Below, piece after piece: positions 1 to 64,000 of a stretch of DNA of 64,000 bases. The translations under genes were made by a program, and so were the position numbers. The notes beneath the pieces are model-generated. The model was not told the origin of the DNA, did no database searches, and was given only the letters and a program-made list of their open reading frames with translations. The stretch is from contig PQAL01000038.1 of assembly GCA_003105035.1 (NCBI GenBank), forward strand, positions 1 through 64,000, in the 5' to 3' direction. Position 1 is the stretch's first letter. Each line of letters starts with the position of its first letter. The DNA comes from Anaerolineales bacterium (GTDB lineage Bacteria > Chloroflexota > Anaerolineae > Anaerolineales > UBA4823).

Positions 1-51
1 TGAGGGAACGATTATCATTCAGTTATATTTTATTTGAAAGAGCGCGTAGCC

Positions 52-79
52 TTGACAGAAAATGACAATTGTCGATAAT
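52..79 (+). promoter_or_regulatory. Promoter of the pheST T-box transcript
   Basis: A consensus -35 box TTGACA lies at 52-57 and a -10-like GATAAT at 74-79, 16 bases apart. They sit just upstream of the T-box leader, so transcription would begin near position 86 and run through the whole leader. This is read directly from the sequence; the start site itself is inferred. Confidence 0.65.
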
Positions 80-89
80 ATGGAGAACA

Positions 90-357
90 CGAAAGGCCGT
101 GAACGAGGAAAGTAACTGGATCAGAACCAACAGGGAAGTGTTGGGCAAAGACTGAGACCCCACCGGGTGAAAATCCAGCGAAGTTCCCTCCGGAGCCGCC
201 CATGTGAATGCAAAGCTGCTAGTAGCGTGGGACGCACCCCAGGCGTTAGATTGGGAGTCGATCGCAGCATGCCGTCGGACAGAGTGGGTCGTATATGCGA
301 CCAACAAGGGTGGTACCGCGGGAAACGCCTCCCGTCCCTTTGTGGGGCGGGATTTTT
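90..357 (+). promoter_or_regulatory. T-box riboswitch (tRNA-Phe sensing) with terminator
   Basis: This leader upstream of pheS carries the T-box signature: AAGGGTGGTACCGCG at 306-320, followed by a G+C-rich terminator hairpin (CCCGTCCC...GGGGCGGG, about 328-351) and a T-run at 352-356. The upstream Stem I region includes AGTAACTGGATC near 111. A probable specifier codon TTC (Phe) at 184-186 precedes CTCCGGAGC, as in other phenylalanine T-boxes. Binding of uncharged tRNA-Phe would stabilise the antiterminator and allow pheST transcription when phenylalanine is short. The class and the gene it controls are well supported; the exact specifier position is inferred without folding. Confidence 0.9.
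328..357 (+). terminator. Terminator half of the pheS T-box
   Basis: The hairpin CCCGTCCC / GGGGCGGG with a short TTTGT loop is followed by ATTTTT. It overlaps the T-box antiterminator sequence, so the two structures exclude each other. This is the off state of the riboswitch. Confidence 0.85.
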
Positions 358-418
358 AATTACGGAAGTTTTGAATACGAACCACCCATTAGGGTGGTCG
401 TGATATTTGGAGGTGAGT

Positions 419-1444
419 ATGATAGCCGACTTAGAGCATATTAAACAATCTGCCCTCAAGGCCCTGGAATCGATCGAAAATGAAGCCAGCCTTGAGATCT
501 GGCATGTGTCTTACCTGGGCCGTTCAGCACACTTGATGTCCATCTTTGATAAGCTGGGCACGATATCCAAAGAAGAGCGCCCCGTGATAGGCAGATTGGC
601 GAACGAAGTAAAACGTGCCCTTGAAGCAGCCTATACAGCCCGTGCGGAGGCTTTGCACCAGGCCTCCCTACAGCATTCGTTGCAATCAGAGTGGCTGGAT
701 GTAAGTCTGCCTGGGCGCACCTATACCATCGGCCGTCTTCACCCGGCCACCTTATCCCTGCGCCATGTAGTGCGCGCTTTCGCCGACATGGGTTTCCAGG
801 TCTACCGCTCGCCGGAAGCAGAAACCGATGATTACAACTTCGGTCTGTTAAATATGCCTCCACATCACCCAGCCAGGGATATGTGGGATACCTTCTATAC
901 CAACATGCCAAATATCTCACTCCGCCCCCATACCTCCCCGGGCCAGATTCACGTGATGCGCCAATATGCCCCGGAGCCTATCCGGGCGATCCTGCCGGGG
1001 ATGTGCTACCGCTACGAGCAGATAAGCACCCGCAAAGAAACCCAATTCAACCAGATCGAGGTGCTGGCGGTCGGAGAAAATATCACCCTGAGCGACCTCA
1101 AGGGCACCATCGGTGACCTGGCCCATAGGCTATTTGGTCAGAAAATCCGGACCCGTTTCAGGGCATCCTACTTCCCCTTCACCGAACCAAGCGCAGAATA
1201 CGACTTTGAGTGCCTCTTATGTGCTGGCAAGGGATGTTCGGTATGCGCCTGGTCAGGCTGGCTCGAAATCGGAGGCTGCGGGATGGTACACCCCACCGTG
1301 TTACAGAATGGTGGCTATGATCCTGCCAAATATTCAGGGTTTGCTGCCGGTCTCGGTACAGAACGCATCATGATGTTGAAGCATCGCATCGAAGATATTC
1401 GCAATTTCTGGGCGAATGATCTGCGATTTTTAGAGCAATTCTAG
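419..1444 (+). CDS. pheS: Phenylalanine-tRNA ligase alpha subunit
   Basis: Catalytic alpha subunit of the (alpha-beta)2 enzyme that charges tRNA-Phe in the cytoplasm. The 341-residue protein has an N-terminal helical arm (about 1-90) and a class II aminoacyl-tRNA synthetase core: motif 2 around YRYEQISTRKETQFNQIE and motif 3 near GFAAGLGTERIMMLKH. A four-cysteine element (CLLCAGKGCSVC) before GWLEIGGCGMVHP occurs in a subset of bacterial PheS. The ATG at 419 is chosen because GGAGGT sits at 409-414; an in-frame TTG at 407 overlaps that ribosome-binding site. pheT follows after 9 bases, and the pair is controlled by the T-box upstream. Confidence 0.96.
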   Translation: MIADLEHIKQSALKALESIENEASLEIWHVSYLGRSAHLMSIFDKLGTISKEERPVIGRLANEVKRALEAAYTARAEALHQASLQHSLQSEWLDVSLPGRTYTIGRLHPATLSLRHVVRAFADMGFQVYRSPEAETDDYNFGLLNMPPHHPARDMWDTFYTNMPNISLRPHTSPGQIHVMRQYAPEPIRAILPGMCYRYEQISTRKETQFNQIEVLAVGENITLSDLKGTIGDLAHRLFGQKIRTRFRASYFPFTEPSAEYDFECLLCAGKGCSVCAWSGWLEIGGCGMVHPTVLQNGGYDPAKYSGFAAGLGTERIMMLKHRIEDIRNFWANDLRFLEQF

Positions 1445-1453
1445 GAGGTCCTC

Positions 1454-4132
1454 ATGAAAGTACCCATATCCTGGCTGAAAGACTTCGTTGATATCACCCT
1501 CCCGATTCCTGAACTCGCCCAGCGACTGACCATGGCAGGGCTTGAAGTGGAGGAGGTGATTTATATCGGCCTACCCCAGCCTGAACCAAACGTCGAACAG
1601 CCTGCACCTGGCAGCGCGGGCAGCAGTGCCGGGCTGGCTTGGGATTCGGAAAAAATCGTCACCGCATCGGTTTCGGAGGTCATGCCGCATCCCAATGCCG
1701 ACCGACTGGTGTTGTGCAAGCTATTTGATGGCCAGCAGGAACATATCGTGCTCACTGGGGCACCAAATTTATACCCATACAAAGGTCTTGGACCACTACC
1801 GAAACCGCTCAAAGTTGCCTATGCCAAGCAAGGCTCTCGCATCTATGATGGCCACCAGCCTGGGCAGGTAATCACCACCCTTAAGCCGGCTAAGATTCGG
1901 GGAATTGAATCGTACTCGATGATCTGTTCGGAAAAAGAGCTGGGTATATCTGATGACCATGAAGGTGTGATCATCTTCGACGATGATGCCCCCGTGGGGG
2001 TGCCTCTGGTGGACTACCTGGGTGATGCCGTCCTGGATATAAAAATCCTGCCGAATATCGCCCGGGCAGCCAATATCATTGGTGTGGCGCGTGAAGTATC
2101 CGCCTTGACTGGTTCGCCGCTACATATCCCCCAAGATTTTTACGAGATTCACACTGAAGGCCCTGATATTACCGGTAAAGCTGCCATCAGCATCACCGAG
2201 CCAGAATTGAACCCCCGCTTCGTGCTGGGGCTGATCGAGCAGGTCAGCATCAGGCCCAGCCCCTATTGGATTCAACTGCGCTTGAAACTGGCTGGGATGC
2301 GCCCGATCAACAATATCGTGGATGTCACCAACTATGCCATGCTCGAAGTCGGCGAGCCCCTGCACGCCTTTGACTATGATGTGCTGGTGCAGCGTGCGGG
2401 AGGTAATTCTCCCACGATCATTACCCGCAGCGCACAGCTCGACGAACGCCTGACCACACTGGATGGTGTTGATCGGGTGCTTAACCCCTTCACTGTTTTG
2501 GTGTGTGACACAGCCGGGTCCCTATCCATTGCCGGTGTGATGGGTGGTGCCGAGTCTGAAATTTTCGTTGCTCCCGAGCCTAGTACCGAGCCTAGTGCAG
2601 AGCCTGGTGCCGAGCCCAGCAAAGAGCCTGGAGCGAGACCGGATGAGGCAGCCACGCTTCCTCAGGCCACCCGCTCGGCCAGCACCACGAATATCTTACT
2701 GGAAGGCGCGGCCTGGAACAACATTAATATCCGCAAGACAGCTGCCGCGCAAAGGCTCCAGTCGGAGGCTGCTTTCCGCTTCTCGCGCGGAGTACATCCC
2801 GCCATGGCAGAACGTGGAGTGCGTCGAGGACTAAAGCTCATGCAGCAGCTGGCAGGTGGCGTGGTCTACCAGGGGCTGGTGGACAATTATCCCCTGCCCC
2901 CCAAGGATACGGTGAATGAAATCACCCCTGAGGATGTTGAGCGTGTCTTGGGGATAAAGCTGAGTGTTCATGAGATCATCAAGATCTTGCAAAGCCTTGG
3001 CTTTGGCTGTGAGCTGGTCACTGACCAGCCAGCTCAAGTCCTCATCCGCGCTCGTACTCCTGACCACCGGCTGGATATCGGAGAAGGTCTGGTTGGAAAG
3101 GCTGACCTGTTAGAAGAAATCGCCCGTATCTACGGTTATGACCGCGTCCCTGACACGCGCCTCACCTCCCAACTACCGCCTCAGCGCAGCAACCGGGCGA
3201 TCGAAAAAGAAGAACAGATTGTGGACCTCCTGGTGGATCTGGGGTTGCAGGAGATCGTCAGCCACCGCCAGACCACACCTGAGCGCGAAGCCCGTCGCCT
3301 GGCACCTGGCACTCCATTGGATGACCATCCTTATCTGCGTATTATCAATCCCATCGCTTCCGACCGTGTGGTGATGCGCCACAGCGTGCTTAATAGTGTA
3401 CTGGAAGCCGTGGAACGCAATTCTCATATCCGCGCCCGCATCACCCTCTTCGAAGTGGGACCGATTTTCATGACTGGTGAAGCGGGAAACCGCCCGGACG
3501 AGCTACAGCGCCTGGCGATCGTGATCACCGGTCCACGTTTTTTACGAAGCTGGCAAAAGACTTCCGATGAGCCTATGGACTTTTACGACCTGAAGGGTAT
3601 CCTCACCTCAATGCTGGATGAGCTGCATATAGATTTCACCCTCGCACCTGCTGAGCACCCTACCTTTCATCCCGGTAAGACAGCCCGCATCCTGGTTGGT
3701 GAGCAGCAGATCGGCCTGTTTGGCGAGCTGCATCCGCTGGTGCATGAACGTTATGATTTTTTGCCCAACCCGGTTATTGCAGCAGATATCAACCTGGACT
3801 TGTTGATCAGCCTGATCCCTGACCGCTATGAAGTGAAGCCCGTGCCCGAGTACCCACCGGTGCTGGAGGACCTAGCCGTGGTCGTCGATGATGATCTGCC
3901 TGCTGGGAGGGTGGTCGAGGTGATCCGTCAGGCTGCAGGTAAGATTGTAAGAGATATCACTCTGTTCGATATCTACCGGAGTGACCAGATCGGAAAGGGT
4001 AAAAAGAGCCTGGCGTATTCGATCACCTATCAATCGTCCGATAAAACCCTGACTGATTCGGATGTGGCCCAGATCCGCCAACGGATCATTCGCCGTCTCG
4101 ACCAGGAGCTGGGTGCCAAATTACGTGCATAG
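1454..4132 (+). CDS. pheT: Phenylalanine-tRNA ligase beta subunit with unusual insert
   Basis: Beta subunit of phenylalanyl-tRNA synthetase. At 892 residues it is longer than the usual roughly 800. Domain order: N-terminal EMAP-like tRNA-binding domain (KIVTASVSEVMPHPNADRL near 60), B3/B4 editing region (MRPINNIVDVTNYAMLE), B5 region, catalytic-like core, and C-terminal anticodon-binding FDX-ACB domain (PEYPPVLEDLAVVVDD to the end). Much of the excess is a low-complexity Glu-Pro-Ser/Ala-rich stretch of about 45 residues between GGAESEI and TNILLEGA, in the B3/B4 region. The reading frame is intact through it. GGAGGT precedes the ATG; translation is probably coupled to pheS. Confidence 0.96.
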   Translation: MKVPISWLKDFVDITLPIPELAQRLTMAGLEVEEVIYIGLPQPEPNVEQPAPGSAGSSAGLAWDSEKIVTASVSEVMPHPNADRLVLCKLFDGQQEHIVLTGAPNLYPYKGLGPLPKPLKVAYAKQGSRIYDGHQPGQVITTLKPAKIRGIESYSMICSEKELGISDDHEGVIIFDDDAPVGVPLVDYLGDAVLDIKILPNIARAANIIGVAREVSALTGSPLHIPQDFYEIHTEGPDITGKAAISITEPELNPRFVLGLIEQVSIRPSPYWIQLRLKLAGMRPINNIVDVTNYAMLEVGEPLHAFDYDVLVQRAGGNSPTIITRSAQLDERLTTLDGVDRVLNPFTVLVCDTAGSLSIAGVMGGAESEIFVAPEPSTEPSAEPGAEPSKEPGARPDEAATLPQATRSASTTNILLEGAAWNNINIRKTAAAQRLQSEAAFRFSRGVHPAMAERGVRRGLKLMQQLAGGVVYQGLVDNYPLPPKDTVNEITPEDVERVLGIKLSVHEIIKILQSLGFGCELVTDQPAQVLIRARTPDHRLDIGEGLVGKADLLEEIARIYGYDRVPDTRLTSQLPPQRSNRAIEKEEQIVDLLVDLGLQEIVSHRQTTPEREARRLAPGTPLDDHPYLRIINPIASDRVVMRHSVLNSVLEAVERNSHIRARITLFEVGPIFMTGEAGNRPDELQRLAIVITGPRFLRSWQKTSDEPMDFYDLKGILTSMLDELHIDFTLAPAEHPTFHPGKTARILVGEQQIGLFGELHPLVHERYDFLPNPVIAADINLDLLISLIPDRYEVKPVPEYPPVLEDLAVVVDDDLPAGRVVEVIRQAAGKIVRDITLFDIYRSDQIGKGKKSLAYSITYQSSDKTLTDSDVAQIRQRIIRRLDQELGAKLRA

Positions 4133-4226
4133 GAATCACCCGGCACAGACAGCCTGCATGCTTGCATCCCGCCATGGAATGCCGTATACTTGAGTGACAA
4201 TTGAATTTACGAACCAGGAGGTTTTT

Positions 4227-4574
4227 ATGAAAGACAGGACATTGGCAATTGTATTGACGATTCTCGTGGTTTTTATATTTGGCGTACCCGGGCTGGGGTT
4301 GATCTGCCTGGGGTCAACTAGCTTCCTAATATACATATTCAACAATCCCTTGAACTTGGCACCTGGCTGGTCAGCTGCTTTCAATATAATCGGTCTATCA
4401 GCGATATGCATCGGTGTCTTCCTGTTGCTGATTACCATCTTAATCAGCTACCTGTTACTTCACCGAAAAACTGATTTTGAACCCATCAAACCCGCTGCAC
4501 CTCTCCCAACTGAGAAACCTGCGCAACCGATTGAGCCTGCTAAGCCGGATGAGCCCTTGCCACCGACGATATAA
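4227..4574 (+). CDS. Small two-helix membrane protein with Pro-rich tail
   Basis: Family not recognised. The 115-residue protein has two hydrophobic segments (about residues 5-37 and 52-75) and a C-terminal tail rich in Pro, Glu, Lys and Ala (PAAPLPTEKPAQPIEPAKP) ending at LPPTI. The ATG at 4227 follows AGGAGG at 4216-4221; a GTG at 4194 is less likely because that ribosome-binding site would lie inside the gene. It stands 94 bases after pheT, in the same direction, and is closed by a strong terminator. The tail is probably exposed on one membrane face. No function can be assigned. Confidence 0.72.
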   Translation: MKDRTLAIVLTILVVFIFGVPGLGLICLGSTSFLIYIFNNPLNLAPGWSAAFNIIGLSAICIGVFLLLITILISYLLLHRKTDFEPIKPAAPLPTEKPAQPIEPAKPDEPLPPTI

Positions 4575-4587
4575 ATTTCCACCTGAT

Positions 4588-4630
4588 AAAAGGGGCTGAC
4601 TCAAAAGCAGTCAGCCCTTTTCTTTTTTTT
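4588..4630 (+). terminator. Rho-independent terminator
   Basis: The inverted repeat AAAAGGGGCTGACT / AGTCAGCCCTTTT has a short loop (CAAAAGC) and is followed by CTTTTTTTTT. It ends the transcript of the small membrane protein and possibly pheST. Confidence 0.9.
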
Positions 4631-5007
4631 TTCACTTTATACCGATTTTGATCTATTTGAAGATTTCGAACGTCACATTTGCCATAAACTCTGATAACTT
4701 CTCCCACTTTTGGCGGTCCAAAAAGTAAATATATGACTTTTGGGACAGCTCCTTTTTTTTAATAACTCTAAGGAAATTTGTAAAAATTCCCTGGCATTAT
4801 CATATTGACAGAACCCACACATAACATTAAACTATCCCGAGCCGTTAAAATTAAATTTAACAGCTATTAATAATTACCGGGCGATTCAGTGACTGATCAC
4901 TTTAGAGCAGTTGCAGATAAAATTCTACCTACGCCGGGAAGTAGTATATTCCGCCGCTAACCGTATCTCTACCCGGAAAATCAATTAAACCGATAGGAGG
5001 AAATACC
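4631..5007 (+). promoter_or_regulatory. Promoter and long leader of the tungstate operon, possible riboswitch
   Basis: This 377-base gap has no gene. It holds a good promoter: TTGACA at 4805-4810, 17 bases, then TAAACT at 4828-4833. Transcription would start near 4840, leaving a leader of roughly 165 bases before the molbindin ATG. The leader has paired segments, for example CCGGG at 4934-4938 with CCCGG at 4972-4976, around CGCCGCTAACC. A long leader ahead of molybdate/tungstate genes suggests a Moco- or Tuco-type riboswitch, but I could not match the consensus by eye, so that identity is a guess. Confidence 0.45.
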
Positions 5008-5217
5008 ATGAAAATAAGTGCAAGGAACATCTTAAAAGGCAAGGTGGTTAAAATCATCCGTGGAGCAGTAAACTCTGAAGTGGTCATCGAGCTCCCCGGC
5101 GGACCCCAGCTAATATCCATTATCACCAACAGCTCGGTTGATACTCTTGGCTTAAAAGAAGGTAAGGAGGCTTATGCCATCATCAAAGCCTCTAATGTCA
5201 TGGTCGGGGTTGACTAA
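5008..5217 (+). CDS. Molbindin (Mop/TOBE domain oxyanion-binding protein)
   Basis: A 69-residue protein consisting of a single TOBE/Mop domain (starts MKISARNILKGKVVKI, with GAVNSEVVIELPGG and AYAIIKASNVMVGVD). Molbindins form oligomers that bind molybdate or tungstate in the cytoplasm and are thought to buffer or store the oxyanion. AGGAGG precedes the ATG. It is the first gene after the tungstate-operon promoter, 20 bases before tupA, which supports the role. The length is typical for the family. Confidence 0.92.
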   Translation: MKISARNILKGKVVKIIRGAVNSEVVIELPGGPQLISIITNSSVDTLGLKEGKEAYAIIKASNVMVGVD

Positions 5218-5237
5218 TCTAATTTTTGGAGAAGAAA

Positions 5238-6134
5238 ATGAAAGCATCGAAGCATCTCGGTATCGTACTATCAATTTTCCTTTTGGCTGCGTTCCTGCTG
5301 GCTGGATGTGCCACAGCAACACCTGTAGCTACGCAAGCACCGGCAGAACCTACCATGCCAGCCATCCCAAACATCATCCTGGCCACCACCACCAGCACCC
5401 AGGATTCAGGATTACTGGATGTGCTCGTACCTGATTTTGAGCAACGCACCGGTTACACCGTTCAGACTGTGGCGGTTGGGTCGGGCGAAGCTATGAAGAT
5501 GGGCCAGGAGTGCAATGCAGATGTCCTGCTCGTGCATTCGCCAGCTGCGGAGAAAGACTTCATGAGCAGTAATTACGGCTCAGATCGTCGCCTGGTGATG
5601 CACAACGATTTCATCATCGTTGGGCCTGCCGCAGACCCAGCCGGAATTAAAGGCCTGACCTCTGCCACGGAGGCCTTCACGAAGATTGCCGACAGCCAAT
5701 CACCCTTCATCAGCCGCGCCGATCAATCAGGCACCAACACCAAGGAGCTGGCTATCTGGAAAGCCGCCAACATCACCCCCGAAGGTAGCTGGTATACCGA
5801 ATCGGGGCAGGGCATGGGCGCTACGCTGAAAATCGCCTCCGAGCAAGGTGCTTACACATTAACCGATCGGGCAACCTACCTGGCGAATCTGGATAATCTC
5901 GAGCTGGAGAACCAGGTGGAGGGAGATGCTGTCTTATTAAACATCTATCACGTGATCGTGGTCAATCCAGCCAACTGCCCCAAAGAAAACACAGCTGGGG
6001 CGATTGCCTTCGCGGATTACGTTGTCTCACCTGAAGGACAGGCATTGATTGGCAGCTTCGGGACCGAAAAATTCGGCCAACCGCTCTTCACACCGGATGC
6101 AGGTAAAGACGAAAGCACGCTCGGGAATAAATAA
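5238..6134 (+). CDS. tupA: Tungstate ABC transporter substrate-binding lipoprotein
   Basis: Extracytoplasmic oxyanion receptor for tungstate (possibly also molybdate). The 298-residue precursor has a lipoprotein signal peptide with lipobox LLAGC (Cys24), a short Thr/Pro/Ala linker, and the TupA hallmark ATTTSTQDSGLLD near residue 55, followed by VGSGEAMKMG and DQSGTNTKELAIWK. It is TupA-type, not the ModA type. The ATG at 5238 has GGAGAA upstream; the TTG at 5226 is a shadow start. Permease and ATPase genes follow beyond a hairpin terminator. Tungsten import suggests tungsten enzymes (AOR-type oxidoreductases or W-formate dehydrogenase) elsewhere in the genome. Confidence 0.93.
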   Translation: MKASKHLGIVLSIFLLAAFLLAGCATATPVATQAPAEPTMPAIPNIILATTTSTQDSGLLDVLVPDFEQRTGYTVQTVAVGSGEAMKMGQECNADVLLVHSPAAEKDFMSSNYGSDRRLVMHNDFIIVGPAADPAGIKGLTSATEAFTKIADSQSPFISRADQSGTNTKELAIWKAANITPEGSWYTESGQGMGATLKIASEQGAYTLTDRATYLANLDNLELENQVEGDAVLLNIYHVIVVNPANCPKENTAGAIAFADYVVSPEGQALIGSFGTEKFGQPLFTPDAGKDESTLGNK

Positions 6135-6149
6135 CTGCTTGTGATTCGG

Positions 6150-6183
6150 CGACTGCGGAGGTTCGCCTCCGCAGTCGTTTTTA
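6150..6183 (+). terminator. Terminator between tupA and tupB
   Basis: A perfect 12-bp stem CGACTGCGGAGG / CCTCCGCAGTCG with a TTCG tetraloop is followed by TTTTT. It lies inside what would otherwise be one operon, so it should make the binding protein more abundant than the permease and ATPase. Confidence 0.93.
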
Positions 6184-6207
6184 ACACCCCATGATAGAAT
6201 AAAAAGC

Positions 6208-6855
6208 ATGAGCTCAGATATTTTTGAAATCACTCTGCTTTCCATCCAGGTTTCCTTGCTGGCTACCGCGATCAGTCTTTTTATCGGTTTACCTTTGGGC
6301 ACCTGGCTGGCGTTGCGGAATCAGCTCAGGGGACGCAGCATTATGCTCAGCATTATCAACACGGGCATGGCCTTACCCCCGGTGGTGGTCGGCCTCTTCG
6401 TGGCAATGACCCTCTGGCGCAGTGGTCCATTGGGAGACCTGCGCCTGATCTACACCCCAGCTGCCATCGTGATTGCCCAGACGATCATCGCTGCACCGGT
6501 TGTAACCGGGCTGACCGCTTCTGCACTACAGCAGCTGGACCCACGTCTGCGCTTGCAGCTGCTGGGCTTGGGTGCTTCGCCGGTCCAGATGGTCATCGCA
6601 CTTTGGCGTGAAGCCCGCCTTCCCCTGCTGGCTGCCTTGATGGCAGCCTTTGGTAGCGTGATCTCCGAAGTAGGAGCTTCGATGATGGTGGGTGGCAACA
6701 TTCGCCACCAGACACGCGTGCTTACCACAGCTATTGTATTGGAAACCGGCAAGGGTGAGTTTCAAAACGCTATCTCCCTGAGCATCATCCTGCTCATCCT
6801 GGCTTACCTGGTCAACCTGGGTCTCACCCTGATCCAGCAGCGGGGCGCACGCTAG
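6208..6855 (+). CDS. tupB: Tungstate ABC transporter permease
   Basis: Integral membrane subunit of the tungstate importer; 215 residues with about five membrane segments. It carries the binding-protein-dependent transport signature for coupling to the ATPase (EARLPLLAALMAAFGSVISEVGASMMVGGN, the EAA loop). The N-terminus (EITLLSIQVSLLATAISLFIGLPLG) is typical of TupB. No Shine-Dalgarno site is seen; instead TAGAAT at 6195-6200 stands 7 bases before the ATG, compatible with a leaderless transcript starting after the preceding terminator. tupC follows directly. Confidence 0.92.
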   Translation: MSSDIFEITLLSIQVSLLATAISLFIGLPLGTWLALRNQLRGRSIMLSIINTGMALPPVVVGLFVAMTLWRSGPLGDLRLIYTPAAIVIAQTIIAAPVVTGLTASALQQLDPRLRLQLLGLGASPVQMVIALWREARLPLLAALMAAFGSVISEVGASMMVGGNIRHQTRVLTTAIVLETGKGEFQNAISLSIILLILAYLVNLGLTLIQQRGAR

Positions 6856-6882
6856 CATCTAGCTAAGCCCTTGGCTAAGCCT

Positions 6883-7977
6883 ATGGTAAATCCGATGGCT
6901 GAATCAATCCTGAGTATTCGCGACCTGGTCGTCAGGCGCTCCGAGCAAATTGTCTTACAAGTTAATGCACTGGATATCCAGGAAGGCGAAGTCCTGGCAG
7001 TGATTGGCCCAAATGGAGCCGGGAAAAGCACGTTGTTGCTCGTCTTGGCACGCTTGCTTGAGCCGCAAGGCGGCCAGGTCTTTTTCCGAGGGAGCCCTAT
7101 CGAACAGGAAGATGAGCTGAGCTATCGCCGGCGTATCGCCCTGGTGCTCCAGGAACCTTTGCTACTACATCGTTCCGTGTCTGATAATGTCGCCGCTGGT
7201 CTAAAGTTCAGGGGCCTTCCCCGACCAGAGGTCAGGCAACGTACCGATGAATGGTTGAAGAAACTGGAAATCGATCACCTGCGCGAGCGTCCAGCACCGC
7301 GCCTCTCGGGTGGAGAGGCCCAGCGTACCAGCCTGGCACGTGCCTTCGCCTTGCAACCCGAGCTGCTGTTCTTAGATGAGCCATTTTCTGCGCTCGATGC
7401 ACCCACCCGGACACGCCTGCTGCAAGACTTGCACACCTTACTCTCCCAGACCAGCATCACCACGGTGTTCATCACCCACGACCTTGACGAAGCCTTGATG
7501 CTCGGCGACCGTGTAGCCGTTCTATTGGGAGGCACCTTACGCCAGGTAGGTCGCCCGCAGGATGTCTTCAGCTCACCTACCGACGCCGATGTGGCGGCAT
7601 TTGTCGGTGTGGAGACGGTCATTGCGGGTACAGTCACCGCTGAAAATAATGGCCAGCTGGTCGTGGAAGCAGATGGAATTAAGCTGGAAGCTGTAGGGGA
7701 GCTCCCGATTCGGACACCGGTGTTTTATTGCCTGCGACCGGAAGATGTTACCCTGTCGGTCTCGGAGACTGCGCCTATATCCAGCGCCCGCAACCATCTG
7801 AGCGGGTGTATCACCCGCATGACCCCTACCGGTGCGTTGGTAAGGGTCGTGGTCGATTGCGGACTGCCCGTCGTGGCACTGATTACCCGCGGCTCGGCTA
7901 CGGATATGAAGCTGGTCGAAGGTCAGCAAGTGACGGCATCATTTAAAGCCACCGCTGTCCACTTGATACCCCGTTAA
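6883..7977 (+). CDS. tupC: Tungstate ABC transporter ATP-binding protein with TOBE domain
   Basis: ATPase that powers TupB. N-terminal nucleotide-binding domain (about 1-230): Walker A GPNGAGKST, Q-loop VLQEP, signature LSGGEAQR, Walker B LLFLDEP, switch His in FITHD. A C-terminal TOBE-like region (from about 245, ETVIAGTVTAENNGQLVVEA onward) probably senses the oxyanion. The start is uncertain: TTG 6871, ATG 6883 and ATG 6895 are in frame, and none has a good ribosome-binding site. The gene ends 8 bases from the end of the convergent DUF1786 gene. Confidence 0.92.
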   Translation: MVNPMAESILSIRDLVVRRSEQIVLQVNALDIQEGEVLAVIGPNGAGKSTLLLVLARLLEPQGGQVFFRGSPIEQEDELSYRRRIALVLQEPLLLHRSVSDNVAAGLKFRGLPRPEVRQRTDEWLKKLEIDHLRERPAPRLSGGEAQRTSLARAFALQPELLFLDEPFSALDAPTRTRLLQDLHTLLSQTSITTVFITHDLDEALMLGDRVAVLLGGTLRQVGRPQDVFSSPTDADVAAFVGVETVIAGTVTAENNGQLVVEADGIKLEAVGELPIRTPVFYCLRPEDVTLSVSETAPISSARNHLSGCITRMTPTGALVRVVVDCGLPVVALITRGSATDMKLVEGQQVTASFKATAVHLIPR

Positions 7978-7984
7978 TCAATAA

Positions 7985-9151
7985 TCAAACTACATCCCAG
8001 GGGGCGATACCAGGTTGGTGTGAATGATACAGCGAAGCCCGGATGGGTTCGGCCAGCTCAGGGAGCACATCCGCGGTAGCAGCCAGCAGGCCAAAGCAGC
8101 CTGTGATCATCATGTCGCCATACGGGGCAGGGAAATATGGCCGTAAAGTATACGTCTCAGCACTGTGCGGTGTTGATCCAAACATGCCTCGCCTTGGGCC
8201 AGTGACCACCACATCGAAGTCATCTTTGCCAAGTGGAAACGCGGTAGGTGTATACATCAATGCTCCGTGGCCTTCATCATTGAAAACATCCTGGTTGCGA
8301 AGTGACCCATCAGCCAGTTTTCTCAGTAGCGATGTTAATTTTTCCCGGTCTAAAAATCCGGTGTGGTGCTCAAACAATCCCTCGATCCCCTCCGGACCCA
8401 TGCGAAAAGCCAGGGTATGAAAATTGCCCAGATTCGCAACCAGCACCTGTTTTTGCGAGGCAACCTGCGCGTCGAGCGTAGCCCCCAGCACCGCAGCCGG
8501 GGCGGTGTCCATCACCACCAGCGGGAAGTCCTCCCCCTGTGCCGACTGGACGATCGCCTGTAAACGCGTCATACGCTCAGGTACCGCATTGCTGCGGAAG
8601 GCAAAACCGCTCAGCCGGTTCTGAGCCCGGATGCGCTCGTCCAGGTACTCAAAGCGGAATTTGCGGTCCGATACTCCCGCGGGTGCGTTCCCATGGTCGA
8701 AGACCGCTACCGCAACTGCGTCCAGGTCATCCAGCTGAACGCCGAAGGAATTAAAAGCTGAGGCGATGGAGGTAAAGTTAAAATCACACAGTCTGATTCG
8801 CATGGTAGTGGATGGTAGCTGTTGTGCTTCATCATCACTCACCACGCGAATACCCATCTCTTGCACCGCTTCAAGGTCATCATTGAATGTGCGCGCCGCT
8901 TGCACGGTTGCATATACATCCAGTCCTTCCCGCAGATGGTTCTCTACCGCCCAGGTGCTAGGTCCCCCTCCCATGGTCACCCCGGTCAGCAAGATAGGCA
9001 GGCGCTTGAGGGTAGCTTCATTGACCCGCCAGCGTACCATCATCGTCGGGCTGGGGAGGATGAGCTTGTAGTTGTTCTCCATATCCAGGCTGGAGTTATA
9101 TAGCAGGATGTCCTGCGTACCTGTGCCAATGTCAACCGCGAGGATTTTCAT
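7985..9151 (-). CDS. DUF1786 family protein
   Basis: A 388-residue protein beginning MKILAVDIGTGTQDILLY, which I recognise as the DUF1786 family. It was named in databases after pyruvate formate-lyase activation, but without proof of function. The N-terminal DIGTGTQD motif resembles the phosphate-1 loop of actin/Hsp70/acetate-kinase-fold ATPases; a later GNFHTLAF segment may belong to the same fold (inference). The start at 9151 is chosen because the family begins there. Reading into the gene, TAAACT lies 7 bases before this ATG, a possible leaderless start. It converges on tupC and diverges from the mutase gene. Confidence 0.72.
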   Translation of the reverse strand: MKILAVDIGTGTQDILLYNSSLDMENNYKLILPSPTMMVRWRVNEATLKRLPILLTGVTMGGGPSTWAVENHLREGLDVYATVQAARTFNDDLEAVQEMGIRVVSDDEAQQLPSTTMRIRLCDFNFTSIASAFNSFGVQLDDLDAVAVAVFDHGNAPAGVSDRKFRFEYLDERIRAQNRLSGFAFRSNAVPERMTRLQAIVQSAQGEDFPLVVMDTAPAAVLGATLDAQVASQKQVLVANLGNFHTLAFRMGPEGIEGLFEHHTGFLDREKLTSLLRKLADGSLRNQDVFNDEGHGALMYTPTAFPLGKDDFDVVVTGPRRGMFGSTPHSAETYTLRPYFPAPYGDMMITGCFGLLAATADVLPELAEPIRASLYHSHQPGIAPWDVV

Positions 9152-9221
9152 ACGAAAAAGTTTACCATAACCATGCCCAGCTACCAATGCCTGCCTGTGC
9201 TCAGGTTCAAGAAACATAAGG

Positions 9222-9227
9222 TATACT
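9222..9227 (+). promoter_or_regulatory. Probable -10 box of the mutase operon
   Basis: TATACT at 9222-9227 lies 35 bases before the mutase ATG. A convincing -35 box is not visible, so this is a weak promoter assignment. Confidence 0.35.
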
Positions 9228-9262
9228 CTTGGGGTGAATCAACAAGCTGAAGCGAGGCATTT

Positions 9263-10915
9263 ATGACCCTGGAAGATGAGAAAAGGCGCTGGCAGGCAAG
9301 GTTCAAGCTAGAAAGAAAACCCACACAAACCCGCAAAGATGAGTTTACAACCTCTTCGGGCATCCCCATTCCACCCATCCTGACACCCGACGACCCGGAT
9401 CCGGATTATATGGAGAAGCTGGGTTTCCCTGGTGAGTTTCCCTTCACCCGTGGGGTGCAACCTACCATGTACCGCGGGCGCCTGTGGACCATGCGCCAGT
9501 ATGCCGGGTATGCCACCGCTGAAGAATCCAACCAGCGCTACCGCTACCTGCTCGAGCAGGGACAGACCGGTCTCTCGGTGGCGTTCGACCTGCCCACCCA
9601 GATTGGCTATGATGCAGATGATCCCATGGCCCAGGGTGAGGTGGGTAAGGTGGGCGTTTCGATTTCCTCCCTGGAGGACATGCAGACCCTGTTCGACCAG
9701 ATCCCTCTCGACAAAGTGTCCACCAGCATGACCATCAATGCTCCAGCCTCCATCCTTCTGGCCATGTATATCGCTGTAGCCAGGCGGCAAGGGGCTGAGA
9801 TCACATCATTGCGCGGCACGATCCAGAATGATATCCTCAAGGAGTATATTGCCCGCGGCACGTATATCTTCCCGCCCAGCCATTCGATGCGCCTGGTGAC
9901 TGACGTATTCCAATACTGCCGCCATGAGCTTCCCCATTGGAACACGATAAGCATCTCAGGCTACCACATCCGCGAGGCTGGCTCGACCGCTGTCCAGGAA
10001 GTGGCTTTCACGCTGGCTAATGCCATTGCTTACGTTGAAGCTGCCATCCGGGCTGGGCTGGATGTAGATGAATTTGCTGGGCAAATCTCATTCTTCTTCA
10101 ATGCCCATAACAACTTTCTGGAAGAAGTGGCCAAATTCAGGGCTGCCCGCAGGTTGTGGGCAAAGCTGATGAAGGGACGTTTTAATGCCAGGCAGGAAAG
10201 CTCACTTATGCTGCGTTTTCACACCCAGACGGGCGGCTCGACCCTCACCGCCCAGCAGCCGGAGAATAATATCGTGCGGGTGGCGTTACAGGCATTGTCA
10301 GCGGTCCTGGGAGGGACGCAGAGCCTGCACACTAACAGCATGGATGAGGCCTTGTGGTTGCCTACCGAAAAATCAGTCCGCACAGCGCTGCGCACCCAGC
10401 AAATCATCGCCCACGAGTCAGGTGTGGCCGACTGTATCGACCCGCTTGGCGGCTCATACCTGATTGAATACCTGACCGATGAGATCGAGCAGCGAGTAAC
10501 GGAGTACATCCAAAAAATTGACCTCATGGGTGGTGCCCTGAAAGCCATCGAGCAGGGTTACATCCAGGGGGAGATCCAAGATGCTGCCTACCAGGCACAG
10601 GTGGCAGTTGAAAAAGGTGAGCAGCTGGTGGTGGGGGTGAATGCCTTCCAGAGTGATGAAAAGATCACCCTCGAGCGGCTAAAGGTAGACCCGGCAGTCG
10701 AACACTCCCAACGCAGGCACCTCGAGGCTCTCCGCAGCAGGCGGGATAGCCATAAAGTGAATGAGCTGCTGGGTCAGCTCGAGATAGCAGCCAAAGGGAA
10801 TACGAATTTGATGCCGCTATTCATCACCTGTGTAGAGAACGAGATCACGCTTGGAGAGGTTTGTTCCGTCTTACGGGGCATTTTCGGCGAATATCATTCC
10901 CCAGCCTGGGTTTGA
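9263..10915 (+). CDS. mcmA1: Methylmalonyl-CoA mutase, large (substrate-binding) subunit
   Basis: Catalyses the adenosylcobalamin-dependent interconversion of succinyl-CoA and (R)-methylmalonyl-CoA. The 550-residue protein covers the TIM-barrel substrate domain only ([20 protein letters not shown] near 65; [27 protein letters not shown]). The Tyr of RQYAG and the Arg of YIARGTY match methylmalonyl-CoA mutase and not isobutyryl-CoA mutase, which has Phe and Gln there. The B12-binding domain is absent, so a separate small subunit is required, and none is encoded in this window. The epimerase gene follows 23 bases downstream, supporting a propionate/methylmalonyl pathway. Confidence 0.93.
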
Positions 10916-10938
10916 AGCATGTCACCGGAGGACTCTAT

Positions 10939-11349
10939 ATGACCGAGATCAAACACATCCACCACATTGCCGTTCTGGTAGGAGATATCGAGGCTTCCTT
11001 AGGAACCTGGCAAGCCATCCTGGGGATCGAGCCAACCCAGGTCAGGGATATCCCCCAGGAGGCAGTTAAGATCGCCTTCTTTCCCGTCGGTGATTCTGAG
11101 ATCGAGCTCGTTCAGCCTACCACCCCAGATTCAGGGTTGAGCCGCTATCTTGAGAAACATGGACCAGCCATGCATCACCTCTGCCTGGAGGTGGCGGACT
11201 TGCCGGGATTGCTGCAGAAATTGGCGAGCCGTGATATTCAGCTGATCAACGATCAGCCAAAAGTCGGTGAAGACGGCAAGCTATATGCCTTCATCCACCC
11301 CAAAAGCACCAATGGGGTGTTGATCGAGTTGTATCAATTACCAAAATAA
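10939..11349 (+). CDS. mce: Methylmalonyl-CoA epimerase
   Basis: Converts (S)- to (R)-methylmalonyl-CoA so the mutase can use it. The 136-residue protein is a vicinal oxygen chelate fold with two beta-alpha-beta-beta-beta units. Metal ligands are visible as the His of IHHIAVLV, the His of GPAMHHLCLEV, and a C-terminal Glu in GVLIELYQ. The ATG at 10939 has GGAGGA upstream; the frame extends earlier but only overlaps mcmA1. Its position right after the mutase subunit strongly supports the assignment. Confidence 0.92.
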   Translation: MTEIKHIHHIAVLVGDIEASLGTWQAILGIEPTQVRDIPQEAVKIAFFPVGDSEIELVQPTTPDSGLSRYLEKHGPAMHHLCLEVADLPGLLQKLASRDIQLINDQPKVGEDGKLYAFIHPKSTNGVLIELYQLPK

Positions 11350-11360
11350 GTCCACAATTA

Positions 11361-12503
11361 TTAGGTAGCCAGCATGGCCTGAATCTCCCTGGCAATGCTG
11401 GAAGATACGCCCGGGATGCTATACAAACCCTTCAACCCCAGGCTATTATTAATCAAGCGAATATCCTGCTCTACATCCTCCACAGCCCAGGCTGCTTTAC
11501 GATAGGACCAAATCTTTGGCTGGCTGGCATTTTCCAATTCCAGCATATGCAGCATGTAGGCCAACTTTTCCACAATGCGTTTATTCATGGCTCGTTTCTC
11601 CCCGGGGATGATTGGACGAGGTATGCGATCAGAGATTCCATTCTTCATGCAGGCTTCATGGATAATCAAGCCAATGTATCGCCAGGGTTCCACCTGTGCA
11701 TAGCTGCCCTGCGGATACAGCCTTGAATAGAGGCTCACCAATTCCGGATGAGACTGGCGCAAGACATTGAGGTAGAAATCTTTCTGCTGGTCCGCCAGGG
11801 TCAGGCCGCTACCCAAAACAAACTTCCCGCCGTGTTCAGCAGTCCACCTGGCGAGCGCCTGTAAGTTAGCCGCATCATCGCACAACCCAGGCAAGAGCGG
11901 CATCCCCGCTGTACCGGTGAGGATTCCCGCTTCAGCAATCACTTTCATAGCCTCGAACCGCTTCTCAGCGCGGGGTGCCAGGCCTTCCAGTTTTGATACA
12001 CTTTCATAATGTTGTGATTCTGGGGTGACGATGATGCTGAAGGTTACCACCGCCCTGGCACGTTGGTTGATTGCCTGGAGCAGGTCCAGGTCGCGTAGCA
12101 CTAGCGGTGAGCGGGTCAGTACGAATACCGGGAAACCAAGTTCCAGGCATACCTCGAGCATCTGACGCGTGAGCTTGAATTTTCGTTCGGCGGGCTGGTA
12201 ATCGCCAGTAAAAATCATATCCACAGGTAACCTGGCAAGTGCCTTGCGCAACAATTGGGGAGCGTTCTCTTTCACCTTGATCAGGTGTGAAAATTCATCC
12301 GCTGCTGCATCATAGGCTTGCGCGTCATCCTTGGGCTTATAGGGGATGTACTTGCGTTCCCGGCTGTAGCAAAAGGCGCAGCCATGCTGGCAGCCCAGGT
12401 ACGGGTAGGCACCATAGCGCGTCCAAAACCAGTGGTCAGCCCGCTTGCCCTTGTTGAGAAACGTCTTGGGTTGGTAGCAGACGAAGCGTGTGCGCTGGAT
12501 CAT
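11361..12503 (-). CDS. Radical SAM protein, SPL-like family
   Basis: A 380-residue radical SAM enzyme with a CxxxCxxC cluster motif (C38, C42, C45 in GCQHGCAFCYSR) that binds a 4Fe-4S cluster and S-adenosylmethionine. The sequence around it (YPYLGCQHGCAFCYSRE) and LTRSPLVLRDLDLLQ resemble the SplB-related radical SAM family common in bacteria. That family is mostly uncharacterised; true spore photoproduct lyase is only one branch, and there is no reason to call this a DNA repair enzyme. Its start overlaps the stop of the preceding F420-type gene by 4 bases, so the two are co-translated. Confidence 0.85.
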   Translation of the reverse strand: MIQRTRFVCYQPKTFLNKGKRADHWFWTRYGAYPYLGCQHGCAFCYSRERKYIPYKPKDDAQAYDAAADEFSHLIKVKENAPQLLRKALARLPVDMIFTGDYQPAERKFKLTRQMLEVCLELGFPVFVLTRSPLVLRDLDLLQAINQRARAVVTFSIIVTPESQHYESVSKLEGLAPRAEKRFEAMKVIAEAGILTGTAGMPLLPGLCDDAANLQALARWTAEHGGKFVLGSGLTLADQQKDFYLNVLRQSHPELVSLYSRLYPQGSYAQVEPWRYIGLIIHEACMKNGISDRIPRPIIPGEKRAMNKRIVEKLAYMLHMLELENASQPKIWSYRKAAWAVEDVEQDIRLINNSLGLKGLYSIPGVSSSIAREIQAMLAT

Positions 12504-12922
12504 TGTAAAGCTGTGCTGATGAATACCCTCTCGCCGGCAGCCTTTTGAAGGCTCTGTGGGTCGAGCTGGCCATCTTCACGCAGGTCTATCTTGAACATGC
12601 GGGCCGCGCGGGGATTGCCTCCAACGAATTGCCTTAAGCCTTCAGATACGCTGGTTTCATCCTCATACACCTGGGCATGGGCCTCCACCAGCTCACCCTT
12701 CAGGAGTAGCTTTACGTCGCCACCTTGGCGGAGATTCTTCCACCATTTCCTATCCTTCCAGCTGGTAGTGAGCAGGGTGTTGCCGAGGCGCTGGTAGCTC
12801 ACCGGAGTATGGTAAGCATTCCCGCTTTTTCGACCGGTGTAATAGATGATCATCATGTTATTGCTGAGCATGCCATGGAAGGGAGATCTTAACAGCGATT
12901 CCATGATCGGGTTAAACCACAT
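12500..12922 (-). CDS. Deazaflavin (F420)-dependent nitroreductase family protein
   Basis: A 140-residue protein of the DDN/DUF385 split-barrel family, with the typical YYTGRKSGNAYHTPVSY element and SWKDRKWWKNLRQG. Mycobacterial members use reduced F420 as hydride donor; some relatives bind other flavins or heme, so the cofactor is inferred. GGAG lies a few bases before the ATG. It overlaps the radical SAM gene by 4 bases, an operon of two. It lies 74 bases downstream of the arsR operon and could receive read-through from it. Confidence 0.82.
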   Translation of the reverse strand: MWFNPIMESLLRSPFHGMLSNNMMIIYYTGRKSGNAYHTPVSYQRLGNTLLTTSWKDRKWWKNLRQGGDVKLLLKGELVEAHAQVYEDETSVSEGLRQFVGGNPRAARMFKIDLREDGQLDPQSLQKAAGERVFISTALQ

Positions 12923-12995
12923 CAGTGAGCTCCTTCAAACGTGATTTGGTGTAATATCGCGTTTGGTAAGGATATTATCACGAAACAGTGACAGG

Positions 12996-13577
12996 TCAGG
13001 GTAACATCGCAGCTAAAGTAGCCCGCCTCTCCGTAAAAGCTGCGTCCTCCTCAAGAGGTGGGCACTCATCAAGTTCACGCTCCTGCAGCAGCAGGTTACA
13101 GGCAAAAGCCATACAGGTAGCCTCGCCGCATCTTTTACAGTTGGTTTGGGGCAGTAATGTCCACACATCCAGTGGGCGCGGGGCATGCTTACGCGCAGTC
13201 ATCGCCACTAGCTCATCCCGGTGATCCCAGGTGGCATTGATCGCCTCTGCCAGGGCTTTGAGCAGCTCCAGGCCTTCCTCGGTATCTGTTACTTTCGTTA
13301 TATAGGCTTTTTCTGAGTACAAAGTGATGAAACCCGGCTGGCGGCGCAAGGTGAGGGTGCATGAATCTGGATTATAAGAAATGACGTTTGGCAGGGTCGC
13401 CAAATAAGGGAGCACATCATCGAGCTTGCGGGAGGGCACGCCAATGACAATGATCTTGCCCGGCTCAGCCAGGCAGGGTAAGGTTTTTACCAGTGTGATT
13501 GCTTCAAGAAACATTCCCGCCTCACGGTCGAAACATATCACTTGTAACCTGGGTGATGCCTGCACCAGGCACCTCAA
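12996..13577 (-). CDS. 4Fe-4S domain protein, last gene of the arsR operon
   Basis: A 193-residue protein whose C-terminal part (about 140-180) is a 4Fe-4S domain of the kind found in the large corrinoid iron-sulfur protein and in electron-transfer proteins: TNCKRCGEATCMAFACNLL followed by a fourth Cys in DECPPL. The N-terminal part (FLEAITLVKTLPCLAEPGKIIVIGVPSRKLDDVLPYL) is not recognised. The start is unsure: the track's TTG at 13577 is directly preceded by an in-frame TGA, and a GTG a few codons later is possible. It lies 10 bases after the 48-residue gene. It probably handles electrons for the operon (inference). Confidence 0.78.
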   Translation of the reverse strand: MRCLVQASPRLQVICFDREAGMFLEAITLVKTLPCLAEPGKIIVIGVPSRKLDDVLPYLATLPNVISYNPDSCTLTLRRQPGFITLYSEKAYITKVTDTEEGLELLKALAEAINATWDHRDELVAMTARKHAPRPLDVWTLLPQTNCKRCGEATCMAFACNLLLQERELDECPPLEEDAAFTERRATLAAMLP

Positions 13578-13587
13578 TCATTACGTG

Positions 13588-13734
13588 TCAGCCCCCTTCG
13601 AGCAGCTCCCGGGCTTTCCCTTTGAAGTGAACCTTTAGGAAGACCAACGCCTCATCGGCATCATCGTCAATCAGGATGCGCATCAGTTGTATGATCTGAG
13701 CATCTTCCAGGACAATATTGATCCCTTTTTTCAT
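13588..13734 (-). CDS. 48-residue conserved-looking small protein
   Basis: A short gene between the thioredoxin-like and 4Fe-4S genes: starts MKKGINIVLEDAQIIQ, contains RILIDDDADEALVFLKVHF, ends KARELLEGG. It has an excellent ribosome-binding site (AGGAGG, 6 bases before ATG), is in the same direction, and fills the otherwise empty 197-base gap. No cysteine, no membrane segment; acidic with predicted helices. I do not recognise the family. Its location makes it part of the arsR operon. Confidence 0.75.
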   Translation of the reverse strand: MKKGINIVLEDAQIIQLMRILIDDDADEALVFLKVHFKGKARELLEGG

Positions 13735-13774
13735 GACAGCCTCCTCACCTTAGGCTCAGAAACCGATCAATCCA

Positions 13775-14041
13775 TCACTCTGCCAGGGCACCTCGCAGCC
13801 AGCCAAGCACTTCGTCACGCGCTGGAAATCTGCCCGCACAGACCAGCTTTTCATTCACCACCAGGCTCGGGGCTGCCAGGATTGGGGTATATTGCTCGAT
13901 GGTGAACCAATCCTTCAGCTCCATGATGTTTATATTCACGTCCGGATGCTCATCGTGAATTATTCGTTGCGCTGATAACACGGTTTGCCTGACTGCATAA
14001 CGCTGGGCGGAATGATAGCTGAGGATTTTAATCTCAATCAC
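13775..14041 (-). CDS. Thioredoxin-fold protein lacking the CxxC motif
   Basis: An 88-residue protein that aligns by eye with the 81-residue small thioredoxin encoded at 15526-15771: both share a C-terminal PxLVVNEK-VCA segment. Where the sibling has GSGCENCQ, this one has YHSAQRYA, so both redox cysteines are lost. A cysteine remains in the shared LVCAGRFP segment. It cannot do dithiol-disulfide exchange by the normal mechanism; a binding or scaffolding role is possible. It overlaps the acr3 stop by 4 bases. Confidence 0.85.
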
Positions 14042-15114
14042 CCCGAGAACACTCGCTTCTTCAACCAGAAGGCTACATTCACCAGGCCGATCATGACCGG
14101 CACCTCTACCAGGGGTCCGATGACAGCCGCAAACGCCTGCCCCGATGCAATCCCAAACACCGCCACGGCCACGGCGATCGCCAGCTCGAAGTTATTGCTG
14201 GCGGCGGTGAATGACAAGGTGACGGTCTGGGCGTATGTAGCTCCAATGGCTTTACCCATTAAGAAACTGCTCAAGAACATGATCACAAAATAAAACAAAA
14301 GCGGGATGGCAATGCGTACCACATCCAGTGGCAGCTGCACGATGTACTCACCCTTTAGGCTGAACATCACCACGATGGTGAATAACAACGCCACTAGGGT
14401 GATCGGGCTGATCTTGGGGATGAATTTAGTGTGGTACCACTCTTTCCCTTTGGCTCGCACCAGGAAAAAGCGGGTCAGGAATCCAGCGATGAATGGGATA
14501 CCCAGGTAAATGAAAACACTCTTGGCGATATCGCTGATGGTGATATCCACGGTTTTCCCCGCCATCCCAAACCAGGTGGGCAGGACGGTGATAAAGACAT
14601 AGGCGAACACGGAGTAAAACAGCACCTGGAAGATGCTATTGAATGCCACCAGCCCGGCAGCGTATTCGGTATCGCCTTTGGCAAGCTCATTCCACACGAT
14701 AACCATGGCAATACAACGCGCTAGGCCAATCAGGATGAGGCCGGTCATGTAATCGGGATAATCACGCAGGAAGAGCACGGCCAGGAAAAACATCAGGATA
14801 GGCCCAATCACCCAGTTTTGCAGGAGCGATAATCCCAACACTTTCCAGTTGCGGAAGACATCCCCCAATTCTTCATAGCGGACCTTCGCCAGTGGTGGGT
14901 ACATCATTAAGATAAGCCCGATGGCGATTGGAATATTGGTCGTGCCAACCGATACAGCCTGGTTGAATTGTTGGACTGCTTCTGGGAATAGATAGCCGAT
15001 AGCGACACCAATCACCATCGCCATGAATATCCATAAGGTAAGGTAGCGATCAAGGAAGGATAATCGTTTCGTTATGCCCACATCAGAGCGCAATGAAGAA
15101 CTTTTTGCTGTCAT
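14038..15114 (-). CDS. acr3: Arsenite efflux permease, Acr3 family
   Basis: Membrane transporter of 358 residues with about ten hydrophobic segments, which exports arsenite from the cytoplasm. The Acr3 hallmarks are visible: [18 protein letters not shown] with the conserved Cys and Trp-Asn, and [18 protein letters not shown]. Acr3 is driven by the membrane potential and is distinct from ArsB. It overlaps arsC by 4 bases (ATGA) and the following thioredoxin-like gene by 4 bases. Confidence 0.95.
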
Positions 15115-15539
15115 GAAGCACCTCGTTCGTAATCTTGTAATAATGCAATGATTTCTCGGGTCATATCGTCTCGAACCTTTCGAAAATCGTTGATGTCATC
15201 GGATTTTGCTGGATCGGGGAAGTCGTGATGTAATCGTTTCCCTTTCCCAAGCCATACAGGACATTCTTCAGCGGCGGAATCACATAAAGTCACGACCAGG
15301 TCGAAATCCACTCCACGAAACCCATCAACCAGTTTTGAACTTCCAGCGTGTTGAATGCCCATTTCTGAAAGCACAGTCAATGCTTTTGGATGGACATATC
15401 CAGTCGGTTTTGTCCCTGCGCTTACCGCTTGCCAGGTATCGCTCAGGCGAGAGTTGACGATCGCCTCAGCCATCTGGGAGCGACAAGAATTACCTGTGCA
15501 CAGGAAGAGTACTTTTTGTCTCAATTTACACCAATGCAT
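15111..15539 (-). CDS. arsC: Arsenate reductase, low-molecular-weight phosphatase type
   Basis: Reduces arsenate to arsenite for export by Acr3. The 142-residue protein has the P-loop CTGNSCRS with catalytic Cys near residue 14, and later redox cysteines in [16 protein letters not shown], as in thioredoxin-coupled ArsC of Staphylococcus and Bacillus type. Catalysis by this class requires a thioredoxin. A small thioredoxin gene lies directly upstream, overlapping by 14 bases. An in-frame TTG shortly downstream is an alternative start. Confidence 0.94.
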
Positions 15540-15771
15540 TCACCAGCCAGGTGGTCACCTCGGCTTCGGTGGGGATGCGCGCCGCACACACCACCTTTTC
15601 GTTAACCACCAGGCCCGGCGTTCCCAGGATGGGGTACTTGCGGATTTCATCCCACTCGGTCACCTTGATCACCTTCGCTTCCAATCCCATGCTGGCAATA
15701 ACCTTACGGGCCATGCCTTCGACTTTCTGACAATTTTCACAACCCGATCCTAAGACTTTTACAATTAACAT
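15526..15771 (-). CDS. Small thioredoxin-family redox protein (CxxC present)
   Basis: An 81-residue thioredoxin-fold protein of the kind found beside arsenic and methanogen redox genes. The active site is GSGCENCQ near residues 9-15, followed by TPGLVVNEKVVCAAR; the cis-Pro is in the GTPG segment. It most likely supplies electrons to ArsC; its overlap with arsC supports that. AGGAGAT precedes the ATG. Compare the degenerate sibling at 13775-14041. Confidence 0.92.
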   Translation of the reverse strand: MLIVKVLGSGCENCQKVEGMARKVIASMGLEAKVIKVTEWDEIRKYPILGTPGLVVNEKVVCAARIPTEAEVTTWLVNALV

Positions 15772-15806
15772 GCCTCATCTCCTCATTGTAGTAAAAGATA
15801 AACAGT

Positions 15807-16256
15807 TCAAATAATTTCAATCTCTGGCTCAAGAATTACTTCAGACTTGATCGAATTCGCCACCAGGCTGTATTTTTGCGCCGCTCTTAATGCCCGCTGG
15901 ACACGATTTTGGATATCTGCCGCTGCCTCAAACCCGGCTTTGACCCTGATATGAGGGGTAAGCCTGACCTGTGTAAAACGTTCGGTGTGATCCAGCTCAA
16001 TCAATTTCGTTCCTTCAGCCCGACATTGGTACGCTGCCAGGTCCAACCTTAATCGCTCACAGGACCATAGGAATACCAGCATGATGCAGGTATTCACTGC
16101 AGCCACGAAGGCATCCTCAGGGGTGAGCACGCCCGGCGTGCCATGCGCTTCAGGCGGAGCCGAAAACTCCAGCACTGGTCCGTTCCCCAGGCTGACCGTG
16201 CCTGAATGTTCCAGCGTCCATTCAACTGTTGTAGTGTATATGGTTGTCTGGCTCAT
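15807..16256 (-). CDS. OsmC family protein
   Basis: A 149-residue OsmC/Ohr-type protein. The conserved central segment is TPEDAFVAAVNTCIMLVFLWSCERL; OsmC/Ohr enzymes use two cysteines, and here Cys occurs in NTCIM and SCERL. Family members reduce organic hydroperoxides using lipoyl-linked reductants (Ohr uses lipoylated proteins), which is interesting next to the lipoyl-type protein of this operon. The ATG at 16256 overlaps the stop of the upstream gene as ATGA; the longer frame to 16277 is not needed. Confidence 0.85.
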   Translation of the reverse strand: MSQTTIYTTTVEWTLEHSGTVSLGNGPVLEFSAPPEAHGTPGVLTPEDAFVAAVNTCIMLVFLWSCERLRLDLAAYQCRAEGTKLIELDHTERFTQVRLTPHIRVKAGFEAAADIQNRVQRALRAAQKYSLVANSIKSEVILEPEIEII

Positions 16257-16999
16257 TTGTTTTTTTCCTTGAACCAAAAATCCGCATAGGCACGCGAAAT
16301 CCCTTCCCGGTATGCCATTTCTTCACCATCGGGGACGGGATTGTAGACCTTGACGGTTTCCATCAGCTCATTCAGGTTCTCATCGGATGGAAATTTACCG
16401 GCTTCAGTAAATTGTTGGAAGATGAGCGGGATACCGACCAGGGTGATGAGCTCCCCTGAGATGAGTACCTCCTGGATGGGGATCCCTGAACCGCAGGCAC
16501 AGGTGGCCACCACGGGCTGGCCACTGGCTTCTTGCTGGACGATACCAATTGCATCCAGCTGGATGAATTCTCCATCGCTTAGGTTCCATTGTTTTCCCAG
16601 CAGCTCATCCACCCGTTGGGCGATCTCATCCGCCAGCAGGTCAACCGCTTGCAGCCCAGCTGCATTTAATTTTCGCCTGCCTTGCAGCTCTCCAAGCTGG
16701 TTACCCGCGATAACGTCTCGCACCACATAGCTGGCGGCAGGGCGATTGGAATATCTTTCGGTAGCCTTCTGGGCACAGCGTAGCTCGCAGCCATCCACAG
16801 CGATGGTGGGGTGGAACCTGGCAAATGCTCGGTCACCTTCCCCACCCGCCAGGAACAATGGCAGGCAAAGCGTGACGGTTTCGTTTGGACGCAGATGTTC
16901 AAGCACCCGCAGGGCAGCCAGTCGGGTGACGGTGCCCTCTTCCAGCTCCTCTCCTGAGCAGGCGATGATGCCTACCTTCCTCATCGGCAGGTCAACCAT
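16253..16999 (-). CDS. DGC-domain cysteine protein with extended C-terminus
   Basis: A 248-residue protein with an N-terminal DGC domain (database name: putative zinc-binding protein). Cysteines are seen at 14 (IIACSG), 45, 71 and 75 (VDGCELRCAQK). A C-terminal part (about 165-248), with CACGSG and ISGELITLVGIPLIFQQF, is not recognised and is absent from its neighbour. GGAGGAG precedes the ATG at 16999. It overlaps the second DGC gene by 8 bases and the OsmC gene by 4. Metal or metalloid binding is plausible from the cysteines but not shown. Confidence 0.75.
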   Translation of the reverse strand: MVDLPMRKVGIIACSGEELEEGTVTRLAALRVLEHLRPNETVTLCLPLFLAGGEGDRAFARFHPTIAVDGCELRCAQKATERYSNRPAASYVVRDVIAGNQLGELQGRRKLNAAGLQAVDLLADEIAQRVDELLGKQWNLSDGEFIQLDAIGIVQQEASGQPVVATCACGSGIPIQEVLISGELITLVGIPLIFQQFTEAGKFPSDENLNELMETVKVYNPVPDGEEMAYREGISRAYADFWFKEKNK

Positions 17000-17426
17000 T
17001 GTCTCCTCCTTCCGCAGGGCCGGAAATCTCATCCACTATCTCAGCTATTTCTTTCGCCAGTGCCTCAGCTAGTTGCACTCCACCTTCATTTAGCTCAGCA
17101 ATTCCCTGCGGTTTAAATTGCTTATAGCGGCGGTAAACTTCCAGGACGGCGAATTCTGTATGTACCCTACCCCCACTCTCGCGCACCATTTTCGAGGCAC
17201 ATGCCAGCTTGCAGCCATCGATGGTGATGGCAGGACTGTTTTTTACCAAAGTTTGTGCTGCAGGCTCCCCGAGGACAAGCTTGGAGAGCGCCACCAGCTG
17301 GGTGGTCTCCGGTCGCATATCCTCGACGACGACATAAGCAGCTTCGCGGCTGACGGAACCATAAGTCTTGCCGATACCACTGCAAGGCACAATGACTACT
17401 TTTCCATGCAGTCTGCTCTCGCTCAT
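16992..17426 (-). CDS. DGC-domain cysteine protein, short form
   Basis: A 144-residue protein made of one DGC domain. It shares with the following gene the PCSGxG start (Cys15) and TIDGCKLACASK (Cys72, Cys76), plus the region ending in a coil-like ALAKEIAEIVDEI. It lacks the internal Cys seen at residue 45 of the longer protein. DGC proteins are scattered in anaerobes and archaea, often near redox genes. Tandem different-length DGC genes suggest a duplicated or heteromeric partner (inference). It overlaps the H-like gene by 4 bases. Confidence 0.76.
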   Translation of the reverse strand: MSESRLHGKVVIVPCSGIGKTYGSVSREAAYVVVEDMRPETTQLVALSKLVLGEPAAQTLVKNSPAITIDGCKLACASKMVRESGGRVHTEFAVLEVYRRYKQFKPQGIAELNEGGVQLAEALAKEIAEIVDEISGPAEGGDNG

Positions 17427-17875
17427 GCTTTCCCTGCCTCCTGCTCGGCTTCCCGCTTTACCTTCTGATAATAGGCAAGCGGTTCCAATAAACTTTCTAA
17501 AATTGGTTCCTCATCCAGGCTTTCCATCAATACCAGCCAACCCTCGCCGTAAGGATTCTCATTGATGATCTCCGGATGGCTTCCCATCATCGGATTCACC
17601 TGGATCACCTTTCCAGGGATGGGTGCTGGCAGGCTGATGGTTACCTTGATGGTTTCAACCGCGGCCAATTCATCACCGCCCCTCACTACCGAACCCTCCG
17701 GCTTGACTTCGGCAAAGGCAATGTCACCGCTGCGCCGCTGTAGATAATCAGAAATGCCCACCCAGAAGTGATGACCTTCCTGCCTTACCCACAGTCCATC
17801 AGTGCTATATAGGCGGTCTGTCGGAATAGTAAACGTGAATTTATCAACGGTAAAATTATAGCTATCGGGATTCAT
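17423..17875 (-). CDS. Glycine cleavage H-like lipoyl carrier protein
   Basis: A 150-residue protein with a biotinyl/lipoyl domain: VGISDYLQRRSGDIAFAEV, then the lipoylation site ETIK (Lys77) within AAVETIKVTISLPAPIPGKV, and PYGEGWLVLM at the end of the domain. The Lys environment ESVK of GcvH is here ETIK. No glycine cleavage T or P protein is in the window, so a role in glycine cleavage is doubtful; the protein resembles stand-alone lipoate-binding proteins (LbpA) of sulfur metabolism. Dihydrolipoyl dithiols bind trivalent arsenic tightly, which may explain its place in this operon (inference). Confidence 0.83.
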   Translation of the reverse strand: MNPDSYNFTVDKFTFTIPTDRLYSTDGLWVRQEGHHFWVGISDYLQRRSGDIAFAEVKPEGSVVRGGDELAAVETIKVTISLPAPIPGKVIQVNPMMGSHPEIINENPYGEGWLVLMESLDEEPILESLLEPLAYYQKVKREAEQEAGKA

Positions 17876-17898
17876 CAGGCTTTTGATCCTTTCGAGTC

Positions 17899-18258
17899 CT
17901 ACTTGTGACTATTCGTTTTCTCTATGGTCGGATTACATTTCGGGCAGGGGCAATTGTCGACCTTCGCATTAGCTTTTATTGATGTAGCTCCACTCATCTG
18001 ATTAGCATAATCAATCAGTTCGTAGATTTCGGGTTTAATCACGCGGTAGAACACCCGGGTACCATCGCGCCGGTCATCAACCAGCCCCACATCACGCAAT
18101 ACCATCAAGTGCTGAGAGATATATGCCTGCCGGCAGCTAAGCACTGCTTCCAGGTGGCAGACACACTGCTCGCCATCGCGCAGGATATCAAGGATCATCA
18201 TCCGCGATGGATGCATCAATGCTTTAAATATGCTTTCGGTTGGAGTAAGGTTTGGCAT
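17899..18258 (-). CDS. arsR: ArsR/SmtB family transcriptional repressor
   Basis: A 119-residue winged-helix repressor: Cys-Val-Cys motif in EQCVCHLEAV (Cys32, Cys34) at the start of the DNA-binding region, as in As(III)-sensing ArsR, and recognition-helix sequence SCRQAYISQHLMVLR. A C-terminal NCPCPKCNP cluster (Cys103, Cys105, Cys108) may form an extra metalloid site. It would bind the palindrome in its own promoter and be released by arsenite. First gene of the operon; the H-like gene follows after 23 bases. Confidence 0.93.
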   Translation of the reverse strand: MPNLTPTESIFKALMHPSRMMILDILRDGEQCVCHLEAVLSCRQAYISQHLMVLRDVGLVDDRRDGTRVFYRVIKPEIYELIDYANQMSGATSIKANAKVDNCPCPKCNPTIEKTNSHK

Positions 18259-18291
18259 TAAAACGGAAAATCCTTCATCGACCTAAACAGG

Positions 18292-18311
18292 ATATTCAAT
18301 TAATTGAATAT
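18292..18311. promoter_or_regulatory. ArsR operator, perfect 20-bp palindrome
   Basis: ATATTCAATTAATTGAATAT is a perfect palindrome, of the ATTCAA...TTGAAT type bound by ArsR proteins. It begins immediately downstream of the -10 box of the arsR promoter, covering the predicted transcription start, where a bound repressor would block RNA polymerase. Confidence 0.85.
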
Positions 18312-18340
18312 ATTATAGTGCCATCCGGCACCTCTTTCAA
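18312..18340 (-). promoter_or_regulatory. Promoter of the arsR operon
   Basis: On the minus strand TTGAAA (18340-18335) is followed after exactly 17 bases by TATAAT (18317-18312), a near-perfect housekeeping promoter. The palindromic operator begins at the next base. Confidence 0.88.
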
Positions 18341-18394
18341 GGCAGCGCATCACTTGAATGGCATGACAACCATCCTGATGGTAGAATTGTGCCC

Positions 18395-19045
18395 ATGCAT
18401 TTTCCAAGAGCTATATTGTGGGATATGGATGGTGTGCTGGCCGACACCAGCGAGTTGCATTTTCAAAGCTGGAAACCTGTTTTAGTTGCGCAAGGCATCC
18501 ACTTCGATCGGGAAAGATTTCACCTGATCTATGGATTGAAAAATGAAGACATGCTGCCGTTATTGGCAGGTAGACCACTGGAAGCAGCCTGGATGGATCG
18601 AGTGGCGGAGCAAAAAGAGCAGGCTTTCAGGCAAGCTATGCCTGGGCATCTGAATCCACTTCCCGGTGTGCGTAAATGGCTGCAACAATTCAATGCCTGG
18701 GGCTACCGGCAGGCAGTGGCGTCTTCAGCTCCGGCTGAAAATGTGGAATTAGTAGTGGACGTGTTGAAGATTCGGAAGTATTTCAGTGCCTTGGTCACAC
18801 CAGGTAACCTGCCAGGTAAACCCGACCCAACTGTGTTCCTATTGGCAGCTAGCCAGTTGTGCGTCACTCCCCAGGATTGTATTGTGATCGAAGATTCCCT
18901 CGCCGGGATCGAAGCTGCCAGTAAAGCTGGAATGCATATCATTGCCGTGGCAACCACGAATCCGCCCGAGGTTCTCACCCAGGCGGATATTGTGGTGGAA
19001 ACCTTAGATCGATTAATTGTCGAGCAGGTTGAAACCCTGTTCTAA
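18395..19045 (+). CDS. HAD-superfamily phosphatase / beta-phosphoglucomutase-like
   Basis: A 216-residue HAD hydrolase. Motif I is WDMDGVLADT, motif II near AVASSAP, motif III Lys in GKPDPTVF, and motif IV IEDSLAGIEAA. The DMDGV plus cap arrangement is like beta-phosphoglucomutases and sugar-phosphate phosphatases; the substrate is not known. The ATG at 18395 stands 7 bases after TAGAAT (18382-18387), a possible leaderless start. It diverges from arsR, but its start is 84 bases from the operator. Confidence 0.85.
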   Translation: MHFPRAILWDMDGVLADTSELHFQSWKPVLVAQGIHFDRERFHLIYGLKNEDMLPLLAGRPLEAAWMDRVAEQKEQAFRQAMPGHLNPLPGVRKWLQQFNAWGYRQAVASSAPAENVELVVDVLKIRKYFSALVTPGNLPGKPDPTVFLLAASQLCVTPQDCIVIEDSLAGIEAASKAGMHIIAVATTNPPEVLTQADIVVETLDRLIVEQVETLF

Positions 19046-19061
19046 GCCGCCTACCAAAGTG

Positions 19062-20177
19062 TCAATCACCAAAGCAGATGCCCATATCCCGGGCAGTATG
19101 GATGATATCCCCGTTCAACGGGACGGTCTTCATGCGTTTCGTGGCGGCTTCCAGGGGGACGTATTTGACGGTGGGCGGGTCTAGTGCCACCATAATGCCG
19201 CGTTGGCCTTCGGCAATAGCCCGCACTGCCGCTGCCCCGAAGCGTTGGGCAATCAGTCGGTCGAAACGCGTGGGCGAGCCACCCCGCAGCAGATGCCCCA
19301 ACACCACCAGCCGGGTTTCTTTCCCGGTCAGTGCTTGCAACTCATCTGCCACCTTCTCGCCAACCCCTCCCAGGCGTTCAGCCCGTCCGGATTCACGGCT
19401 GATCACCGAAATTGTGCCACCTTTCGGCTTGGCTCCTTCGGCCACCACGATGATAGAGAACAGACTGCCGCTCTTTTCACGATCGCGAATCTTGTGAGCC
19501 ACCTTCTCCAGGTCAAAGGGGATCTCAGGAATCAAGATCACGTCGGCTGAGCCAGCCAGTCCGCTCTCCAGGGCAATCCAACCGGCATAGCGGCCCATCA
19601 CTTCCATCACAATGATACGGTTATGCGAGGCAGCCGTGGTGTGCAGGCGATCGAGGCAGTCTACGGTAAAGGCACAGGCAGTATCGAAACCAAAGGTGAT
19701 CACGGTTTTGTCCAGGTCGTTGTCGATCGTCTTTGGCACCCCTATCACCCACATGCCTTTCTTCGACAACTCATTGGCGATGGACATCGAGCCATCCCCA
19801 CCCACCGAGATCAGGGCATCGATCTGGTGTAGCCTGAAGGCCCGGATGAGCTCATCAGACCGGTCGATTTCCGTAACCACGCCATCCGGCCCGCTGATGG
19901 GATACTTTAGAGGATTTCCCCGGTTGGTGGTGCCGATGATCGTGCCACCCAGGTGGGTGATGCCCCGCACACGCTCGCGGGTCAGGCGGATCAAGCCACC
20001 TTCAACGTACTGCTCGGGCATCAGCAGGCCATTGTAACCATCTCGGATACCAACCACCTCCCAGCCGCGGTTGATCGCCGATAACACAGCCGCCCGGATG
20101 ACCGCGTTCAAGCCAGGGGCGTCACCGCCTCCCGTAGATAAGGCGATACGTTTGATGTTCACAGGTGTCGGTGCCAT
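19062..20177 (-). CDS. pfkA: 6-phosphofructokinase (mixed-substrate subgroup)
   Basis: Phosphorylates fructose 6-phosphate in glycolysis; 371 residues. Signatures: GGGDAPGLNAVI, GTTNRGNP, VGGDGS and PKTIDND. Using the E. coli reference positions, Gly in GGDGS marks ATP use, but Lys in PKTIDND is usual for PPi enzymes; this Gly/Lys pair is typical of the group III mixed-substrate lineage, most members of which use ATP. The ATG at 20177 is preferred over GTG 20180; GAGGAGG precedes. It converges on the HAD gene without overlap. Confidence 0.92.
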   Translation of the reverse strand: MAPTPVNIKRIALSTGGGDAPGLNAVIRAAVLSAINRGWEVVGIRDGYNGLLMPEQYVEGGLIRLTRERVRGITHLGGTIIGTTNRGNPLKYPISGPDGVVTEIDRSDELIRAFRLHQIDALISVGGDGSMSIANELSKKGMWVIGVPKTIDNDLDKTVITFGFDTACAFTVDCLDRLHTTAASHNRIIVMEVMGRYAGWIALESGLAGSADVILIPEIPFDLEKVAHKIRDREKSGSLFSIIVVAEGAKPKGGTISVISRESGRAERLGGVGEKVADELQALTGKETRLVVLGHLLRGGSPTRFDRLIAQRFGAAAVRAIAEGQRGIMVALDPPTVKYVPLEAATKRMKTVPLNGDIIHTARDMGICFGD

Positions 20178-20279
20178 CACGCCTCCTCAATTTTTCGAGC
20201 TAAATTGAAGCAAAGTATTACAATACGTGATTTTACACCCTGATTCGGCTTTATGAAGCAGCAGTCATCCAATTACCCA

Positions 20280-20978
20280 TCACCCAATCAGCCTGGCAAG
20301 CAAAAATGCTGCCCCAGCGGCTACTCCGCCTACCATGACGGTTTGTAAGCCAGACCTGAGAGGCCGGGTACCTGTAAAGCGGCCCTTGATATATCCAAAC
20401 AGGAACAAGGCAATCAAGGTAACCACAACCGAAACAATCAGGGCAGTGGATAAATTGGGAATCAAAATATAAGGCGTTAGCGGTATAAAACCACCCACGA
20501 TGTATGACAGGCCGATGGTTAGGGCACTTCTGCGCGCCCGTAGAGGGTCAGGTACTTCCAGGCCTAGCTCAAAACGCATCATGAAATCCAGCCACTGGGT
20601 CCGGTCAGCACTCATCGCGTCCAGGATGGGCTGGATGTGCACATCCTGCATGCCATAGCCGCGGAAGACATCGGCAACTTCCTGCTTTTCGCGTTCCGGC
20701 AGGTGGTCGATTTCCCAATTCTCGCGCTGCTGCTCAGTATAGTAGTGCTCAGCGTCGGTCTTGGCAGCCAGGTAGCCACCCAATCCCATGGCGATCGAGC
20801 CTGCGGCGATCTCTGCCAGGCCAGCCAGGACGACGATCTTGGTCTGTGCTCCCGGCACACCAGAAATTCCTGCCGCCAGGGCAAATGGCACGGTGAGGCC
20901 ATCAGACATGCCAATGACGATATCACGCACGGTTTCATTGGCTCGAAAATGGCGTTCGACATGAGTTTCAGCTGTCAT
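20280..20978 (-). CDS. VIT1/CCC1-family metal transporter
   Basis: A 232-residue membrane protein of the VIT1/CCC1 family, which moves iron or manganese ions. N-terminal DIVIGMSDGLTVPFALAAG and the first helix AEIAAGSIAMGLGGYLAAKTDAEHYYTE are typical. A cytoplasmic helical region (metal-binding in plant VIT1) follows, then more membrane helices. A second, less similar family member is encoded at 35708-36466. AGGAGGGA precedes the ATG. Metal specificity is not visible in the sequence. Confidence 0.88.
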   Translation of the reverse strand: MTAETHVERHFRANETVRDIVIGMSDGLTVPFALAAGISGVPGAQTKIVVLAGLAEIAAGSIAMGLGGYLAAKTDAEHYYTEQQRENWEIDHLPEREKQEVADVFRGYGMQDVHIQPILDAMSADRTQWLDFMMRFELGLEVPDPLRARRSALTIGLSYIVGGFIPLTPYILIPNLSTALIVSVVVTLIALFLFGYIKGRFTGTRPLRSGLQTVMVGGVAAGAAFLLARLIG

Positions 20979-21250
20979 TTCTTTCCCTCCTGACCTTTAC
21001 AAGACGCGGGAATTTCCTAAGGTCTCTGTTTTCCCCCGGTTTCTTCTCGCCCAACCTTTGAGCATAGAGAATAATTGAAAGCAATCATTCCAACAAGTCC
21101 CCGCCACTACCAATTGAATCTACAATTACACCCCGGTTAACCATACCACCAATGAGGTTTGTTCTGCCGTGGAAACCTTTAATATCTGATGAGCGTCTAT
21201 AATTAGCTGTCCGGATTTCGATCTCTACTTTTTCCTTCATGGAGTATCTC

Positions 21251-21955
21251 ATGAGAGTAAAGCTATTCCTTTCGTTGCTCAGCTTTGTGTTTTTAATGGC
21301 AGGCTGTAAAAATGCATCACCAAGCATTGCTCCAACCAACGTGCCTGCCAACACCCCAACCCTGGAGTTTTCCTTACCCATTCCAGCCACCCTCGTCAAC
21401 CCTACCGCATCAAAAACCCCGTCTGTGGAGAAGCTTACCCTGACTCCCGTCTCCGACCAGCAAAACGTGTTGGATTTGGCATTCGAGGTCATTAATGTGA
21501 TTAAAGCGGATGATTCGGTTGCATTGTCTCAATACGTCCACCCGCAGATGGGTCTGCGTTTCTCGCCCTATTCTTACGTCAAAGATTCCGACCAGGTATT
21601 TACTACTCAGCAAGTGGCAGGTCTGCTGGATGACAGCACAGTGTATCTGTGGGGAAATTATGATGGCTCCGGTGAACCGATTAACCTGACTTTTGCCGAC
21701 TATTATGCCAAGTTTATCTATGATGTAGACTTCGCAGACGCCCCTCAACTATCCCTTAACCACCGCCTGAGCACGGGCAATTCGATTGACAATAGCCAGG
21801 AGTACTACCCCGGCTCTATGATCGTTGAGTTCTATTTCCCTGGTTTCGATCCCCAGTATGGCGGCATGGACTGGCGCAGCCTGCGCTTAGTATTCATGCA
21901 GGATGACGGCACCTGGTACCTTGCTGGCCTCATCCACGACCAGTGGACCACATGA
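21251..21955 (+). CDS. Predicted lipoprotein, unknown function
   Basis: Family not recognised. A 234-residue exported protein with lipobox LMAGC (Cys19) and a Thr/Pro/Ala-rich linker, then a folded domain of about 160 residues (QNVLDLAFEVINVIKADD to YLAGLIHDQWTT). The ATG at 21251 is chosen because GGAG lies before it; an ATG at 21239 would extend the signal. The region upstream (20979-21250) holds no other gene. Such small surface lipoproteins are common near the cell envelope genes of this phylum. Confidence 0.7.
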   Translation: MRVKLFLSLLSFVFLMAGCKNASPSIAPTNVPANTPTLEFSLPIPATLVNPTASKTPSVEKLTLTPVSDQQNVLDLAFEVINVIKADDSVALSQYVHPQMGLRFSPYSYVKDSDQVFTTQQVAGLLDDSTVYLWGNYDGSGEPINLTFADYYAKFIYDVDFADAPQLSLNHRLSTGNSIDNSQEYYPGSMIVEFYFPGFDPQYGGMDWRSLRLVFMQDDGTWYLAGLIHDQWTT

Positions 21956-22015
21956 CACAGTATCGGCACACATAGAGTGGTTTTCTCGGATAACATTCTG
22001 GTTTACAATTAAGCC

Positions 22016-22774
22016 ATGTTCACCCATGCCATCACCCGCTTGCCCGGGGGTAATTTCTCCGACGGGATCACCACCTCCAACCTGGGTCAACCAAGCTATC
22101 CACTCATCCTCGAACAACATCGGGCTTACCGCCAGGCCTTGCTCAGCCTGGGCCTGGATGTGATCGTCCTGCCAGCCGAACCGGATTACCCGGATGCCTA
22201 TTTCGTCGAAGACCCAGCCATCGTCACCCCCAATATCGCCGTGGTCACCTACCCAGGTGCATCTCCCAGGCAAGGTGAGCAGGTCAGCCTGGAACCCTTT
22301 TTGCAGTATTATCGTACCATCTTCCACATCCAGCCCCCCGGCACAGTCGAGGGCGGGGATGTGCTGATGGTGGGCAATCATTTCTTCATTGGCTTATCCG
22401 AGCGGACCAATGCAGAGGGTGCTGAGCAGCTCATGGCATTCCTGCGGAATGCGGGGCACACTGCAGAAACAATCGCTGTGTCAGCCGGTTTGCACCTGAA
22501 ATCCAGCGTCAATCATTTAGGCGAAGGCGTATTGCTAATTACCAGGGAACTTTTTGATATCCCGGCTTTTGCAAGCTACCATAAAATCCTGGTGGATGAC
22601 AGCGAAGCCTATGCCGCCAACACCTTGTGGGTGAATGGTAGCCTGCTTGTGCCGAGCGGCTTTCCCAAAACCAGGGTAAAGCTCGCTGCGCTCGATATGC
22701 CCATCATTGATTTGGATGTCAGTGAAGTGCAGAAGATGGATGGCGGCCTGACTTGCATGTCCCTGAGGTTCTAA
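22016..22774 (+). CDS. Dimethylarginine dimethylaminohydrolase-like enzyme
   Basis: A 252-residue member of the amidinotransferase/DDAH superfamily, which hydrolyses guanidino groups to ureido groups. Catalytic elements: PDAYFVEDPAIV with the conserved Glu-Asp pair, EGGDVLMVG, LHLKSSVNHLG with the catalytic His, and C-terminal nucleophile Cys247 in GGLTCMSLRF. DDAH makes citrulline and dimethylamine from methylated arginine, but relatives have other substrates. TACAAT (22004-22009) ends 6 bases before the ATG, the best leaderless-type start in the window. The methyltransferase downstream may be cotranscribed. Confidence 0.83.
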   Translation: MFTHAITRLPGGNFSDGITTSNLGQPSYPLILEQHRAYRQALLSLGLDVIVLPAEPDYPDAYFVEDPAIVTPNIAVVTYPGASPRQGEQVSLEPFLQYYRTIFHIQPPGTVEGGDVLMVGNHFFIGLSERTNAEGAEQLMAFLRNAGHTAETIAVSAGLHLKSSVNHLGEGVLLITRELFDIPAFASYHKILVDDSEAYAANTLWVNGSLLVPSGFPKTRVKLAALDMPIIDLDVSEVQKMDGGLTCMSLRF

Positions 22775-22781
22775 TAAGATC

Positions 22782-23573
22782 ATGGGTCTCAATTGGATCG
22801 ATTCCAACCAGCTTTCTTTCAATACCTTGCTCTTGCTCGAACGGGTGCAGCTGAGCTGGTTCCCCGGATGGGTGCCTGAAGCTAAGATGGCGATTACCCT
22901 GCGCGCCAACCCGCATATTGAGTGGTACCTGCGGCATAAGTGCCCCGAGCTGAACCCCTGGGTGGACCAGCTATTATCAGCAAATCCACCTACCTTCTCT
23001 CCGTCTGCTGAACAAATCAGGGCAGCAGAGATCGCCGTCATGAACACCATCAACGACCTGATGGTGTATGTGGTCGACCCTAAGCTCTACGATGCCCGGC
23101 CCTTCATGGCCTGGGATGAGAACGAGCTGCTCATGCTGACGGAGTTCTCAGGCAAGATTGTCATCGATGTTGGTTCTGGCACAGGTAAGCTGGCGTTGAT
23201 CGCCGCCAGTAAAGCCCAGGTGGTCTTTGCCGTGGAGCCGGTGAGCAACCTGCGTCGATATATAAAGGATAAAGCCCGGGCTCATAATATCTCGAACATT
23301 TTCACGGTGGATGGCTTGATCACCGATATACCCTTTCCGGACGGTTTCACCGATATCACCATGGGGGGCCACGTTTTTGGCGAGACACCTGAATTGGAAT
23401 ATGCCGAGTTGAAACGGGTGACCAGGCCAGGTGGGATGGTCATCCTGTGCCCGGGCACCTCTATGAATGAGACCCAGGCACATGAATTTCTCCTAGAGGA
23501 AGGCTTTGCCTGGTCAGTCTTCGAAGAGCCGCAGGATGGGCCTATGCGGAAGTATTGGAAAGTTTTACCCTGA
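22782..23573 (+). CDS. SAM-dependent methyltransferase
   Basis: A 263-residue class I methyltransferase: motif I VIDVGSGTGKLAL near residue 127, acidic loop VEPVSN, and PGGMVILCPG in the post-motif region. An N-terminal 100 residues of unknown fold (RVQLSWFPGWVPEAK) precedes the domain. The substrate is unknown. It starts 8 bases after the DDAH-like gene, so the two are probably one transcript. Confidence 0.82.
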   Translation: MGLNWIDSNQLSFNTLLLLERVQLSWFPGWVPEAKMAITLRANPHIEWYLRHKCPELNPWVDQLLSANPPTFSPSAEQIRAAEIAVMNTINDLMVYVVDPKLYDARPFMAWDENELLMLTEFSGKIVIDVGSGTGKLALIAASKAQVVFAVEPVSNLRRYIKDKARAHNISNIFTVDGLITDIPFPDGFTDITMGGHVFGETPELEYAELKRVTRPGGMVILCPGTSMNETQAHEFLLEEGFAWSVFEEPQDGPMRKYWKVLP

Positions 23574-23696
23574 CCTGACGTCGGGGAAGGGGAACTTCTC
23601 AGTCACTAAAACAACGATTTGGAAAAGTCAATCGTGTATGGGGCGTTTTTTTTCAAGGTACCCCATTTTATGGAGATCAGAATTATTATGAACAAA

Positions 23697-23726
23697 ACCT
23701 ACCTGCACTAGAGTATGCAGGTAGGT
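23697..23726. terminator. Bidirectional hairpin terminator
   Basis: ACCTACCTGCA at 23697-23707 pairs perfectly with TGCAGGTAGGT at 23716-23726 (11 bp, 8-base loop). On the plus strand it is followed by ATTTTG; on the minus strand by TTTGTT. It lies between the converging methyltransferase and mttB genes and can end transcripts in both directions. Confidence 0.72.
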
Positions 23727-23747
23727 ATTTTGAACAGCTGAATCTGC

Positions 23748-25187
23748 CTAGTGCTCTGGGATCTCCCGCTCTGCCCGACGGAGAATCTTCTCCACTTTTT
23801 CACTCACCTCTCCAGGTAGCGGGTCGATCACCGGTCCTTCCAGGATGGACTGCACCAATTCACGGGCTTTCGAATACATTGACGGTTTCCCGATACTGAC
23901 CCAGCTCTCAAGCGAATGACGGTCTATCAACGCCGGGGTATATAGCTCATTTCCCCGTGCAGCCAAACGGGTGCTTTTTGCCCCCAAGAAATGCCCCCCA
24001 GGCCCAACCCGGCTGATATCTTCTAGCAGGTCTTTTCCATCCGAGCAGTCCACACCCTGCGCCAGGCGTTGCAACAGGTGCGCGATCTCGTTATCCACCA
24101 CAATTTGCTCCAAGACGAGCAGCTGGTCACTCTCGATTTCGCCAAAACCCACCAGGATATCCGCACCAGCCAAGACCGACGGCAATGTGGTGATGATTTT
24201 TTCGATCACTGCTTCCGGCCCGGCTTGCTTGGCATCGGAGGTGAACCCTGCCCCACTGGATGGGAAGCCATAATAGTGCGCCATTTCCACCAGGGCGGCA
24301 GTTTGCAATGCCATCTCTGGCACACCAGCCAGGTAGGCACCGCTCCGGAAATCGGTGATAGCCGTGGAGCTGGAGAAAATGATCGGCCGGCCTGGATGCG
24401 CCAACTGGAAGATCACCAGCGATGAGAGCATCTCAGCGTTCGCCAGGGCGATGTTCGATAGCAAGCTGGCCGGTCCGGTGGTGCCAATCACCGGCATGGG
24501 CATGCACATCACGGGTAGGTCGACCTGACCGAGCTCGAGGTAGGCGTCCAGCATCTGCCCATCATGGGTCAATGGGGCCACCGGGCAATAGATTAGCGAA
24601 TAGGCGTGGCTTTCCTTCAAGGTGGTTTCGCTGCCCACGATTGCCGCCAACCCTTCGATCAGGAAAGGTGCTTGTGCCACCGTATGCAGCTCGTGCTGAC
24701 CATGTTTAGAGCAATTGGTAGCCATGCTCAAGAATTCGTACAATGCCCGGATGTGGGCGGGCTTGTCTGCCGCACAGGTGGGCGCCCAGGCCATCACCCC
24801 CATATCCATCTGCTGAAAGACCTTCAAAGCTATTTCGATGTCCTGGCTGGTGCCGTAGCGTCGCTCACCACTTTGAAAATCCAGGGCAAAGGCAGCCGTC
24901 CCATCCAACCCGTAGCGAGTTTGCAGGGTGGGTAATGCCAGGTTGTAGGTGGGGTTGCGTGCCTCAAGCACGAACGACCTTGGTGCAGTTTTCAAGGCCT
25001 GGTTCACCAGCTCGGTGGGTATTTTGGCAATCCTCTCTTGTGGGTCGATGGGTATTCCATGACTACGAAAGATTTTCGGTGCCTGGTCCCCATAAAACCG
25101 AATGCCCACTTCCTCCAGAATGTGCAGGCTCATGTTGTGGACGCGGTGTTGTTCTTCTTCTGTCAGAATCTGGGCGGTGAACTGCAT
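23748..25187 (-). CDS. MttB-family (non-pyrrolysine) methyltransferase 1
   Basis: A 479-residue trimethylamine methyltransferase-family protein. Shared landmarks are MHVRxLEEVGIR-like N-terminal (SLHILEEVGIRFYG), GTTGPASLLSN and RVGPGGHFLGAKSTR. There is no internal amber codon, so it is not a pyrrolysine TMA methyltransferase; homologues without pyrrolysine demethylate glycine betaine (MtgB), proline betaine or carnitine and transfer the methyl to a corrinoid protein. The substrate here is unknown. GGAGG precedes the ATG. Last gene of the transporter-mttB operon. Confidence 0.9.
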   Translation of the reverse strand: MQFTAQILTEEEQHRVHNMSLHILEEVGIRFYGDQAPKIFRSHGIPIDPQERIAKIPTELVNQALKTAPRSFVLEARNPTYNLALPTLQTRYGLDGTAAFALDFQSGERRYGTSQDIEIALKVFQQMDMGVMAWAPTCAADKPAHIRALYEFLSMATNCSKHGQHELHTVAQAPFLIEGLAAIVGSETTLKESHAYSLIYCPVAPLTHDGQMLDAYLELGQVDLPVMCMPMPVIGTTGPASLLSNIALANAEMLSSLVIFQLAHPGRPIIFSSSTAITDFRSGAYLAGVPEMALQTAALVEMAHYYGFPSSGAGFTSDAKQAGPEAVIEKIITTLPSVLAGADILVGFGEIESDQLLVLEQIVVDNEIAHLLQRLAQGVDCSDGKDLLEDISRVGPGGHFLGAKSTRLAARGNELYTPALIDRHSLESWVSIGKPSMYSKARELVQSILEGPVIDPLPGEVSEKVEKILRRAEREIPEH

Positions 25188-25234
25188 AATTCCTCCGTGT
25201 CTTGGTGATCTAAATGACCTGGAAAGCTTGCGAT

Positions 25235-26689
25235 CTAGTGACCTTTTTCCTGGTCTGCAGCTTTCAATAGATTGCGTAGCTCAGCTTTTTGAGCGTCTTC
25301 CAGGGGCTGGGGATAATGGTTGGCCAGGATCCATTCCACTTTTTCGCGGGCTACTTCAAGGACGTCCCGATAGTCTCCGGCCAAGTTTCGCTGGCCGGTC
25401 AGGTTGGAGTATTGGCGCTGGCGTAGATTTTGGCGGGTATGCCGATGAGCCAGGTATTGGCCGCGTGGGCCGACCTCGCGGATCACATCCAAGGCTAAGG
25501 CCTCAGGGCTGGTGTTAAAATGGGAGGCTTCATGCCTGACACGATGGTATACATCGGCGTCCAATAAGATTGCTTCAGGGTAGAGCAACATGCACGACTC
25601 AACCAAGCCTAATCCACTGCCGGTTTCAGCGCCTGCCAGCGCGCACAACAATAATGACGATTCAGCTTCCGCAGCTGATTGCCAGCCTGGGACAACTGCA
25701 TCTGTCCCGAAGATACCGGCCAACGTGGGCACTCCCCAATGGTGGGCCATCTCCGCGCCCAACGGGTACAGCTGCGAGCCCTCGAATGTGCTGCTCTGGT
25801 AATCGCCGGTACGTGGGTGCATGATACCGGGCATCAGGGAGTGAAATACTGGGGCACCTGGCGCTGCCATCTGCAGCAACACCAGGGCGGAGATGATCTC
25901 TGCATCCCCGGTGACCAGCGTGCCTGCCAGGGTGGCCGGTGCGGTGGTCCCGGTATTGACCATCGACATGAATCCCACCGGCAGACCTGCTTCGGCAAAC
26001 ACTAGGGCTGATTCCAGACCATCGCGATCCTGGGCTAGGGGTGCGATGCAACATACCAACAAGGACAGGGGCGGACGCTGGCGCCTGACCTGCTCAGAAC
26101 CTGCCACCACGTTTGCCATTTCGATGGCATAACGTGCCGTCCATTCGCCCATGATGGTCTCAGATTGGATATGCTTTATGGTATTGTTGAAAGATGCCTC
26201 AATTTCGTGGAGCGGGGCAGTCTCAGGGTAATCCTGTGCACTGACGATCGGCCAGTAGAATCCCAGGGCGCTCAGGTAGTCGGATACCCTGGCCATGGCA
26301 GCCACATCTTCTTTTCTGGAGCGCCTTCTCTGGCGGGTGACAAAATCGATGGTTTCAACCCCACACCCATCCGTTGCGCAATACAAGGCTGTGCCATCCA
26401 GGTGCAAATCGAAGTCCTGGGAACGCGCCCCCATGGTGTAGTAACGCGGGGCATGATTCATAGTCTCCAGCACCACCTCGCTGGGCAGCTTTACCAGCTG
26501 GCGCTGAAAATCCACCCTGCCGCCATGCTCGGCGTAGATTTTTAGTGCCATCTCCGATGGGCAGTGCACCCCCACCTGTTCCAGGATCTCCAGGGTGGCC
26601 GCCTGCAGCTCATTAAGCTGGCGTTCATCCAGGATATTCACATGGTAACCGGGCACGATCGGTTGCAGGGCGGGAGTTTCACTAGCCAT
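25235..26689 (-). CDS. MttB-family (non-pyrrolysine) methyltransferase 2
   Basis: A 484-residue MttB homologue. It is closest in the cluster to methyltransferase 3: both have DGCGVETIDF-TRQRR, GTTAPATLAG, QMAAPGAPVFHSL-type sequence, and AEMAHHWG. It lacks the GPGGHFLG sequence of copy 1, having GPRGQYLAHRHTR. No in-frame stop interrupts it. Corrinoid partner not found in the window. Spacing to copy 3 is 5 bases, so translation is coupled. Confidence 0.88.
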   Translation of the reverse strand: MASETPALQPIVPGYHVNILDERQLNELQAATLEILEQVGVHCPSEMALKIYAEHGGRVDFQRQLVKLPSEVVLETMNHAPRYYTMGARSQDFDLHLDGTALYCATDGCGVETIDFVTRQRRRSRKEDVAAMARVSDYLSALGFYWPIVSAQDYPETAPLHEIEASFNNTIKHIQSETIMGEWTARYAIEMANVVAGSEQVRRQRPPLSLLVCCIAPLAQDRDGLESALVFAEAGLPVGFMSMVNTGTTAPATLAGTLVTGDAEIISALVLLQMAAPGAPVFHSLMPGIMHPRTGDYQSSTFEGSQLYPLGAEMAHHWGVPTLAGIFGTDAVVPGWQSAAEAESSLLLCALAGAETGSGLGLVESCMLLYPEAILLDADVYHRVRHEASHFNTSPEALALDVIREVGPRGQYLAHRHTRQNLRQRQYSNLTGQRNLAGDYRDVLEVAREKVEWILANHYPQPLEDAQKAELRNLLKAADQEKGH

Positions 26690-26694
26690 AGTTG

Positions 26695-28152
26695 CTACCC
26701 CTTGCGAAGCTCTTTATCCGCAGCCGCCAAAATCCGTTTAAGCTCAGCCTGTTTTTCACCTTCCAATGCCTGTGGATGATGATTCTTGCGGATCCAATCG
26801 ACCTTTTCAATCGCAACCTGGCGAGGGTCGCGATATTTTCCATCTTCACCGATCTGGTGATTAATGCCGCGAACCAGCGATTCGCGGATGTGGTTGCGAG
26901 TATGCCTCTGCCCCAGATAATGACCACCCGGACCGACCGCATGAACCGTGTCGAGCGCTAATGTCTCGGGGCTCACCTCCAGATCCATCAGCTGGTAGCG
27001 AGCCCGCTGGTACAGGTCATCATCCATGATGATCTGTTCAGGGTAGAGCAGCGTGTATGTCTCTGAGAGCCCCAATCCGGTGACAATATCTGCACCGGCC
27101 AAACCAGCCAGGTATGGATCCAGTGCCACCTCCCCTGCACCCAGCCATGTGCCGGGTTCATGGGCATCCGTGCCGTAGCAAGCTCCCAGTGAAGCCATAC
27201 CCCAATGGTGGGCCATTTCCACCGGTGCGTAGCGCGTCCGGCTATCCAGCGAATAACTCACATAGCCCCCCGTGCGCGGGTCAGCCCAGGCTTGCATCAA
27301 CGAGTGAAAAACCGGGGCACCAGGGGCGTGAAGCTGCATGAGCACCGTTGCGCTGATAATCTCAGCATCCCCCATGGCAAATGCACCGGCCAGGGTAGCG
27401 GGGGCGGTCGTCCCCAGGGTGGGCATGGCCAGGAACCCGACTGGTAGCCCAGCTTCTGCCAATACCAGCGCACCTTCGATCCCAGCCGTGTCTTGCACCA
27501 ACGGAGCGATCGTGCACACCACTAGCGAGAACGGTGGGCGCTGGCGCAGCTCCTCCCGGCTTCCGGCGATCACACTAGCCATCTCAGCAGCATACCGGCA
27601 GGGAATTTCCCCCATCACCGTTTCACTTTGCACATGCTTTACCGAGTTATTCCAGGCGGCATCGATTTCATGCAGTGGGGCAGTCTCGCCGTGATCCTGG
27701 GCACTCACCATCGGCCAGATAAATGCAATGGATGGCAGGTAATCGGAGATCAAGGCCATCGTTCCAACGTCAGCCTTGCATGAAGGCCGCCGCTGCCGGG
27801 TGGTAAAGTCAATGGTCTCCACCCCGCACCCGTCTGTAGTAAAGAATGTCACTCCCTGGGCCAGCTGCAAGTCATAGCTCGGTCGCCGCGCGCCTAGTAT
27901 AAAATAGCGGGGAACCGTGAATAAGGCTCTCAAAACAAAATCCGGCTGCATTCTGACCACCTGCGACTGCCAGTCCACTTGCGCACCGTGTTCGGCAAAG
28001 ATCGACAGGGCTTTTTGGGATGGAAATCGTACGCCAGTCTTATCTAAGATCTCCAGCGTTGCGGCTTGCAAATCATCCAGCTGTTTATCGGTCAGGAATT
28101 GCAGGTGATAATTGGTCTGTAATGGTTGTAAGGGTGGGTATTCGGTTGGCAT
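26695..28152 (-). CDS. MttB-family (non-pyrrolysine) methyltransferase 3
   Basis: A 485-residue MttB homologue, sister of copy 2 by shared motifs (TTDGCGVETIDF, GTTAPATLAGAF, VEMAHHWG). The C-terminal VGPGGHYLGQRHTR matches the family. An AAGGATAAATT ribosome-binding site precedes the ATG. The duplication that made copies 2 and 3 is older than a recent tandem event, since DNA similarity by eye is only partial. Predicted methyl donor unknown. Confidence 0.88.
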   Translation of the reverse strand: MPTEYPPLQPLQTNYHLQFLTDKQLDDLQAATLEILDKTGVRFPSQKALSIFAEHGAQVDWQSQVVRMQPDFVLRALFTVPRYFILGARRPSYDLQLAQGVTFFTTDGCGVETIDFTTRQRRPSCKADVGTMALISDYLPSIAFIWPMVSAQDHGETAPLHEIDAAWNNSVKHVQSETVMGEIPCRYAAEMASVIAGSREELRQRPPFSLVVCTIAPLVQDTAGIEGALVLAEAGLPVGFLAMPTLGTTAPATLAGAFAMGDAEIISATVLMQLHAPGAPVFHSLMQAWADPRTGGYVSYSLDSRTRYAPVEMAHHWGMASLGACYGTDAHEPGTWLGAGEVALDPYLAGLAGADIVTGLGLSETYTLLYPEQIIMDDDLYQRARYQLMDLEVSPETLALDTVHAVGPGGHYLGQRHTRNHIRESLVRGINHQIGEDGKYRDPRQVAIEKVDWIRKNHHPQALEGEKQAELKRILAAADKELRKG

Positions 28153-28208
28153 AATTTATCCTTGAATAGCTGGTCATTTTTTACGGAATGGGTTATTTTA
28201 TCGATGTG

Positions 28209-29639
28209 TCACCGAGACGCACGTGCCCGTCTCTCGAGGTGTTCAAGCTCGCGTAGCGTATCTTCAGGTAAGGGCAAGGGTTGGTGATGTGATAAAAGCT
28301 GTCGAATATCTTCCCTGGCCTCAGCCAGGATGTCTGGTGAACCCGAAGCGATCCATTGTTCGTACGGGCCATGCTGCCCAAATTTACTCCTATAGATTTC
28401 ATCGGAACGAACCATCCTGCGCGTAGAGCCATGTTTAAGGTAATTTCCTCCCGGTCCCAGCTCGGAGATCACTTCACCCAGCCATTTTTCGGTGCTGCTG
28501 CCAATTCCTGAGCTGAGGCGTTTACAGCGCCGGACAACTTCCACGTCAATCATCATTTGCTCAGGGCTGAAGATGGTTGAACCCCCCAGCAACCCCGGCC
28601 CCACCAGTAAGTCGGGCTGTGCTAAGACCGGTAGGGCATAATTCAATGCACGTTCATAAGCTGCTTGGATACATGGCACATGGTGGTCCGAACCTCCCGT
28701 GCTAGCTTCTACTGGCAACTGATACATGCGGGCAAGCTGTGTCACTGCCGCGCTTAGCAGGGCATGTTCCACCTCGCCACTCCCAAACCGGCCTGAGTGC
28801 ATATCGGCAATTACAGGCACGGCTGCGTAGATGAATGGAGTTCCTGGTGCAGCAGCCTGGATAAGGCAGAGCATTGCCAGCGTCTCACAGTTAGCCAGGA
28901 TTAGTTGCGAGATCAATGAAGCCGGTCCGGTTAACCCCAGCATCGGCATGGTCATCACCGCCACGGGGATGCCCCACTCCAACGTCTCAAGGTAGGCATC
29001 CGTATATTCACCCTCGATGAGCAGAGGGGAGGCGGGGCATATGAGGAATGAAACCGGCAGGGTTTGCTTAAACTCAAGCGGGCTACCAAACACCACCTGG
29101 AGCACTTCCAGCATCCAGCGGCTTGCTTCAGGTGTTGCGGTCGATTCCTGGATATGCTTGGAAAAATTTGAAAAGATGGTTTTCCAGTATGCCACCGTAT
29201 CACCAGGCGTATGTCCCCAACAGCCTTCGATGGCACTCCAGTACACATCGATATCATCCAGGCAGTCACCCAGGCGTGTCGCCAGGTACCAGTCATCCAG
29301 GTTGGCAGTCCTGCGCACACCTGCATCCGCATCGTAAGTGTAGACTGCCGCGCCATCCATGATGATTCCACACCGTCCACTGTTCATGGGCAGTGTGCAC
29401 CCGGGCCGGCGGGCACCAAGCTGGAATGCCTTGGGCGCCAGATCCAGGCAGGCCTCAACCAGATTTTTTGGAAAATGTACGATATGCGAAGCGTGGTCAA
29501 CATCTGCACCAGCTTGCCCAAGCAAGTTCCGCCCGCGCTGAGTATCTACCCTCACCCCAGTATTTTGTAATATACGCAAGGTCTCTTCATGAATGCGGTC
29601 ACACTCATCTGAAGATAGCACCTGCACCTGGGTTTTCAT
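28209..29639 (-). CDS. MttB-family (non-pyrrolysine) methyltransferase 4
   Basis: A 476-residue MttB homologue and the first of the four in transcription order. It shares with copy 1 the pattern ...LGLTGPASLISQLILANCETLAML and a C-terminal EIYRSKFGQHGPYEQW like copy 1's ELYTPALIDRHSLESW. Its ATG overlaps the stop of the dppC-like permease gene (TAATG), tying methyltransferases to transporter in one operon. The protein has the GPGGNYLKHGSTRR element. Confidence 0.88.
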   Translation of the reverse strand: MKTQVQVLSSDECDRIHEETLRILQNTGVRVDTQRGRNLLGQAGADVDHASHIVHFPKNLVEACLDLAPKAFQLGARRPGCTLPMNSGRCGIIMDGAAVYTYDADAGVRRTANLDDWYLATRLGDCLDDIDVYWSAIEGCWGHTPGDTVAYWKTIFSNFSKHIQESTATPEASRWMLEVLQVVFGSPLEFKQTLPVSFLICPASPLLIEGEYTDAYLETLEWGIPVAVMTMPMLGLTGPASLISQLILANCETLAMLCLIQAAAPGTPFIYAAVPVIADMHSGRFGSGEVEHALLSAAVTQLARMYQLPVEASTGGSDHHVPCIQAAYERALNYALPVLAQPDLLVGPGLLGGSTIFSPEQMMIDVEVVRRCKRLSSGIGSSTEKWLGEVISELGPGGNYLKHGSTRRMVRSDEIYRSKFGQHGPYEQWIASGSPDILAEAREDIRQLLSHHQPLPLPEDTLRELEHLERRARASR

Positions 29640-30553
29640 TAAACTTCCCCCATTTTCTCCAAAACTTTGTGTGGATCAAACGCGTCGCGTAAGCCATCAC
29701 CGATGTAATTGATCGAGATTACCGACAAGAAGATCATTAATCCCGGGAAGATAGCTAACCAGGGGTATTTCACCAGATAATCCTGAGCATTGCTGAGCAG
29801 GTTGCCCCACGATGGCGTGGGAGGCTGGATGCCGAATCCAAGATAGCTAAGCCCCGATTCTTCCAGGATGGCATAAGCTACTTCCAGCGTGGCCTCAACG
29901 ATGACTGGCCCGATGGCATTGGGGAAGATGTGGATGGCAATGATCCGCATGTTGTTGGCCCCCAAGGCCCGCGTGGCGGTCACAAAGTCCATCTCACGAA
30001 TCGTTAGGTAGGAGGCACGCACGATACGGGCGGTGAACATCCAGGCCAGCAAGCCGATCACCCCTGCGATGGTCAACACGGGATTACTCTTTAAAAATGG
30101 TGCATCGACCTCGCGAAGGACGGCGCTTAACAGGATAAGCACCAGCAAGGATGGTAAAGCCAGGGCTGCATCGGTGATACGCATTAAGATATTATCAATC
30201 CGCCCCCCAAAATAACCCGCAATCGCCCCAACTGGCACCCCGATCAAGAGGGTGATGATCATCACCGAAAATCCTACCGCAAGTGATACCCTGCCTCCAT
30301 ATAAAACCCGCGTCATTAAGTCCCGTCCGAGTGCATCAGTCCCCATCGGGTGCGACCATGAAGGTGGCTGGTAACGCTCAGCCATATCCGACTTGATCGG
30401 ATCGTATGGGGAAAGGAAGGCAAATGCACATGCCAGGATGATTAAAGACAACACGATGCTGCCTGCAATCGCGCCAGGATGTTTCCGGAAACGCTTCCAG
30501 ATCATCCCACTCATGGTTGATTCGCGTGCGATTTGAATGGAGGCTTCAGTCAT
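29639..30553 (-). CDS. ABC transporter permease, Dpp/Opp C type
   Basis: A 304-residue membrane subunit of a peptide/nickel-type ABC importer (family DppC/OppC). Features: N-terminal cytoplasmic helix then membrane segment, SHPMGTDALGRDLMTRVLYGGRVSL, and the EAA coupling loop ATRALGANNMRIIAIHIFPNAI. The start overlaps the upstream permease by 8 bases. These importers need two ATPases, which are not in this window. Confidence 0.92.
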   Translation of the reverse strand: MTEASIQIARESTMSGMIWKRFRKHPGAIAGSIVLSLIILACAFAFLSPYDPIKSDMAERYQPPSWSHPMGTDALGRDLMTRVLYGGRVSLAVGFSVMIITLLIGVPVGAIAGYFGGRIDNILMRITDAALALPSLLVLILLSAVLREVDAPFLKSNPVLTIAGVIGLLAWMFTARIVRASYLTIREMDFVTATRALGANNMRIIAIHIFPNAIGPVIVEATLEVAYAILEESGLSYLGFGIQPPTPSWGNLLSNAQDYLVKYPWLAIFPGLMIFLSVISINYIGDGLRDAFDPHKVLEKMGEV

Positions 30554-31586
30554 AGTGTATGCGGGGGTCTAATCTTGAGTAAACGATATCAGCCAGCAGG
30601 TTAGCAATAATCACCGCTACCGTTCCAATGGTCAGGATGGCCATCAAAGTGGGATAATCACGATCGATTGCAGCCTGGTAATACAAACGTCCCATCCCAG
30701 GCCATGAAAAGAGAATCTCTACATAGAGTGAGCCAGCAAAAATGTACGGCAGGTCAAGTGCAAAAATCGTCACCAATGGGAGCAGGGCATTGCGTAAAGC
30801 ATGTTTGTAATAGACCTTGTTCAAGGTCAAGCCCTTAGCCCTGGCGGTCCGGACGTAATCCTGGTGGATAACATCCAGCATGCTGGAGCGCAAGAAGCGT
30901 GAATACCACGTCACCCAACCCACCACTCCCATAGTGACAGGCAGGATTAAATGTTTCGTCCAGTCGATTAGCGAGAACCCCATGCCCAAGGTATACATCC
31001 CTCCCGCAGGGAGAAGCGAATCTCCTGTGATGGGGTTTTTTAGCCAGACGTAGAATATTAAAATCAAGATTAAACCCAGCCAAAACTCTGGGATAGCCTG
31101 GCCAATAAATGACAATGTAGTGACAACGATATCGAACTTGGAGTATTGTTTTACGGCGGATATTACACCGACAGGGATGGCGATGATTGCCACAACCGAT
31201 AATGTCACCGACATCAGATATGCGGTATTTTTGAAACTCTCCTTGATCGAGTCGATGACAGGTTTCCTGGTGCGGTAAGAATTACCAAAATCACCTCGCA
31301 GGATGCCTTTGCCGTGCCCGGGGGTTTCCTTTACGCCATCCCCATCCGCATCGATCTTTGTCCAATCATTGCCGATCAGCCAGAAGACATAACGCACATA
31401 CACGGGTTGGTCCAGGCCGAACTGGCGTTTTAATATCGCGATCTGTTCCGCATTCAACCGCCGGGATGTCCCCCTTCCAGAAAGTGGGCCACCAGGTGCC
31501 AGGTTAACCAGGGCGAATAAGACGACGCTAACGATCAGCAATAATGGAATCGCCTGCAGCAGTCTCCTGACAAGATAGTTGCCCAC
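30546..31586 (-). CDS. ABC transporter permease, Dpp/Opp B type
   Basis: A 346-residue DppB-type membrane subunit. N-terminal LVRRLLQAIPLLLIVSVVLFALVNLAPGG is diagnostic, and the coupling loop is YVRTARAKGLTLNKVYYKHALRNALLP. After the first helix it has an insert of roughly 25 residues with IDADGDGVKE, an EF-hand-like calcium-binding loop not usual in DppB. Start codon is GTG with AAAGGATT upstream. It heads the permease pair and follows the binding-protein gene by 35 bases. Confidence 0.92.
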   Translation of the reverse strand: MGNYLVRRLLQAIPLLLIVSVVLFALVNLAPGGPLSGRGTSRRLNAEQIAILKRQFGLDQPVYVRYVFWLIGNDWTKIDADGDGVKETPGHGKGILRGDFGNSYRTRKPVIDSIKESFKNTAYLMSVTLSVVAIIAIPVGVISAVKQYSKFDIVVTTLSFIGQAIPEFWLGLILILIFYVWLKNPITGDSLLPAGGMYTLGMGFSLIDWTKHLILPVTMGVVGWVTWYSRFLRSSMLDVIHQDYVRTARAKGLTLNKVYYKHALRNALLPLVTIFALDLPYIFAGSLYVEILFSWPGMGRLYYQAAIDRDYPTLMAILTIGTVAVIIANLLADIVYSRLDPRIHYD

Positions 31587-31621
31587 TTCTGTCTAATCCT
31601 TTATCCCAATCAGCTCAATGA

Positions 31622-33385
31622 TTACTTTACGGTCCAATCCGCCACATTCCAGGTGACAATCTCGTTGGCGTTCGACTTCACACCCTGCAGCCGTGTGGAA
31701 TGGGCATTGGCATCCACAGTGGTGAATAGTATCAGCTCGGGCAGGTCTTCATCCAGGATCTTAGCCAGCTGGCAGAAACTCTCCTGACGTACAGCTTCGT
31801 CCAAGGTATATGAGGCATCGATCAGCTCATCCACCTCTGGCTTAATGTAACGACCATAGTTTAAACCAGCATCAGGTACAGCTGCCGCTGAATAATAGTA
31901 ACCCCACAGGAAATCAGTCGGGTCAGTGCCAGAATAACCGTCGTCCCAGATGTCCATATCAAAATCACCCGATTGCTCGATGCCACCGTTTTCGGATGAA
32001 TCCCAAAGAACAGTCCCCTCAACCCTTTGAATGCTGAGCTTGATGCCAATTTCTCCAAGTTTTTCAGCGATAAACTCCTGAGTCAGGTCGAGGGCTTCAC
32101 CATACTCTGAATAGGTATAGAACTCCATCTCCATCTTATAGCCGTCCTCGGCGCCAGTGGTACAACCCTGGCATTCACGGATACCATCCCCATCAATGTC
32201 TACCCAACCAGCTTCTTCAAGTAGAGCTTTGGCGGCTTCAGGATCATACTTTGGCTCCGGGATGTCACACACATTGTAGGGAGGTCGGAAGAACTCCGTC
32301 CAGACCTTTTTGGCATAATCGTACCAAAATGTTTTCGAAATGGTATCAACATCGATGCCCATCCGGATAGCTTGACGGACGCGGACATCGGAGAGGATGG
32401 GGTGAGGTGTTGCAACCGGGTCGGTTGTCCCCTTGGCTGCCAGGTTAAAGAAGATACGCATCACCCAGCGATCCACCGGGCTCAGGCTGACCTGGACAGC
32501 ATCAGAATAATTCTGCAGTTCATAGACAATCGGCTCAGGTGTCCACATATCAAGATCAGCATCCCCGTTAATCAGCATCTGCTTGCGGACTGCCTCATCC
32601 GGGACGATTTTGACCAAGATCTCATCGATTGACGGTTTGCCCGGTTCGAAATAGGTTGGATTTTTCTCGAAGGTCAGGTGGTCATTCTGCACCCATTCCT
32701 TGAGGATATACGGGCCATTGCTCAGAGGCTGCAATCCGCAGTCCCAGTTGGCGAAACCCTGCTCAGCATCACAGTAATGAGCCGGCCACACTACCATCAA
32801 GTAGCCTCCGAATTGGATCAGGTAACCTGGATATATGGCATTGTAGTGCACAACTGCAGTATATTCATCGATTTTCTCTACACTATCCACATAATCAATG
32901 CCAGGAATCCAATAGCCTGTCTCGGGGTCCACCACTGCTTCATAGGTGAAGACCACGTCATTAGCAGTGACTGGTGTGCCATCTGCCCATTGAATGTCCT
33001 GCCGAAGCTTCCAGGTTACATCCATGGTTCCATTTTCCTCATCGATGACCACACCCCCATTCTCGACGGACGGCAGCTCTACAGCCAGCTCTGCAAATGG
33101 ATTGCCATTCTCATCCAGATCTGCCAGCCCAAGCATGGTCAGCTCCATAACAAGCACATCAAACCCATTTTGGTTGATAGCTCCATTAAAGGTGGGTGGG
33201 TCTTCGGCGATAACTGCCGTTATCGAGGTTTTTTCTGGGACCGCAGTTGGCTCGGTTACCGGCGGAATTTCGCCGGTGGTTGGTTGAACTGCTGGAGCCT
33301 GGGTCTGTGTAGTACAGCCTGCAAGCGAAGACCCGATCAATACCAAAATCGCCAGCAAGGTGAACCACTTCATTTTCGCTTTCAT
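31622..33385 (-). CDS. ABC transporter substrate-binding lipoprotein, family 5
   Basis: A 587-residue solute-binding protein of the peptide/nickel/oligosaccharide-binding type (SBP_bac_5). Lipobox SLAGC (Cys24), Thr/Pro-rich linker, then the domain with TWKLRQDIQWADGTPVTANDVVFTYE near residue 130. A VDIDGDGIREC loop near residue 390 is again EF-hand-like. It selects the ligand for the importer; linkage to four MttB genes predicts a methylated amine, but this fold usually takes peptides. AAGGAA precedes the ATG. First gene of the operon. Confidence 0.93.
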   Translation of the reverse strand: MKAKMKWFTLLAILVLIGSSLAGCTTQTQAPAVQPTTGEIPPVTEPTAVPEKTSITAVIAEDPPTFNGAINQNGFDVLVMELTMLGLADLDENGNPFAELAVELPSVENGGVVIDEENGTMDVTWKLRQDIQWADGTPVTANDVVFTYEAVVDPETGYWIPGIDYVDSVEKIDEYTAVVHYNAIYPGYLIQFGGYLMVVWPAHYCDAEQGFANWDCGLQPLSNGPYILKEWVQNDHLTFEKNPTYFEPGKPSIDEILVKIVPDEAVRKQMLINGDADLDMWTPEPIVYELQNYSDAVQVSLSPVDRWVMRIFFNLAAKGTTDPVATPHPILSDVRVRQAIRMGIDVDTISKTFWYDYAKKVWTEFFRPPYNVCDIPEPKYDPEAAKALLEEAGWVDIDGDGIRECQGCTTGAEDGYKMEMEFYTYSEYGEALDLTQEFIAEKLGEIGIKLSIQRVEGTVLWDSSENGGIEQSGDFDMDIWDDGYSGTDPTDFLWGYYYSAAAVPDAGLNYGRYIKPEVDELIDASYTLDEAVRQESFCQLAKILDEDLPELILFTTVDANAHSTRLQGVKSNANEIVTWNVADWTVK

Positions 33386-34242
33386 TTCCTTATTCTCCTT
33401 TTTTGCTTAGTTCTATTTTATGGTTCTTTTGAATGGTCACTTGGCAAGATGGATTGGCACTATCCGAAATGTCTACGATCATGAGCATTCGCGCATGAAT
33501 ACTCAACCTGTATCTGCCCAGATTAAACTGAGCATCTCTCCAGGATTTTTAAATTTACAAAACAAACGAACTGTGTACTGGCTTGTTTTCGCATGGATTT
33601 TGGCTTTGCGACCAGGTTCTGATCAAGCAGTTTATTATTATGAATCTTAACAAGATGGGAAGTAGCCAGGTGTTTAGCGTGTGATGTCAGCCTGGGCAAC
33701 ATCAGTCGAGAAAGCGTATTGAAATTGCCTGTATGCCGAGTTCCCCCCTCCTTGATCAACATTCCCTTCACTACTCTCCTCCTGCATCGAATCCAACATT
33801 TAAAACAGAAGAATAATCGTCGGGCGTGCGATTACTTTTCTCGGTTATATTATTGAATAATTGTCCTCTGCGTTTACGCGGAAATAAATAACAGGCATCC
33901 AAGGAATCTCGATCATCACGGGGTTTTCTACCCAAAATTTGGGCAGATTAATTTCATCCCGCTTTAATCTTCATGTTATCACGAAATAAAGTCTTCGTCA
34001 ATTTGTGTGATTAGAAAATCACATCTTTGTAGGATTTTACCTAAAAATTTATGTTTTTCGGCGATATCATACATTCATTTACAATTTCAGGTCGGAATTC
34101 CACAATAGACGACTCCACGTAGCGGAATATCGGCAATTTCTCTGGTAATTCTGGTGTCAATAATCTCAAGTTAATAACTATCAATTCGAACGTTTAGTAT
34201 TTACAAAACGTTGGGAACGCTGTATACTTCTGTGCTAACTTT
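33386..34242. other. Long non-coding gap between divergent transcripts
   Basis: 857 bases separate the divergent binding-protein and methyltransferase genes. Two small open frames here have no good ribosome-binding site and no recognisable sequence, so I reject them. Features: CCCAAA-A-TTTGGG at 33931-33943, a symmetrical site that could be an operator, and at the right end a clear promoter for the next gene (below). The region is A+T-richer than its surroundings. I see no RNA gene. Confidence 0.4.
34200..34228 (+). promoter_or_regulatory. Promoter of the Trm112-methyltransferase gene
   Basis: TTTACA at 34200-34205 and TATACT at 34223-34228 are separated by 17 bases. The ATG at 34243 is only 14 bases beyond the -10 box, so the 5' leader would be about 8 bases long. 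Confidence 0.75.
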
Positions 34243-35058
34243 ATGAAACGCACCAGTCTTGATCTGCTGATCTGCCCCACCTGCCACGGTCCATTATCCC
34301 TCCTCCCTGCCCTTACCAATCAGCTTATTGATGTGGGCAGTTTGTCTTGCGTCACCTGCCAGGTAGAGTTTCCCATCCGGCACGGGATACCCCAATTCAT
34401 AGAGGAAACGGAGCTGGAAGGTCTCGATAAAACTTTCGCCCACTTGTATGATTGGTTTTCCTTGATCTACACCGCTTTTTCCAAGGTTGGTTTTCGGTTG
34501 CTTGGCACCACCGATGCAAAAGCCCGCACGGAGGTTCTGAACCGGCTCGAGCCAAAAGGAGGCAAGGTACTCGAGGTATCCATTGGCAGTGGGGTGAATT
34601 TACCTTATCTGCTCACCATGCCTGGGGTCGGTGAAGTGTTCGGATTGGATATCTCGCGCGGACAGCTAAAACGTTGTGGCTCGCTCATCCACCGCAGAGG
34701 CTGGCCTGTGGATCTTTTCCTGGCGAACGCAGATGATCTGCCATTCACAGACTGCAGCTTTGACTCTGTCTTCCATATCGGTGGCATCAACTTTTTTTCC
34801 AACCAGCAGAAGGCCATCAATGAGATGATCCGGGTGGCGAAACCTGGTACCAAGTTCATCATCTGTGACGAGAATGAATCTGGTGCCCAATGGTATGAAA
34901 AATTTCTGCCGGGTTTCAAGGCGGCGTTTCAAGGCCAGCGGAGAGAGATTATCGCACCCATTGATCTTGTGCCAGCGAGTATGCTTGATGTAAAACTAGG
35001 CAACATCTGGAATAATTTCATGTATTGTATCGAATTCCGGAAACCAAATAACTTGTAA
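34243..35058 (+). CDS. Methyltransferase with N-terminal Trm112-like zinc domain
   Basis: A 271-residue fusion: an N-terminal Trm112/zinc-ribbon-like domain with CPTCHG and CVTCQVEFPIRHGIPQF (CxxC...CxxC, residues about 11-50), then a class I methyltransferase (VLEVSIGSGVNLPYLL, LDISRGQLKRC, DCSFDSVFHIGG). Such fusions are known among UbiE-like methyltransferases of unknown substrate. A gene for a GbsR-like regulator follows 15 bases later. Confidence 0.85.
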   Translation: MKRTSLDLLICPTCHGPLSLLPALTNQLIDVGSLSCVTCQVEFPIRHGIPQFIEETELEGLDKTFAHLYDWFSLIYTAFSKVGFRLLGTTDAKARTEVLNRLEPKGGKVLEVSIGSGVNLPYLLTMPGVGEVFGLDISRGQLKRCGSLIHRRGWPVDLFLANADDLPFTDCSFDSVFHIGGINFFSNQQKAINEMIRVAKPGTKFIICDENESGAQWYEKFLPGFKAAFQGQRREIIAPIDLVPASMLDVKLGNIWNNFMYCIEFRKPNNL

Positions 35059-35073
35059 TAGAGGCATTCACCC

Positions 35074-35535
35074 ATGGACGGACTTCAACCGATTGAAGAA
35101 CTTCACTTTATCGAAGATATAGGATTGTACTTTGAACAGATGGGGCTGCCGCGCATGGCCGGCCGCATCCTTGGTGCGTTGCTCATTTCCGATCCAATCT
35201 CTCAATCCATCACCGATCTGGGAGAGAAGCTGCATGCCAGCAAGAGTTCCATCAGCATTATGGCTCGCTTGCTGATGGAGCGCGGCCTGATTGAAAGAGT
35301 GGCTTCTCCAATCCCACGCCGCGATTATTATCGTTTTAAACCTGGGGGGTGGATCATCTACATGCGTCAGTGGTTAGGGTTGATGGCCGGACTGCACCAG
35401 ATCACAGAAAGGGGCATGCTGTTAATGGTTGATAAACCGGAGCCTCTGAAGGAAAGGTTGAAAGAAGCGCATGATTTATTTTCAAACATTGAGCAGGAAT
35501 TCCCTGCCATTATACAAAAAATTTCCACAAAATAA
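35074..35535 (+). CDS. GbsR/MarR-family transcriptional regulator
   Basis: A 153-residue winged-helix regulator: MGLPRMAGRILGALLISDP, then the recognition helix LHASKSSISIMARLLMERGLIERV, and wing PIPRRDYYRFKPGG. It resembles GbsR-type repressors, which in Bacillus sense choline. That is notable because a quaternary-amine candidate system lies nearby, but the gene is cotranscribed with the methyltransferase at 34243, not with the mttB genes, so the link is weak. Confidence 0.82.
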   Translation: MDGLQPIEELHFIEDIGLYFEQMGLPRMAGRILGALLISDPISQSITDLGEKLHASKSSISIMARLLMERGLIERVASPIPRRDYYRFKPGGWIIYMRQWLGLMAGLHQITERGMLLMVDKPEPLKERLKEAHDLFSNIEQEFPAIIQKISTK

Positions 35536-35707
35536 TTCACAGTGCAGGTAAGGAACTATAAGCCAGGTACTGTTTACAGAGAATACTGAAAATAAGCAAA
35601 AGATCATCAGACCCAATACCGGAAAAAATTACCAATAAAGCACACAGCTTCTCCAAAATATACTCGCTTATTGTTAAAGATGATGTACTAACATATTTGC
35701 TTTGGAA

Positions 35708-36466
35708 ATGACAAGGATGACGAAAACATTACTATTCCCTCACGCACCGCATCACACCGATCACCATATTCATAACAACCTGGACCCACACCGCCGGAGC
35801 GCCTCAGGATTATCAGATATTATTCTTGGTGGGCAAGATGGTCTGGTAAATGTGCTTGGAGTCATTCTCGGTGTAGCCGCTGCCACCAGTGACCCTCACC
35901 TCGTGCTGGTTGCTGGCCTTGCCGCTACTTTTGCAGAATCAGTATCCATGGGAGCAGTTGCTTATACTTCTACCCTTGCTGACGCAGACTACTATGACAG
36001 CGAGCTCGAACGCGAGCAGCGCCATATCGAACAAGTTCCAAAAGTGGAACGTGATGAAGTCAGACAGATTTACGCTGAAAAAGGCTTTCAAGGCGAGTTA
36101 TTAGAGCACATCGTTGACACAATTACGAAGGACCCAGATGTTTGGGTGGCGGTTATGATGGCTGAAGAACATCAGCTGACCCCAATCGACCGAAAGCAAG
36201 CTTGGAAGATTGCTCTCATCGTAGGCTTTTCTGCAATTATTGGCTCCTTAATCCCGCTAATTCCCTTCATATTTTTACCTGTGACCATAAGCATGCTGGT
36301 ATCTGTGCTGGTCACCGCTCTGGTTCTATTCTTCGTTGGTGGGTATAAGGCACGTGTGACTATTGGACACCCTGTGAAGAGTGGCTTAGAAATGGCTCTG
36401 ATTGGTACATTGAGTGCCCTGGTTGGTTACGCTATAGGAGCATTGCTTAAGACCCCTGCTCCTTAA
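35708..36466 (+). CDS. VIT1/CCC1-family transporter with His-rich N-terminus
   Basis: A 252-residue VIT-type membrane protein. It begins with a His-rich segment (HAPHHTDHHIHNNLDPHRR) before the core SDIILGGQDGLVNVLGVILGVAAA; AESVSMGAVAYTSTLADADYY matches the family's first helices. The N-terminal histidines may bind metal. The start is unsure among TTG 35702, ATG 35708 and ATG 35717. It lies just before a P-type ATPase, so a metal-homeostasis pair is plausible. Compare the minus-strand relative at 20280. Confidence 0.85.
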   Translation: MTRMTKTLLFPHAPHHTDHHIHNNLDPHRRSASGLSDIILGGQDGLVNVLGVILGVAAATSDPHLVLVAGLAATFAESVSMGAVAYTSTLADADYYDSELEREQRHIEQVPKVERDEVRQIYAEKGFQGELLEHIVDTITKDPDVWVAVMMAEEHQLTPIDRKQAWKIALIVGFSAIIGSLIPLIPFIFLPVTISMLVSVLVTALVLFFVGGYKARVTIGHPVKSGLEMALIGTLSALVGYAIGALLKTPAP

Positions 36467-36503
36467 TCGTCTACGCTGGGATATTTATGAGATCATTCAA
36501 GCA

Positions 36504-39020
36504 ATGGGGAAGAAAATGACACTGTCAAACAAATCCATAGAAAATCAAACTTCACTATTCGTCCAGACTCCACCCTCGGGTTTGAACCAGGTAGAAATAC
36601 AGGAATTGCGTAAAAAGCATGGAGAAAACCGCCTTCCTGTTGAAAAGGGGACTACGGTTTGGACAATCCTGCTAAATCAGATAAAAAGCCCGCTGGTGTA
36701 TATCATCCTTGTTGCCGCAGGCGTATCGCTATTGGTGAAGGAATACAACGACTTCATCATCATCATGGCCGTGGTCATTATTGATGTCGTCTTGGGCTTT
36801 TTCCAGGAATACCAGGCTCAGCAAACCTACACCGCCCTCAAGGGCTTGTTAAAACCCACTACCACCGTCCTGCGTGACGGTGAGAGAAAAGAAGTGGAAG
36901 TCTGGGAGCTGGTACCTGGTGACCTGGTAATGTTGAATTCTGGGGAGCACGTCCCCGCTGATGGTCAGGTACGCGAATCCACCCAGCTGGCGGTTGACGA
37001 AGCCATCCTGACTGGCGAGAGTGAACCAGTTAGTAAAAATACCACCGATGAACACAACATCGTATTCATGGGTACAACCGTCATCACCGGCCGCGGGATG
37101 ATCCAGGTGAGCAAAATTGGCACCAGTACCGAGCTTGGTCAAATTGCTACCAGCCTCAGTGAGCACGTCGAGGAGGACACCCCGCTGCAAGTCAGGTTAA
37201 AAACTTTTAGCAAAGTGCTGACGTACATCGTCATTGGCTTTACCATGGCAATCCTCGTGGTGGGGTTATTGATGGGCAGGGAATTTCTCGATATGCTGCG
37301 CGTATCCATCATCCTGGCCATTGCCGCTGTACCAGAAGGTCTGCTCATTGCTGTGACGGTGATCTTGGTTTTAGGGATGCGGAAAATCCTCAAGCGCCAG
37401 GGACTGGTCAAAAAGCTGCTGGCCGTCGAGACCTTGGGCTCGGTTACTGTCATTTGCACCGATAAGACCGGTACCCTGACAGAGGGTCGAATGCGGGTGG
37501 CACGGACTGAATTCCTGGATGACCAACGTGCCATGCAAACCATGGTGCTGTGCAATGATATGGAAGGCCCAGTCGATATCGCCTTATGGGAATACGCGCA
37601 AAACAACCTGGGCATCGATCCAAAAGATTTGTTGGACAGCTCGAAGCGTTTGGCAGAGGAGCTCTTTACCAGCGAAACCAAATACATGATTACCGCTGTA
37701 ACAGGTGTATATTTTCACGGGGCAAACTACAACTTTCTCAAGGGAGCACCAGAAATCGTGCTAGAGATGTGTAACGCCAGCCAGGAGGAGCGCGATAAAA
37801 TCCTCGCTCAGGTAGATGAGTGGGCCGGTGAAGGGCTACGCTTATTGGGCTTGGCTTACCGTTCAATGGGCAGTCTTGAGGATTACTCCGGCTATAGCTG
37901 GGTGGGATTGCTCGGTATGCAAGACCCGATTCGCGAGGGTGTCCATGAAGCCGTGGATCTTGCCCAGCATGCTGGGATTCAGATCAAAATGATCACCGGC
38001 GATTACCGAAAAACTGCCGAGAAAATTGCCCGGACGATCGGTTTGATGAAGCGTGGGGAGCATAGCCTGGAAGGTGAAGAGTTGGCCAGGATGAGTGACC
38101 AACAGCTTCAGCACGAGGTTCAAGACGTGGCTGTTTTCTCACGTATCCGCCCGCAGGATAAGCTACGTATCGTGCAGGCCTTGCAAACCAATGGTGAAAT
38201 CACTGCCATGATTGGGGATGGAGTGAACGATGCCCCGGCACTGCAGCGAGCTAACATCGGTGTAGTGGTGGGGACGGCTTCAGACGTTGCCAAGGAAACC
38301 GCAGACCTGATCCTGCTGGACAGCAACTTCCGCACCATCGTCGCCGCCATCGAGGAAGGGCGTGTAATTTTTGAAAATATCCGCAAGGTGGTCGCCTACA
38401 CTCTGTCAAACTCTTTTGCGGAAGTGCTCACCATCTTTACAGCCATGATGCTGCATTGGCCAGCCCCACTGGCGGTAGCTCAGATCTTATGGATCCACCT
38501 GATCTGCGATGGTCCATCCGATATCGTCCTGGGATTCGAGCCCGAAGAGGAGGGTATCATGGACGAAAAACCCAAATCGATCAAGGAACCTGTGCTGGCT
38601 CCCCTCGGTTTAACTTTGATCGGGGTAATCAGCATTGGGAGTGCGATTGCAGCACTCACATTATTTGGTCACTTCTATCTATCGCATAACAATCTTGCCG
38701 AAGGTCAAAGCCTAGTGTTTGCCAGTTTTGCGGTCAATTCCATGATCTATATCTTCGCCTACCGCTCCATGCGCCTACCGCTGTTCCGCATGAGCCCGCT
38801 CAGCCGCAATAAACCATTGATTTGGGCTGTGGCTGCCGGGTTACTCATGGTGGTGATCGCCTTCGCCTTTCCCAATATCCGCAGCCTGCTCGGGATCGTT
38901 CCACTCTCCCTCCAGCAGTGGAGCTGGATCGCCGCGATCGCCTTTGGGTTACTGATTGCGGTCGAGATCGGTAAGTGGGTCAGGGTCATGATTAAAAGTA
39001 AACTAAATTCGCAAAAATAA
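36504..39020 (+). CDS. Cation-transporting P-type ATPase (P2-like)
   Basis: An 838-residue membrane pump. Phosphorylation motif ICDKTGTLTEG is intact (DKTGT), the actuator motif is LTGESEPV, and GDGVNDAPAL is present. M4 has AAVPEGLL as in Ca2+ and Na+/K+ pumps; M5 has NSFAEVLT; M6 has HLICDGPSDIVLGFEP, where the Asn of Ca2+ pumps (N-x-x-x-D) appears as His. Ion specificity is therefore unclear. An ATG at 36516 is an alternative start. The preceding VIT-type gene ends 37 bases upstream. Confidence 0.93.
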   Translation: MGKKMTLSNKSIENQTSLFVQTPPSGLNQVEIQELRKKHGENRLPVEKGTTVWTILLNQIKSPLVYIILVAAGVSLLVKEYNDFIIIMAVVIIDVVLGFFQEYQAQQTYTALKGLLKPTTTVLRDGERKEVEVWELVPGDLVMLNSGEHVPADGQVRESTQLAVDEAILTGESEPVSKNTTDEHNIVFMGTTVITGRGMIQVSKIGTSTELGQIATSLSEHVEEDTPLQVRLKTFSKVLTYIVIGFTMAILVVGLLMGREFLDMLRVSIILAIAAVPEGLLIAVTVILVLGMRKILKRQGLVKKLLAVETLGSVTVICTDKTGTLTEGRMRVARTEFLDDQRAMQTMVLCNDMEGPVDIALWEYAQNNLGIDPKDLLDSSKRLAEELFTSETKYMITAVTGVYFHGANYNFLKGAPEIVLEMCNASQEERDKILAQVDEWAGEGLRLLGLAYRSMGSLEDYSGYSWVGLLGMQDPIREGVHEAVDLAQHAGIQIKMITGDYRKTAEKIARTIGLMKRGEHSLEGEELARMSDQQLQHEVQDVAVFSRIRPQDKLRIVQALQTNGEITAMIGDGVNDAPALQRANIGVVVGTASDVAKETADLILLDSNFRTIVAAIEEGRVIFENIRKVVAYTLSNSFAEVLTIFTAMMLHWPAPLAVAQILWIHLICDGPSDIVLGFEPEEEGIMDEKPKSIKEPVLAPLGLTLIGVISIGSAIAALTLFGHFYLSHNNLAEGQSLVFASFAVNSMIYIFAYRSMRLPLFRMSPLSRNKPLIWAVAAGLLMVVIAFAFPNIRSLLGIVPLSLQQWSWIAAIAFGLLIAVEIGKWVRVMIKSKLNSQK

Positions 39021-39049
39021 GGTGCCGAATTTTTTCACTTTGATCGTGG

Positions 39050-39715
39050 ATGATGAATAAGCCATACCTGCGTGTTGCGCTGATTGCTGTAGCTTACCTT
39101 CTGATCATCGCTATGGCTTACCTTGGCTACGCTACCCGCAAGGGCAACTTGACCGATTGGTTCCTGATCCTTACTGCGCTTGCGTACGGATTTGGCGGAC
39201 CTTACCTGGTGCGCAGCACCCTTAAAAAAGAATCACTTATTCAACGAGAGAATCAGGACCGATCGCTCTGGCTGATCATTCCTGGATTCTTGTTCGTATT
39301 TTATGCTTCACCTATCGAATATATCTATGCGCTGAACAGGCTTCCAAGATCAACCGGTATGCAGATTGCAGCATTGGTCTTGCTTTTTATGTCGATAACC
39401 TTATTCAGTTGGGCACGCATCACACTGGGAGATTTCTACTCAGGCCGGGCGAGGGTGACGGATGACCATGTCCTGATACAGCGAGGACCATACCGCTTCA
39501 TCCGTCACCCTGCATATGCAGCATATCTGATTATGGGAGTGGGGATCACGATCGGATATTCGAGTTGGTTTGGCCTGGCTGCCACCTTATTTATTATGCT
39601 GCCTGCCCTGGTTTATCGGATTCATGTTGAAGAGGAACTATTATTCGCAGGATTTGGAGACGATTTCCTCCAATACAGCCAAAAAACCAGGCGCTTGATC
39701 CCATATATCTGGTGA
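39050..39715 (+). CDS. Isoprenylcysteine methyltransferase-like membrane protein
   Basis: A 221-residue membrane protein of the ICMT/phospholipid methyltransferase type, with the C-terminal motif RGPYRFIRHPAYAAYL followed by EEELLFAGFGDDFLQYSQKTRRLIP. Bacterial members often methylate lipids or are uncharacterised. It starts 29 bases after the P-type ATPase. A second one lies at 59126-59743. Confidence 0.8.
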   Translation: MMNKPYLRVALIAVAYLLIIAMAYLGYATRKGNLTDWFLILTALAYGFGGPYLVRSTLKKESLIQRENQDRSLWLIIPGFLFVFYASPIEYIYALNRLPRSTGMQIAALVLLFMSITLFSWARITLGDFYSGRARVTDDHVLIQRGPYRFIRHPAYAAYLIMGVGITIGYSSWFGLAATLFIMLPALVYRIHVEEELLFAGFGDDFLQYSQKTRRLIPYIW

Positions 39716-39784
39716 ATATCTTTTCAATGCCAGATATAATTGTAGACTATTCCTGGCTTAAACATTAAACTCCGGAGAGTAACC

Positions 39785-40759
39785 ATGAGTGATCATCAAA
39801 TATTATATTTATCCCTGGCGGATGTCACCAAAGTCAACCTCGACATGGCCACCGTAATCAACCTGCTCGAAATGGCATTTCGTGAGAAAGGTGCCGGAAA
39901 GGTTGAGATGCCCCCCAAACCGGGCATCCACACCATGCCGGATGCTTTCATTCATGCCATGCCAGCCTTCATCCCGTCCTTGAAATCAGCCGGCATAAAA
40001 TGGGTCAGCGGATATCCCGAAAACCAAAAACGCAGCCTGCCATATATCACCGGCCTGCTCATCTTGAACAATGTCGAAACGGGCATCCCCTACGCCGTGA
40101 TGGATTGTGCTTGGATCACCGCCTACCGCACGGGTGCCGCTTCTGCCCTGGCAGCCAAGTACCTCGCCCGGCCTGAGAGCAAGACCGCTGGTATCCTGGC
40201 CTGCGGGGTACAGGGGCGAACCAACCTGGAAGCTCTTAACGTCCTGTTCCATATCGAGAAAGTGTACGCGTATGACATCCATCCTGAAGTGCAAGGGCAC
40301 TATGTGGATGAGATGTCACACAAGTTAGGTCTGGAGATTGTCGGTGTGAACGACCCGAAACAAGCGGTAATTAATAGCGATTTGGTGGTGACTTCGGGAC
40401 CGATCCTCAAGCACCCCACACCTACTATTCAAAAAGATTGGCTACAAGCAGGCGCATTCGGCAGCGCGGTCGATTTTGACAGTTATTGGACTGGGGGAGC
40501 CCTGTCGCAGATGGACCGCATCAGCACGGATGACCATGCTCAGTTCCAATACTATAAAAGCGCTGGCTATTTCCAGGAAACACCAGCGCCGTATGCCGAC
40601 CTGGGTGAGATCGTCGCCGGACTGAAACCTGGCCGGCAAAGCGCACAGGAGCGAACTCTGGCGATCAATCTTGGCCTGGCGATGGATGACATGGCAGTAG
40701 CCCCCGAGATTTATCGCCGCGCGAAGGATATGGGCATCGGCACCTGGCTTACCTTGTAG
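39785..40759 (+). CDS. Ornithine cyclodeaminase / mu-crystallin family protein
   Basis: A 324-residue NAD(P)-dependent enzyme: N-terminal substrate region (VEMPPKPGIHT, GIKWVSGYPENQ with the conserved Lys), Rossmann segment TAGILACGVQGRTNLEAL, and DCAWITAYRTGAASALAAKYLA. Members include ornithine cyclodeaminase, alanine dehydrogenase, and imine reductases (mu-crystallin), so the substrate is not decided. GGAGAG precedes the ATG. It stands alone, followed by a strong terminator. Confidence 0.88.
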   Translation: MSDHQILYLSLADVTKVNLDMATVINLLEMAFREKGAGKVEMPPKPGIHTMPDAFIHAMPAFIPSLKSAGIKWVSGYPENQKRSLPYITGLLILNNVETGIPYAVMDCAWITAYRTGAASALAAKYLARPESKTAGILACGVQGRTNLEALNVLFHIEKVYAYDIHPEVQGHYVDEMSHKLGLEIVGVNDPKQAVINSDLVVTSGPILKHPTPTIQKDWLQAGAFGSAVDFDSYWTGGALSQMDRISTDDHAQFQYYKSAGYFQETPAPYADLGEIVAGLKPGRQSAQERTLAINLGLAMDDMAVAPEIYRRAKDMGIGTWLTL

Positions 40760-40801
40760 ATAGTCCACCCATCTCGAATCTTGATGAAGTGATTAAATTA
40801 G

Positions 40802-40850
40802 CAGGCATGCGGCGTTCCCGAAAGAATGGGAACGCCGCATGCCTGTTTGT
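40802..40850 (+). terminator. Very long perfect hairpin terminator
   Basis: CAGGCATGCGGCGTTCCC (40802-40819) pairs perfectly with GGGAACGCCGCATGCCTG (40828-40845): an 18-bp stem with an 8-base loop and a TTTGTGTG tail. It sits after the cyclodeaminase gene and before the convergent zinc-ribbon gene, so it could also terminate the opposite strand. Confidence 0.8.
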
Positions 40851-40907
40851 GTGTGGTTGTCAGGATGCTATCTCAGACAATATCAGGCACTGCCCGCCAA
40901 GCGAAAT

Positions 40908-41306
40908 CTATGTCAGGGGATTCCCACAGTAAGGACAGGTGTGCCAATCTTCTTGGGCTGGCTTTCCACAGTTCGCGCAGGTGCGTGCAGGTACTTCAGG
41001 CGTTGCAGGTGGCACCTGGGCTGGAGGAAGTGCTTGAGACCGCCGATTGCTGTTTATGATGGCGTTCACCAGGGCGACAACACCGACGATGACCAGCACC
41101 AAAAAACCCAAACCCAGCAATCCACGGAATAAGCCTCCTCCTGGGTAGTAATGGGAGTAATAATAGGGTTGCATCATCTGAAAGCCTGGCCGCATCATAT
41201 TGTAGCCATGGCCAAAACCAACAAAAGCCAAAATGATGCCTGCGACAATTGCCAGACAAACCAAACCAAGCAGGATATACAAAATCCATTTCAATACTTT
41301 GCTCAT
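40908..41306 (-). CDS. Membrane protein with C-terminal zinc ribbon
   Basis: A 132-residue protein: two hydrophobic segments (about 5-32 and 60-85) separated by a Met/Tyr/Gly-rich loop (MMRPGFQMMQPYYYSHYYPGGG), then a Pro/Ala linker and a zinc ribbon CANCGKPAQEDWHTCPYCGNPL (CxxC...CxxC). No function known. The Met/His/Tyr loop might bind metal. Its start region has only a weak ribosome-binding site (TGGAGGC before ATG). Confidence 0.78.
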   Translation of the reverse strand: MSKVLKWILYILLGLVCLAIVAGIILAFVGFGHGYNMMRPGFQMMQPYYYSHYYPGGGLFRGLLGLGFLVLVIVGVVALVNAIINSNRRSQALPPAQVPPATPEVPARTCANCGKPAQEDWHTCPYCGNPLT

Positions 41307-41505
41307 TATCTAGCCTCCATTTATTATTGCTCAAGCATACCACTCGCCTGTGAAGAATTTATGAAGAATGCATTCAGATAAGTTTAAGTTAAGCTTATGG
41401 AATAGCCTCAGCACGAGGCTGGGATCTCTAACCCTTAAAAATCGTATTTATTCTATAATACTCCAGCGACGAGTGAGTTGAGCTGGATGAGATATGGAGT
41501 GTGCC

Positions 41506-42261
41506 ATGTATGAAACCCTGAGTGCGGATTATGACCGTTTTGTAAACTGGCAGAATCGCCTGGCAGTCGAGCTTCCCTTTCTCATTGAAAAGCTGAAGGA
41601 AAGCAATGCCAGGCAGATATTGGATGTGGCTACGGGCACCGGCATGCATGCCATTGCCCTGGCACAACAAGGGTATTCAACAGCCGGGTCAGATATAAGC
41701 CAGGGCATGATCGAACATGCCCGCCGTAATGCCCAGGTAGCTGGGGTACCGGTACGTTTCGAGCTAGCCGGCTTTGGAAATTTGGCAGGTACCTTCGGTC
41801 GGGGTTCCTTCGATGGTTTGCTATGCCTTGGGAATTCGCTGCCCCATTTACTTTCGCGGAAGGACCTGGATAAGACTTTGGTAGATTTCGCCAATTGCCT
41901 CACCCCTGGGGGCATTTTGCTCATCCAGAATCGCAATTTTGATGCTGTGATCGCCAACCACCAGCGCTGGATGGAACCCCAATCCAATTCCAAAGAAGGA
42001 GAGGAGTGGATCTTCCAGCGGTTTTATGATTTTGATTCCGACGGGCTATTGACCTTCAATATGGTGATTCTGAATCGCCAACCCGAAGGCACGTGGACAC
42101 AGAAAATCGTCTCCTCACGCATGCGTCCGATGCTGAAATTTGAGCTGCTGCTCAGCCTTACAGAAGCTGGATTTAATCGTCTGAGCGCGTTTGGTGATAT
42201 GAGTGGTTCGAAATACGACCATGACCGCAGCCCCAACCTGGTCGTCGTGGCAAGGAAGTAA
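41506..42261 (+). CDS. SAM-dependent methyltransferase
   Basis: A 251-residue class I methyltransferase: ILDVATGTGMHAIAL (motif I, near residue 42), AGSDISQGMIEHAR, GSFDGLLCLGNSLPHL. Similar to proteins of the UbiE/glycine-methyltransferase-like group; the start MYETLSADYDRFVNW is typical of a cluster of uncharacterised methyltransferases. The ATG at 41506 has GGAG 6 bases upstream; 41494 would be longer. Confidence 0.82.
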   Translation: MYETLSADYDRFVNWQNRLAVELPFLIEKLKESNARQILDVATGTGMHAIALAQQGYSTAGSDISQGMIEHARRNAQVAGVPVRFELAGFGNLAGTFGRGSFDGLLCLGNSLPHLLSRKDLDKTLVDFANCLTPGGILLIQNRNFDAVIANHQRWMEPQSNSKEGEEWIFQRFYDFDSDGLLTFNMVILNRQPEGTWTQKIVSSRMRPMLKFELLLSLTEAGFNRLSAFGDMSGSKYDHDRSPNLVVVARK

Positions 42262-42429
42262 TACCAAGGTGACTCTGTGGTACAAGCTCATCCGAAGTTA
42301 TAAGCTGGCAGGTGGGTGTAAACCTGGCATGTCATCCCGATAATATCTGCCCGGTATTACCAAGGGGGGAAAAAGCTAATCTTGTCAAGTTATAATTAGC
42401 CAGACCTCACCCTCACTCAAGGAGAAGTC

Positions 42430-43758
42430 ATGACCAAAATTGCTTTCATCGGTGCCGGCAGCCTCGGGTTCACACGTGGATTGGTGCGGGATATCCTCAC
42501 CTTCCCCTTGCTTCAGGATGCCACGCTAGCCCTGATGGACATCGATGCTGAACGCCTGGATTTTGCTCAGAAATCCGTCCAGCGCATCATCGACTTGGGA
42601 CAATACCCCGCCAAGGTAACCGCCACGCTGGATCGAATCGAAGCATTGCGTGATGCCGATATCGTCTTGGTGACCATCCTATCGGGGAGCACGGAAGTCT
42701 GGCGCTATGATATTGAGATCCCCAAGCAATACGGCGTGGATATCAACGTGGGCGATACGCGAGGGCCATCCGGCATCTTCCGCGCCTTACGGACCATCCC
42801 CGTCATGCTGGATATCGTGTCGGACATGGAACACTATTGCCCAGATGCAACGCTGCTCAATTACACCAACCCCATGGCCATGTTGTGCCGGTCTCTCCAA
42901 CGCCGCTCATCCATCCGCCTGACTGGTTTGTGCCATAGCGTGCAGGGCACAGCAATGATGCTGGCAGATTGGATTGGCGCTCGTTACAATGAAATCACCT
43001 ACACCTGCGCCGGGCTTAACCACATGGCCTGGTATCTAAAATATGAATGGAATGGCGTGGATGCTTATCCGCTGATCCGTAAGGCAGTCACGGAGCGCCC
43101 GGAGATTTATAACCAGGAGATTGTCCGCAATGAGATGTTCTTGCACCTCGATTATTATGTGACCGAGTCCAGCGGGCATAATTCAGAGTACAATGCCTGG
43201 TTCCGTAAACGCCCCGATCTGATTGATAAGTACTGCACCCACGGCACAGGTTGGAACCCGGGAGAATATGCCTATATCCTGAAGGAATACCAGGCTGCTG
43301 AGAACACCTGGAAGGATGAGGCCCGCAAGTGGTTTGCTTCCGATACGCCTATCCATCTGGAGCGCGGTGCTGAGTATGCTGCATACATCATCAATGCCCT
43401 GATGGGCGGCGATCCCTTCACCTTTAACGGTAACGTTCCCAATACCGGGTTGGTCACCAATCTTCCCGAGGGTGCGTGCGTGGAGGTGCCGGTGTGGGTC
43501 AGCCGCAAGGGTTTCGAGCCAGTCTATGTGGGGGCACTATCTCCTCAATGTGCTCCACTCACCAACCTGACCGCTCAGATTGAGGAGATGGCGGTTGAAG
43601 CCGCCCTGACCGGCGACCCGCGCATAGTATTCCAGGCGATAGCTTATGACCCGCTCACCTCGGCCGTGCTCTCGCTTGCTGATATTAAGACCATGGTGAA
43701 CCAAATGTTTGAGAAGAACAGGGATTACCTGGGGTATTTCAAATCGCTCAGCGTATAA
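42430..43758 (+). CDS. melA: Glycoside hydrolase family 4, alpha-galactosidase (MelA-like)
   Basis: A 442-residue NAD+- and Mn2+-dependent glycosidase. Motifs: [20 protein letters not shown] (NAD binding), [20 protein letters not shown] (metal-ligand Cys and His) and GLNHMAWYL. The CHSV motif is that of alpha-galactosidases/alpha-glucuronidases, not 6-phospho-beta-glucosidases (CNVP). AAGGAGAAG precedes the ATG. It stands alone; no PTS or sugar transporter adjoins it. Confidence 0.87.
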
Positions 43759-43836
43759 ATACTTGGGAGAAGCATCACACGGCTAACAACCAGGATCATC
43801 GCAATCAAGATGCTTCGCCCCTGCTGGAGGGTAATG

Positions 43837-44640
43837 ATGCCTAAAACTGAATTTCAAATCGCCATCGTCGAGGATGACCCTTTCGCCCGCAATTGGATGG
43901 CGTTGCTCGCCGCACGCGACTGGCGTACCCGCCTGGCGGGTGAGTTCGACGAGCCACTCAAGGTCATCCCCTTACTTCACCAAAAGTCCTCCAACGTGGA
44001 CCTGATCCTGATGGACACTGAAATTCCCGGGGGCGAGGATTGGATCCCCGAAATCCTGGGCGTCATATCGGGCTTGAAACACCCTCCAGCCATCCTGTGT
44101 ACGGGGAATCGCGCCAACCCGCAGGTTCTTTCGCGCCTGGCACATCCTTGTTTTGTTGGCTACATCCTCAAGGATGAGATCAGCTTCGCCCTGGCATGGG
44201 CAATTGATATCGCCCTGACTGGGAAATGGGTGATTACTGAAGGTGTGCGTTCCCTTGCGGCAGCCATGCATTACCCCATTCCACATCCGTGCGTGGTCAT
44301 GGATGGGCGCAAGACGCTACAGTCGACCCTCTCAAAACACCAGTCAGAGGTGTCACGGCTGGCCTTCCTGTTCAGCATGGAGCGGCGTGAGCTGGCCGAC
44401 GAGATGGGCATCGTGGAGGATTGGAGCTACGGTCTGGTCAGCCAGATCTACGCGCAGCTGGGGGTAAAGGATATCCTCAATGATGATGAGGCATTAATAT
44501 CCTATTTTGGCGACCAACCCCTCATTCTGGCTCATGTACAAAAAATCCGCGAAGCTGGAAACCATTCATTCAAGGCGCATGACCTGGAGACGCTGGCCTT
44601 CCACCTGATCACCATGCCGGAGATGGTCGAGTTGCATTAG
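43837..44640 (+). CDS. Response regulator with degenerate HTH output domain
   Basis: A 267-residue regulator. The receiver (about 1-125) has the acidic pair (Asp13-Asp14), phospho-accepting Asp60 in LILMDTEIP, Thr89 and Lys112, so it can probably be phosphorylated. The C-terminal part (SKHQSEVSRLAFLFSMERRELADEMGIVEDWSYGLVSQIYAQLGV) resembles a LuxR/FixJ-like HTH but is diverged. No histidine kinase is in the window. GGAGG stands before the ATG. It overlaps the next, convergent gene by 4 bases. Confidence 0.78.
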   Translation: MPKTEFQIAIVEDDPFARNWMALLAARDWRTRLAGEFDEPLKVIPLLHQKSSNVDLILMDTEIPGGEDWIPEILGVISGLKHPPAILCTGNRANPQVLSRLAHPCFVGYILKDEISFALAWAIDIALTGKWVITEGVRSLAAAMHYPIPHPCVVMDGRKTLQSTLSKHQSEVSRLAFLFSMERRELADEMGIVEDWSYGLVSQIYAQLGVKDILNDDEALISYFGDQPLILAHVQKIREAGNHSFKAHDLETLAFHLITMPEMVELH

Positions 44641-44957
44641 ATCAGGCTTTCGAACTCATCCCGAGTGACGAATTTTCCCCCACTGATCTGCTGGTTAACC
44701 AGCTTATGATTCTTGTCGAACTTTAAAATTAACTCGATAGGCTGGTAGCACTGTTTTTCACCAACCAGCACCTTGCGGCAATAATACGATGCAGGCTTAT
44801 CACTGCCCTTGTAATCGGGCGATAATTCACTATAGATATCAACCCTGGCGCGCAGTTTTTCCCCACATTTATTACACTGCACATAGAGGTATAAGGCGCG
44901 TTCTGCTTCGCTTGGCTTGGTAGAGAAGATATTGCTGAAACTTTTTAAGAAGGACAT
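44637..44957 (-). CDS. Small zinc-ribbon-like protein, unknown function
   Basis: A 106-residue protein with four cysteines arranged CxxC...C...C (Cys28, Cys31, Cys60, Cys70: VQCNKCGEKL, SYYCRKVL, EKQCYQP) that look like a structural zinc site. The rest, IELILKFDKNHKLVNQQISGGKFVTRDEFESL, is not recognised. Its stop overlaps the convergent response-regulator gene by 4 bases. The start has ATGGGT-type context, no strong ribosome-binding site. Confidence 0.66.
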   Translation of the reverse strand: MSFLKSFSNIFSTKPSEAERALYLYVQCNKCGEKLRARVDIYSELSPDYKGSDKPASYYCRKVLVGEKQCYQPIELILKFDKNHKLVNQQISGGKFVTRDEFESLI

Positions 44958-45407
44958 GGGTTTATTTTAGCACAAACCAAATTGACGTTTGATCACTCTT
45001 CCCCGGCCAATCATTGTTTTCTAAGATGTCCTGTCCGGCTTTTGATTGTGGCAGCCCCACCTGGATACCTGAGGCTTGCAGCACTATCCTTTTCACAAAC
45101 AGGGTTGAGTATGGGTGGATGGTATCAGCCCAATATCAAATCTGCCAGCTGAGGCTTAACCTCTGCGCTTCAAAATCCTAAGTTGGATTGATCAATCTAT
45201 AGAGATACTTCTCACAATAATTTGCTATTTCTTGTTCGCATCTAGCTTATGATCATCCATTTACAGGATCGTGATCAGTCAGGCATGACCGTTTTTGTAT
45301 CGAAAGCTTGGCTGGTTGCATCTAAGAAGTGATATTACGGGTGCTTGGCAGTACCCTAATTTGGCATGAGGTATTTCTAATTTAAATATAGGATGAGGTG
45401 TTGATAT
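44958..45407. other. Intergenic region without a gene
   Basis: 450 bases between the zinc-ribbon gene (minus) and the dehydrogenase (plus). No open frame, tRNA or hairpin repeat stands out. Near the right end, TTGGCA (45361-45366) is followed after 17 bases by AAATAT, a possible weak promoter for the dehydrogenase. Otherwise empty. Confidence 0.4.
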
Positions 45408-46328
45408 ATGAGTGAGAATTGGACAGTAAATAATATCCCCGATCTTACCGGCAAGGTGATCATTGTCACCGGTGCTAACAGTGGGATTGGATTAGAGGCA
45501 GCCAGGGAATTTGCCCGCAAAGGCGCCACCACCATCCTGGCCTGCCGTAATATGGATAAAGCCAGGGCAGCCCTTAAAAGTATCCTGGCTGAGATTCCCC
45601 AAGCTAGGGCCGAGATCATGCAGCTCGACCTGGCTAGCCTTAATTCAATCCGCAGCTTCGCAGATGAATTCAAATCTAGGTATGACCGGTTGGATGTACT
45701 GGTGAACAATGCCGGGATCATGATGGTGCCCTACAGGCAGACTGAAGACGGTTTTGAAGCGCAATTCGGTACCAATCACTTGGGGCATTTCGCTCTTACC
45801 GGGTTGCTGATTGACCTCCTGGAAAAGACACCCGGTTCACGCGTGGTCAACATCAGCAGCGGTGGCCATCGTATGGGGAATATGGATTTCAACAACCTGC
45901 TGTATCGGGGTGGTAAAGGCTATTCGCGTATCAGCGCTTACGGCCGCTCAAAACTGGCGAATTTGCTCTTTACATATGAGCTCGAGCGGCGGCTTGAAAG
46001 AAACGGCAGCAATCCGATCGCAGTTGCTGCCCACCCAGGGCTTGCTGATACTCACCTGGCTGACCATTTTGCGGGAGGTCACCTAAAAAGGTTCTCACAC
46101 ATATACATGAAGTACCTGGCGCAGAGCGCTTCCATGGGTGCCCTGCCGGGAATCCGCGCAGCAGTCGACCCGCAGGTGCGCGGTGGGCAATATTACGGTC
46201 CAGGTGGCCCACGGGAGAGGAGCGGCTATCCCATCGTGGTCGAATCCAACCAGGCCTCGCACAATGAAGCCGATGCCGAACACCTCTGGCAAAAGTCGGA
46301 GGAGCTGACCGGTGTAAGCTACCTGTGA
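45408..46328 (+). CDS. Short-chain dehydrogenase/reductase
   Basis: A 306-residue NAD(P)-dependent SDR: TGANSGIG cofactor loop near residue 21, NNAGIM, catalytic Ser in NISSG, and YGRSK (Tyr-x-x-x-Lys). Arg in ACRNMDKAR after beta2 suggests NADP preference. The overall sequence resembles retinol/light-dependent-protochlorophyllide-reductase-like SDRs; substrate unknown. GAGGTG precedes the ATG. Confidence 0.88.
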   Translation: MSENWTVNNIPDLTGKVIIVTGANSGIGLEAAREFARKGATTILACRNMDKARAALKSILAEIPQARAEIMQLDLASLNSIRSFADEFKSRYDRLDVLVNNAGIMMVPYRQTEDGFEAQFGTNHLGHFALTGLLIDLLEKTPGSRVVNISSGGHRMGNMDFNNLLYRGGKGYSRISAYGRSKLANLLFTYELERRLERNGSNPIAVAAHPGLADTHLADHFAGGHLKRFSHIYMKYLAQSASMGALPGIRAAVDPQVRGGQYYGPGGPRERSGYPIVVESNQASHNEADAEHLWQKSEELTGVSYL

Positions 46329-46672
46329 AGATTTCAATAAGCAAGTGCAAATCAGATCTCTTTGGGATTATCCATCATTAGCCTGCAATACCAGGCTTAT
46401 GGTGAGTAATTACAGCCAAAGGTAATTGCTCATTGAAGGTTAAATCTGACCTTGCCTGATCTATCCAAGAGCATTAATGTCCTGGTGTTTTTAATTGTGG
46501 ACGGTTTTTCACTCCTCGTACGATTTACTTCGCTGTGAAGTACAAAATCAGTGGCTATTGCATTCATATAATAAAACATATGTGCTATAATTATTGGTTG
46601 GTCGTTTGAGAAAATAATTTTCCTCAGCGTGTAAGTGGTTATAACAATCAGAAAATGGGACAATAAGGGATT
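46329..46672 (+). other. Intergenic region with two small hairpins before uvrA
   Basis: 344 bases without a gene. Contains AGCCTG / CAGGCT (46380-46397) and TGAGTAATTAC / GTAATTGCTCA (46403-46432), neither followed by a T-run. They may be part of a terminator or regulatory leader for uvrA; no SOS (LexA) box of the Bacillus or E. coli type was recognised. Confidence 0.4.
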
Positions 46673-49585
46673 ATGTCAGCAAATGTCATCCGGGTCGTAG
46701 GTGCCCGCGTCCACAACTTAAAAAACATCACCGTCGAGATTCCCCGCGATAAACTGGTGGTCATCACCGGCTTATCCGGTAGCGGGAAATCCTCACTGGC
46801 CTTCGACACCATCTTTGCCGAGGGACAGCGGCGATATGTCGAGTCTCTCTCAGCCTATGCACGTCAGTTCCTGGGTCAGATGGACAAACCCGATGTGGAC
46901 TATATCGAAGGTCTTTCACCGGCAGTGTCTATTGACCAAAAAGGCGTCTCGCACAACCCGCGCTCCACGGTGGGCACGGTAACCGAAGTGTACGACTACC
47001 TGCGCTTGCTATATGCACGCGTCGGTATTCCCCACTGCCCGGAGTGCGGGCGTGAGGTGAGCAAGCAAAGTGCCCAGGAAATCGTCGACGTCGTGGCAGG
47101 TTTACCTGAGTCCAGCCGCTTGCTGATCCTCTCACCGCTGGTCCGAGGTCGCAAGGGCACTCATCAGGCAGTGCTGGAAGAGATCCGTAAAGCCGGCTTC
47201 GTGCGCACCCGCGTGGATGGTACTGTGCATCAGCTGGAAGAGGACATCCAGATGGATCGCTATAAGATCCATAACATCGAGGCCGTGGTTGACCGGGTAT
47301 TATTGCATCACGACCCCGATCCGCAGGAGCAGAAACTATTCGTAAGCCGCCTGACCGATTCGATCGAGACAGCTTTGAAGTTTGGCGATGGATACCTGAT
47401 TATTCAGGACATCACGGATGCCAACTCGCCGCGTGACATGTATTTCTCTGAACACCTGGCCTGCCCCGAGCATGGGAGCGTCCTACCGGAGATAGAGCCA
47501 CGCACCTTTTCATTCAATACGCCCCATGGTGCCTGCCCCGATTGCCAGGGGTTGGGCGGCAGGTTGGAAATTAACGCCGACTTGCTCATCCCTGATCCGG
47601 ATATCTCCCTCACCGAGGGTGCCATCGCCTTACCCGAATGGAGCGGACCCAAGGAGGAGGGTGGGTATTACTGGCAAAGCCTGGAAGCGGCGGCCAGGTA
47701 CTTCCATATCGACCTGAATGCCCCTGTGCGAGAACTATCGAAGGAAAAGCTGGATATTGTCCTGTACGGCACACACGGTAAGGAGATCCCCATCACCTAC
47801 CGGCGTGACGACAATCACTCCTACAACTTCGAACGCGAGTTTGAGGGGGTGATCAGCAACCTGATGCGCCGTTTCAACGAGACCAACTCGGATTATATGC
47901 GCGAGAAGATCGGGGCATACATGAGCATGCGCACCTGCCCCACCTGTGGAGGCAAACGCTTGCGCCGCGAAGCTACCGCCGTGACCGTGGATGATCGGAA
48001 CATTGTGGAAGTTACCGAGTGGCCGATCCTCCACACCCTGGATTGGGTCAGGAGGCTATGTGAGGAAAGCACACCGCTCAACACCCGCCAACAGGCCATC
48101 GCTGAGCGTATCCTGAAGGAAATTGCCGAACGGCTGGGCTTCCTGGTGGATGTGGGGCTGGATTACCTGACCCTCAACCGCACTGCTGGTTCGCTTTCGG
48201 GTGGTGAAGCCCAACGCATCCGCCTGGCGACCCAAATCGGCTCACACCTGATGGGCGTGCTCTACGTGCTTGACGAGCCATCCATCGGCCTACACCCGCG
48301 CGATAATACCCGGCTGTTGCGCACTCTCAAGGGTCTGCGCGACCTGGGCAACTCGGTGATCGTGGTTGAGCATGACTCGGAGACCATTCTCTCAGCCGAC
48401 TGGGTGCTGGACCTGGGACCAGGAGCAGGCGAGCACGGAGGCAAGGTGATCGCCGAGGGACCTGTGGAGGCGATCCTGGCCAATCCCGATTCTCTCACTG
48501 GGGCATACCTCTCCGGCCGCCTGCAGGTAGATATCCCCCGCCAGCGCCGCACCGGCAATGGCAGAAAGCTGACCATTGTGGGGGCGCGCGAGAACAACCT
48601 GAAGAACATCAAGGTTAATATCCCGCTGGGAAAATTTGTGTGCATTACCGGGGTCTCCGGCTCGGGTAAATCAACCCTGATGATTGAGATCCTCTACAAG
48701 GCGTTAGCAGCCAAATTACAGGGTGCCCACACCCAGCCTGGCGAGTATGAGCGCATCGACGGCATTGAGTTGGTAGACAAGGTGATCAACATCGACCAGT
48801 CACCCATCGGGCGCACACCGCGCTCCAACCCCGGCACCTACACCGGCCTGTTCGACCAGATCCGCACCCTGTTTGCCGAGCTGCCCGAGAGCAAGATGCG
48901 CGGCTATAAGCCAGGGCGCTTCTCGTTCAATGTGCACGGTGGGCGCTGTGAAGCCTGCCAGGGTCAGGGGCAGCTGCGCATCGAGATGCAGTTCCTGCCG
49001 GATGTGTATGTGCCCTGCGATGTGTGCCATGGGGCGCGCTTCAACCGCGAGACCCTGCAGGTGCACTATAAGAACCTCAGCATCGCTGACATTTTGGACC
49101 TGACCGTGGACCGTGCCTTGGAGGTGTTCGAGGCTTTCCCCAATATGATGTCGCGCTTGCAAACCCTGCAGGATGTGGGCCTGGGTTATATTCGCATTGG
49201 CCAGCCTGCCCCAACCCTTTCCGGCGGAGAAGCTCAGCGTGTCAAGCTGGCCCGCGAGCTCTCCAAGCGTGCCACCGGCCGGACGCTGTATGTACTGGAC
49301 GAGCCATCGGTGGGTTTGCATGCTGCCGATGTGCATAAGCTGATCGAGGTGCTGCAACGCCTGGTTGATGCTGGGAACAGTGTGCTGATCATTGAGCATA
49401 ACCTGGATATCATCAAAGTCGCTGACCACATCATCGACCTGGGGCCTGAAGGTGGCGATGCAGGCGGTGAGTTGATTGCCGAAGGCTCGCCGGAGGAGAT
49501 CTGTGAGGTTGAAGCATCCTACACAGCCAAGTTCCTGCGCCCGTACGTATGCAAGGAAGAGGGGATGGAACCCATCAGGGTGTAG
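46673..49585 (+). CDS. uvrA: Excinuclease ABC subunit A
   Basis: DNA damage-recognition ATPase of nucleotide excision repair. The 970-residue protein has two ABC domains (Walker [10 protein letters not shown] and GVSGSGKST, signatures LSGGEAQR in both halves) and zinc modules with CPECG, CPTCGG and [14 protein letters not shown] motifs. Length is standard (about 940-970). The start [18 protein letters not shown] is standard. AAGGGA precedes the ATG. uvrB and uvrC are not in the window. Confidence 0.97.
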
Positions 49586-49767
49586 TTTATGTTGTCACTA
49601 CGAGGCGCTCTTTTCCGAAGCAGTCTTCCACAAGCAATCATTGGATATGTCATTGCGGAATTCCACTTTATTTGGGTGAAAGGCAGGGTACTCTTCCCAA
49701 CCTGAAGGAATCTGCTATTTCTCTAATAACTTCTTTTTTATAAAGCCCTTATTCGCAACGCGACATC

Positions 49768-51765
49768 TCATCCGTGCAACTCTCCCCACTCGTTCATCAA
49801 CGTATCCAGTTCCTGCTGGAGGCGCACATATTCGTTCCCCATTTTTTGCACCTTGGCAGCATCTCTGGGAGGGTTTTCCAGCTTGCGGCCCAGATCTGCC
49901 AGGTCGTTTTCAAGCTGGTCGATCCGCCCTTCCACCTCCGCTAGGCGTTTCTTTCTTCGCCGCTCGTCCCCTGAAGATGAGGGTTTCCGCTCCACATCCC
50001 TTGTAGCAGGAGCATTTTCTTTGGCTGCCTGCTGTGCCAGGCGTTCCGCTTCTAGTTGCAGGTGGTACTGGCTATAGCTGCCCTTGAAGGTGCGTAAAAT
50101 GCCTTTTGCCTCATCGATCTCCCAGATCTGGGTGGCCAGGGCATCAATCAGGTAGCGGTCATGTGAGACAAGCAGGATGGTGCCTTGGAAAGCATCCAGT
50201 ACTTCCTGCAGCACTTCCTGGGAAGGGATGTCCAGGTGATTGGTGGGCTCATCCAACAAGAGCAGGTTGGCGCCCGAGAGAGCCAGCTTAGCCAATGCCA
50301 ACCGGCCGCGCTCGCCACCTGATAGCACCTCCACCTGCTTGAACACATCCTCGCCGGTGAACAGGAATTTTGCCAGGTAATCACGAATATCGGCCAGTAG
50401 CATCTTGGGTGCCACCAGGTCAATCTCCTCCACCAGGGTAAGCTCAGGGTGCAGGTCTTCATGGGCCTGGGCAAAGTAACCCACCTTCAGGCTGGAGCCC
50501 AGCTCCACTTCACCCGCCACTGGAGGCACTTTTTCCAGGATGGTTTTTAGGAATGTGGTCTTTCCAGCCCCATTCGGGCCGATCAAGGCTGTGCATTGTT
50601 GCCGTCGTAGCTCAATATCACCGGCATAAAACAGCGTCTTGCCAGGATAACCGATCTGCAGATCGTAAGTGCGCAGGACAATATCACCCGAGCGCTCACT
50701 AGTGTGCAGGTGCAGGTGCAATTGGGGTGGGCGATTGGCTGGTTCGCGTAAACTCCTGATATGCCGCTCGGCTTCCTCAGGGCTCAGCATGCTCGTGGTG
50801 GTATCCACACTGGTGCTTAGCTCACCCCATTTGGTATTCAGGGTAGCTTCCAATCCTACCTGCTCAATGGCTTGTATGCGGCGTGTCAGCCGGCGTAGCC
50901 TGCCTCGCGCCTGGGTCACGTTCTGCCCGGAAATATTTTTCTTGATGTAATCCAGGTCCTTATCGAGGCGTTCCTTCTCTGACTCAAAAAGCTCCCGCCG
51001 CCGTTCCCAACGCTCGCTCCGCTGCATCACATAGGCGGAATAGTTCCCGTGGTAGATTTCAAATCCCGAGCGCGTCATCTCCCAGATGGTGTCGACCACC
51101 TGGTCCAGGAAATACCGGTCATGTGAGACGATCAGAGTAGCACCTTCCCACTGGCGCAGATAACCTTCGAGCCACTCAACGGCAGCGATATCCAGGTGGT
51201 TGGTGGGTTCATCCAGGATCAGCAGGTCGGGCTCAGAAAGCAACAGGCGTGCCAACAAGGCACGCGTCCGCTCGCCCCCCGAAAGCCTTGAGAGAGGAGA
51301 TTGGTATTCATCTGGCCTGAAACCCAGGCCTGAAAGCACCTGTTGGATACGGTGAATATAGGTGTAACCACCTTGGTGCTCGAACTCCACCTGCAATCGG
51401 CCATACTTCTCCAGCAGGCGCACAGCCGCATCAGGATCAGCCATGGCTTGCTCCAGGCGTTGAAGCTCTGTCTCCTGCTCGCCTAAACCCTGGAAGGGTA
51501 TAAGGCTTTCCTCCCATAGAGTATGCGATGATTCCAGGCCTGCCTCCTGTGCCAGGTGGCCAATCGATAGACCCCGCGCCTGGCTGACAACTCCTTTTGA
51601 TGGCTCTTCCTCCTGTGCCAGGATGCGCAGCAGCGTGGTTTTACCAATCCCATTTGGGCCGATGATAGCGATGCGCGCGTGATAGGGAATGCTGAGCGAT
51701 ATCCCCGAGAAGATATCCCGCGCTCCGAAGGATTTGGTCAGGTCATGTGCGGTGATTAGCGACAT
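49768..51765 (-). CDS. ABC-F family ATPase (translation factor type)
   Basis: A 665-residue soluble protein with two ABC domains without membrane part: Walker A GPNGIGKTT and GPNGAGKTT, signatures LSGGERTR and LSGGERGR, Walker B LLILDEPTNHLDI and LLLLDEPTNHLDI. The linker between the domains (YSAYVMQRSERWERR) and a C-terminal coiled coil (RKKRLAEVEGRIDQLENDLADL) are typical of ABC-F proteins that act on the ribosome (Uup/YdiF-like). Antibiotic resistance cannot be concluded. Confidence 0.92.
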   Translation of the reverse strand: MSLITAHDLTKSFGARDIFSGISLSIPYHARIAIIGPNGIGKTTLLRILAQEEEPSKGVVSQARGLSIGHLAQEAGLESSHTLWEESLIPFQGLGEQETELQRLEQAMADPDAAVRLLEKYGRLQVEFEHQGGYTYIHRIQQVLSGLGFRPDEYQSPLSRLSGGERTRALLARLLLSEPDLLILDEPTNHLDIAAVEWLEGYLRQWEGATLIVSHDRYFLDQVVDTIWEMTRSGFEIYHGNYSAYVMQRSERWERRRELFESEKERLDKDLDYIKKNISGQNVTQARGRLRRLTRRIQAIEQVGLEATLNTKWGELSTSVDTTTSMLSPEEAERHIRSLREPANRPPQLHLHLHTSERSGDIVLRTYDLQIGYPGKTLFYAGDIELRRQQCTALIGPNGAGKTTFLKTILEKVPPVAGEVELGSSLKVGYFAQAHEDLHPELTLVEEIDLVAPKMLLADIRDYLAKFLFTGEDVFKQVEVLSGGERGRLALAKLALSGANLLLLDEPTNHLDIPSQEVLQEVLDAFQGTILLVSHDRYLIDALATQIWEIDEAKGILRTFKGSYSQYHLQLEAERLAQQAAKENAPATRDVERKPSSSGDERRRKKRLAEVEGRIDQLENDLADLGRKLENPPRDAAKVQKMGNEYVRLQQELDTLMNEWGELHG

Positions 51766-51970
51766 AAATGTTTCAATTAAGCTTGCCTGTACTCAAGGAA
51801 CCATAAGGTCAATAAAAACGTCATTATCATACCCCGGGCAGTGGCACCGATTGTGCAACCCCGAATCTCTATAAAGTATCTTTTATTTGAATGGCAGTGC
51901 CTGCCATTATGGATTTATAATTATGCCACAACAATTCATCACCCCGCACACTCAATTACCGTCTACATGT

Positions 51971-51976
51971 TATAAT
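51971..51976 (+). promoter_or_regulatory. -10 box ahead of the first LCP gene
   Basis: TATAAT at 51971-51976 ends 9 bases before the ATG at 51986. No clear -35 box. If used, the leader is only 2-3 bases. Confidence 0.5.
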
Positions 51977-51985
51977 CCGATTTCG

Positions 51986-53431
51986 ATGGATCCAAACCAG
52001 CCACAACAAACACCCTCGCGTTCACGCCAACGCTCACAAGCCTCGCCTCGCTTCAGGATGAACCCAGTTCTATGGGGTTTGCTGATAATTTTCGTCATCA
52101 CGTTATCAGCCACTGCCTATTTAACCTATTCGGTGGTCCGCGGAGCAACCGAGCAAAGCTATGGCTCCTCCAATCCACCTGAATTGTCGATCACTGAAGC
52201 CCCGGATAATAATCAGCCTCCAGTTAATGAAAATACGCCTCTCCAAGCGGAAACTGGACCGACTCCCATCCCGTGGGATGGAGCCAACCGGGTGACAATG
52301 TTGGTAATGGGTCTCGACTACCGGGATTGGGAAGGTCAAGGTCCTTCACGAACAGACACAATGATGTTGGTCACCATGGATCCGGTCTCGCGCACGGCTG
52401 GCATGCTCTCCATCCCACGCGACCTGTGGGTCAATGTACCTGGCTTTGATTATGGGAAGATAAATACAGCATATTACCTGGGCGAATTGTATAACCTTCC
52501 CGGAGGCGGCCCTGGTCTAGCCGTCCAGACGGCGGAAGACCTCCTGGGAGTAGATATTAATTATTACGCTCAGATTGATTTCTCTGCGTTCGAGAACTTC
52601 ATCGATGAGATCGGTGGCATCGATGTGGAAGTACCGTATGAGCTGACCGTCGACCCAATCGGCCCGGGCAATACCGTGACATTACCAGCAGGAATGCAAC
52701 ACCTGGATGGGCCAACCGCCCTGGCATATGCGCGCAATCGCGATACCTGGGGCGCAGATTTTGATCGTGCTGACCGCCAGCAGCAGGTGATTTTGGCCAT
52801 ATTTGACAAGATCACCTCCCTGGGAACACTGCCCAAGCTGATTACCAACTCACCTACGATCTATAACAATTTACGCTACGGCATTCACACGAATTTGACA
52901 TTAAAAGAGATCATCTCTCTCGCCTGGACCGCCGTCCAAATCCCACGTGAGAACATCAAGAAGGGCATTCTCGGTCCGAATGAAACCAGCCGGACCTTCT
53001 CACCCGATGGGCTGGATATCCTGCTCCCCGACATGGACGCGGTACGCCTCGTACGTGATGAGGTGTTTTCCAGCACATCCGGGGTTGCACCGGTCGCAAC
53101 AGTATACATTAGTAACCCAGATGAGCTACGCCAGGCAGAAAGTGCTACCGTATCGGTGCTTAATGCCACCACCACTGCCGGATTAGCCTCCGAGACCAGT
53201 GAGTGGTTGAAAAACCAGGGGATTAACGTGGTGGACACCGGTAATGCTGATGAAAAATCAGACAGCACGGTGATCATCGATTACACCGGTAAACCTTATA
53301 CTGTGCAGTACCTGGTTGAGCTTTTAAACATACAACCGAATAGCATCTACAGCCGCTACGACCCCAATAGCCAGACTGATATTGCCATCCTTCTGGGAAC
53401 GGACTGGGCGGACAATAATCCCATGCCTTGA
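51986..53431 (+). CDS. LytR-CpsA-Psr (LCP) cell-wall glycopolymer ligase 1
   Basis: Membrane-anchored phosphotransferase that attaches glycopolymers to peptidoglycan or another wall acceptor. The 481-residue protein has an N-terminal basic segment, one membrane helix (NPVLWGLLIIFVITLSATAYL), an LCP domain with RTDTMMLVTMDP, SIPRDLWV and YARNRDTWGADFDRADRQQQV, and a C-terminal LytR_C domain (SATVSVLNATTTAGLASE). The ATG at 51986 is selected over the longer frame at 51887. It is followed 11 bases later by a paralogue. Confidence 0.92.
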   Translation: MDPNQPQQTPSRSRQRSQASPRFRMNPVLWGLLIIFVITLSATAYLTYSVVRGATEQSYGSSNPPELSITEAPDNNQPPVNENTPLQAETGPTPIPWDGANRVTMLVMGLDYRDWEGQGPSRTDTMMLVTMDPVSRTAGMLSIPRDLWVNVPGFDYGKINTAYYLGELYNLPGGGPGLAVQTAEDLLGVDINYYAQIDFSAFENFIDEIGGIDVEVPYELTVDPIGPGNTVTLPAGMQHLDGPTALAYARNRDTWGADFDRADRQQQVILAIFDKITSLGTLPKLITNSPTIYNNLRYGIHTNLTLKEIISLAWTAVQIPRENIKKGILGPNETSRTFSPDGLDILLPDMDAVRLVRDEVFSSTSGVAPVATVYISNPDELRQAESATVSVLNATTTAGLASETSEWLKNQGINVVDTGNADEKSDSTVIIDYTGKPYTVQYLVELLNIQPNSIYSRYDPNSQTDIAILLGTDWADNNPMP

Positions 53432-53442
53432 GAAAGTAAATA

Positions 53443-54840
53443 ATGAAAGAGAAAACCCCTACCCTACTGAAAGTAGGTTTATTAGCCCTGTTTGTCATAG
53501 CCGCCGTCATAGCGGCTTATTTTACCTTTAATAAATCAAAGGATTTCTTCTTGTCTTTTGACGTGGCCAATATTCCTGGCCTGGCGATCCAACAAACCAG
53601 TACACCTCAACCCAGTATTGATGGCACCCCGGCACCTACGGCAATTCCAACCGTCATATCGGATGGCCCAGCTCCCCAACCTTGGGATGGCGCTAGTCGG
53701 GTGACCGTCCTGGTGATGGGTCTGGATTATCGCGATTGGGAAGCCGCTGACGGCCCACCCCGCACGGATACAATGATCCTCCTGACCATTGACCCATTGA
53801 CCAAGACAGCTGGGATGCTGAATATCCCGCGCGACCTGTGGGTAAATATCCCTGGGTTTGATTATGGGCGGATCAACACTGCCTACCCCCTGGGCATCGC
53901 GTATGAAGTGCCAGGTGGCGGCCCACAACAGGCCAAGGATACCGTGGAGGAGCTGCTTGGTGTACCGATCAACTACTATGCCATCATAGATTTCTCGGCA
54001 TTCGAGCAGTTTATCAATGAGCTGGGTGGGATTAATGTGAAAGTGGACAATGAGATCAGTGTCGACCCGATAGGTAAGGGGAATACAGTGTTTTTGAAAC
54101 CCGGGAATTACCTGCTAGATGGCCCTACCGCCCTGGCTTATGCGCGGGCAAGGCACACCGACGGAGGCGATTTCGACCGGGCACAACGCCAGCAACAGGT
54201 GATCTTGGCTATTCGCGACCGCATCTTTGAGCTTGGACCAGCCCAGGTAGCCTCCAAGATTCCTGCTCTGTACAGCCAGCTGGCAGCTGGCATCCACACC
54301 GATTTGTCTTTGGATGACGCGATTAAACTTGGATGGCTGGCTTTGGAAATCCCTATCCCAGAGGGAATCCAACGCGGCGCAATTGCCCCTCCCAACGCGG
54401 TCAGCTTTGCCAAATCGCCAGACGGCAGTCAGGACATCCTTGTCCCGGTCCCAGACCAGATTCGCCTGATCCGCGACCAGGTGTTTGCCTCATCCAGCAT
54501 GGCCAGCCCGGCACTCAGCTCAGGTGATAGCCTGGCAAATATGCAAGCTGAAGGCGCTACCATCGTTGTTGCCAATGGCACCTATTTCGAAGGTCTGGCT
54601 TCGGAGACGCAAGCCTATCTGCAATCCCAAGGTGCTAACGTAGTGTCAACCCAGAACGCCGAATATACCCAATACACCAAAATTATCGACTACACAGGCA
54701 ACCCATATACCGACAAATACCTGGTGGATCTGATGAAGATTTCTCCATACAGCATATCGCTGCAATATGATCCCAACAGCCCTGTGGATGTCTTGGTCAT
54801 CCTCGGAGATGACTGGGCGGGCAACAACCCTATGCCGTAA
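53443..54840 (+). CDS. LytR-CpsA-Psr (LCP) cell-wall glycopolymer ligase 2
   Basis: A 465-residue paralogue of the preceding protein: same membrane anchor, MGLDYRDWEAADGPPRTDTMILLTIDP, NIPRDLWVNIPGFDYG and ARARHTDGGDFDRAQRQQQV. Its C-terminal domain (GATIVVANGTYFEGLASETQAYLQSQG) matches LytR_C. The pair arose by tandem duplication; each likely has its own glycopolymer or acceptor. A weak hairpin terminator follows. Confidence 0.92.
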   Translation: MKEKTPTLLKVGLLALFVIAAVIAAYFTFNKSKDFFLSFDVANIPGLAIQQTSTPQPSIDGTPAPTAIPTVISDGPAPQPWDGASRVTVLVMGLDYRDWEAADGPPRTDTMILLTIDPLTKTAGMLNIPRDLWVNIPGFDYGRINTAYPLGIAYEVPGGGPQQAKDTVEELLGVPINYYAIIDFSAFEQFINELGGINVKVDNEISVDPIGKGNTVFLKPGNYLLDGPTALAYARARHTDGGDFDRAQRQQQVILAIRDRIFELGPAQVASKIPALYSQLAAGIHTDLSLDDAIKLGWLALEIPIPEGIQRGAIAPPNAVSFAKSPDGSQDILVPVPDQIRLIRDQVFASSSMASPALSSGDSLANMQAEGATIVVANGTYFEGLASETQAYLQSQGANVVSTQNAEYTQYTKIIDYTGNPYTDKYLVDLMKISPYSISLQYDPNSPVDVLVILGDDWAGNNPMP

Positions 54841-54847
54841 AGTCCAT

Positions 54848-54876
54848 GGGCTGAAGATTTCCGCCCTTTTTGTTTT
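54848..54876 (+). terminator. Weak terminator after the LCP pair
   Basis: GGGC-t-GAA / TTC-c-GCCC forms an interrupted stem (54848-54866) followed by TTTTTGTTTT. Short but well placed, 8 bases after the stop codon. Confidence 0.6.
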
Positions 54877-55230
54877 AGTTAATAGCTTGCAGTTCAATTA
54901 TCCTCGATCAACCTGTTGGTAAATATTTCAAGGACATCGTTAAAATCATTCCATTATTGAAAATTGATATTCTATGAGCACACAATTTTTAATCGAGATA
55001 AGCTCTATGCTGGTATAGGATAATAAATAGAGAAACATTAGCGACGTTACTTAGCCCTGTCATCTCAGTTTGAACCAGTAACGGTACCAATAGGATTATT
55101 GCGAAAATCATGCATGCCATTATTTTCCGGGTATGCATTGAGGAAAATTCCAATATACATGTCAGGGGGAGTGGTAAATTCCTGAAGCTTTTCTGGTAAT
55201 AAAAACTCGGCAGGAAAAGTATGATATATC
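54877..55230. other. Intergenic region without a gene
   Basis: About 350 bases between the LCP terminator and the end of the membrane-anchored gene. A+T-rich; no frame with a start signal, no tRNA, and no convincing repeat. Confidence 0.4.
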
Positions 55231-56046
55231 TCAGGGCTCTACAAAAATCAGAAACCAGGAGCCCCAGTATCGGCTGTCATCTCCAGCAACACATTCGGCA
55301 GGGGTTATATCGTTCACCGGCTGTTCCCCTTCTGACACCTGGATGGAATAAACCACCCCCGGAGTCATCCCAAAATCCCCATACCCCAACCCCAATTGGG
55401 GCTGCAGGCCGGTGTAGAAGTGATCCTCACCACCTTCCCAACTGACCACCACCTCAACCCCCGGTACTGGTTGTCCTGCAGCGTCATTCACCTCGACCTG
55501 AATCAGTGGCACATTTTGATCCTGGTTGCAAACCAGCTGGAGGTTTTGCAAAGCGAAAGACGCACCTGGAAGGGCAGTCCGGTTATCCTGCGTGGCTTGT
55601 ATGCGAGCGTCTGCCTGCTGCTGAGCTTGCGCCTGCTCTCCAGGTTCGGCCAGGGTGGGTACGGCTGAGATTGGGGTACCACCTGTGCTGGAAAGCGTCG
55701 GCGAGATTTCCTGGCTTAGTGCCTCCGCCAGGGACTCCAACACCTGCCCTTCCGCTTCCGGACGGCCTTCTTGCAAGGCCTGTTGGGCCTGCCGTTTCAA
55801 GGCCTCTACCGGGTCTTCATCTTTGAGCTGAACCAGGCGATCTCGTGCGCGTAGCAGGTCATTGCTATAGAGGAAGGCGGAAGCTACCAGCAAGCGATAT
55901 TCGTCTTTAAAATCGGCTCGCAGGGCATACGGAGGTGCATCGATGTACTTAACTGGGCTGATGATCCATGAGTAGAATAGACCCAATGCAATCCCCAAGA
56001 CCGCACCGGTGAGCAGGTACCAGGATCCGCGCCGGTCGTGTTTCAC
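55231..56046 (-). CDS. Membrane-anchored protein, unknown function (long form)
   Basis: Family not recognised. The 271-residue protein has one N-terminal membrane segment (YLLTGAVLGIALGLFYSWIISPVKY) and an outside domain with a Gln/Ala-rich middle part and a C-terminal beta-rich region (GVEVVVSWEGGEDHFYTG). Residues 1-60 are clearly homologous to its neighbour (GLFYSWIISPVKYIDAPP... versus GLFYGWVVNPVEYVDIGP...). Its start overlaps the neighbour's stop by 4 bases. Confidence 0.78.
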   Translation of the reverse strand: MKHDRRGSWYLLTGAVLGIALGLFYSWIISPVKYIDAPPYALRADFKDEYRLLVASAFLYSNDLLRARDRLVQLKDEDPVEALKRQAQQALQEGRPEAEGQVLESLAEALSQEISPTLSSTGGTPISAVPTLAEPGEQAQAQQQADARIQATQDNRTALPGASFALQNLQLVCNQDQNVPLIQVEVNDAAGQPVPGVEVVVSWEGGEDHFYTGLQPQLGLGYGDFGMTPGVVYSIQVSEGEQPVNDITPAECVAGDDSRYWGSWFLIFVEP

Positions 56047-56399
56047 GGAGTAGGAACCTCTTGGTTGGGATCCCAGGAAGCTAAATCATCCCCCAAAGAT
56101 TGTAATAGGGCCATATCTTGGGGAGCATAATCATGCTGCAAAGCATAATTCAACGCTTCGGTGACGATCTCCTGCGGGGCTGAATTTCCAATATCTGCCA
56201 ACCTCCGGACAGCCAAGCCAAGTACATGGTCCACCTGGTATGACTCTGCCACCATCAAGGTGTAGTCTGTCTTGTAATCCGAGCGAAGATTTTGGGGTCC
56301 GATATCCACGTATTCGACCGGATTCACCACCCAGCCGTAAAATAATCCAGCGGCAGCGCCCAGGATCAAGACCAGCAGGAATTTCGTCCAGCGCGACAT
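56043..56399 (-). CDS. Membrane-anchored protein, unknown function (short form)
   Basis: A 118-residue protein with one N-terminal membrane segment and an outside helical domain (LRSDYKTDYTLMVAESYQVDH...). It matches the first 60 or so residues of the downstream protein, which has gained a long extra C-terminus. Function unknown. Together they form a two-gene operon. Confidence 0.76.
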   Translation of the reverse strand: MSRWTKFLLVLILGAAAGLFYGWVVNPVEYVDIGPQNLRSDYKTDYTLMVAESYQVDHVLGLAVRRLADIGNSAPQEIVTEALNYALQHDYAPQDMALLQSLGDDLASWDPNQEVPTP

Positions 56400-56555
56400 A
56401 AGCTCCTTTAACTTAGGTAAACAGATGAATATAACAAAATATCACCTGGAATTCTACCATTGTAGCTTGCCTTTGGCTTCAAAATCTTGTACAATCAAAT
56501 TAATATACTGCCGATACCTTAGTGCTCGTCCAATGACCAAAGGAGGGAAGCCAAC

Positions 56556-56816
56556 ATGGATATAATCAAGGTTTCAGGCACCTCTCGCACTTCCGCTGTA
56601 GCTGGCGCAATTGCCGGGGTAATCCGTGAGCATAAACATGCCGAAGTCCAGGCAATCGGAGCAAGCGCAATAAACCAGGCAGTCAAGGCGATGGCTCTTG
56701 CTCGTGGCTATTTGACTAATGACGGGATTGACATCATTGTCATTCCTGAATTCGTGGATGTTCAGATTGATGACAAAGTGCGCACAGCCATAAAATTCAC
56801 GGTGGAGCCACGCTGA
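56556..56816 (+). CDS. spoVS: Stage V sporulation protein S
   Basis: An 86-residue SpoVS (Alba-like) protein with near-consensus sequence: VSGTSRTSAVAGAIAGVIREHKHAEVQAIGASAINQAVKA. In Bacillus it affects septation and spore coat formation; it is also found in Thermus, Deinococcus and Chloroflexota that do not sporulate, so sporulation should not be concluded. GGAGGGAA precedes the ATG. Confidence 0.95.
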   Translation: MDIIKVSGTSRTSAVAGAIAGVIREHKHAEVQAIGASAINQAVKAMALARGYLTNDGIDIIVIPEFVDVQIDDKVRTAIKFTVEPR

Positions 56817-56823
56817 CGAGCTG

Positions 56824-58080
56824 CTAATTTGTGCCCACAGCCTTAGTTAATTGATCGAATTTCCACATCCAGGCGATCTGGTTGATAAAGTCCGCCAGGG
56901 TAGAGTTCTTTTGGCGTAATAAACGCACGGCTGCGCCTACCGGGTCGGCACCCGCGGCACCCCCTGGCTGATCGGCATATGCACCATAAAAAGCAAAATA
57001 TGCCTGGTTCAGCTTGCGGATTTGGTAACCATGCTCCCAAAAGAACACCCGACGCTGCTCCATGTAAGTCTCAGCTTCTTTGACCTTGCCGGCTGCCAGT
57101 AACTGGTCCACCTTCACGCGTGTAGCGTGCATTTCTGCATTGAAGTCGAACACTGGAGGAGTCGCTGGTTGCGTATTTGTAGCAGAATCGGCCCGGGGAG
57201 GGGTTTCAGGGGGTAAAAATTGAGGGTAATATTTTTTTACCACCGCCCTTCCCAACTCCTTGCCAGCAATAGCAGCTACGGTTTCATTCATGATCCGCAG
57301 CTCCGGACTATTGGCATAACTGAAGCCCAATGGGCGGATGGTCAGGTAATTATGTACCCATTCGTGGGCAATGACTTCAGCCAGATTGTTGATATCCGTC
57401 GTTTCCATGACCATTGTAGGGTATAAACCGATGCCTCCGATCCCAACCACCAGGGAGGATACATCGAGTGCCTTATCCACTTTGCCTTCCAGCTCTTCCA
57501 TTTGGTCCACACTAATGTCTGGGGAGATCGAAATATTCTCATCCTGTCGGATAACATCTCGTGGAGAGATGATCAATGCATCAGGCGGTGGCGTGGTGTG
57601 ATATAAGACTGGTGGAAAGGCCTGACCTCCGAGAGTCAAGCCAGCCTGTGCGGCGATTTCTCCAATCTGATCTTGCAGGATGGCCTCCGCCACTGGTTCA
57701 ATTTGCTCTCTTTGGTCTTGCAGCTTTTCTCCTTGGTCCCTCAAGGCTTGGCTGGCTTCGTCTGGGTTGCTGATCGTAGGATCGCTATAAATCTGATAAA
57801 TCTGGGCATCCAGAGCATTAATTCGCCGGATTAATTCCAATGCCTCCAGCACGGTTTGCGATCGCTCCTGCTCCGATACGTAACTCGCGGTATCCAAAGC
57901 AGCCTGCCCAAGTTTTAACCCCAGTGCTTCCAGGGTCCAGGAGACATAGTCAAACTCAATGGGCCTGGTAAGGGTTCGCACCTGCTCAAGCGGGTCAGCA
58001 ATAGGAACGCTGCTCGCCCCCAACATGACAGCCATCATGAGCAGTAAAATTGTCAGCCAGAAGGCACCTTTAAAGGACAC
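56824..58080 (-). CDS. Membrane-anchored zinc metalloprotease (putative)
   Basis: A 418-residue protein: N-terminal membrane segment (AFWLTILLLMMAVMLGASS), a long helical region (about 50-150), then HEWVH (His239, Glu240, His243) with NETVAAIAG 23 residues later (Glu266), the arrangement of gluzincin metallopeptidases. The C-terminal part is helical. The GTG at 58080 is chosen instead of the TTG at 58116: TTGACA (58116-58111), 17 bases, TATTAT (58093-58088), then 7 bases to the GTG. So that TTG is the -35 box. This is a leaderless start. Substrate unknown. Confidence 0.8.
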   Translation of the reverse strand: MSFKGAFWLTILLLMMAVMLGASSVPIADPLEQVRTLTRPIEFDYVSWTLEALGLKLGQAALDTASYVSEQERSQTVLEALELIRRINALDAQIYQIYSDPTISNPDEASQALRDQGEKLQDQREQIEPVAEAILQDQIGEIAAQAGLTLGGQAFPPVLYHTTPPPDALIISPRDVIRQDENISISPDISVDQMEELEGKVDKALDVSSLVVGIGGIGLYPTMVMETTDINNLAEVIAHEWVHNYLTIRPLGFSYANSPELRIMNETVAAIAGKELGRAVVKKYYPQFLPPETPPRADSATNTQPATPPVFDFNAEMHATRVKVDQLLAAGKVKEAETYMEQRRVFFWEHGYQIRKLNQAYFAFYGAYADQPGGAAGADPVGAAVRLLRQKNSTLADFINQIAWMWKFDQLTKAVGTN

Positions 58081-58087
58081 GCTCGCG

Positions 58088-58116
58088 ATAATAACCTTAG
58101 CTGAGCAGGATGTCAA
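58088..58116 (-). promoter_or_regulatory. Promoter of the metalloprotease gene (leaderless)
   Basis: TTGACA at 58116-58111 and TATTAT at 58093-58088 with 17 bases between them, ending 7 bases before GTG 58080. This is the clearest leaderless promoter in the window. Confidence 0.85.
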
Positions 58117-58150
58117 ATTAAGTTTTGATTAACTATTCCAATCTCCATGC

Positions 58151-58156
58151 TATAAT
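58151..58156 (+). promoter_or_regulatory. -10 box of the epimerase gene (leaderless)
   Basis: TATAAT at 58151-58156 ends 7 bases before the ATG at 58164. The -35 candidate TTGATT at 58125 is 20 bases away, so the match is partial. It diverges from the metalloprotease promoter. Confidence 0.6.
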
Positions 58157-58163
58157 CAATTCG

Positions 58164-59129
58164 ATGAATTTTCTCATCACTGGAGCGGCGGGCTTTTTAG
58201 GATCAGCTCTGGCTAACCGCCTGGCATGGGAGGGGCACCAGGTCCGAGGTCTGGATGATCTTTCTACGGGGGATCCAAACGCGCTCCACCCCGAGGTGTT
58301 GTTCACCCGCGGTGACGTCAATGACCGGCCAAAATTGTGGACGCTCCTGCAGGATGTGGATTGCGTCTACCACTTAGCCGCGCGGGTATCTGTGCCCGAA
58401 TCGGTCCTCTATCCGAGAGAATACAATGCTGTAAATGTTGGCGGCACGGTCAGCTTGATGGAAGCCATGCGCGACGTGGGTGTCCGGCGGGTTGTACTGA
58501 TTTCATCCGGTGCAGTATACGGTGATCAAGGGGATCAGCCATTATCTGAAACTGCCTCACCTTACCCCCGCTCACCGTATGCCGTTTCCAAGCTGGCAGC
58601 CGAATATTACCTGCGCTCGATTGGTGATTTGTGGGGGATTGAAACCGTCAGCTTGAGGGTATTTAACGCATACGGGCAAGGTCAGCATTTACCTCCTGCC
58701 CATCCACCCGTTATCCCGTTCATGCTAAAGCAAGCCATGCGCAGCGGCACCATCATCATCCACGGTGATGGCACCCAAACCCGTGACTATGTGTATGTGG
58801 ACGATGTGGTGAGTGCCATGGTGGCTGCCTCCACTGCTCCCGACCTGGATAACCTGGTCATCAATGTTGGCAGTGGAACCGAAGTCTGCGTGCGCGACCT
58901 GGCGAGCCTGGTTATCCAGGTAACTGGTGGGAAAGCTGAGATTGTGTATAACCCGCGCACCGATCCAGGCGTTTCGCGCATGTGTGCCGATCTCACCCTG
59001 GCACGCTCGAGACTGAGCTACCAGCCGACATTCTCGCTGGCGGAAGGACTGAAATTGACCTTAGACCGGGATCTGCGCTTCCGAAAAGATGCTACCCGGC
59101 CTCTTCAAATGCCGACCAGCAATCCATGA
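58164..59129 (+). CDS. NAD-dependent sugar-nucleotide epimerase/dehydratase
   Basis: A 321-residue extended SDR: LITGAAGFLGSALANRL with the NAD loop GxxGxxG at residue 7 (starting after MNF), GDVNDRP, VLISSGAVYGD, YAVSKLAAEYYL (Tyr-x-x-x-Lys), and PVIPFMLKQA. It is like UDP-glucose 4-epimerases and related NDP-sugar enzymes; exact sugar unknown. The first ATG of the frame, 58125, lies upstream of the promoter, so 58164 is used. It overlaps the next gene by 4 bases. Confidence 0.88.
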   Translation: MNFLITGAAGFLGSALANRLAWEGHQVRGLDDLSTGDPNALHPEVLFTRGDVNDRPKLWTLLQDVDCVYHLAARVSVPESVLYPREYNAVNVGGTVSLMEAMRDVGVRRVVLISSGAVYGDQGDQPLSETASPYPRSPYAVSKLAAEYYLRSIGDLWGIETVSLRVFNAYGQGQHLPPAHPPVIPFMLKQAMRSGTIIIHGDGTQTRDYVYVDDVVSAMVAASTAPDLDNLVINVGSGTEVCVRDLASLVIQVTGGKAEIVYNPRTDPGVSRMCADLTLARSRLSYQPTFSLAEGLKLTLDRDLRFRKDATRPLQMPTSNP

Positions 59130-59743
59130 CGCTTTCCTTCTGGCTAATTCTGCTGGCGGTTCTGGCATATGGGCTGTTCCATACCTTATTGGCTTCCATC
59201 CAGGTAAAAGCCCGGGCGCGTCATTGGATGGGGCCATCCTTTGAACGTTCATACCGGCTGGCATACAACTTCATTGCCATTATTACGCTATTACCGATCC
59301 TGCTTCTTCCTATTCTCTTAGAAGACGAAGAGCTGTATTTCATCCCCTTTCCCTGGCTGATCCTGACCTGTACCCTCCAGTTGATCGCCATCGTTGCCTT
59401 GTTAATTGGTCTGCGCCAGACCGGGATTACTTCTTTCCTTGGCCTCAGGCAGGCTTTCCTGCCGGAGGATACCACTCCACCCAGGCTGGTCACGGATGGG
59501 TTTTATCGTTACGTCCGCCATCCACTGTATACTGCCGGATTGGTTTTCATCTGGCTGATCCCGATCATGACCTGGAACCTGCTCGCCTTGATCATCGGTT
59601 TATCTGCTTATATTTTCATCGGGATTTATTTCGAGGAGCGTAAGCTGATCCAGGAGTTTGGGGAGTCTTATCGTGAATACCGCCAACGCACCCCAATGCT
59701 TATTCCTGGGTTGATGTTCCATCGCTCACAGCCCAAATCCTGA
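59126..59743 (+). CDS. ICMT/NnrU-like membrane protein
   Basis: A 205-residue membrane protein with about six hydrophobic segments, ending in DGFYRYVRHPLYTAGLVFIWLIP and EERKLIQEFGESYREYRQRTPML, which match bacterial isoprenylcysteine methyltransferase-like proteins. Its ATG overlaps the epimerase stop (ATGA). It is a diverged relative of the protein at 39050; substrate unknown. Confidence 0.83.
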   Translation: MTLSFWLILLAVLAYGLFHTLLASIQVKARARHWMGPSFERSYRLAYNFIAIITLLPILLLPILLEDEELYFIPFPWLILTCTLQLIAIVALLIGLRQTGITSFLGLRQAFLPEDTTPPRLVTDGFYRYVRHPLYTAGLVFIWLIPIMTWNLLALIIGLSAYIFIGIYFEERKLIQEFGESYREYRQRTPMLIPGLMFHRSQPKS

Positions 59744-59765
59744 TCAGTCAGCTAAATAATCCATC

Positions 59766-60563
59766 ATGGATGCATCTTTCTGGTTGAAAATCAGCCTGAG
59801 TTTTGTAGTTGGAAGCTTATGGGTCACCCTCACCACGCTGAGTGCCGAGCGTTTCGGAAGCAAAGTTGGAGGCTTGATCGGTGGGCTGCCCTCTACTGTG
59901 GTGATTGCTCTGCTGTTCATCGGCATCACCCAATCTCCCGCCATAGCTGCCGAGGCGACCACAAGCATGCCACTGGCGCAGGGGCTGAATGGATTGTTTG
60001 TGCTCGTGTTCATCCTGATCATACGCCGCGGATTGAGCGCAGCTCTGATTACCTCACTGCTCGTCTGGTTCATCAATGCGACTATCCTGTACCTGCTTGA
60101 TCTCCAATCCTTCCTGGTCTCCTTGGCTGGATGGCTAATCCTTCTAGCTTTCAGCTATCTGGCAGTGGAGCGGTGGATGAGAATATCCTCACAGGGTAAG
60201 CAGACCATTTCCTACCAACCATCCCAGCTCGTGTGGCGAGCATTATTCGGTGGGAGCGTGATTTCCCTGGCCGTCATCATGGGCAAATTGGGTGGGCCAT
60301 TGCTCGGCGGAATTTTTGGCTCTTTTCCCGCTATGTTTTTATCCACCCTGGTCATCACTGCCAGAACAGGTGGGGGGGATTTTTCCCGTTCGGTTGGTAA
60401 ATCCATGTTGGTCAGCGGCCTGATTAATGTGCCGATTTATGAAATCATGGTCAGGGCACTATATCCAAGCATAGGCCTGGGGTGGGCCACCCTGATTTCC
60501 CTACTGGGATCAATGGCTACCGGGTACCTGACCTACCGGTTCATCACGACCCGTATGACTTAA
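59766..60563 (+). CDS. Duplicated membrane protein (DUF3147-like)
   Basis: A 265-residue membrane protein with about eight hydrophobic segments. Two similar halves are visible: GSKVGGLIGGLPSTVVIALLFIG in the first and GGPLLGGIFGSFPAMFLSTLVIT in the second, which suggests an internal duplication giving a pseudo-twofold transporter-like fold. I associate it with the DUF3147-type family only tentatively. Function unknown. Confidence 0.68.
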   Translation: MDASFWLKISLSFVVGSLWVTLTTLSAERFGSKVGGLIGGLPSTVVIALLFIGITQSPAIAAEATTSMPLAQGLNGLFVLVFILIIRRGLSAALITSLLVWFINATILYLLDLQSFLVSLAGWLILLAFSYLAVERWMRISSQGKQTISYQPSQLVWRALFGGSVISLAVIMGKLGGPLLGGIFGSFPAMFLSTLVITARTGGGDFSRSVGKSMLVSGLINVPIYEIMVRALYPSIGLGWATLISLLGSMATGYLTYRFITTRMT

Positions 60564-60581
60564 TTTGTTTCAAAGCCAGGA

Positions 60582-61187
60582 TCAGGGCTTCTTCCCAAAG
60601 CGTTTGACAAAATCATCCACCATGTACCAGGCTTCGGTACGTTCCATCTTCCAGAAGTTCCTGCTACGCAGGCTGGCATCATTAAATGCCCACATCAGCC
60701 ACCATGAAAACAGGTTCGACCAGAACTCTCCAAATTTCCCTGTTTGGCTGTGGTATGGGAGGATGGTAAAACCCAGACGCTGGATCATACGCAGACCGCC
60801 TGTATGCTCGGAGAACGAGAAGATGGTCGATTCACCATACACTGCCCGAACTTGCGAGTATTTTCCCCCCTTCTGGATCTCTCTCGCCACAGCTTCAAAA
60901 GAGTGGATCACCAGCCGCCGTAGCCTGACACCCCATTCAAGGGTTGGACCCTCCACCGGCAGCTTCGGCATACGCTCATTCCAGGCATGGATAGCCAGGA
61001 TGACATCACCCGTAGATATCTTCACCCTCCCAACATCCACGCTGTGTGGAGCTGATAAAAGTTGGATGCGGAGGATGCACTCTGGGTCATCGGTGAACTC
61101 AAACACGTGCAGGCTTTTCCGCACGAGGTACTCGATCAGTCTCACTCCCGCCCGCAACGGCCTGCTTATCCAGGCTTGAGCATCCAT
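60582..61187 (-). CDS. YkoP-like hypothetical protein
   Basis: A 201-residue soluble protein. It resembles the YkoP domain (HVFEFTDDPECILRIQLLSA; GDVILAIHAWNERMPKLP; RRLVIHSFEAVAREI; LGFTILPYHSQTGKFGEFWSNLFSWWLMWAFN), found alone or behind polysaccharide deacetylases in Firmicutes and Chloroflexota. Function unknown. A long opposite-strand open frame over the same bases is rejected. No clear terminator. Confidence 0.78.
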   Translation of the reverse strand: MDAQAWISRPLRAGVRLIEYLVRKSLHVFEFTDDPECILRIQLLSAPHSVDVGRVKISTGDVILAIHAWNERMPKLPVEGPTLEWGVRLRRLVIHSFEAVAREIQKGGKYSQVRAVYGESTIFSFSEHTGGLRMIQRLGFTILPYHSQTGKFGEFWSNLFSWWLMWAFNDASLRSRNFWKMERTEAWYMVDDFVKRFGKKP

Positions 61188-61378
61188 GAGCTTCTCCCGC
61201 CTAACTTAATGGCAATCACTATACCATTATGGCACTTATTTCAATTCCTGTCACGATATGCCTGGCTGCTACCATGTTTCGCGCTCATAAATCTGGTTTT
61301 GCTGAGACAGCCTATCCTGAGGCTGTGCTATACTTATTTGTGGAACCCTCCCCAAAACCCCGACAGGAGGTAGTAAGG

Positions 61379-61726
61379 ATGTTCGAACACCGGACCCAAC
61401 CCCTGCTTTCACCTCGCCAATTCCTCATCCGTCAGCTGATCTATTTGCTTGTCGCATTTTTAATCATCGCCGGGTCGTTATTCCTGGGCATGTTAGGATA
61501 CCATTCCCTGGAGCAACTTCCCTGGATCGATTCTCTGGTCAACGCGGCCATGCTTTTAGGAGGCATGGGACCTGTGAATGAGTTGCACACCTACGGTGGT
61601 AAACTTTTCGCATCCTTTTACGCGCTTTACTCCGGGATCATCTTCCTTGTAGTGGTCGGAGTAATTTTTGCCCCGCTCTACCATCGTTTCCTGCACCGCT
61701 TCCACCTGGAAATGGAAGAATCGTAA
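61379..61726 (+). CDS. Small three-helix membrane protein
   Basis: A 115-residue protein with three hydrophobic segments (RQLIYLLVAFLIIAGSLFLGML, LVNAAMLLGG, SGIIFLVVVGVIFAPLY) and a basic C-terminus HRFLHRFHLEMEES. The ATG at 61379 has AGGAGGT 7 bases upstream; the frame's earlier start at 61229 lies in a region without coding character. A TATACT at 61329-61334 may be its promoter. Function unknown. Confidence 0.75.
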   Translation: MFEHRTQPLLSPRQFLIRQLIYLLVAFLIIAGSLFLGMLGYHSLEQLPWIDSLVNAAMLLGGMGPVNELHTYGGKLFASFYALYSGIIFLVVVGVIFAPLYHRFLHRFHLEMEES

Positions 61727-61786
61727 CCTGTCATTATTATTATTGTTATTTTCATAATCAACCATACATAAATCTGAAGAAGTTAT

Positions 61787-64000
61787 ATGCCACTACTCTG
61801 GCTTTCATTAGCTTTCCTGACTGGTATCCTGCTGGCACAAAAGTTCAGCTTGCCGGTACTGGCATTCGTTGGGTTAGCTGTACTGGCTTTATTAATGATT
61901 CTCCCTATTTTCCACCGCCGTATAGTCGGCTATCTTCCATCTCTTTACAATCGTATTAACCTATCCAACCGGCTTACCCCAGCTACTTTTTACCCCCTTC
62001 TAATATTTTTCCTTGCGATGGGAGGCCTACGGTACCAGCTTGCACAACCCAGGCTAAATCCGTCGTTTATTGCCTACTACAACGACCAATCCTCCGAATT
62101 GTCTCTAGAGGGTGTGATCGTTGACTTACCCGATGTCCGCGATTCTTATACCAATCTGCGGATAAAGACCGAACAGATTACTGACCCGATGCAGGCATCA
62201 GCAACAGGGTTGATGGCCAGAGTTCACGGCTCCCTTCTCGCTCGGGTATCCATGAGTGAGCCCATTGCTTACGGTGATCGCATTCGCCTGCAAGGCCACC
62301 TGGTGACCCCTCCGGAAAATGAGGATTTCTCCTATCGCGATTATCTCGCCAACCATGGCATATATAGCTTCATCGCTTATCCTGTTGTGACCGTGCTCGC
62401 GCATGGTCACGGAAATCCCTTCTATGCCAGCCTGTATGCGCTGAGGCAGCACGCTATCAATCTGGTGTACTCACTTTATCCCGACCCCGAATCATCTCTG
62501 GTTGCTGGAATCTTGCTCGGGGTCCAATCCGGGATACCCCCAGACGTTCAGGAGGCCTTCAGGCTGACCGGCACGAGCCATATTATCGTCATCTCTGGTT
62601 TCAATATCACCATTATCGCCTTAGTATTTACATTTTTATTCAGCTACATATTAGGCAAACGCAGGGGAGCTATCGTTGCTGCGATCGGGATTATCGCCTA
62701 TACCATATTCGTGGGTGCCAATCCAGCGGTGTTACGGGCTGCCTTCCTGGGCTTACTTACCCTGCTAGGTCACCAACTCGGCCGCCGTCAGTCTGGACTG
62801 AACAGCCTGGCATTTGCGGCCGCTTTCCTGGCATTAATAACCCCGACTATTCTCTGGGATATCAGTTTCCAGCTCTCTTTTGCTGCGACCCTTGGGATCA
62901 TTCTCTATGCTGACCCCTTATCGCGATCGTTTTCCAGCCTTGCAGAGCGAACCACGTCACAAACGATCGCCAGGCGGATGGCTGGCCCGGTAAGCGCGTA
63001 TTTCCTGCTAACCCTGGCTGCTCAGCTCACCACCCTACCGCTGATGGCATTCTATTTCAAACGTATCTCCCTGACTTCCCTGGTAGCCAACCCACTCATC
63101 CTCCCAGTCCAACCCCTATTAATGGTGCTTGGAGGCTTGTCTGTCCTCACCGGGTTGGTCTTACACCCGCTCGGTCAATTGCTTGCCTGGGCAACCTGGC
63201 CTTTCGTTTCCTATACAATTCGAATAGTGGAATGGCTGTCTGCAGTCCCCCATGGTTCCGTTCCACTTGGCCAGGTGGCTTTACCTCTCATATTGGCCTT
63301 CTATGTCGTACTATTTGCAATCACTTTTTTCCACACTCGATTTATGCCCTTGGTCAAGCGCCTGACACCTGTAATTCCACTCGCAGCCTTAGGTGTGGTG
63401 ACGGTTTTTGCCTGGAAGGCTGCTTTTTATGCTCCAGACAATCTGCTGCACGTAACTGTTTTGGATGTCGGTACCGGTGATGCTGTGCTAATTCGATCAC
63501 CTTCCGGGCGATATGCCCTTGTCAATGGTGGTTCCAGCACAATTTCGCTCTCCGATAGTCTGGGCAGGCGCCTGCCGCTCTTCAACCGTGCTTTGGATTG
63601 GCTGGTGGTGGCAGATATTGACAATGAAGATCTTGCAGGTATCCCTGGTAATCTGGAACGCTTCAAACCCATTAATGTCCTATGGGCAGGAAATACTTCT
63701 GGAACACGTTCTGCTACCCAGTTACAGGAAACAATTGCTTCATCATCAATCCCGGTCAGTATGATGCATTCCGGGCAGTTCCTTGATCTCGGCTCAGGTG
63801 CTTCTTTGAAATTTTTATACACGAATCAGCGAGGAGCCGTCTTGCTCTTAGAATGGAATGATTTTCGTATGTTGCTTCCTATGGGAATGGATTTTGGTAT
63901 CCTGGAGACTCTTCAAAACGACTCGACGATGCGCAATATATCAGCTGTGCTGCTGGCTGAGTCGGGTTATGCACCCCTGAACCCGCCCGAATTGATATCC
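61787..64000 (+). CDS. comEC: ComEC/Rec2 DNA uptake channel (runs off the window)
   Basis: The frame starting with ATG at 61787 is open to the last base (738 codons so far). It reads as ComEC, the inner-membrane channel for single-stranded DNA in natural transformation: a DUF4131-type OB-fold N-terminal domain (LEGVIVDLPDVRDSYTNLRI), the competence domain with GTSHIIVISGFNITII and VGANPAVLRAAFLGLL, WDISFQLSFAATLGI, and then the beginning of the beta-lactamase-like domain (LHVTVLDVGTGDAVLIRSPSG). The DVGTGDA sequence corresponds to DVGQGDA of other ComEC. The C-terminus is missing only because the window ends. Confidence 0.94.
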   Translation, partial: MPLLWLSLAFLTGILLAQKFSLPVLAFVGLAVLALLMILPIFHRRIVGYLPSLYNRINLSNRLTPATFYPLLIFFLAMGGLRYQLAQPRLNPSFIAYYNDQSSELSLEGVIVDLPDVRDSYTNLRIKTEQITDPMQASATGLMARVHGSLLARVSMSEPIAYGDRIRLQGHLVTPPENEDFSYRDYLANHGIYSFIAYPVVTVLAHGHGNPFYASLYALRQHAINLVYSLYPDPESSLVAGILLGVQSGIPPDVQEAFRLTGTSHIIVISGFNITIIALVFTFLFSYILGKRRGAIVAAIGIIAYTIFVGANPAVLRAAFLGLLTLLGHQLGRRQSGLNSLAFAAAFLALITPTILWDISFQLSFAATLGIILYADPLSRSFSSLAERTTSQTIARRMAGPVSAYFLLTLAAQLTTLPLMAFYFKRISLTSLVANPLILPVQPLLMVLGGLSVLTGLVLHPLGQLLAWATWPFVSYTIRIVEWLSAVPHGSVPLGQVALPLILAFYVVLFAITFFHTRFMPLVKRLTPVIPLAALGVVTVFAWKAAFYAPDNLLHVTVLDVGTGDAVLIRSPSGRYALVNGGSSTISLSDSLGRRLPLFNRALDWLVVADIDNEDLAGIPGNLERFKPINVLWAGNTSGTRSATQLQETIASSSIPVSMMHSGQFLDLGSGASLKFLYTNQRGAVLLLEWNDFRMLLPMGMDFGILETLQNDSTMRNISAVLLAESGYAPLNPPELIS

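Follow-up and report, generated by a model that had tools for sequence, protein, structure and literature searches.

The gene at positions 17423–17875 of the minus strand of the window, a 64,000-nucleotide stretch of DNA from an Anaerolineales bacterium, encodes an H-protein-like lipoyl carrier, here called LipH, that groups with neither the glycine cleavage H-proteins (GcvH) nor the LbpA proteins of the sulfur-oxidizing sHdr systems. Judged from sequence comparison, LipH would be a dedicated carrier serving the cysteine proteins encoded beside it, under common control with arsenic resistance. We give this reading a probability of about 0.6. That LipH is the dedicated lipoyl carrier of its gene cassette seems very probable, and the function of the cassette is probably tied to arsenic.

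The LipH operon and its candidate operator

LipH is the second gene of an operon with the order ArsR, LipH, DGC1, DGC2, OsmC, thioredoxin, ArsC-like protein, ACR3 and thioredoxin-like protein. From 18258 down to 13775 all genes lie on the minus strand, and six junctions overlap. The features are as follows.

18312–18340, minus strand: sigma-70-like promoter TTGAAA-17-TATAAT directly before the palindrome, assigned from an 11/12 consensus match only
18292–18311, no strand: candidate ArsR operator, perfect 20-bp palindrome ATATTCAATTAATTGAATAT, core TATTCA-N6-TGAATA
17899–18258, minus strand: ArsR/SmtB-family repressor with Cys32-Val-Cys34 and a C-terminal CPCPKC
17423–17875, minus strand: LipH, H-protein-like lipoyl carrier with Lys77 in ETIK and a 15-residue N-terminal extension
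16992–17426, minus strand: DGC1, DGC-domain protein with a PCSGIGK loop and DGCxxxC
16253–17032, minus strand: DGC2, DGC-domain protein whose C-terminal extension carries CACGSG; translation probably starts at 16999
15807–16277, minus strand: OsmC-family protein, peroxidatic Cys present, Ser in place of the resolving Cys; translation probably starts at 16256
15526–15771, minus strand: MTH895/ArsE-family thioredoxin-like protein with GCENC (80.3 bits, cut-off 62)
15111–15539, minus strand: ArsC-like protein of low-molecular-weight phosphatase fold, a relative of thioredoxin-type arsenate reductases, below the NCBIfam equivalog cut-off
14038–15114, minus strand: ACR3-family arsenite efflux transporter (467.5 bits, cut-off 282.8)
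13775–14041, minus strand: second thioredoxin-like protein, degenerate, last of the coupled operon (31.1 bits, below cut-off)
12996–13577, minus strand: Fe-S protein with a 4Fe-4S domain (PF04060), 198 bp past the operon end

The operon thus holds the ArsR, ACR3 and ArsC-type reductase genes of an arsenic resistance operon, with ACR3 scoring above its cut-off and ArsC below the equivalog cut-off. It resembles known arsR-arsC-acr3 operons in its ArsR with the CVC motif, ArsC-like protein, ACR3 and thioredoxins, but adds the quartet LipH-DGC1-DGC2-OsmC, which appears in no ars operon of the literature searched. A literature search for lipoyl carriers or GcvH in ars operons found no report, and one on the DGC family yielded nothing relevant, most subscription journals lying outside the coverage of both. 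The LipH clade and an arsenic-linked use of lipoate are likely to be new to the literature.

The palindrome was the sole match in the window at up to three mismatches, with 0 expected in shuffled sequences. Its core was also found upstream of five other LipH cassettes, exactly in L040 and L073, with one mismatch in L007 and L075 and with two in L039. At one mismatch or fewer, 6 matches were observed compared with 0.4 in shuffled DNA of the same loci. In L040 the core lies immediately 5' of LipH and no arsR adjoins. Binding of As(III) at Cys32/Cys34 of ArsR would release the operon, which is probably arsenic-inducible.

Two further features of the window were recorded. The PF04060 protein is uncharacterised, carries its 4Fe-4S domain at the C-terminus and has kin around the LipH cassettes of L007, L075, L093, L096, L097 and L102, in two phyla; it may be an electron donor of the cassette. 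At 23748–28152 (minus strand) lie three tandem trimethylamine-methyltransferase-like genes of the MttB superfamily, scoring below the trimethylamine equivalog cut-off. All are open and contain no pyrrolysine TAG.

LipH forms a third clade of H-like proteins

The LipH reading frame is intact, begins with ATG and encodes 150 residues. It scored 96.6 bits against Pfam GCV_H (PF01597; cut-off 22.2), and solved H-proteins align to residues 16–141, with ETIK opposite the lipoyl ESVK motif. Lys77, the predicted lipoylation site, is unchanged in 21/21 relatives; E74, T75 and K77 are all invariant across LipH proteins. The 15-residue N-terminal extension is common to these proteins and contains the invariant residues K12, F13 and F15. 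Scores against the more specific NCBIfam models fell below cut-off for NF002270 (GcvH; 103.2 bits, cut-off 117), TIGR00527 (GcvH; 90.1 bits, cut-off 115.85) and NF045810 (GcvH_rel_desulf; 52.3 bits, cut-off 150).

The same genome carries gcvH-gcvPA-gcvPB plus gcvT on another contig (C32). The gcvH product of that set passes both NCBIfam GcvH cut-offs, at 159.5 bits (NF002270) and 141.9 bits (TIGR00527), and is about 39% identical to LipH. LipH is a paralogue of an ordinary gcvH product present in the same genome. Two H-like genes were found in all; searching to E 10 gave one further match, weak and partial (E 0.785), and no third H-like protein fit for LbpA. Elsewhere the genome encodes LipA and two LplA-type proteins, together with one dihydrolipoyl dehydrogenase that scores above cut-off, and the operon itself is without dihydrolipoyl dehydrogenase, lipoyl synthase or lipoyl ligase genes.

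A tree was calculated from 82 H-like proteins over 134 columns, in which the deep branching order stays uncertain. The window protein falls in a LipH clade of 21 sequences (support 99/96), separate from an LbpA clade of six (99/95) and a GcvH clade of 55 (86/78). By this phylogeny LipH is a third clade, outside both GcvH and the sHdr-linked LbpA. One protein from the search for relatives, L008 of Nitrospirota, was rejected as LipH, as it groups with GcvH in the tree.

The LbpA proteins in the tree come from L104 and L105, clusters in related genomes with Hdr-like proteins, LipS1, LipS2 and lipoyl ligase. These two loci (genomes G039 and G038, of the order of the window genome) encode Etf, Hdr-like proteins and LbpA-like proteins, the last as three tandem copies; L104 holds LipS1, LipS2 and the lipoyl ligase as well. 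They are sHdr-type systems in relatives of the window bacterium.

LipH shares the fold family and lipoyl lysine of GcvH, and its Pfam match and conserved lysine would fit an ordinary or spare glycine cleavage H-protein that had drifted into the ars operon. Such an origin is highly improbable in view of the complete gcv set elsewhere in the genome, the separate clade, the low scores against both NCBIfam GcvH models and the lack of gcvP near any of the 21 LipH loci. LipH also differs from GcvH in its K12/F13/F15 extension and in having no gcvP or gcvT alongside; its neighbours encode ArsR, two DGC proteins, OsmC, a thioredoxin, an ArsC-like protein and ACR3. The preliminary description of this gene, as one that keeps the lipoylation lysine but stands apart from gcvT and gcvP and outside glycine cleavage, agrees with these results: the protein is neither placed within ordinary GcvH nor the sole copy in its genome.

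The same description took LbpA as its model and proposed arsenic or sulfur chemistry for the lipoyl arm. GcvH paralogues can serve pathways other than glycine cleavage, and LbpA of the sHdr system is an example (PMC10332631). LbpA resembles LipH as a GcvH paralogue devoted to another pathway, sometimes with lipoylation genes of its own. A sulfur or persulfide carrier of this kind, in a system whose ArsR-type protein would respond to sulfane sulfur, would be in keeping with the GcvH-like LbpA and ArsR-type repressors of sHdr systems, and the window ArsR matches BigR with 59 bits. This score is nevertheless far under the cut-off of 155, LipH lies in a different clade, and its genome yielded no LbpA-like copy. 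The partners of LipH are DGC, OsmC and ars proteins rather than shdr products, and where sHdr systems use LipS1/LipS2, LipA and LplA-type proteins are found on the LipH side. No shdr, lipS1 or lipS2 genes lie beside LipH in the window (12996–18258) or at the cassette loci. Sulfur carriage is therefore improbable. The arsenic half of the earlier proposal is retained, through the operon, the Cys32-x-Cys34 motif of ArsR, the operator and the recurrence described below; the analogy with LbpA and sulfur oxidation is not.

Recurrence of the cassette

Profile searches separated the LipH proteins of cassettes (at least 130 bits) from gcv-linked proteins (at most 125 bits). The quartet LipH-DGC1-DGC2-OsmC occurs in the phylum of the window and in Thermodesulfobacteriota. 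The neighbourhoods of 21 LipH loci were compared with those of 23 ordinary gcvH loci treated in the same way. The DGC pair was found at 19/21 LipH loci and 0/23 gcvH loci (Fisher 1.5e-10), OsmC at 17/21 and 0/23 (8.7e-9), any of ACR3, ArsC, ArsM, ArsA or ArsD at 12/21 and 0/23 (1.4e-5), and gcvP at 0/21 and 22/23 (2.2e-11). These p-values overstate independence, since the LipH loci have a common ancestry and most controls belong to the phylum of the window. The pattern persists in two phyla despite differing gene orders. ACR3 is present at 11 of the 21 loci. Nine showed no arsenic gene in the DNA examined, several of these being truncated at contig ends, though not L007, L072, L073 and L103. 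Most LipH loci come from metagenome bins, and the evidence is comparative throughout.

Genome surveys gave a similar picture. Among 400 genomes of the window's phylum, LipH was found in five, all with the DGC pair, while any DGC gene occurred in 4 of the other 395. The phylum of G455 was surveyed in 395 genomes; 11 have LipH, 10 of them together with the DGC pair, and in the remaining one the contig stops right past LipH.

In four cassettes of Thermodesulfobacteriota (L095, L096, L097 and L103) OsmC is directly followed by genes for dihydrolipoyl dehydrogenase (Lpd), LipA and an LplA-type ligase, in this order. Lpd and LipA of these cassettes score above the NCBIfam cut-offs, the proteins having been identified in L096. 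L101 and L102 have dihydrolipoyl dehydrogenase after OsmC. No other observation speaks as clearly for lipoylation and redox cycling of LipH as this co-occurrence of Lpd, LipA and LplA-type ligase genes with the cassette.

A LipH-DGC1 fusion suggested by L075 was rejected, as LipH lies in another frame and the DGC1 reading frame had been over-extended upstream. DGC pairs seemingly without LipH were accounted for by L156, a cassette with the same Lpd, LipA and LplA-type genes that is cut by the contig end just before LipH, and by L155 and L157, which have a different, corrinoid-linked arrangement. DGC2 gave no match in plasmids.

Other genes were seen around the cassettes. In L007 (6568–7833) and L073 (11241–12605) OsmC is followed by a radical SAM/SPASM protein similar to the tungsten-oxidoreductase maturase TIGR04317, below cut-off. 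In L093, L094, L095, L096 and L097, all of Thermodesulfobacteriota, a protein of 112–118 residues with a GGCSC motif is encoded upstream of LipH; the one copy scanned (L095) matched no NCBIfam or Pfam family.

The cysteine proteins of the cassette

DGC1 proteins conserve PCSG-G-K and DGCxxxC, with three conserved cysteines. DGC2 proteins conserve C-GEE, the Cys of TVTxCLPLF and DGCxxxC. The AF2 model of DGC1 (pLDDT 90.8) is an alpha/beta sandwich. Its matches to SIS-, flavodoxin- and lumazine-synthase-like folds (Z up to 7.7) were dismissed as a common alpha/beta arrangement, and no specific PDB relative and no Foldseek match under 0.001 were found. For DGC2 the model was of low confidence (pLDDT 75.9), and a fold search with it returned nothing. 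The family annotation (PF08859) gives only a presumed metal-binding domain, and we know of no DGC protein with known activity. In the same phylum as the LipH carriers, DGC genes without LipH occur among ArsR, ACR3, thioredoxin and permease genes. Because they sit in such arsenic and permease clusters, the DGC family leans toward the handling of arsenic or related metalloids.

The OsmC-like proteins have an invariant peroxidatic C54, with the Glu of TPED kept, while the resolving position is an invariant S127 (15 sequences). They therefore lack the cysteine pair of Ohr/OsmC thiol peroxidases. In Ohr, of the OsmC superfamily, a lipoylated protein reduces the disulfide in which the resolving Cys takes part (PMC5962072). 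Since the OsmC-like proteins are without a resolving cysteine, this cycle cannot be transferred unchanged; we infer that the active Cys would react directly with the lipoyl dithiol.

The Ohr precedent, together with the presence of OsmC at 17/21 LipH loci, raises the prospect that LipH donates electrons to an OsmC-type peroxidase in thiol or peroxide stress, the arsenic genes being present since arsenite causes thiol stress. A further precedent is GcvH-L of the SirTM operon, a non-glycine GcvH paralogue linked to oxidative stress (PMC4518038). The SirTM-macrodomain-LplA2 operon is similar in combining a GcvH paralogue with a stress operon and an operon-specific lipoyl ligase, but a Pfam scan of ten proteins of the LipH operon region gave no sirtuin or macrodomain, and arsenic genes are found instead. 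The Ohr/OsmC peroxidases likewise combine a peroxidatic Cys with a lipoyl carrier, but here the resolving Cys is Ser and the donor would be a dedicated H-like protein rather than an E2 subunit. The DGC pair is moreover more constant than OsmC, and the cassette carriers belong largely to anaerobic lineages. A role in stress defence of this kind is unlikely and, like sulfur carriage, less likely than a carrier for the cysteine proteins co-controlled with arsenic resistance.

Dithiols bind As(III). The reduced LipH dithiol might hence hold As(III) and pass it on to the cysteines of the DGC proteins and to ACR3, acting as a chaperone rather than an electron carrier. The three conserved cysteines of DGC1, ACR3 at 11/21 loci and the metallochaperone ArsD beside the cassette in L006 are consistent with this. 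The dihydrolipoyl dehydrogenase of the Thermodesulfobacteriota cassettes, however, implies redox turnover, and OsmC retains a peroxidase-type active cysteine, so that arsenic holding of this kind has a low probability.

Proposed mechanism

In the favored reading, of a dedicated carrier for the cassette's cysteine proteins, Lys77 of LipH would be lipoylated by the LipA and LplA-type enzymes of the cell, and dihydrolipoyl dehydrogenase would use NADH to hold the lipoyl arm in the reduced state. The dithiol arm could then pass electrons to the three-cysteine site of DGC1/DGC2 and to the single active cysteine of OsmC. Alternatively, it could take over a thiol- or arsenic-bound intermediate from the cysteines of these proteins. 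Whether LipH is an electron donor to DGC and OsmC, rather than an arm that holds arsenic or sulfur, is close to evenly balanced, with the odds falling slightly short of even. The reaction would yield an arsenic product exportable via ACR3, and redox chemistry performed on arsenic by the lipoyl arm is possible.

More tentatively, the cassette may encode a new lipoate-dependent enzyme system. Its two DGC proteins, along with an OsmC that has a single active cysteine, would transform an arsenic species (methylated, thiolated or pentavalent, for example) while it is carried on LipH, for which dedicated genes of lipoylation and reduction exist. Known lipoate-dependent systems are few. If true, this would add a further use of protein-bound lipoate to those in 2-oxoacid dehydrogenases, glycine cleavage and sHdr sulfur oxidation. 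A third H-like clade that occurs in two phyla beside two cysteine proteins of uncharacterised function, and in some genomes beside a lipoylation set of its own, makes an undescribed lipoate pathway directly testable. The DGC family (PF08859) thereby acquires a first partner as well as a likely context, and an arsenic-handling route of anaerobic sediments and soils could be uncovered.

H-like proteins near other DGC pairs

The GcvH_rel_desulf proteins (NF045810) are also GcvH-like, and members or near-members of this family are encoded near DGC pairs in L155 (G671:C153) and L157 (G793:C76). LipH scores too low for the family, and these two loci differ from the LipH cassettes in carrying corrinoid methyl-transfer genes. 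Their neighbours include MtaA/CmuA (L157), a corrinoid activase, DUF2284 and an arsenite methyltransferase (L155). L155 and L157 possibly represent a methyl-transfer or demethylation pathway that uses the same pairing of lipoyl and DGC proteins.

Follow-up and report, generated by a model that had tools for sequence, protein, structure and literature searches.

The window, meaning the whole stretch of 64,000 nucleotides that was analysed, comes from an Anaerolineales genome of 4.45 Mb in the same class as the Anaerolineales MAG bin12; genome G251 carries the same locus as CP070811. Seven minus-strand genes with intergenic gaps of -8 to 56 bp lead to a terminator that is the strongest among ten terminator-like sites of the region (Table 1). 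A sequence-only reading of this DNA had described a family-5 binding protein and Dpp/Opp permeases ahead of four MttB homologues, in one operon ending at a hairpin. This description holds throughout: the open reading frames are present, the solute-binding protein (SBP), OppB and OppC are identified by domain matches, all four remaining products (M1-M4, 476-485 amino acids) belong to PF06253, and a hairpin with a T-run follows M1. No Rfam elements were found in window positions 20000-37000.

Table 1. Features of the operon, with domain scores and tree support.
Feature	Position	Strand	Match or support
Family-5 SBP lipoprotein, lipobox LAGC	31622..33385	(-)	PF00496 239 bits
OppB/DppB-type permease	30546..31586	(-)	PF00528 148 bits, PF19300
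OppC/DppC-type permease, nearest Opp4C	29639..30553	(-)	PF00528, PF12911
M4, MttB orthogroup gamma	28209..29639	(-)	PF06253 217 bits; clade support 1.00 with L101
M3, MttB orthogroup alpha	26695..28152	(-)	PF06253 153 bits; clade support 1.00
M2, MttB orthogroup beta	25235..26689	(-)	PF06253 208 bits; clade support 0.99
M1, MttB orthogroup delta	23748..25187	(-)	PF06253 265 bits; clade support 1.00
Intrinsic terminator, 12-pair hairpin then TTTTGTT	23697..23726	(-)

Tail-to-tail with the operon lies a full-length dimethylarginine dimethylaminohydrolase (DDAH) homologue (22016-22774, plus strand; 3RHY match, E=4e-69) that keeps the catalytic Cys and His, followed by a methyltransferase gene (22782-23573). 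Beside the relatives' operons the only counterpart is a 27% match in locus L104, and because of this lack of conservation the DDAH homologue was rejected as a member of the system.

Four distinct MttB orthogroups

M1-M4 exceed the curated PF06253 cut-off of 25 bits along their full length (153-265 bits), and do not reach that of TIGR02369, the equivalog model for pyrrolysine MttB (298-356 bits vs 525). That no copy has a pyrrolysine codon, as had been read from the sequence, is borne out: there is no in-frame TAG in M1-M4, and the column of Pyl334 in the alignment to Methanosarcina MttB holds G in M2, M3 and M4 and T in M1. PylS was absent in the genome search. The Tyr364 column holds T, S, V and V in the four copies. 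Gly110 and Met249, which have been placed at the active site of MttB (PMC9842639), are kept in M1-M4 and across their orthogroups; MtgB has Y and L at these positions. M1 matches the MtgB structure 9YCE (E=1e-60) and M3 the MttB structure 7XCL (E=7e-48). The AlphaFold model of M2, built from a 10-sequence alignment, has a mean pLDDT of 62.5, too low for a fold search.

On the evidence of the MttB tree, alpha, beta, gamma and delta are four ancient orthogroups. Identity to orthologues from other families is 51-71% for the window MttBs, and 28-54% to the neighbouring copies; recent tandem duplication was rejected, since every copy is nearer to such orthologues than to the copies beside it. Every MttB orthogroup is under strong purifying selection (dN/dS 0.03-0.11 among close relatives). 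The orthogroups and the importer have covarying distance matrices (r 0.74-0.95, uncorrected for species phylogeny), and the set has therefore been inherited together. At pocket positions, columns 245, 251, 329, 364 and 372 are mostly fixed inside each orthogroup and different between orthogroups, and the Pyl334, Tyr364 and Gly372 columns are orthogroup-specific. Taken together, orthologue identity, dN/dS, covariation and group-fixed columns argue that the four enzymes are all active and have separate roles. The earlier suggestion that the copies differ is supported: tree, residues, dN/dS and co-occurrence agree on non-redundant, non-pyrrolysine methyltransferases tied to one importer.

Orthologous operons and the importer

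A protein search of 396 genomes belonging to the class turned up close relatives of M3 (E < 1e-130) in only four other genomes. Scanning 84,980 species genomes yielded 74 loci, almost all of them in Chloroflexota. Neighbour clustering and a 126-sequence MttB tree divide the relatives' operons into two types. Type I, that of the window, consists of SBP, OppB and OppC (where the contig reaches them) with alpha, beta, gamma and delta, and occurs in eight other Chloroflexota MAGs (L078, L079, L080, L081, L082, L088 and L108, with L087 assigned by the tree). Its gene order is shuffled between genomes and its content constant; L116 and L119 are without beta. Type II (L091, L094, L095, L102, L106, L110 and L117) consists of alpha, epsilon and/or zeta, a gene resembling agmatine deiminase (AguA-like) and one resembling N-carbamoylputrescine amidase (AguB-like), then beta and gamma. 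It often continues with genes for an aldehyde dehydrogenase, a DadA-like oxidase, a saccharopine-dehydrogenase-like protein (SacDH), a class III aminotransferase and OppDF, the fullest example lying on a single strand in “Candidatus” Desulfolinea nitratireducens (Anaerolineae; L095, 487-19138). Among adjacent pairs, beta-gamma occurs in 23 loci, OppC-alpha in 18 and amidase-beta in 12, counts that are not fully independent, as some loci are one genome (e.g. L069/L111). A corrinoid protein is encoded directly 3' of delta in L080 and L081, and directly ahead of the SBP in L069, L093 and L095. In L087, genes judged by eye to be Hdr/MvhD-like redox genes (10062-16869) follow directly downstream of the type I operon and may connect it with methylene-THF reductase complexes. 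No reports of the operon were found in the open-access PMC literature; as far as that literature shows, the operon is conserved, unusual and undescribed, and its enzyme family is ordinary.

SBP orthologues adjoining these MttBs in relatives are 59-65% identical, and OppB is 73-76% identical to its orthologues in L069 and L088. OppC scores 340.6 bits with NF045476, slightly under the cut-off of 350. The set of SBP_bac_5, OppB and OppC is complete in the operon, and neither OppD nor OppF is encoded in the window. The earlier statement that the window has no ATPase for the importer is correct; the genome has eight OppDF pairs elsewhere, and some relatives' operons include OppDF downstream (L084, L091, L093 and L095). 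The best-matching pair of the same genome (contig C12, 67-70%) adjoins another Opp set.

Partner genes elsewhere in the genome

The genome was searched by protein family and by protein. It encodes ten MttBs, four in the window operon and four on contig C24. The latter (C24:99800-107500; L026:7803-15542) make up a further four-MttB array, which is accompanied by a corrinoid protein of its own and a GntR regulator and has an M20 peptidase between MttBs three and four. Genes for a corrinoid protein, a reactivase and an acceptor methyltransferase are absent from the window. The genome search for corrinoid proteins that the sequence-only reading had proposed gave nine PF02607 domain matches, of which eight ORFs were taken into a corrinoid-protein tree. 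Among these, only the C24 protein falls in the clade of the operons, as sister to L080, L081 and L141 (support 0.98, 65-68% identity). It carries the cobalt-ligand motif DIHEIG, lies above the TIGR02370 cut-off, and is the orthologue of the protein that ends the operon in two relatives (L080, L081).

Two RACo-type reactivases are encoded, on contigs C36 and C18, and a CODH/ACS cluster lies on C18. Besides AcsE there is a second, MtgA-like methyltransferase (MeTr) on contig C10, which is above the NF005719 cut-off and 63% identical to the MeTr adjoining the L093 operon. The MtaA-like URO-D protein of C33 was rejected as an acceptor, being far under the MtaA/CmuA cut-offs. A cognate corrinoid protein, MeTr and reactivase are therefore in the genome (C24, C10 and C36/C18), unlinked to the window, and would together give a full route to methyl-THF; the claim that the operon has no such partners is valid for the window only. 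Gene content, orthology, selection and the presence of all partner genes are established. We assign the C24 corrinoid protein and the C10 MeTr to the operon as putative partners with moderate confidence, and consider tetrahydrofolate (THF), through the MtgA-like enzyme and the Wood-Ljungdahl pathway, a more likely acceptor than an MtaA/MtbA route.

Several other loci of the genome touch on demethylation or guanidino compounds. Homologues of MtmB (PF05369) of the non-pyrrolysine kind occur together with corrinoid proteins at C18:201700-210000 (L028), the end of C18 (L029) and C10:1-7600 (L034), adjoining xanthine-dehydrogenase-type molybdenum enzymes, adenine deaminase and amidohydrolases; these clusters possibly serve corrinoid N-demethylation of methylated purines. 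At C43:192400-198500 (L030:4409-10534), genes resembling dimethylglycine/sarcosine dehydrogenase and genes for Rieske oxygenase lie upstream of genes for a PfkB-type kinase and an MttB, which would bring oxygen-dependent and corrinoid demethylation together. At C21:28900-33500 (L166:2942-7503), an Lrp-type regulator is followed by consecutive genes for carbamoyltransferase, APC-type permease and agmatine deiminase, an arrangement suggestive of an agmatine deiminase pathway that yields energy.

Proposed function, substrate and known systems

We have high confidence that the operon is predicted correctly as a unit for uptake and corrinoid-dependent N-demethylation with four non-redundant enzymes. 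As a full proposal with partners, which is probable as a whole, the SBP and OppBC would import a multiply N-methylated cationic compound, with ATPase subunits supplied by an OppDF pair encoded elsewhere. This compound, or the products formed from it in turn, would be demethylated by alpha, beta, gamma and delta, each handing a methyl group to the cob(I)alamin of one corrinoid protein common to the four, most likely the C24 MttC. The C10 MtgA-like methyltransferase would pass the methyl group to THF, methyl-THF would enter the Wood-Ljungdahl pathway (C18), and a RACo/RamA-type reactivase (C36 or C18) would re-reduce the cofactor. Here we infer methyl transfer, the common corrinoid protein and ATPase, and the class of substrate, which from the gene content of the sister operons would be basic and amino-acid-like (guanidino/arginine-agmatine or lysine type). 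The ligands of family-5 SBPs are very diverse, which was counted against this explanation.

The clues to the substrate come from type II operons. The order AguA-AguB-beta-gamma is conserved. Of the 12 AguA-like ORFs, 10 show the motif GGxxHCxTQQ, and CWDQWxPE is present in each of the 12 AguB-like ORFs. The position of this hydrolase pair inside the MttB run suggests that the substrate, or else an intermediate, bears a guanidino group. As the AguA-like (244 bits vs 382, TIGR03380) and AguB-like (313 vs 410, TIGR03381) proteins score under the agmatine cut-offs, agmatine and a modified guanidino compound are equally likely. An arginase-family gene takes the place of the pair in L072 (the record of L086). 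The aminotransferase, aldehyde dehydrogenase and saccharopine-dehydrogenase-like genes would suit the catabolism of a diamine or a basic amino acid. Class III aminotransferases are encoded at L094:17016-18332 and L106:17532-18842, and the L094 protein is over the NCBIfam cut-off for GntE, the guanitoxin biosynthesis transaminase (571 vs 525); that model is probably broad, and the L094 copy would again be a guanidino-compound enzyme. The window operon has no guanidine hydrolase, and since the homologues in its own genome are distant and unlinked (SacDH 23%, AguA 30%), the guanidino/lysine evidence rests on relatives.

This gene content points to a basic methylated compound, rather than the classical betaines first suggested, and the guanidino/lysine class is assigned tentatively. 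One point was counted against it: the MttB-superfamily substrates identified by 2025, TMA aside, are quaternary amines that carry an acid group (PMC12155760), a rule that an amino acid would satisfy and agmatine would not. We offer as a serious possibility, short of an expectation, a conserved Chloroflexota pathway that would import an N-methylated guanidino/lysine-type compound (e.g. arginine, lysine or agmatine betaine), demethylate it with a dedicated set of four to six corrinoid methyltransferases and open its guanidino group midway with the AguA/AguB-like pair. If true, it would be the first case of an MttB pathway acting on basic amino-acid derivatives.

Scavenging of methylated lysine or arginine is an unlikely alternative, in which the Opp-type importer would take up Kme3/Kme2 or methyl-arginine peptides, the MttBs would demethylate them stepwise, and DDAH-like and AguA-like enzymes would handle the arginine. 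The Opp4-type importer, the convergent DDAH homologue with its catalytic residues, and the SacDH and class III aminotransferases of sister operons favour it, but the DDAH gene is unconserved beside the operon bar the L104 match, the operon is without a peptidase, and AguA resembles agmatine deiminase, not arginine deiminase. Somewhat more doubtful still is a set of four demethylases working in parallel on different carboxylated betaines (glycine betaine, proline betaine, carnitine, gamma-butyrobetaine) behind a broad importer, as in Eubacterium limosum. The acid-group rule agrees with it, as do the 42 MttBs of E. limosum, several of which use one corrinoid protein (PMC12155760). Against it, no window MttB clusters with MtgB in the tree, guanidine- and lysine-type catabolic genes join relatives' operons, and the four MttBs stay with one importer across genomes, which suggests a single compound or pathway. 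Moreover, known betaine importers are usually ABC-type OpuA/ProU or BCCT, not Opp. That the copies are paralogues without methyltransferase function, retained for e.g. sensing or binding, would fit the absent pyrrolysine, the replaced Tyr364 and a window without a corrinoid gene, but is very improbable given the low dN/dS, the kept Gly110 and Met249, the corrinoid protein in orthologous operons and the established methyltransferase activity of non-pyrrolysine homologues (PMC12155760). The bathyarchaeial “MtgB” for lignin methoxy groups was dropped as a rival, its paper reporting no homology to known methyltransferases.

Only six members of the MttB superfamily had an identified physiological substrate by a 2025 count (PMC12155760), and the majority are without a known one. 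With four to six MttB orthogroups fixed beside one importer, joined in relatives by guanidine- and lysine-type catabolic genes, such an operon is a direct handle on new substrates. It also bears on what uncultured Anaerolineae draw from the organic nitrogen of sediment and deep water, and yields testable predictions (SBP ligand, C24 MttC partner).

Among known systems, the Opp/Dpp/Nik family-5 ABC importers have the same SBP_bac_5, OppB and OppC, the window set being nearest the Opp4 type; unlike them, it is without an ATPase and joined with methyltransferases. Methanosarcina pyrrolysine MttB (7XCL/7XCM) is the closest solved fold to M3 and M4 and is alike at the Gly110/Met249 positions, whereas Pyl334 is G/T and Tyr364 is T/S/V in the window copies. 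MtgBCD of marine roseobacters (PMC12478193) comprises two PF06253 proteins with corrinoid and THF partners encoded separately; it differs in being aerobic, acting on glycine betaine and serving methionine synthesis, and no Opp importer appears in the consulted part of its description. The non-pyrrolysine MtgB, MtpB, MtcB, MtyB and MthB of D. hafniense and E. limosum are likewise PF06253 proteins without pyrrolysine, and MtgB (2QNE) and 4YYC form a clade separate from the window MttBs in the 126-sequence tree. In such systems one corrinoid protein and a THF methyltransferase serve several MttBs in a Wood-Ljungdahl background, MtqC/MtqA being common to E. limosum MtpB, MtcB and MtyB (PMC12155760). 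Unlike these, the operon described here combines four fixed orthogroups with one Opp importer, and its sister operons carry AguA/AguB-like and SacDH genes.
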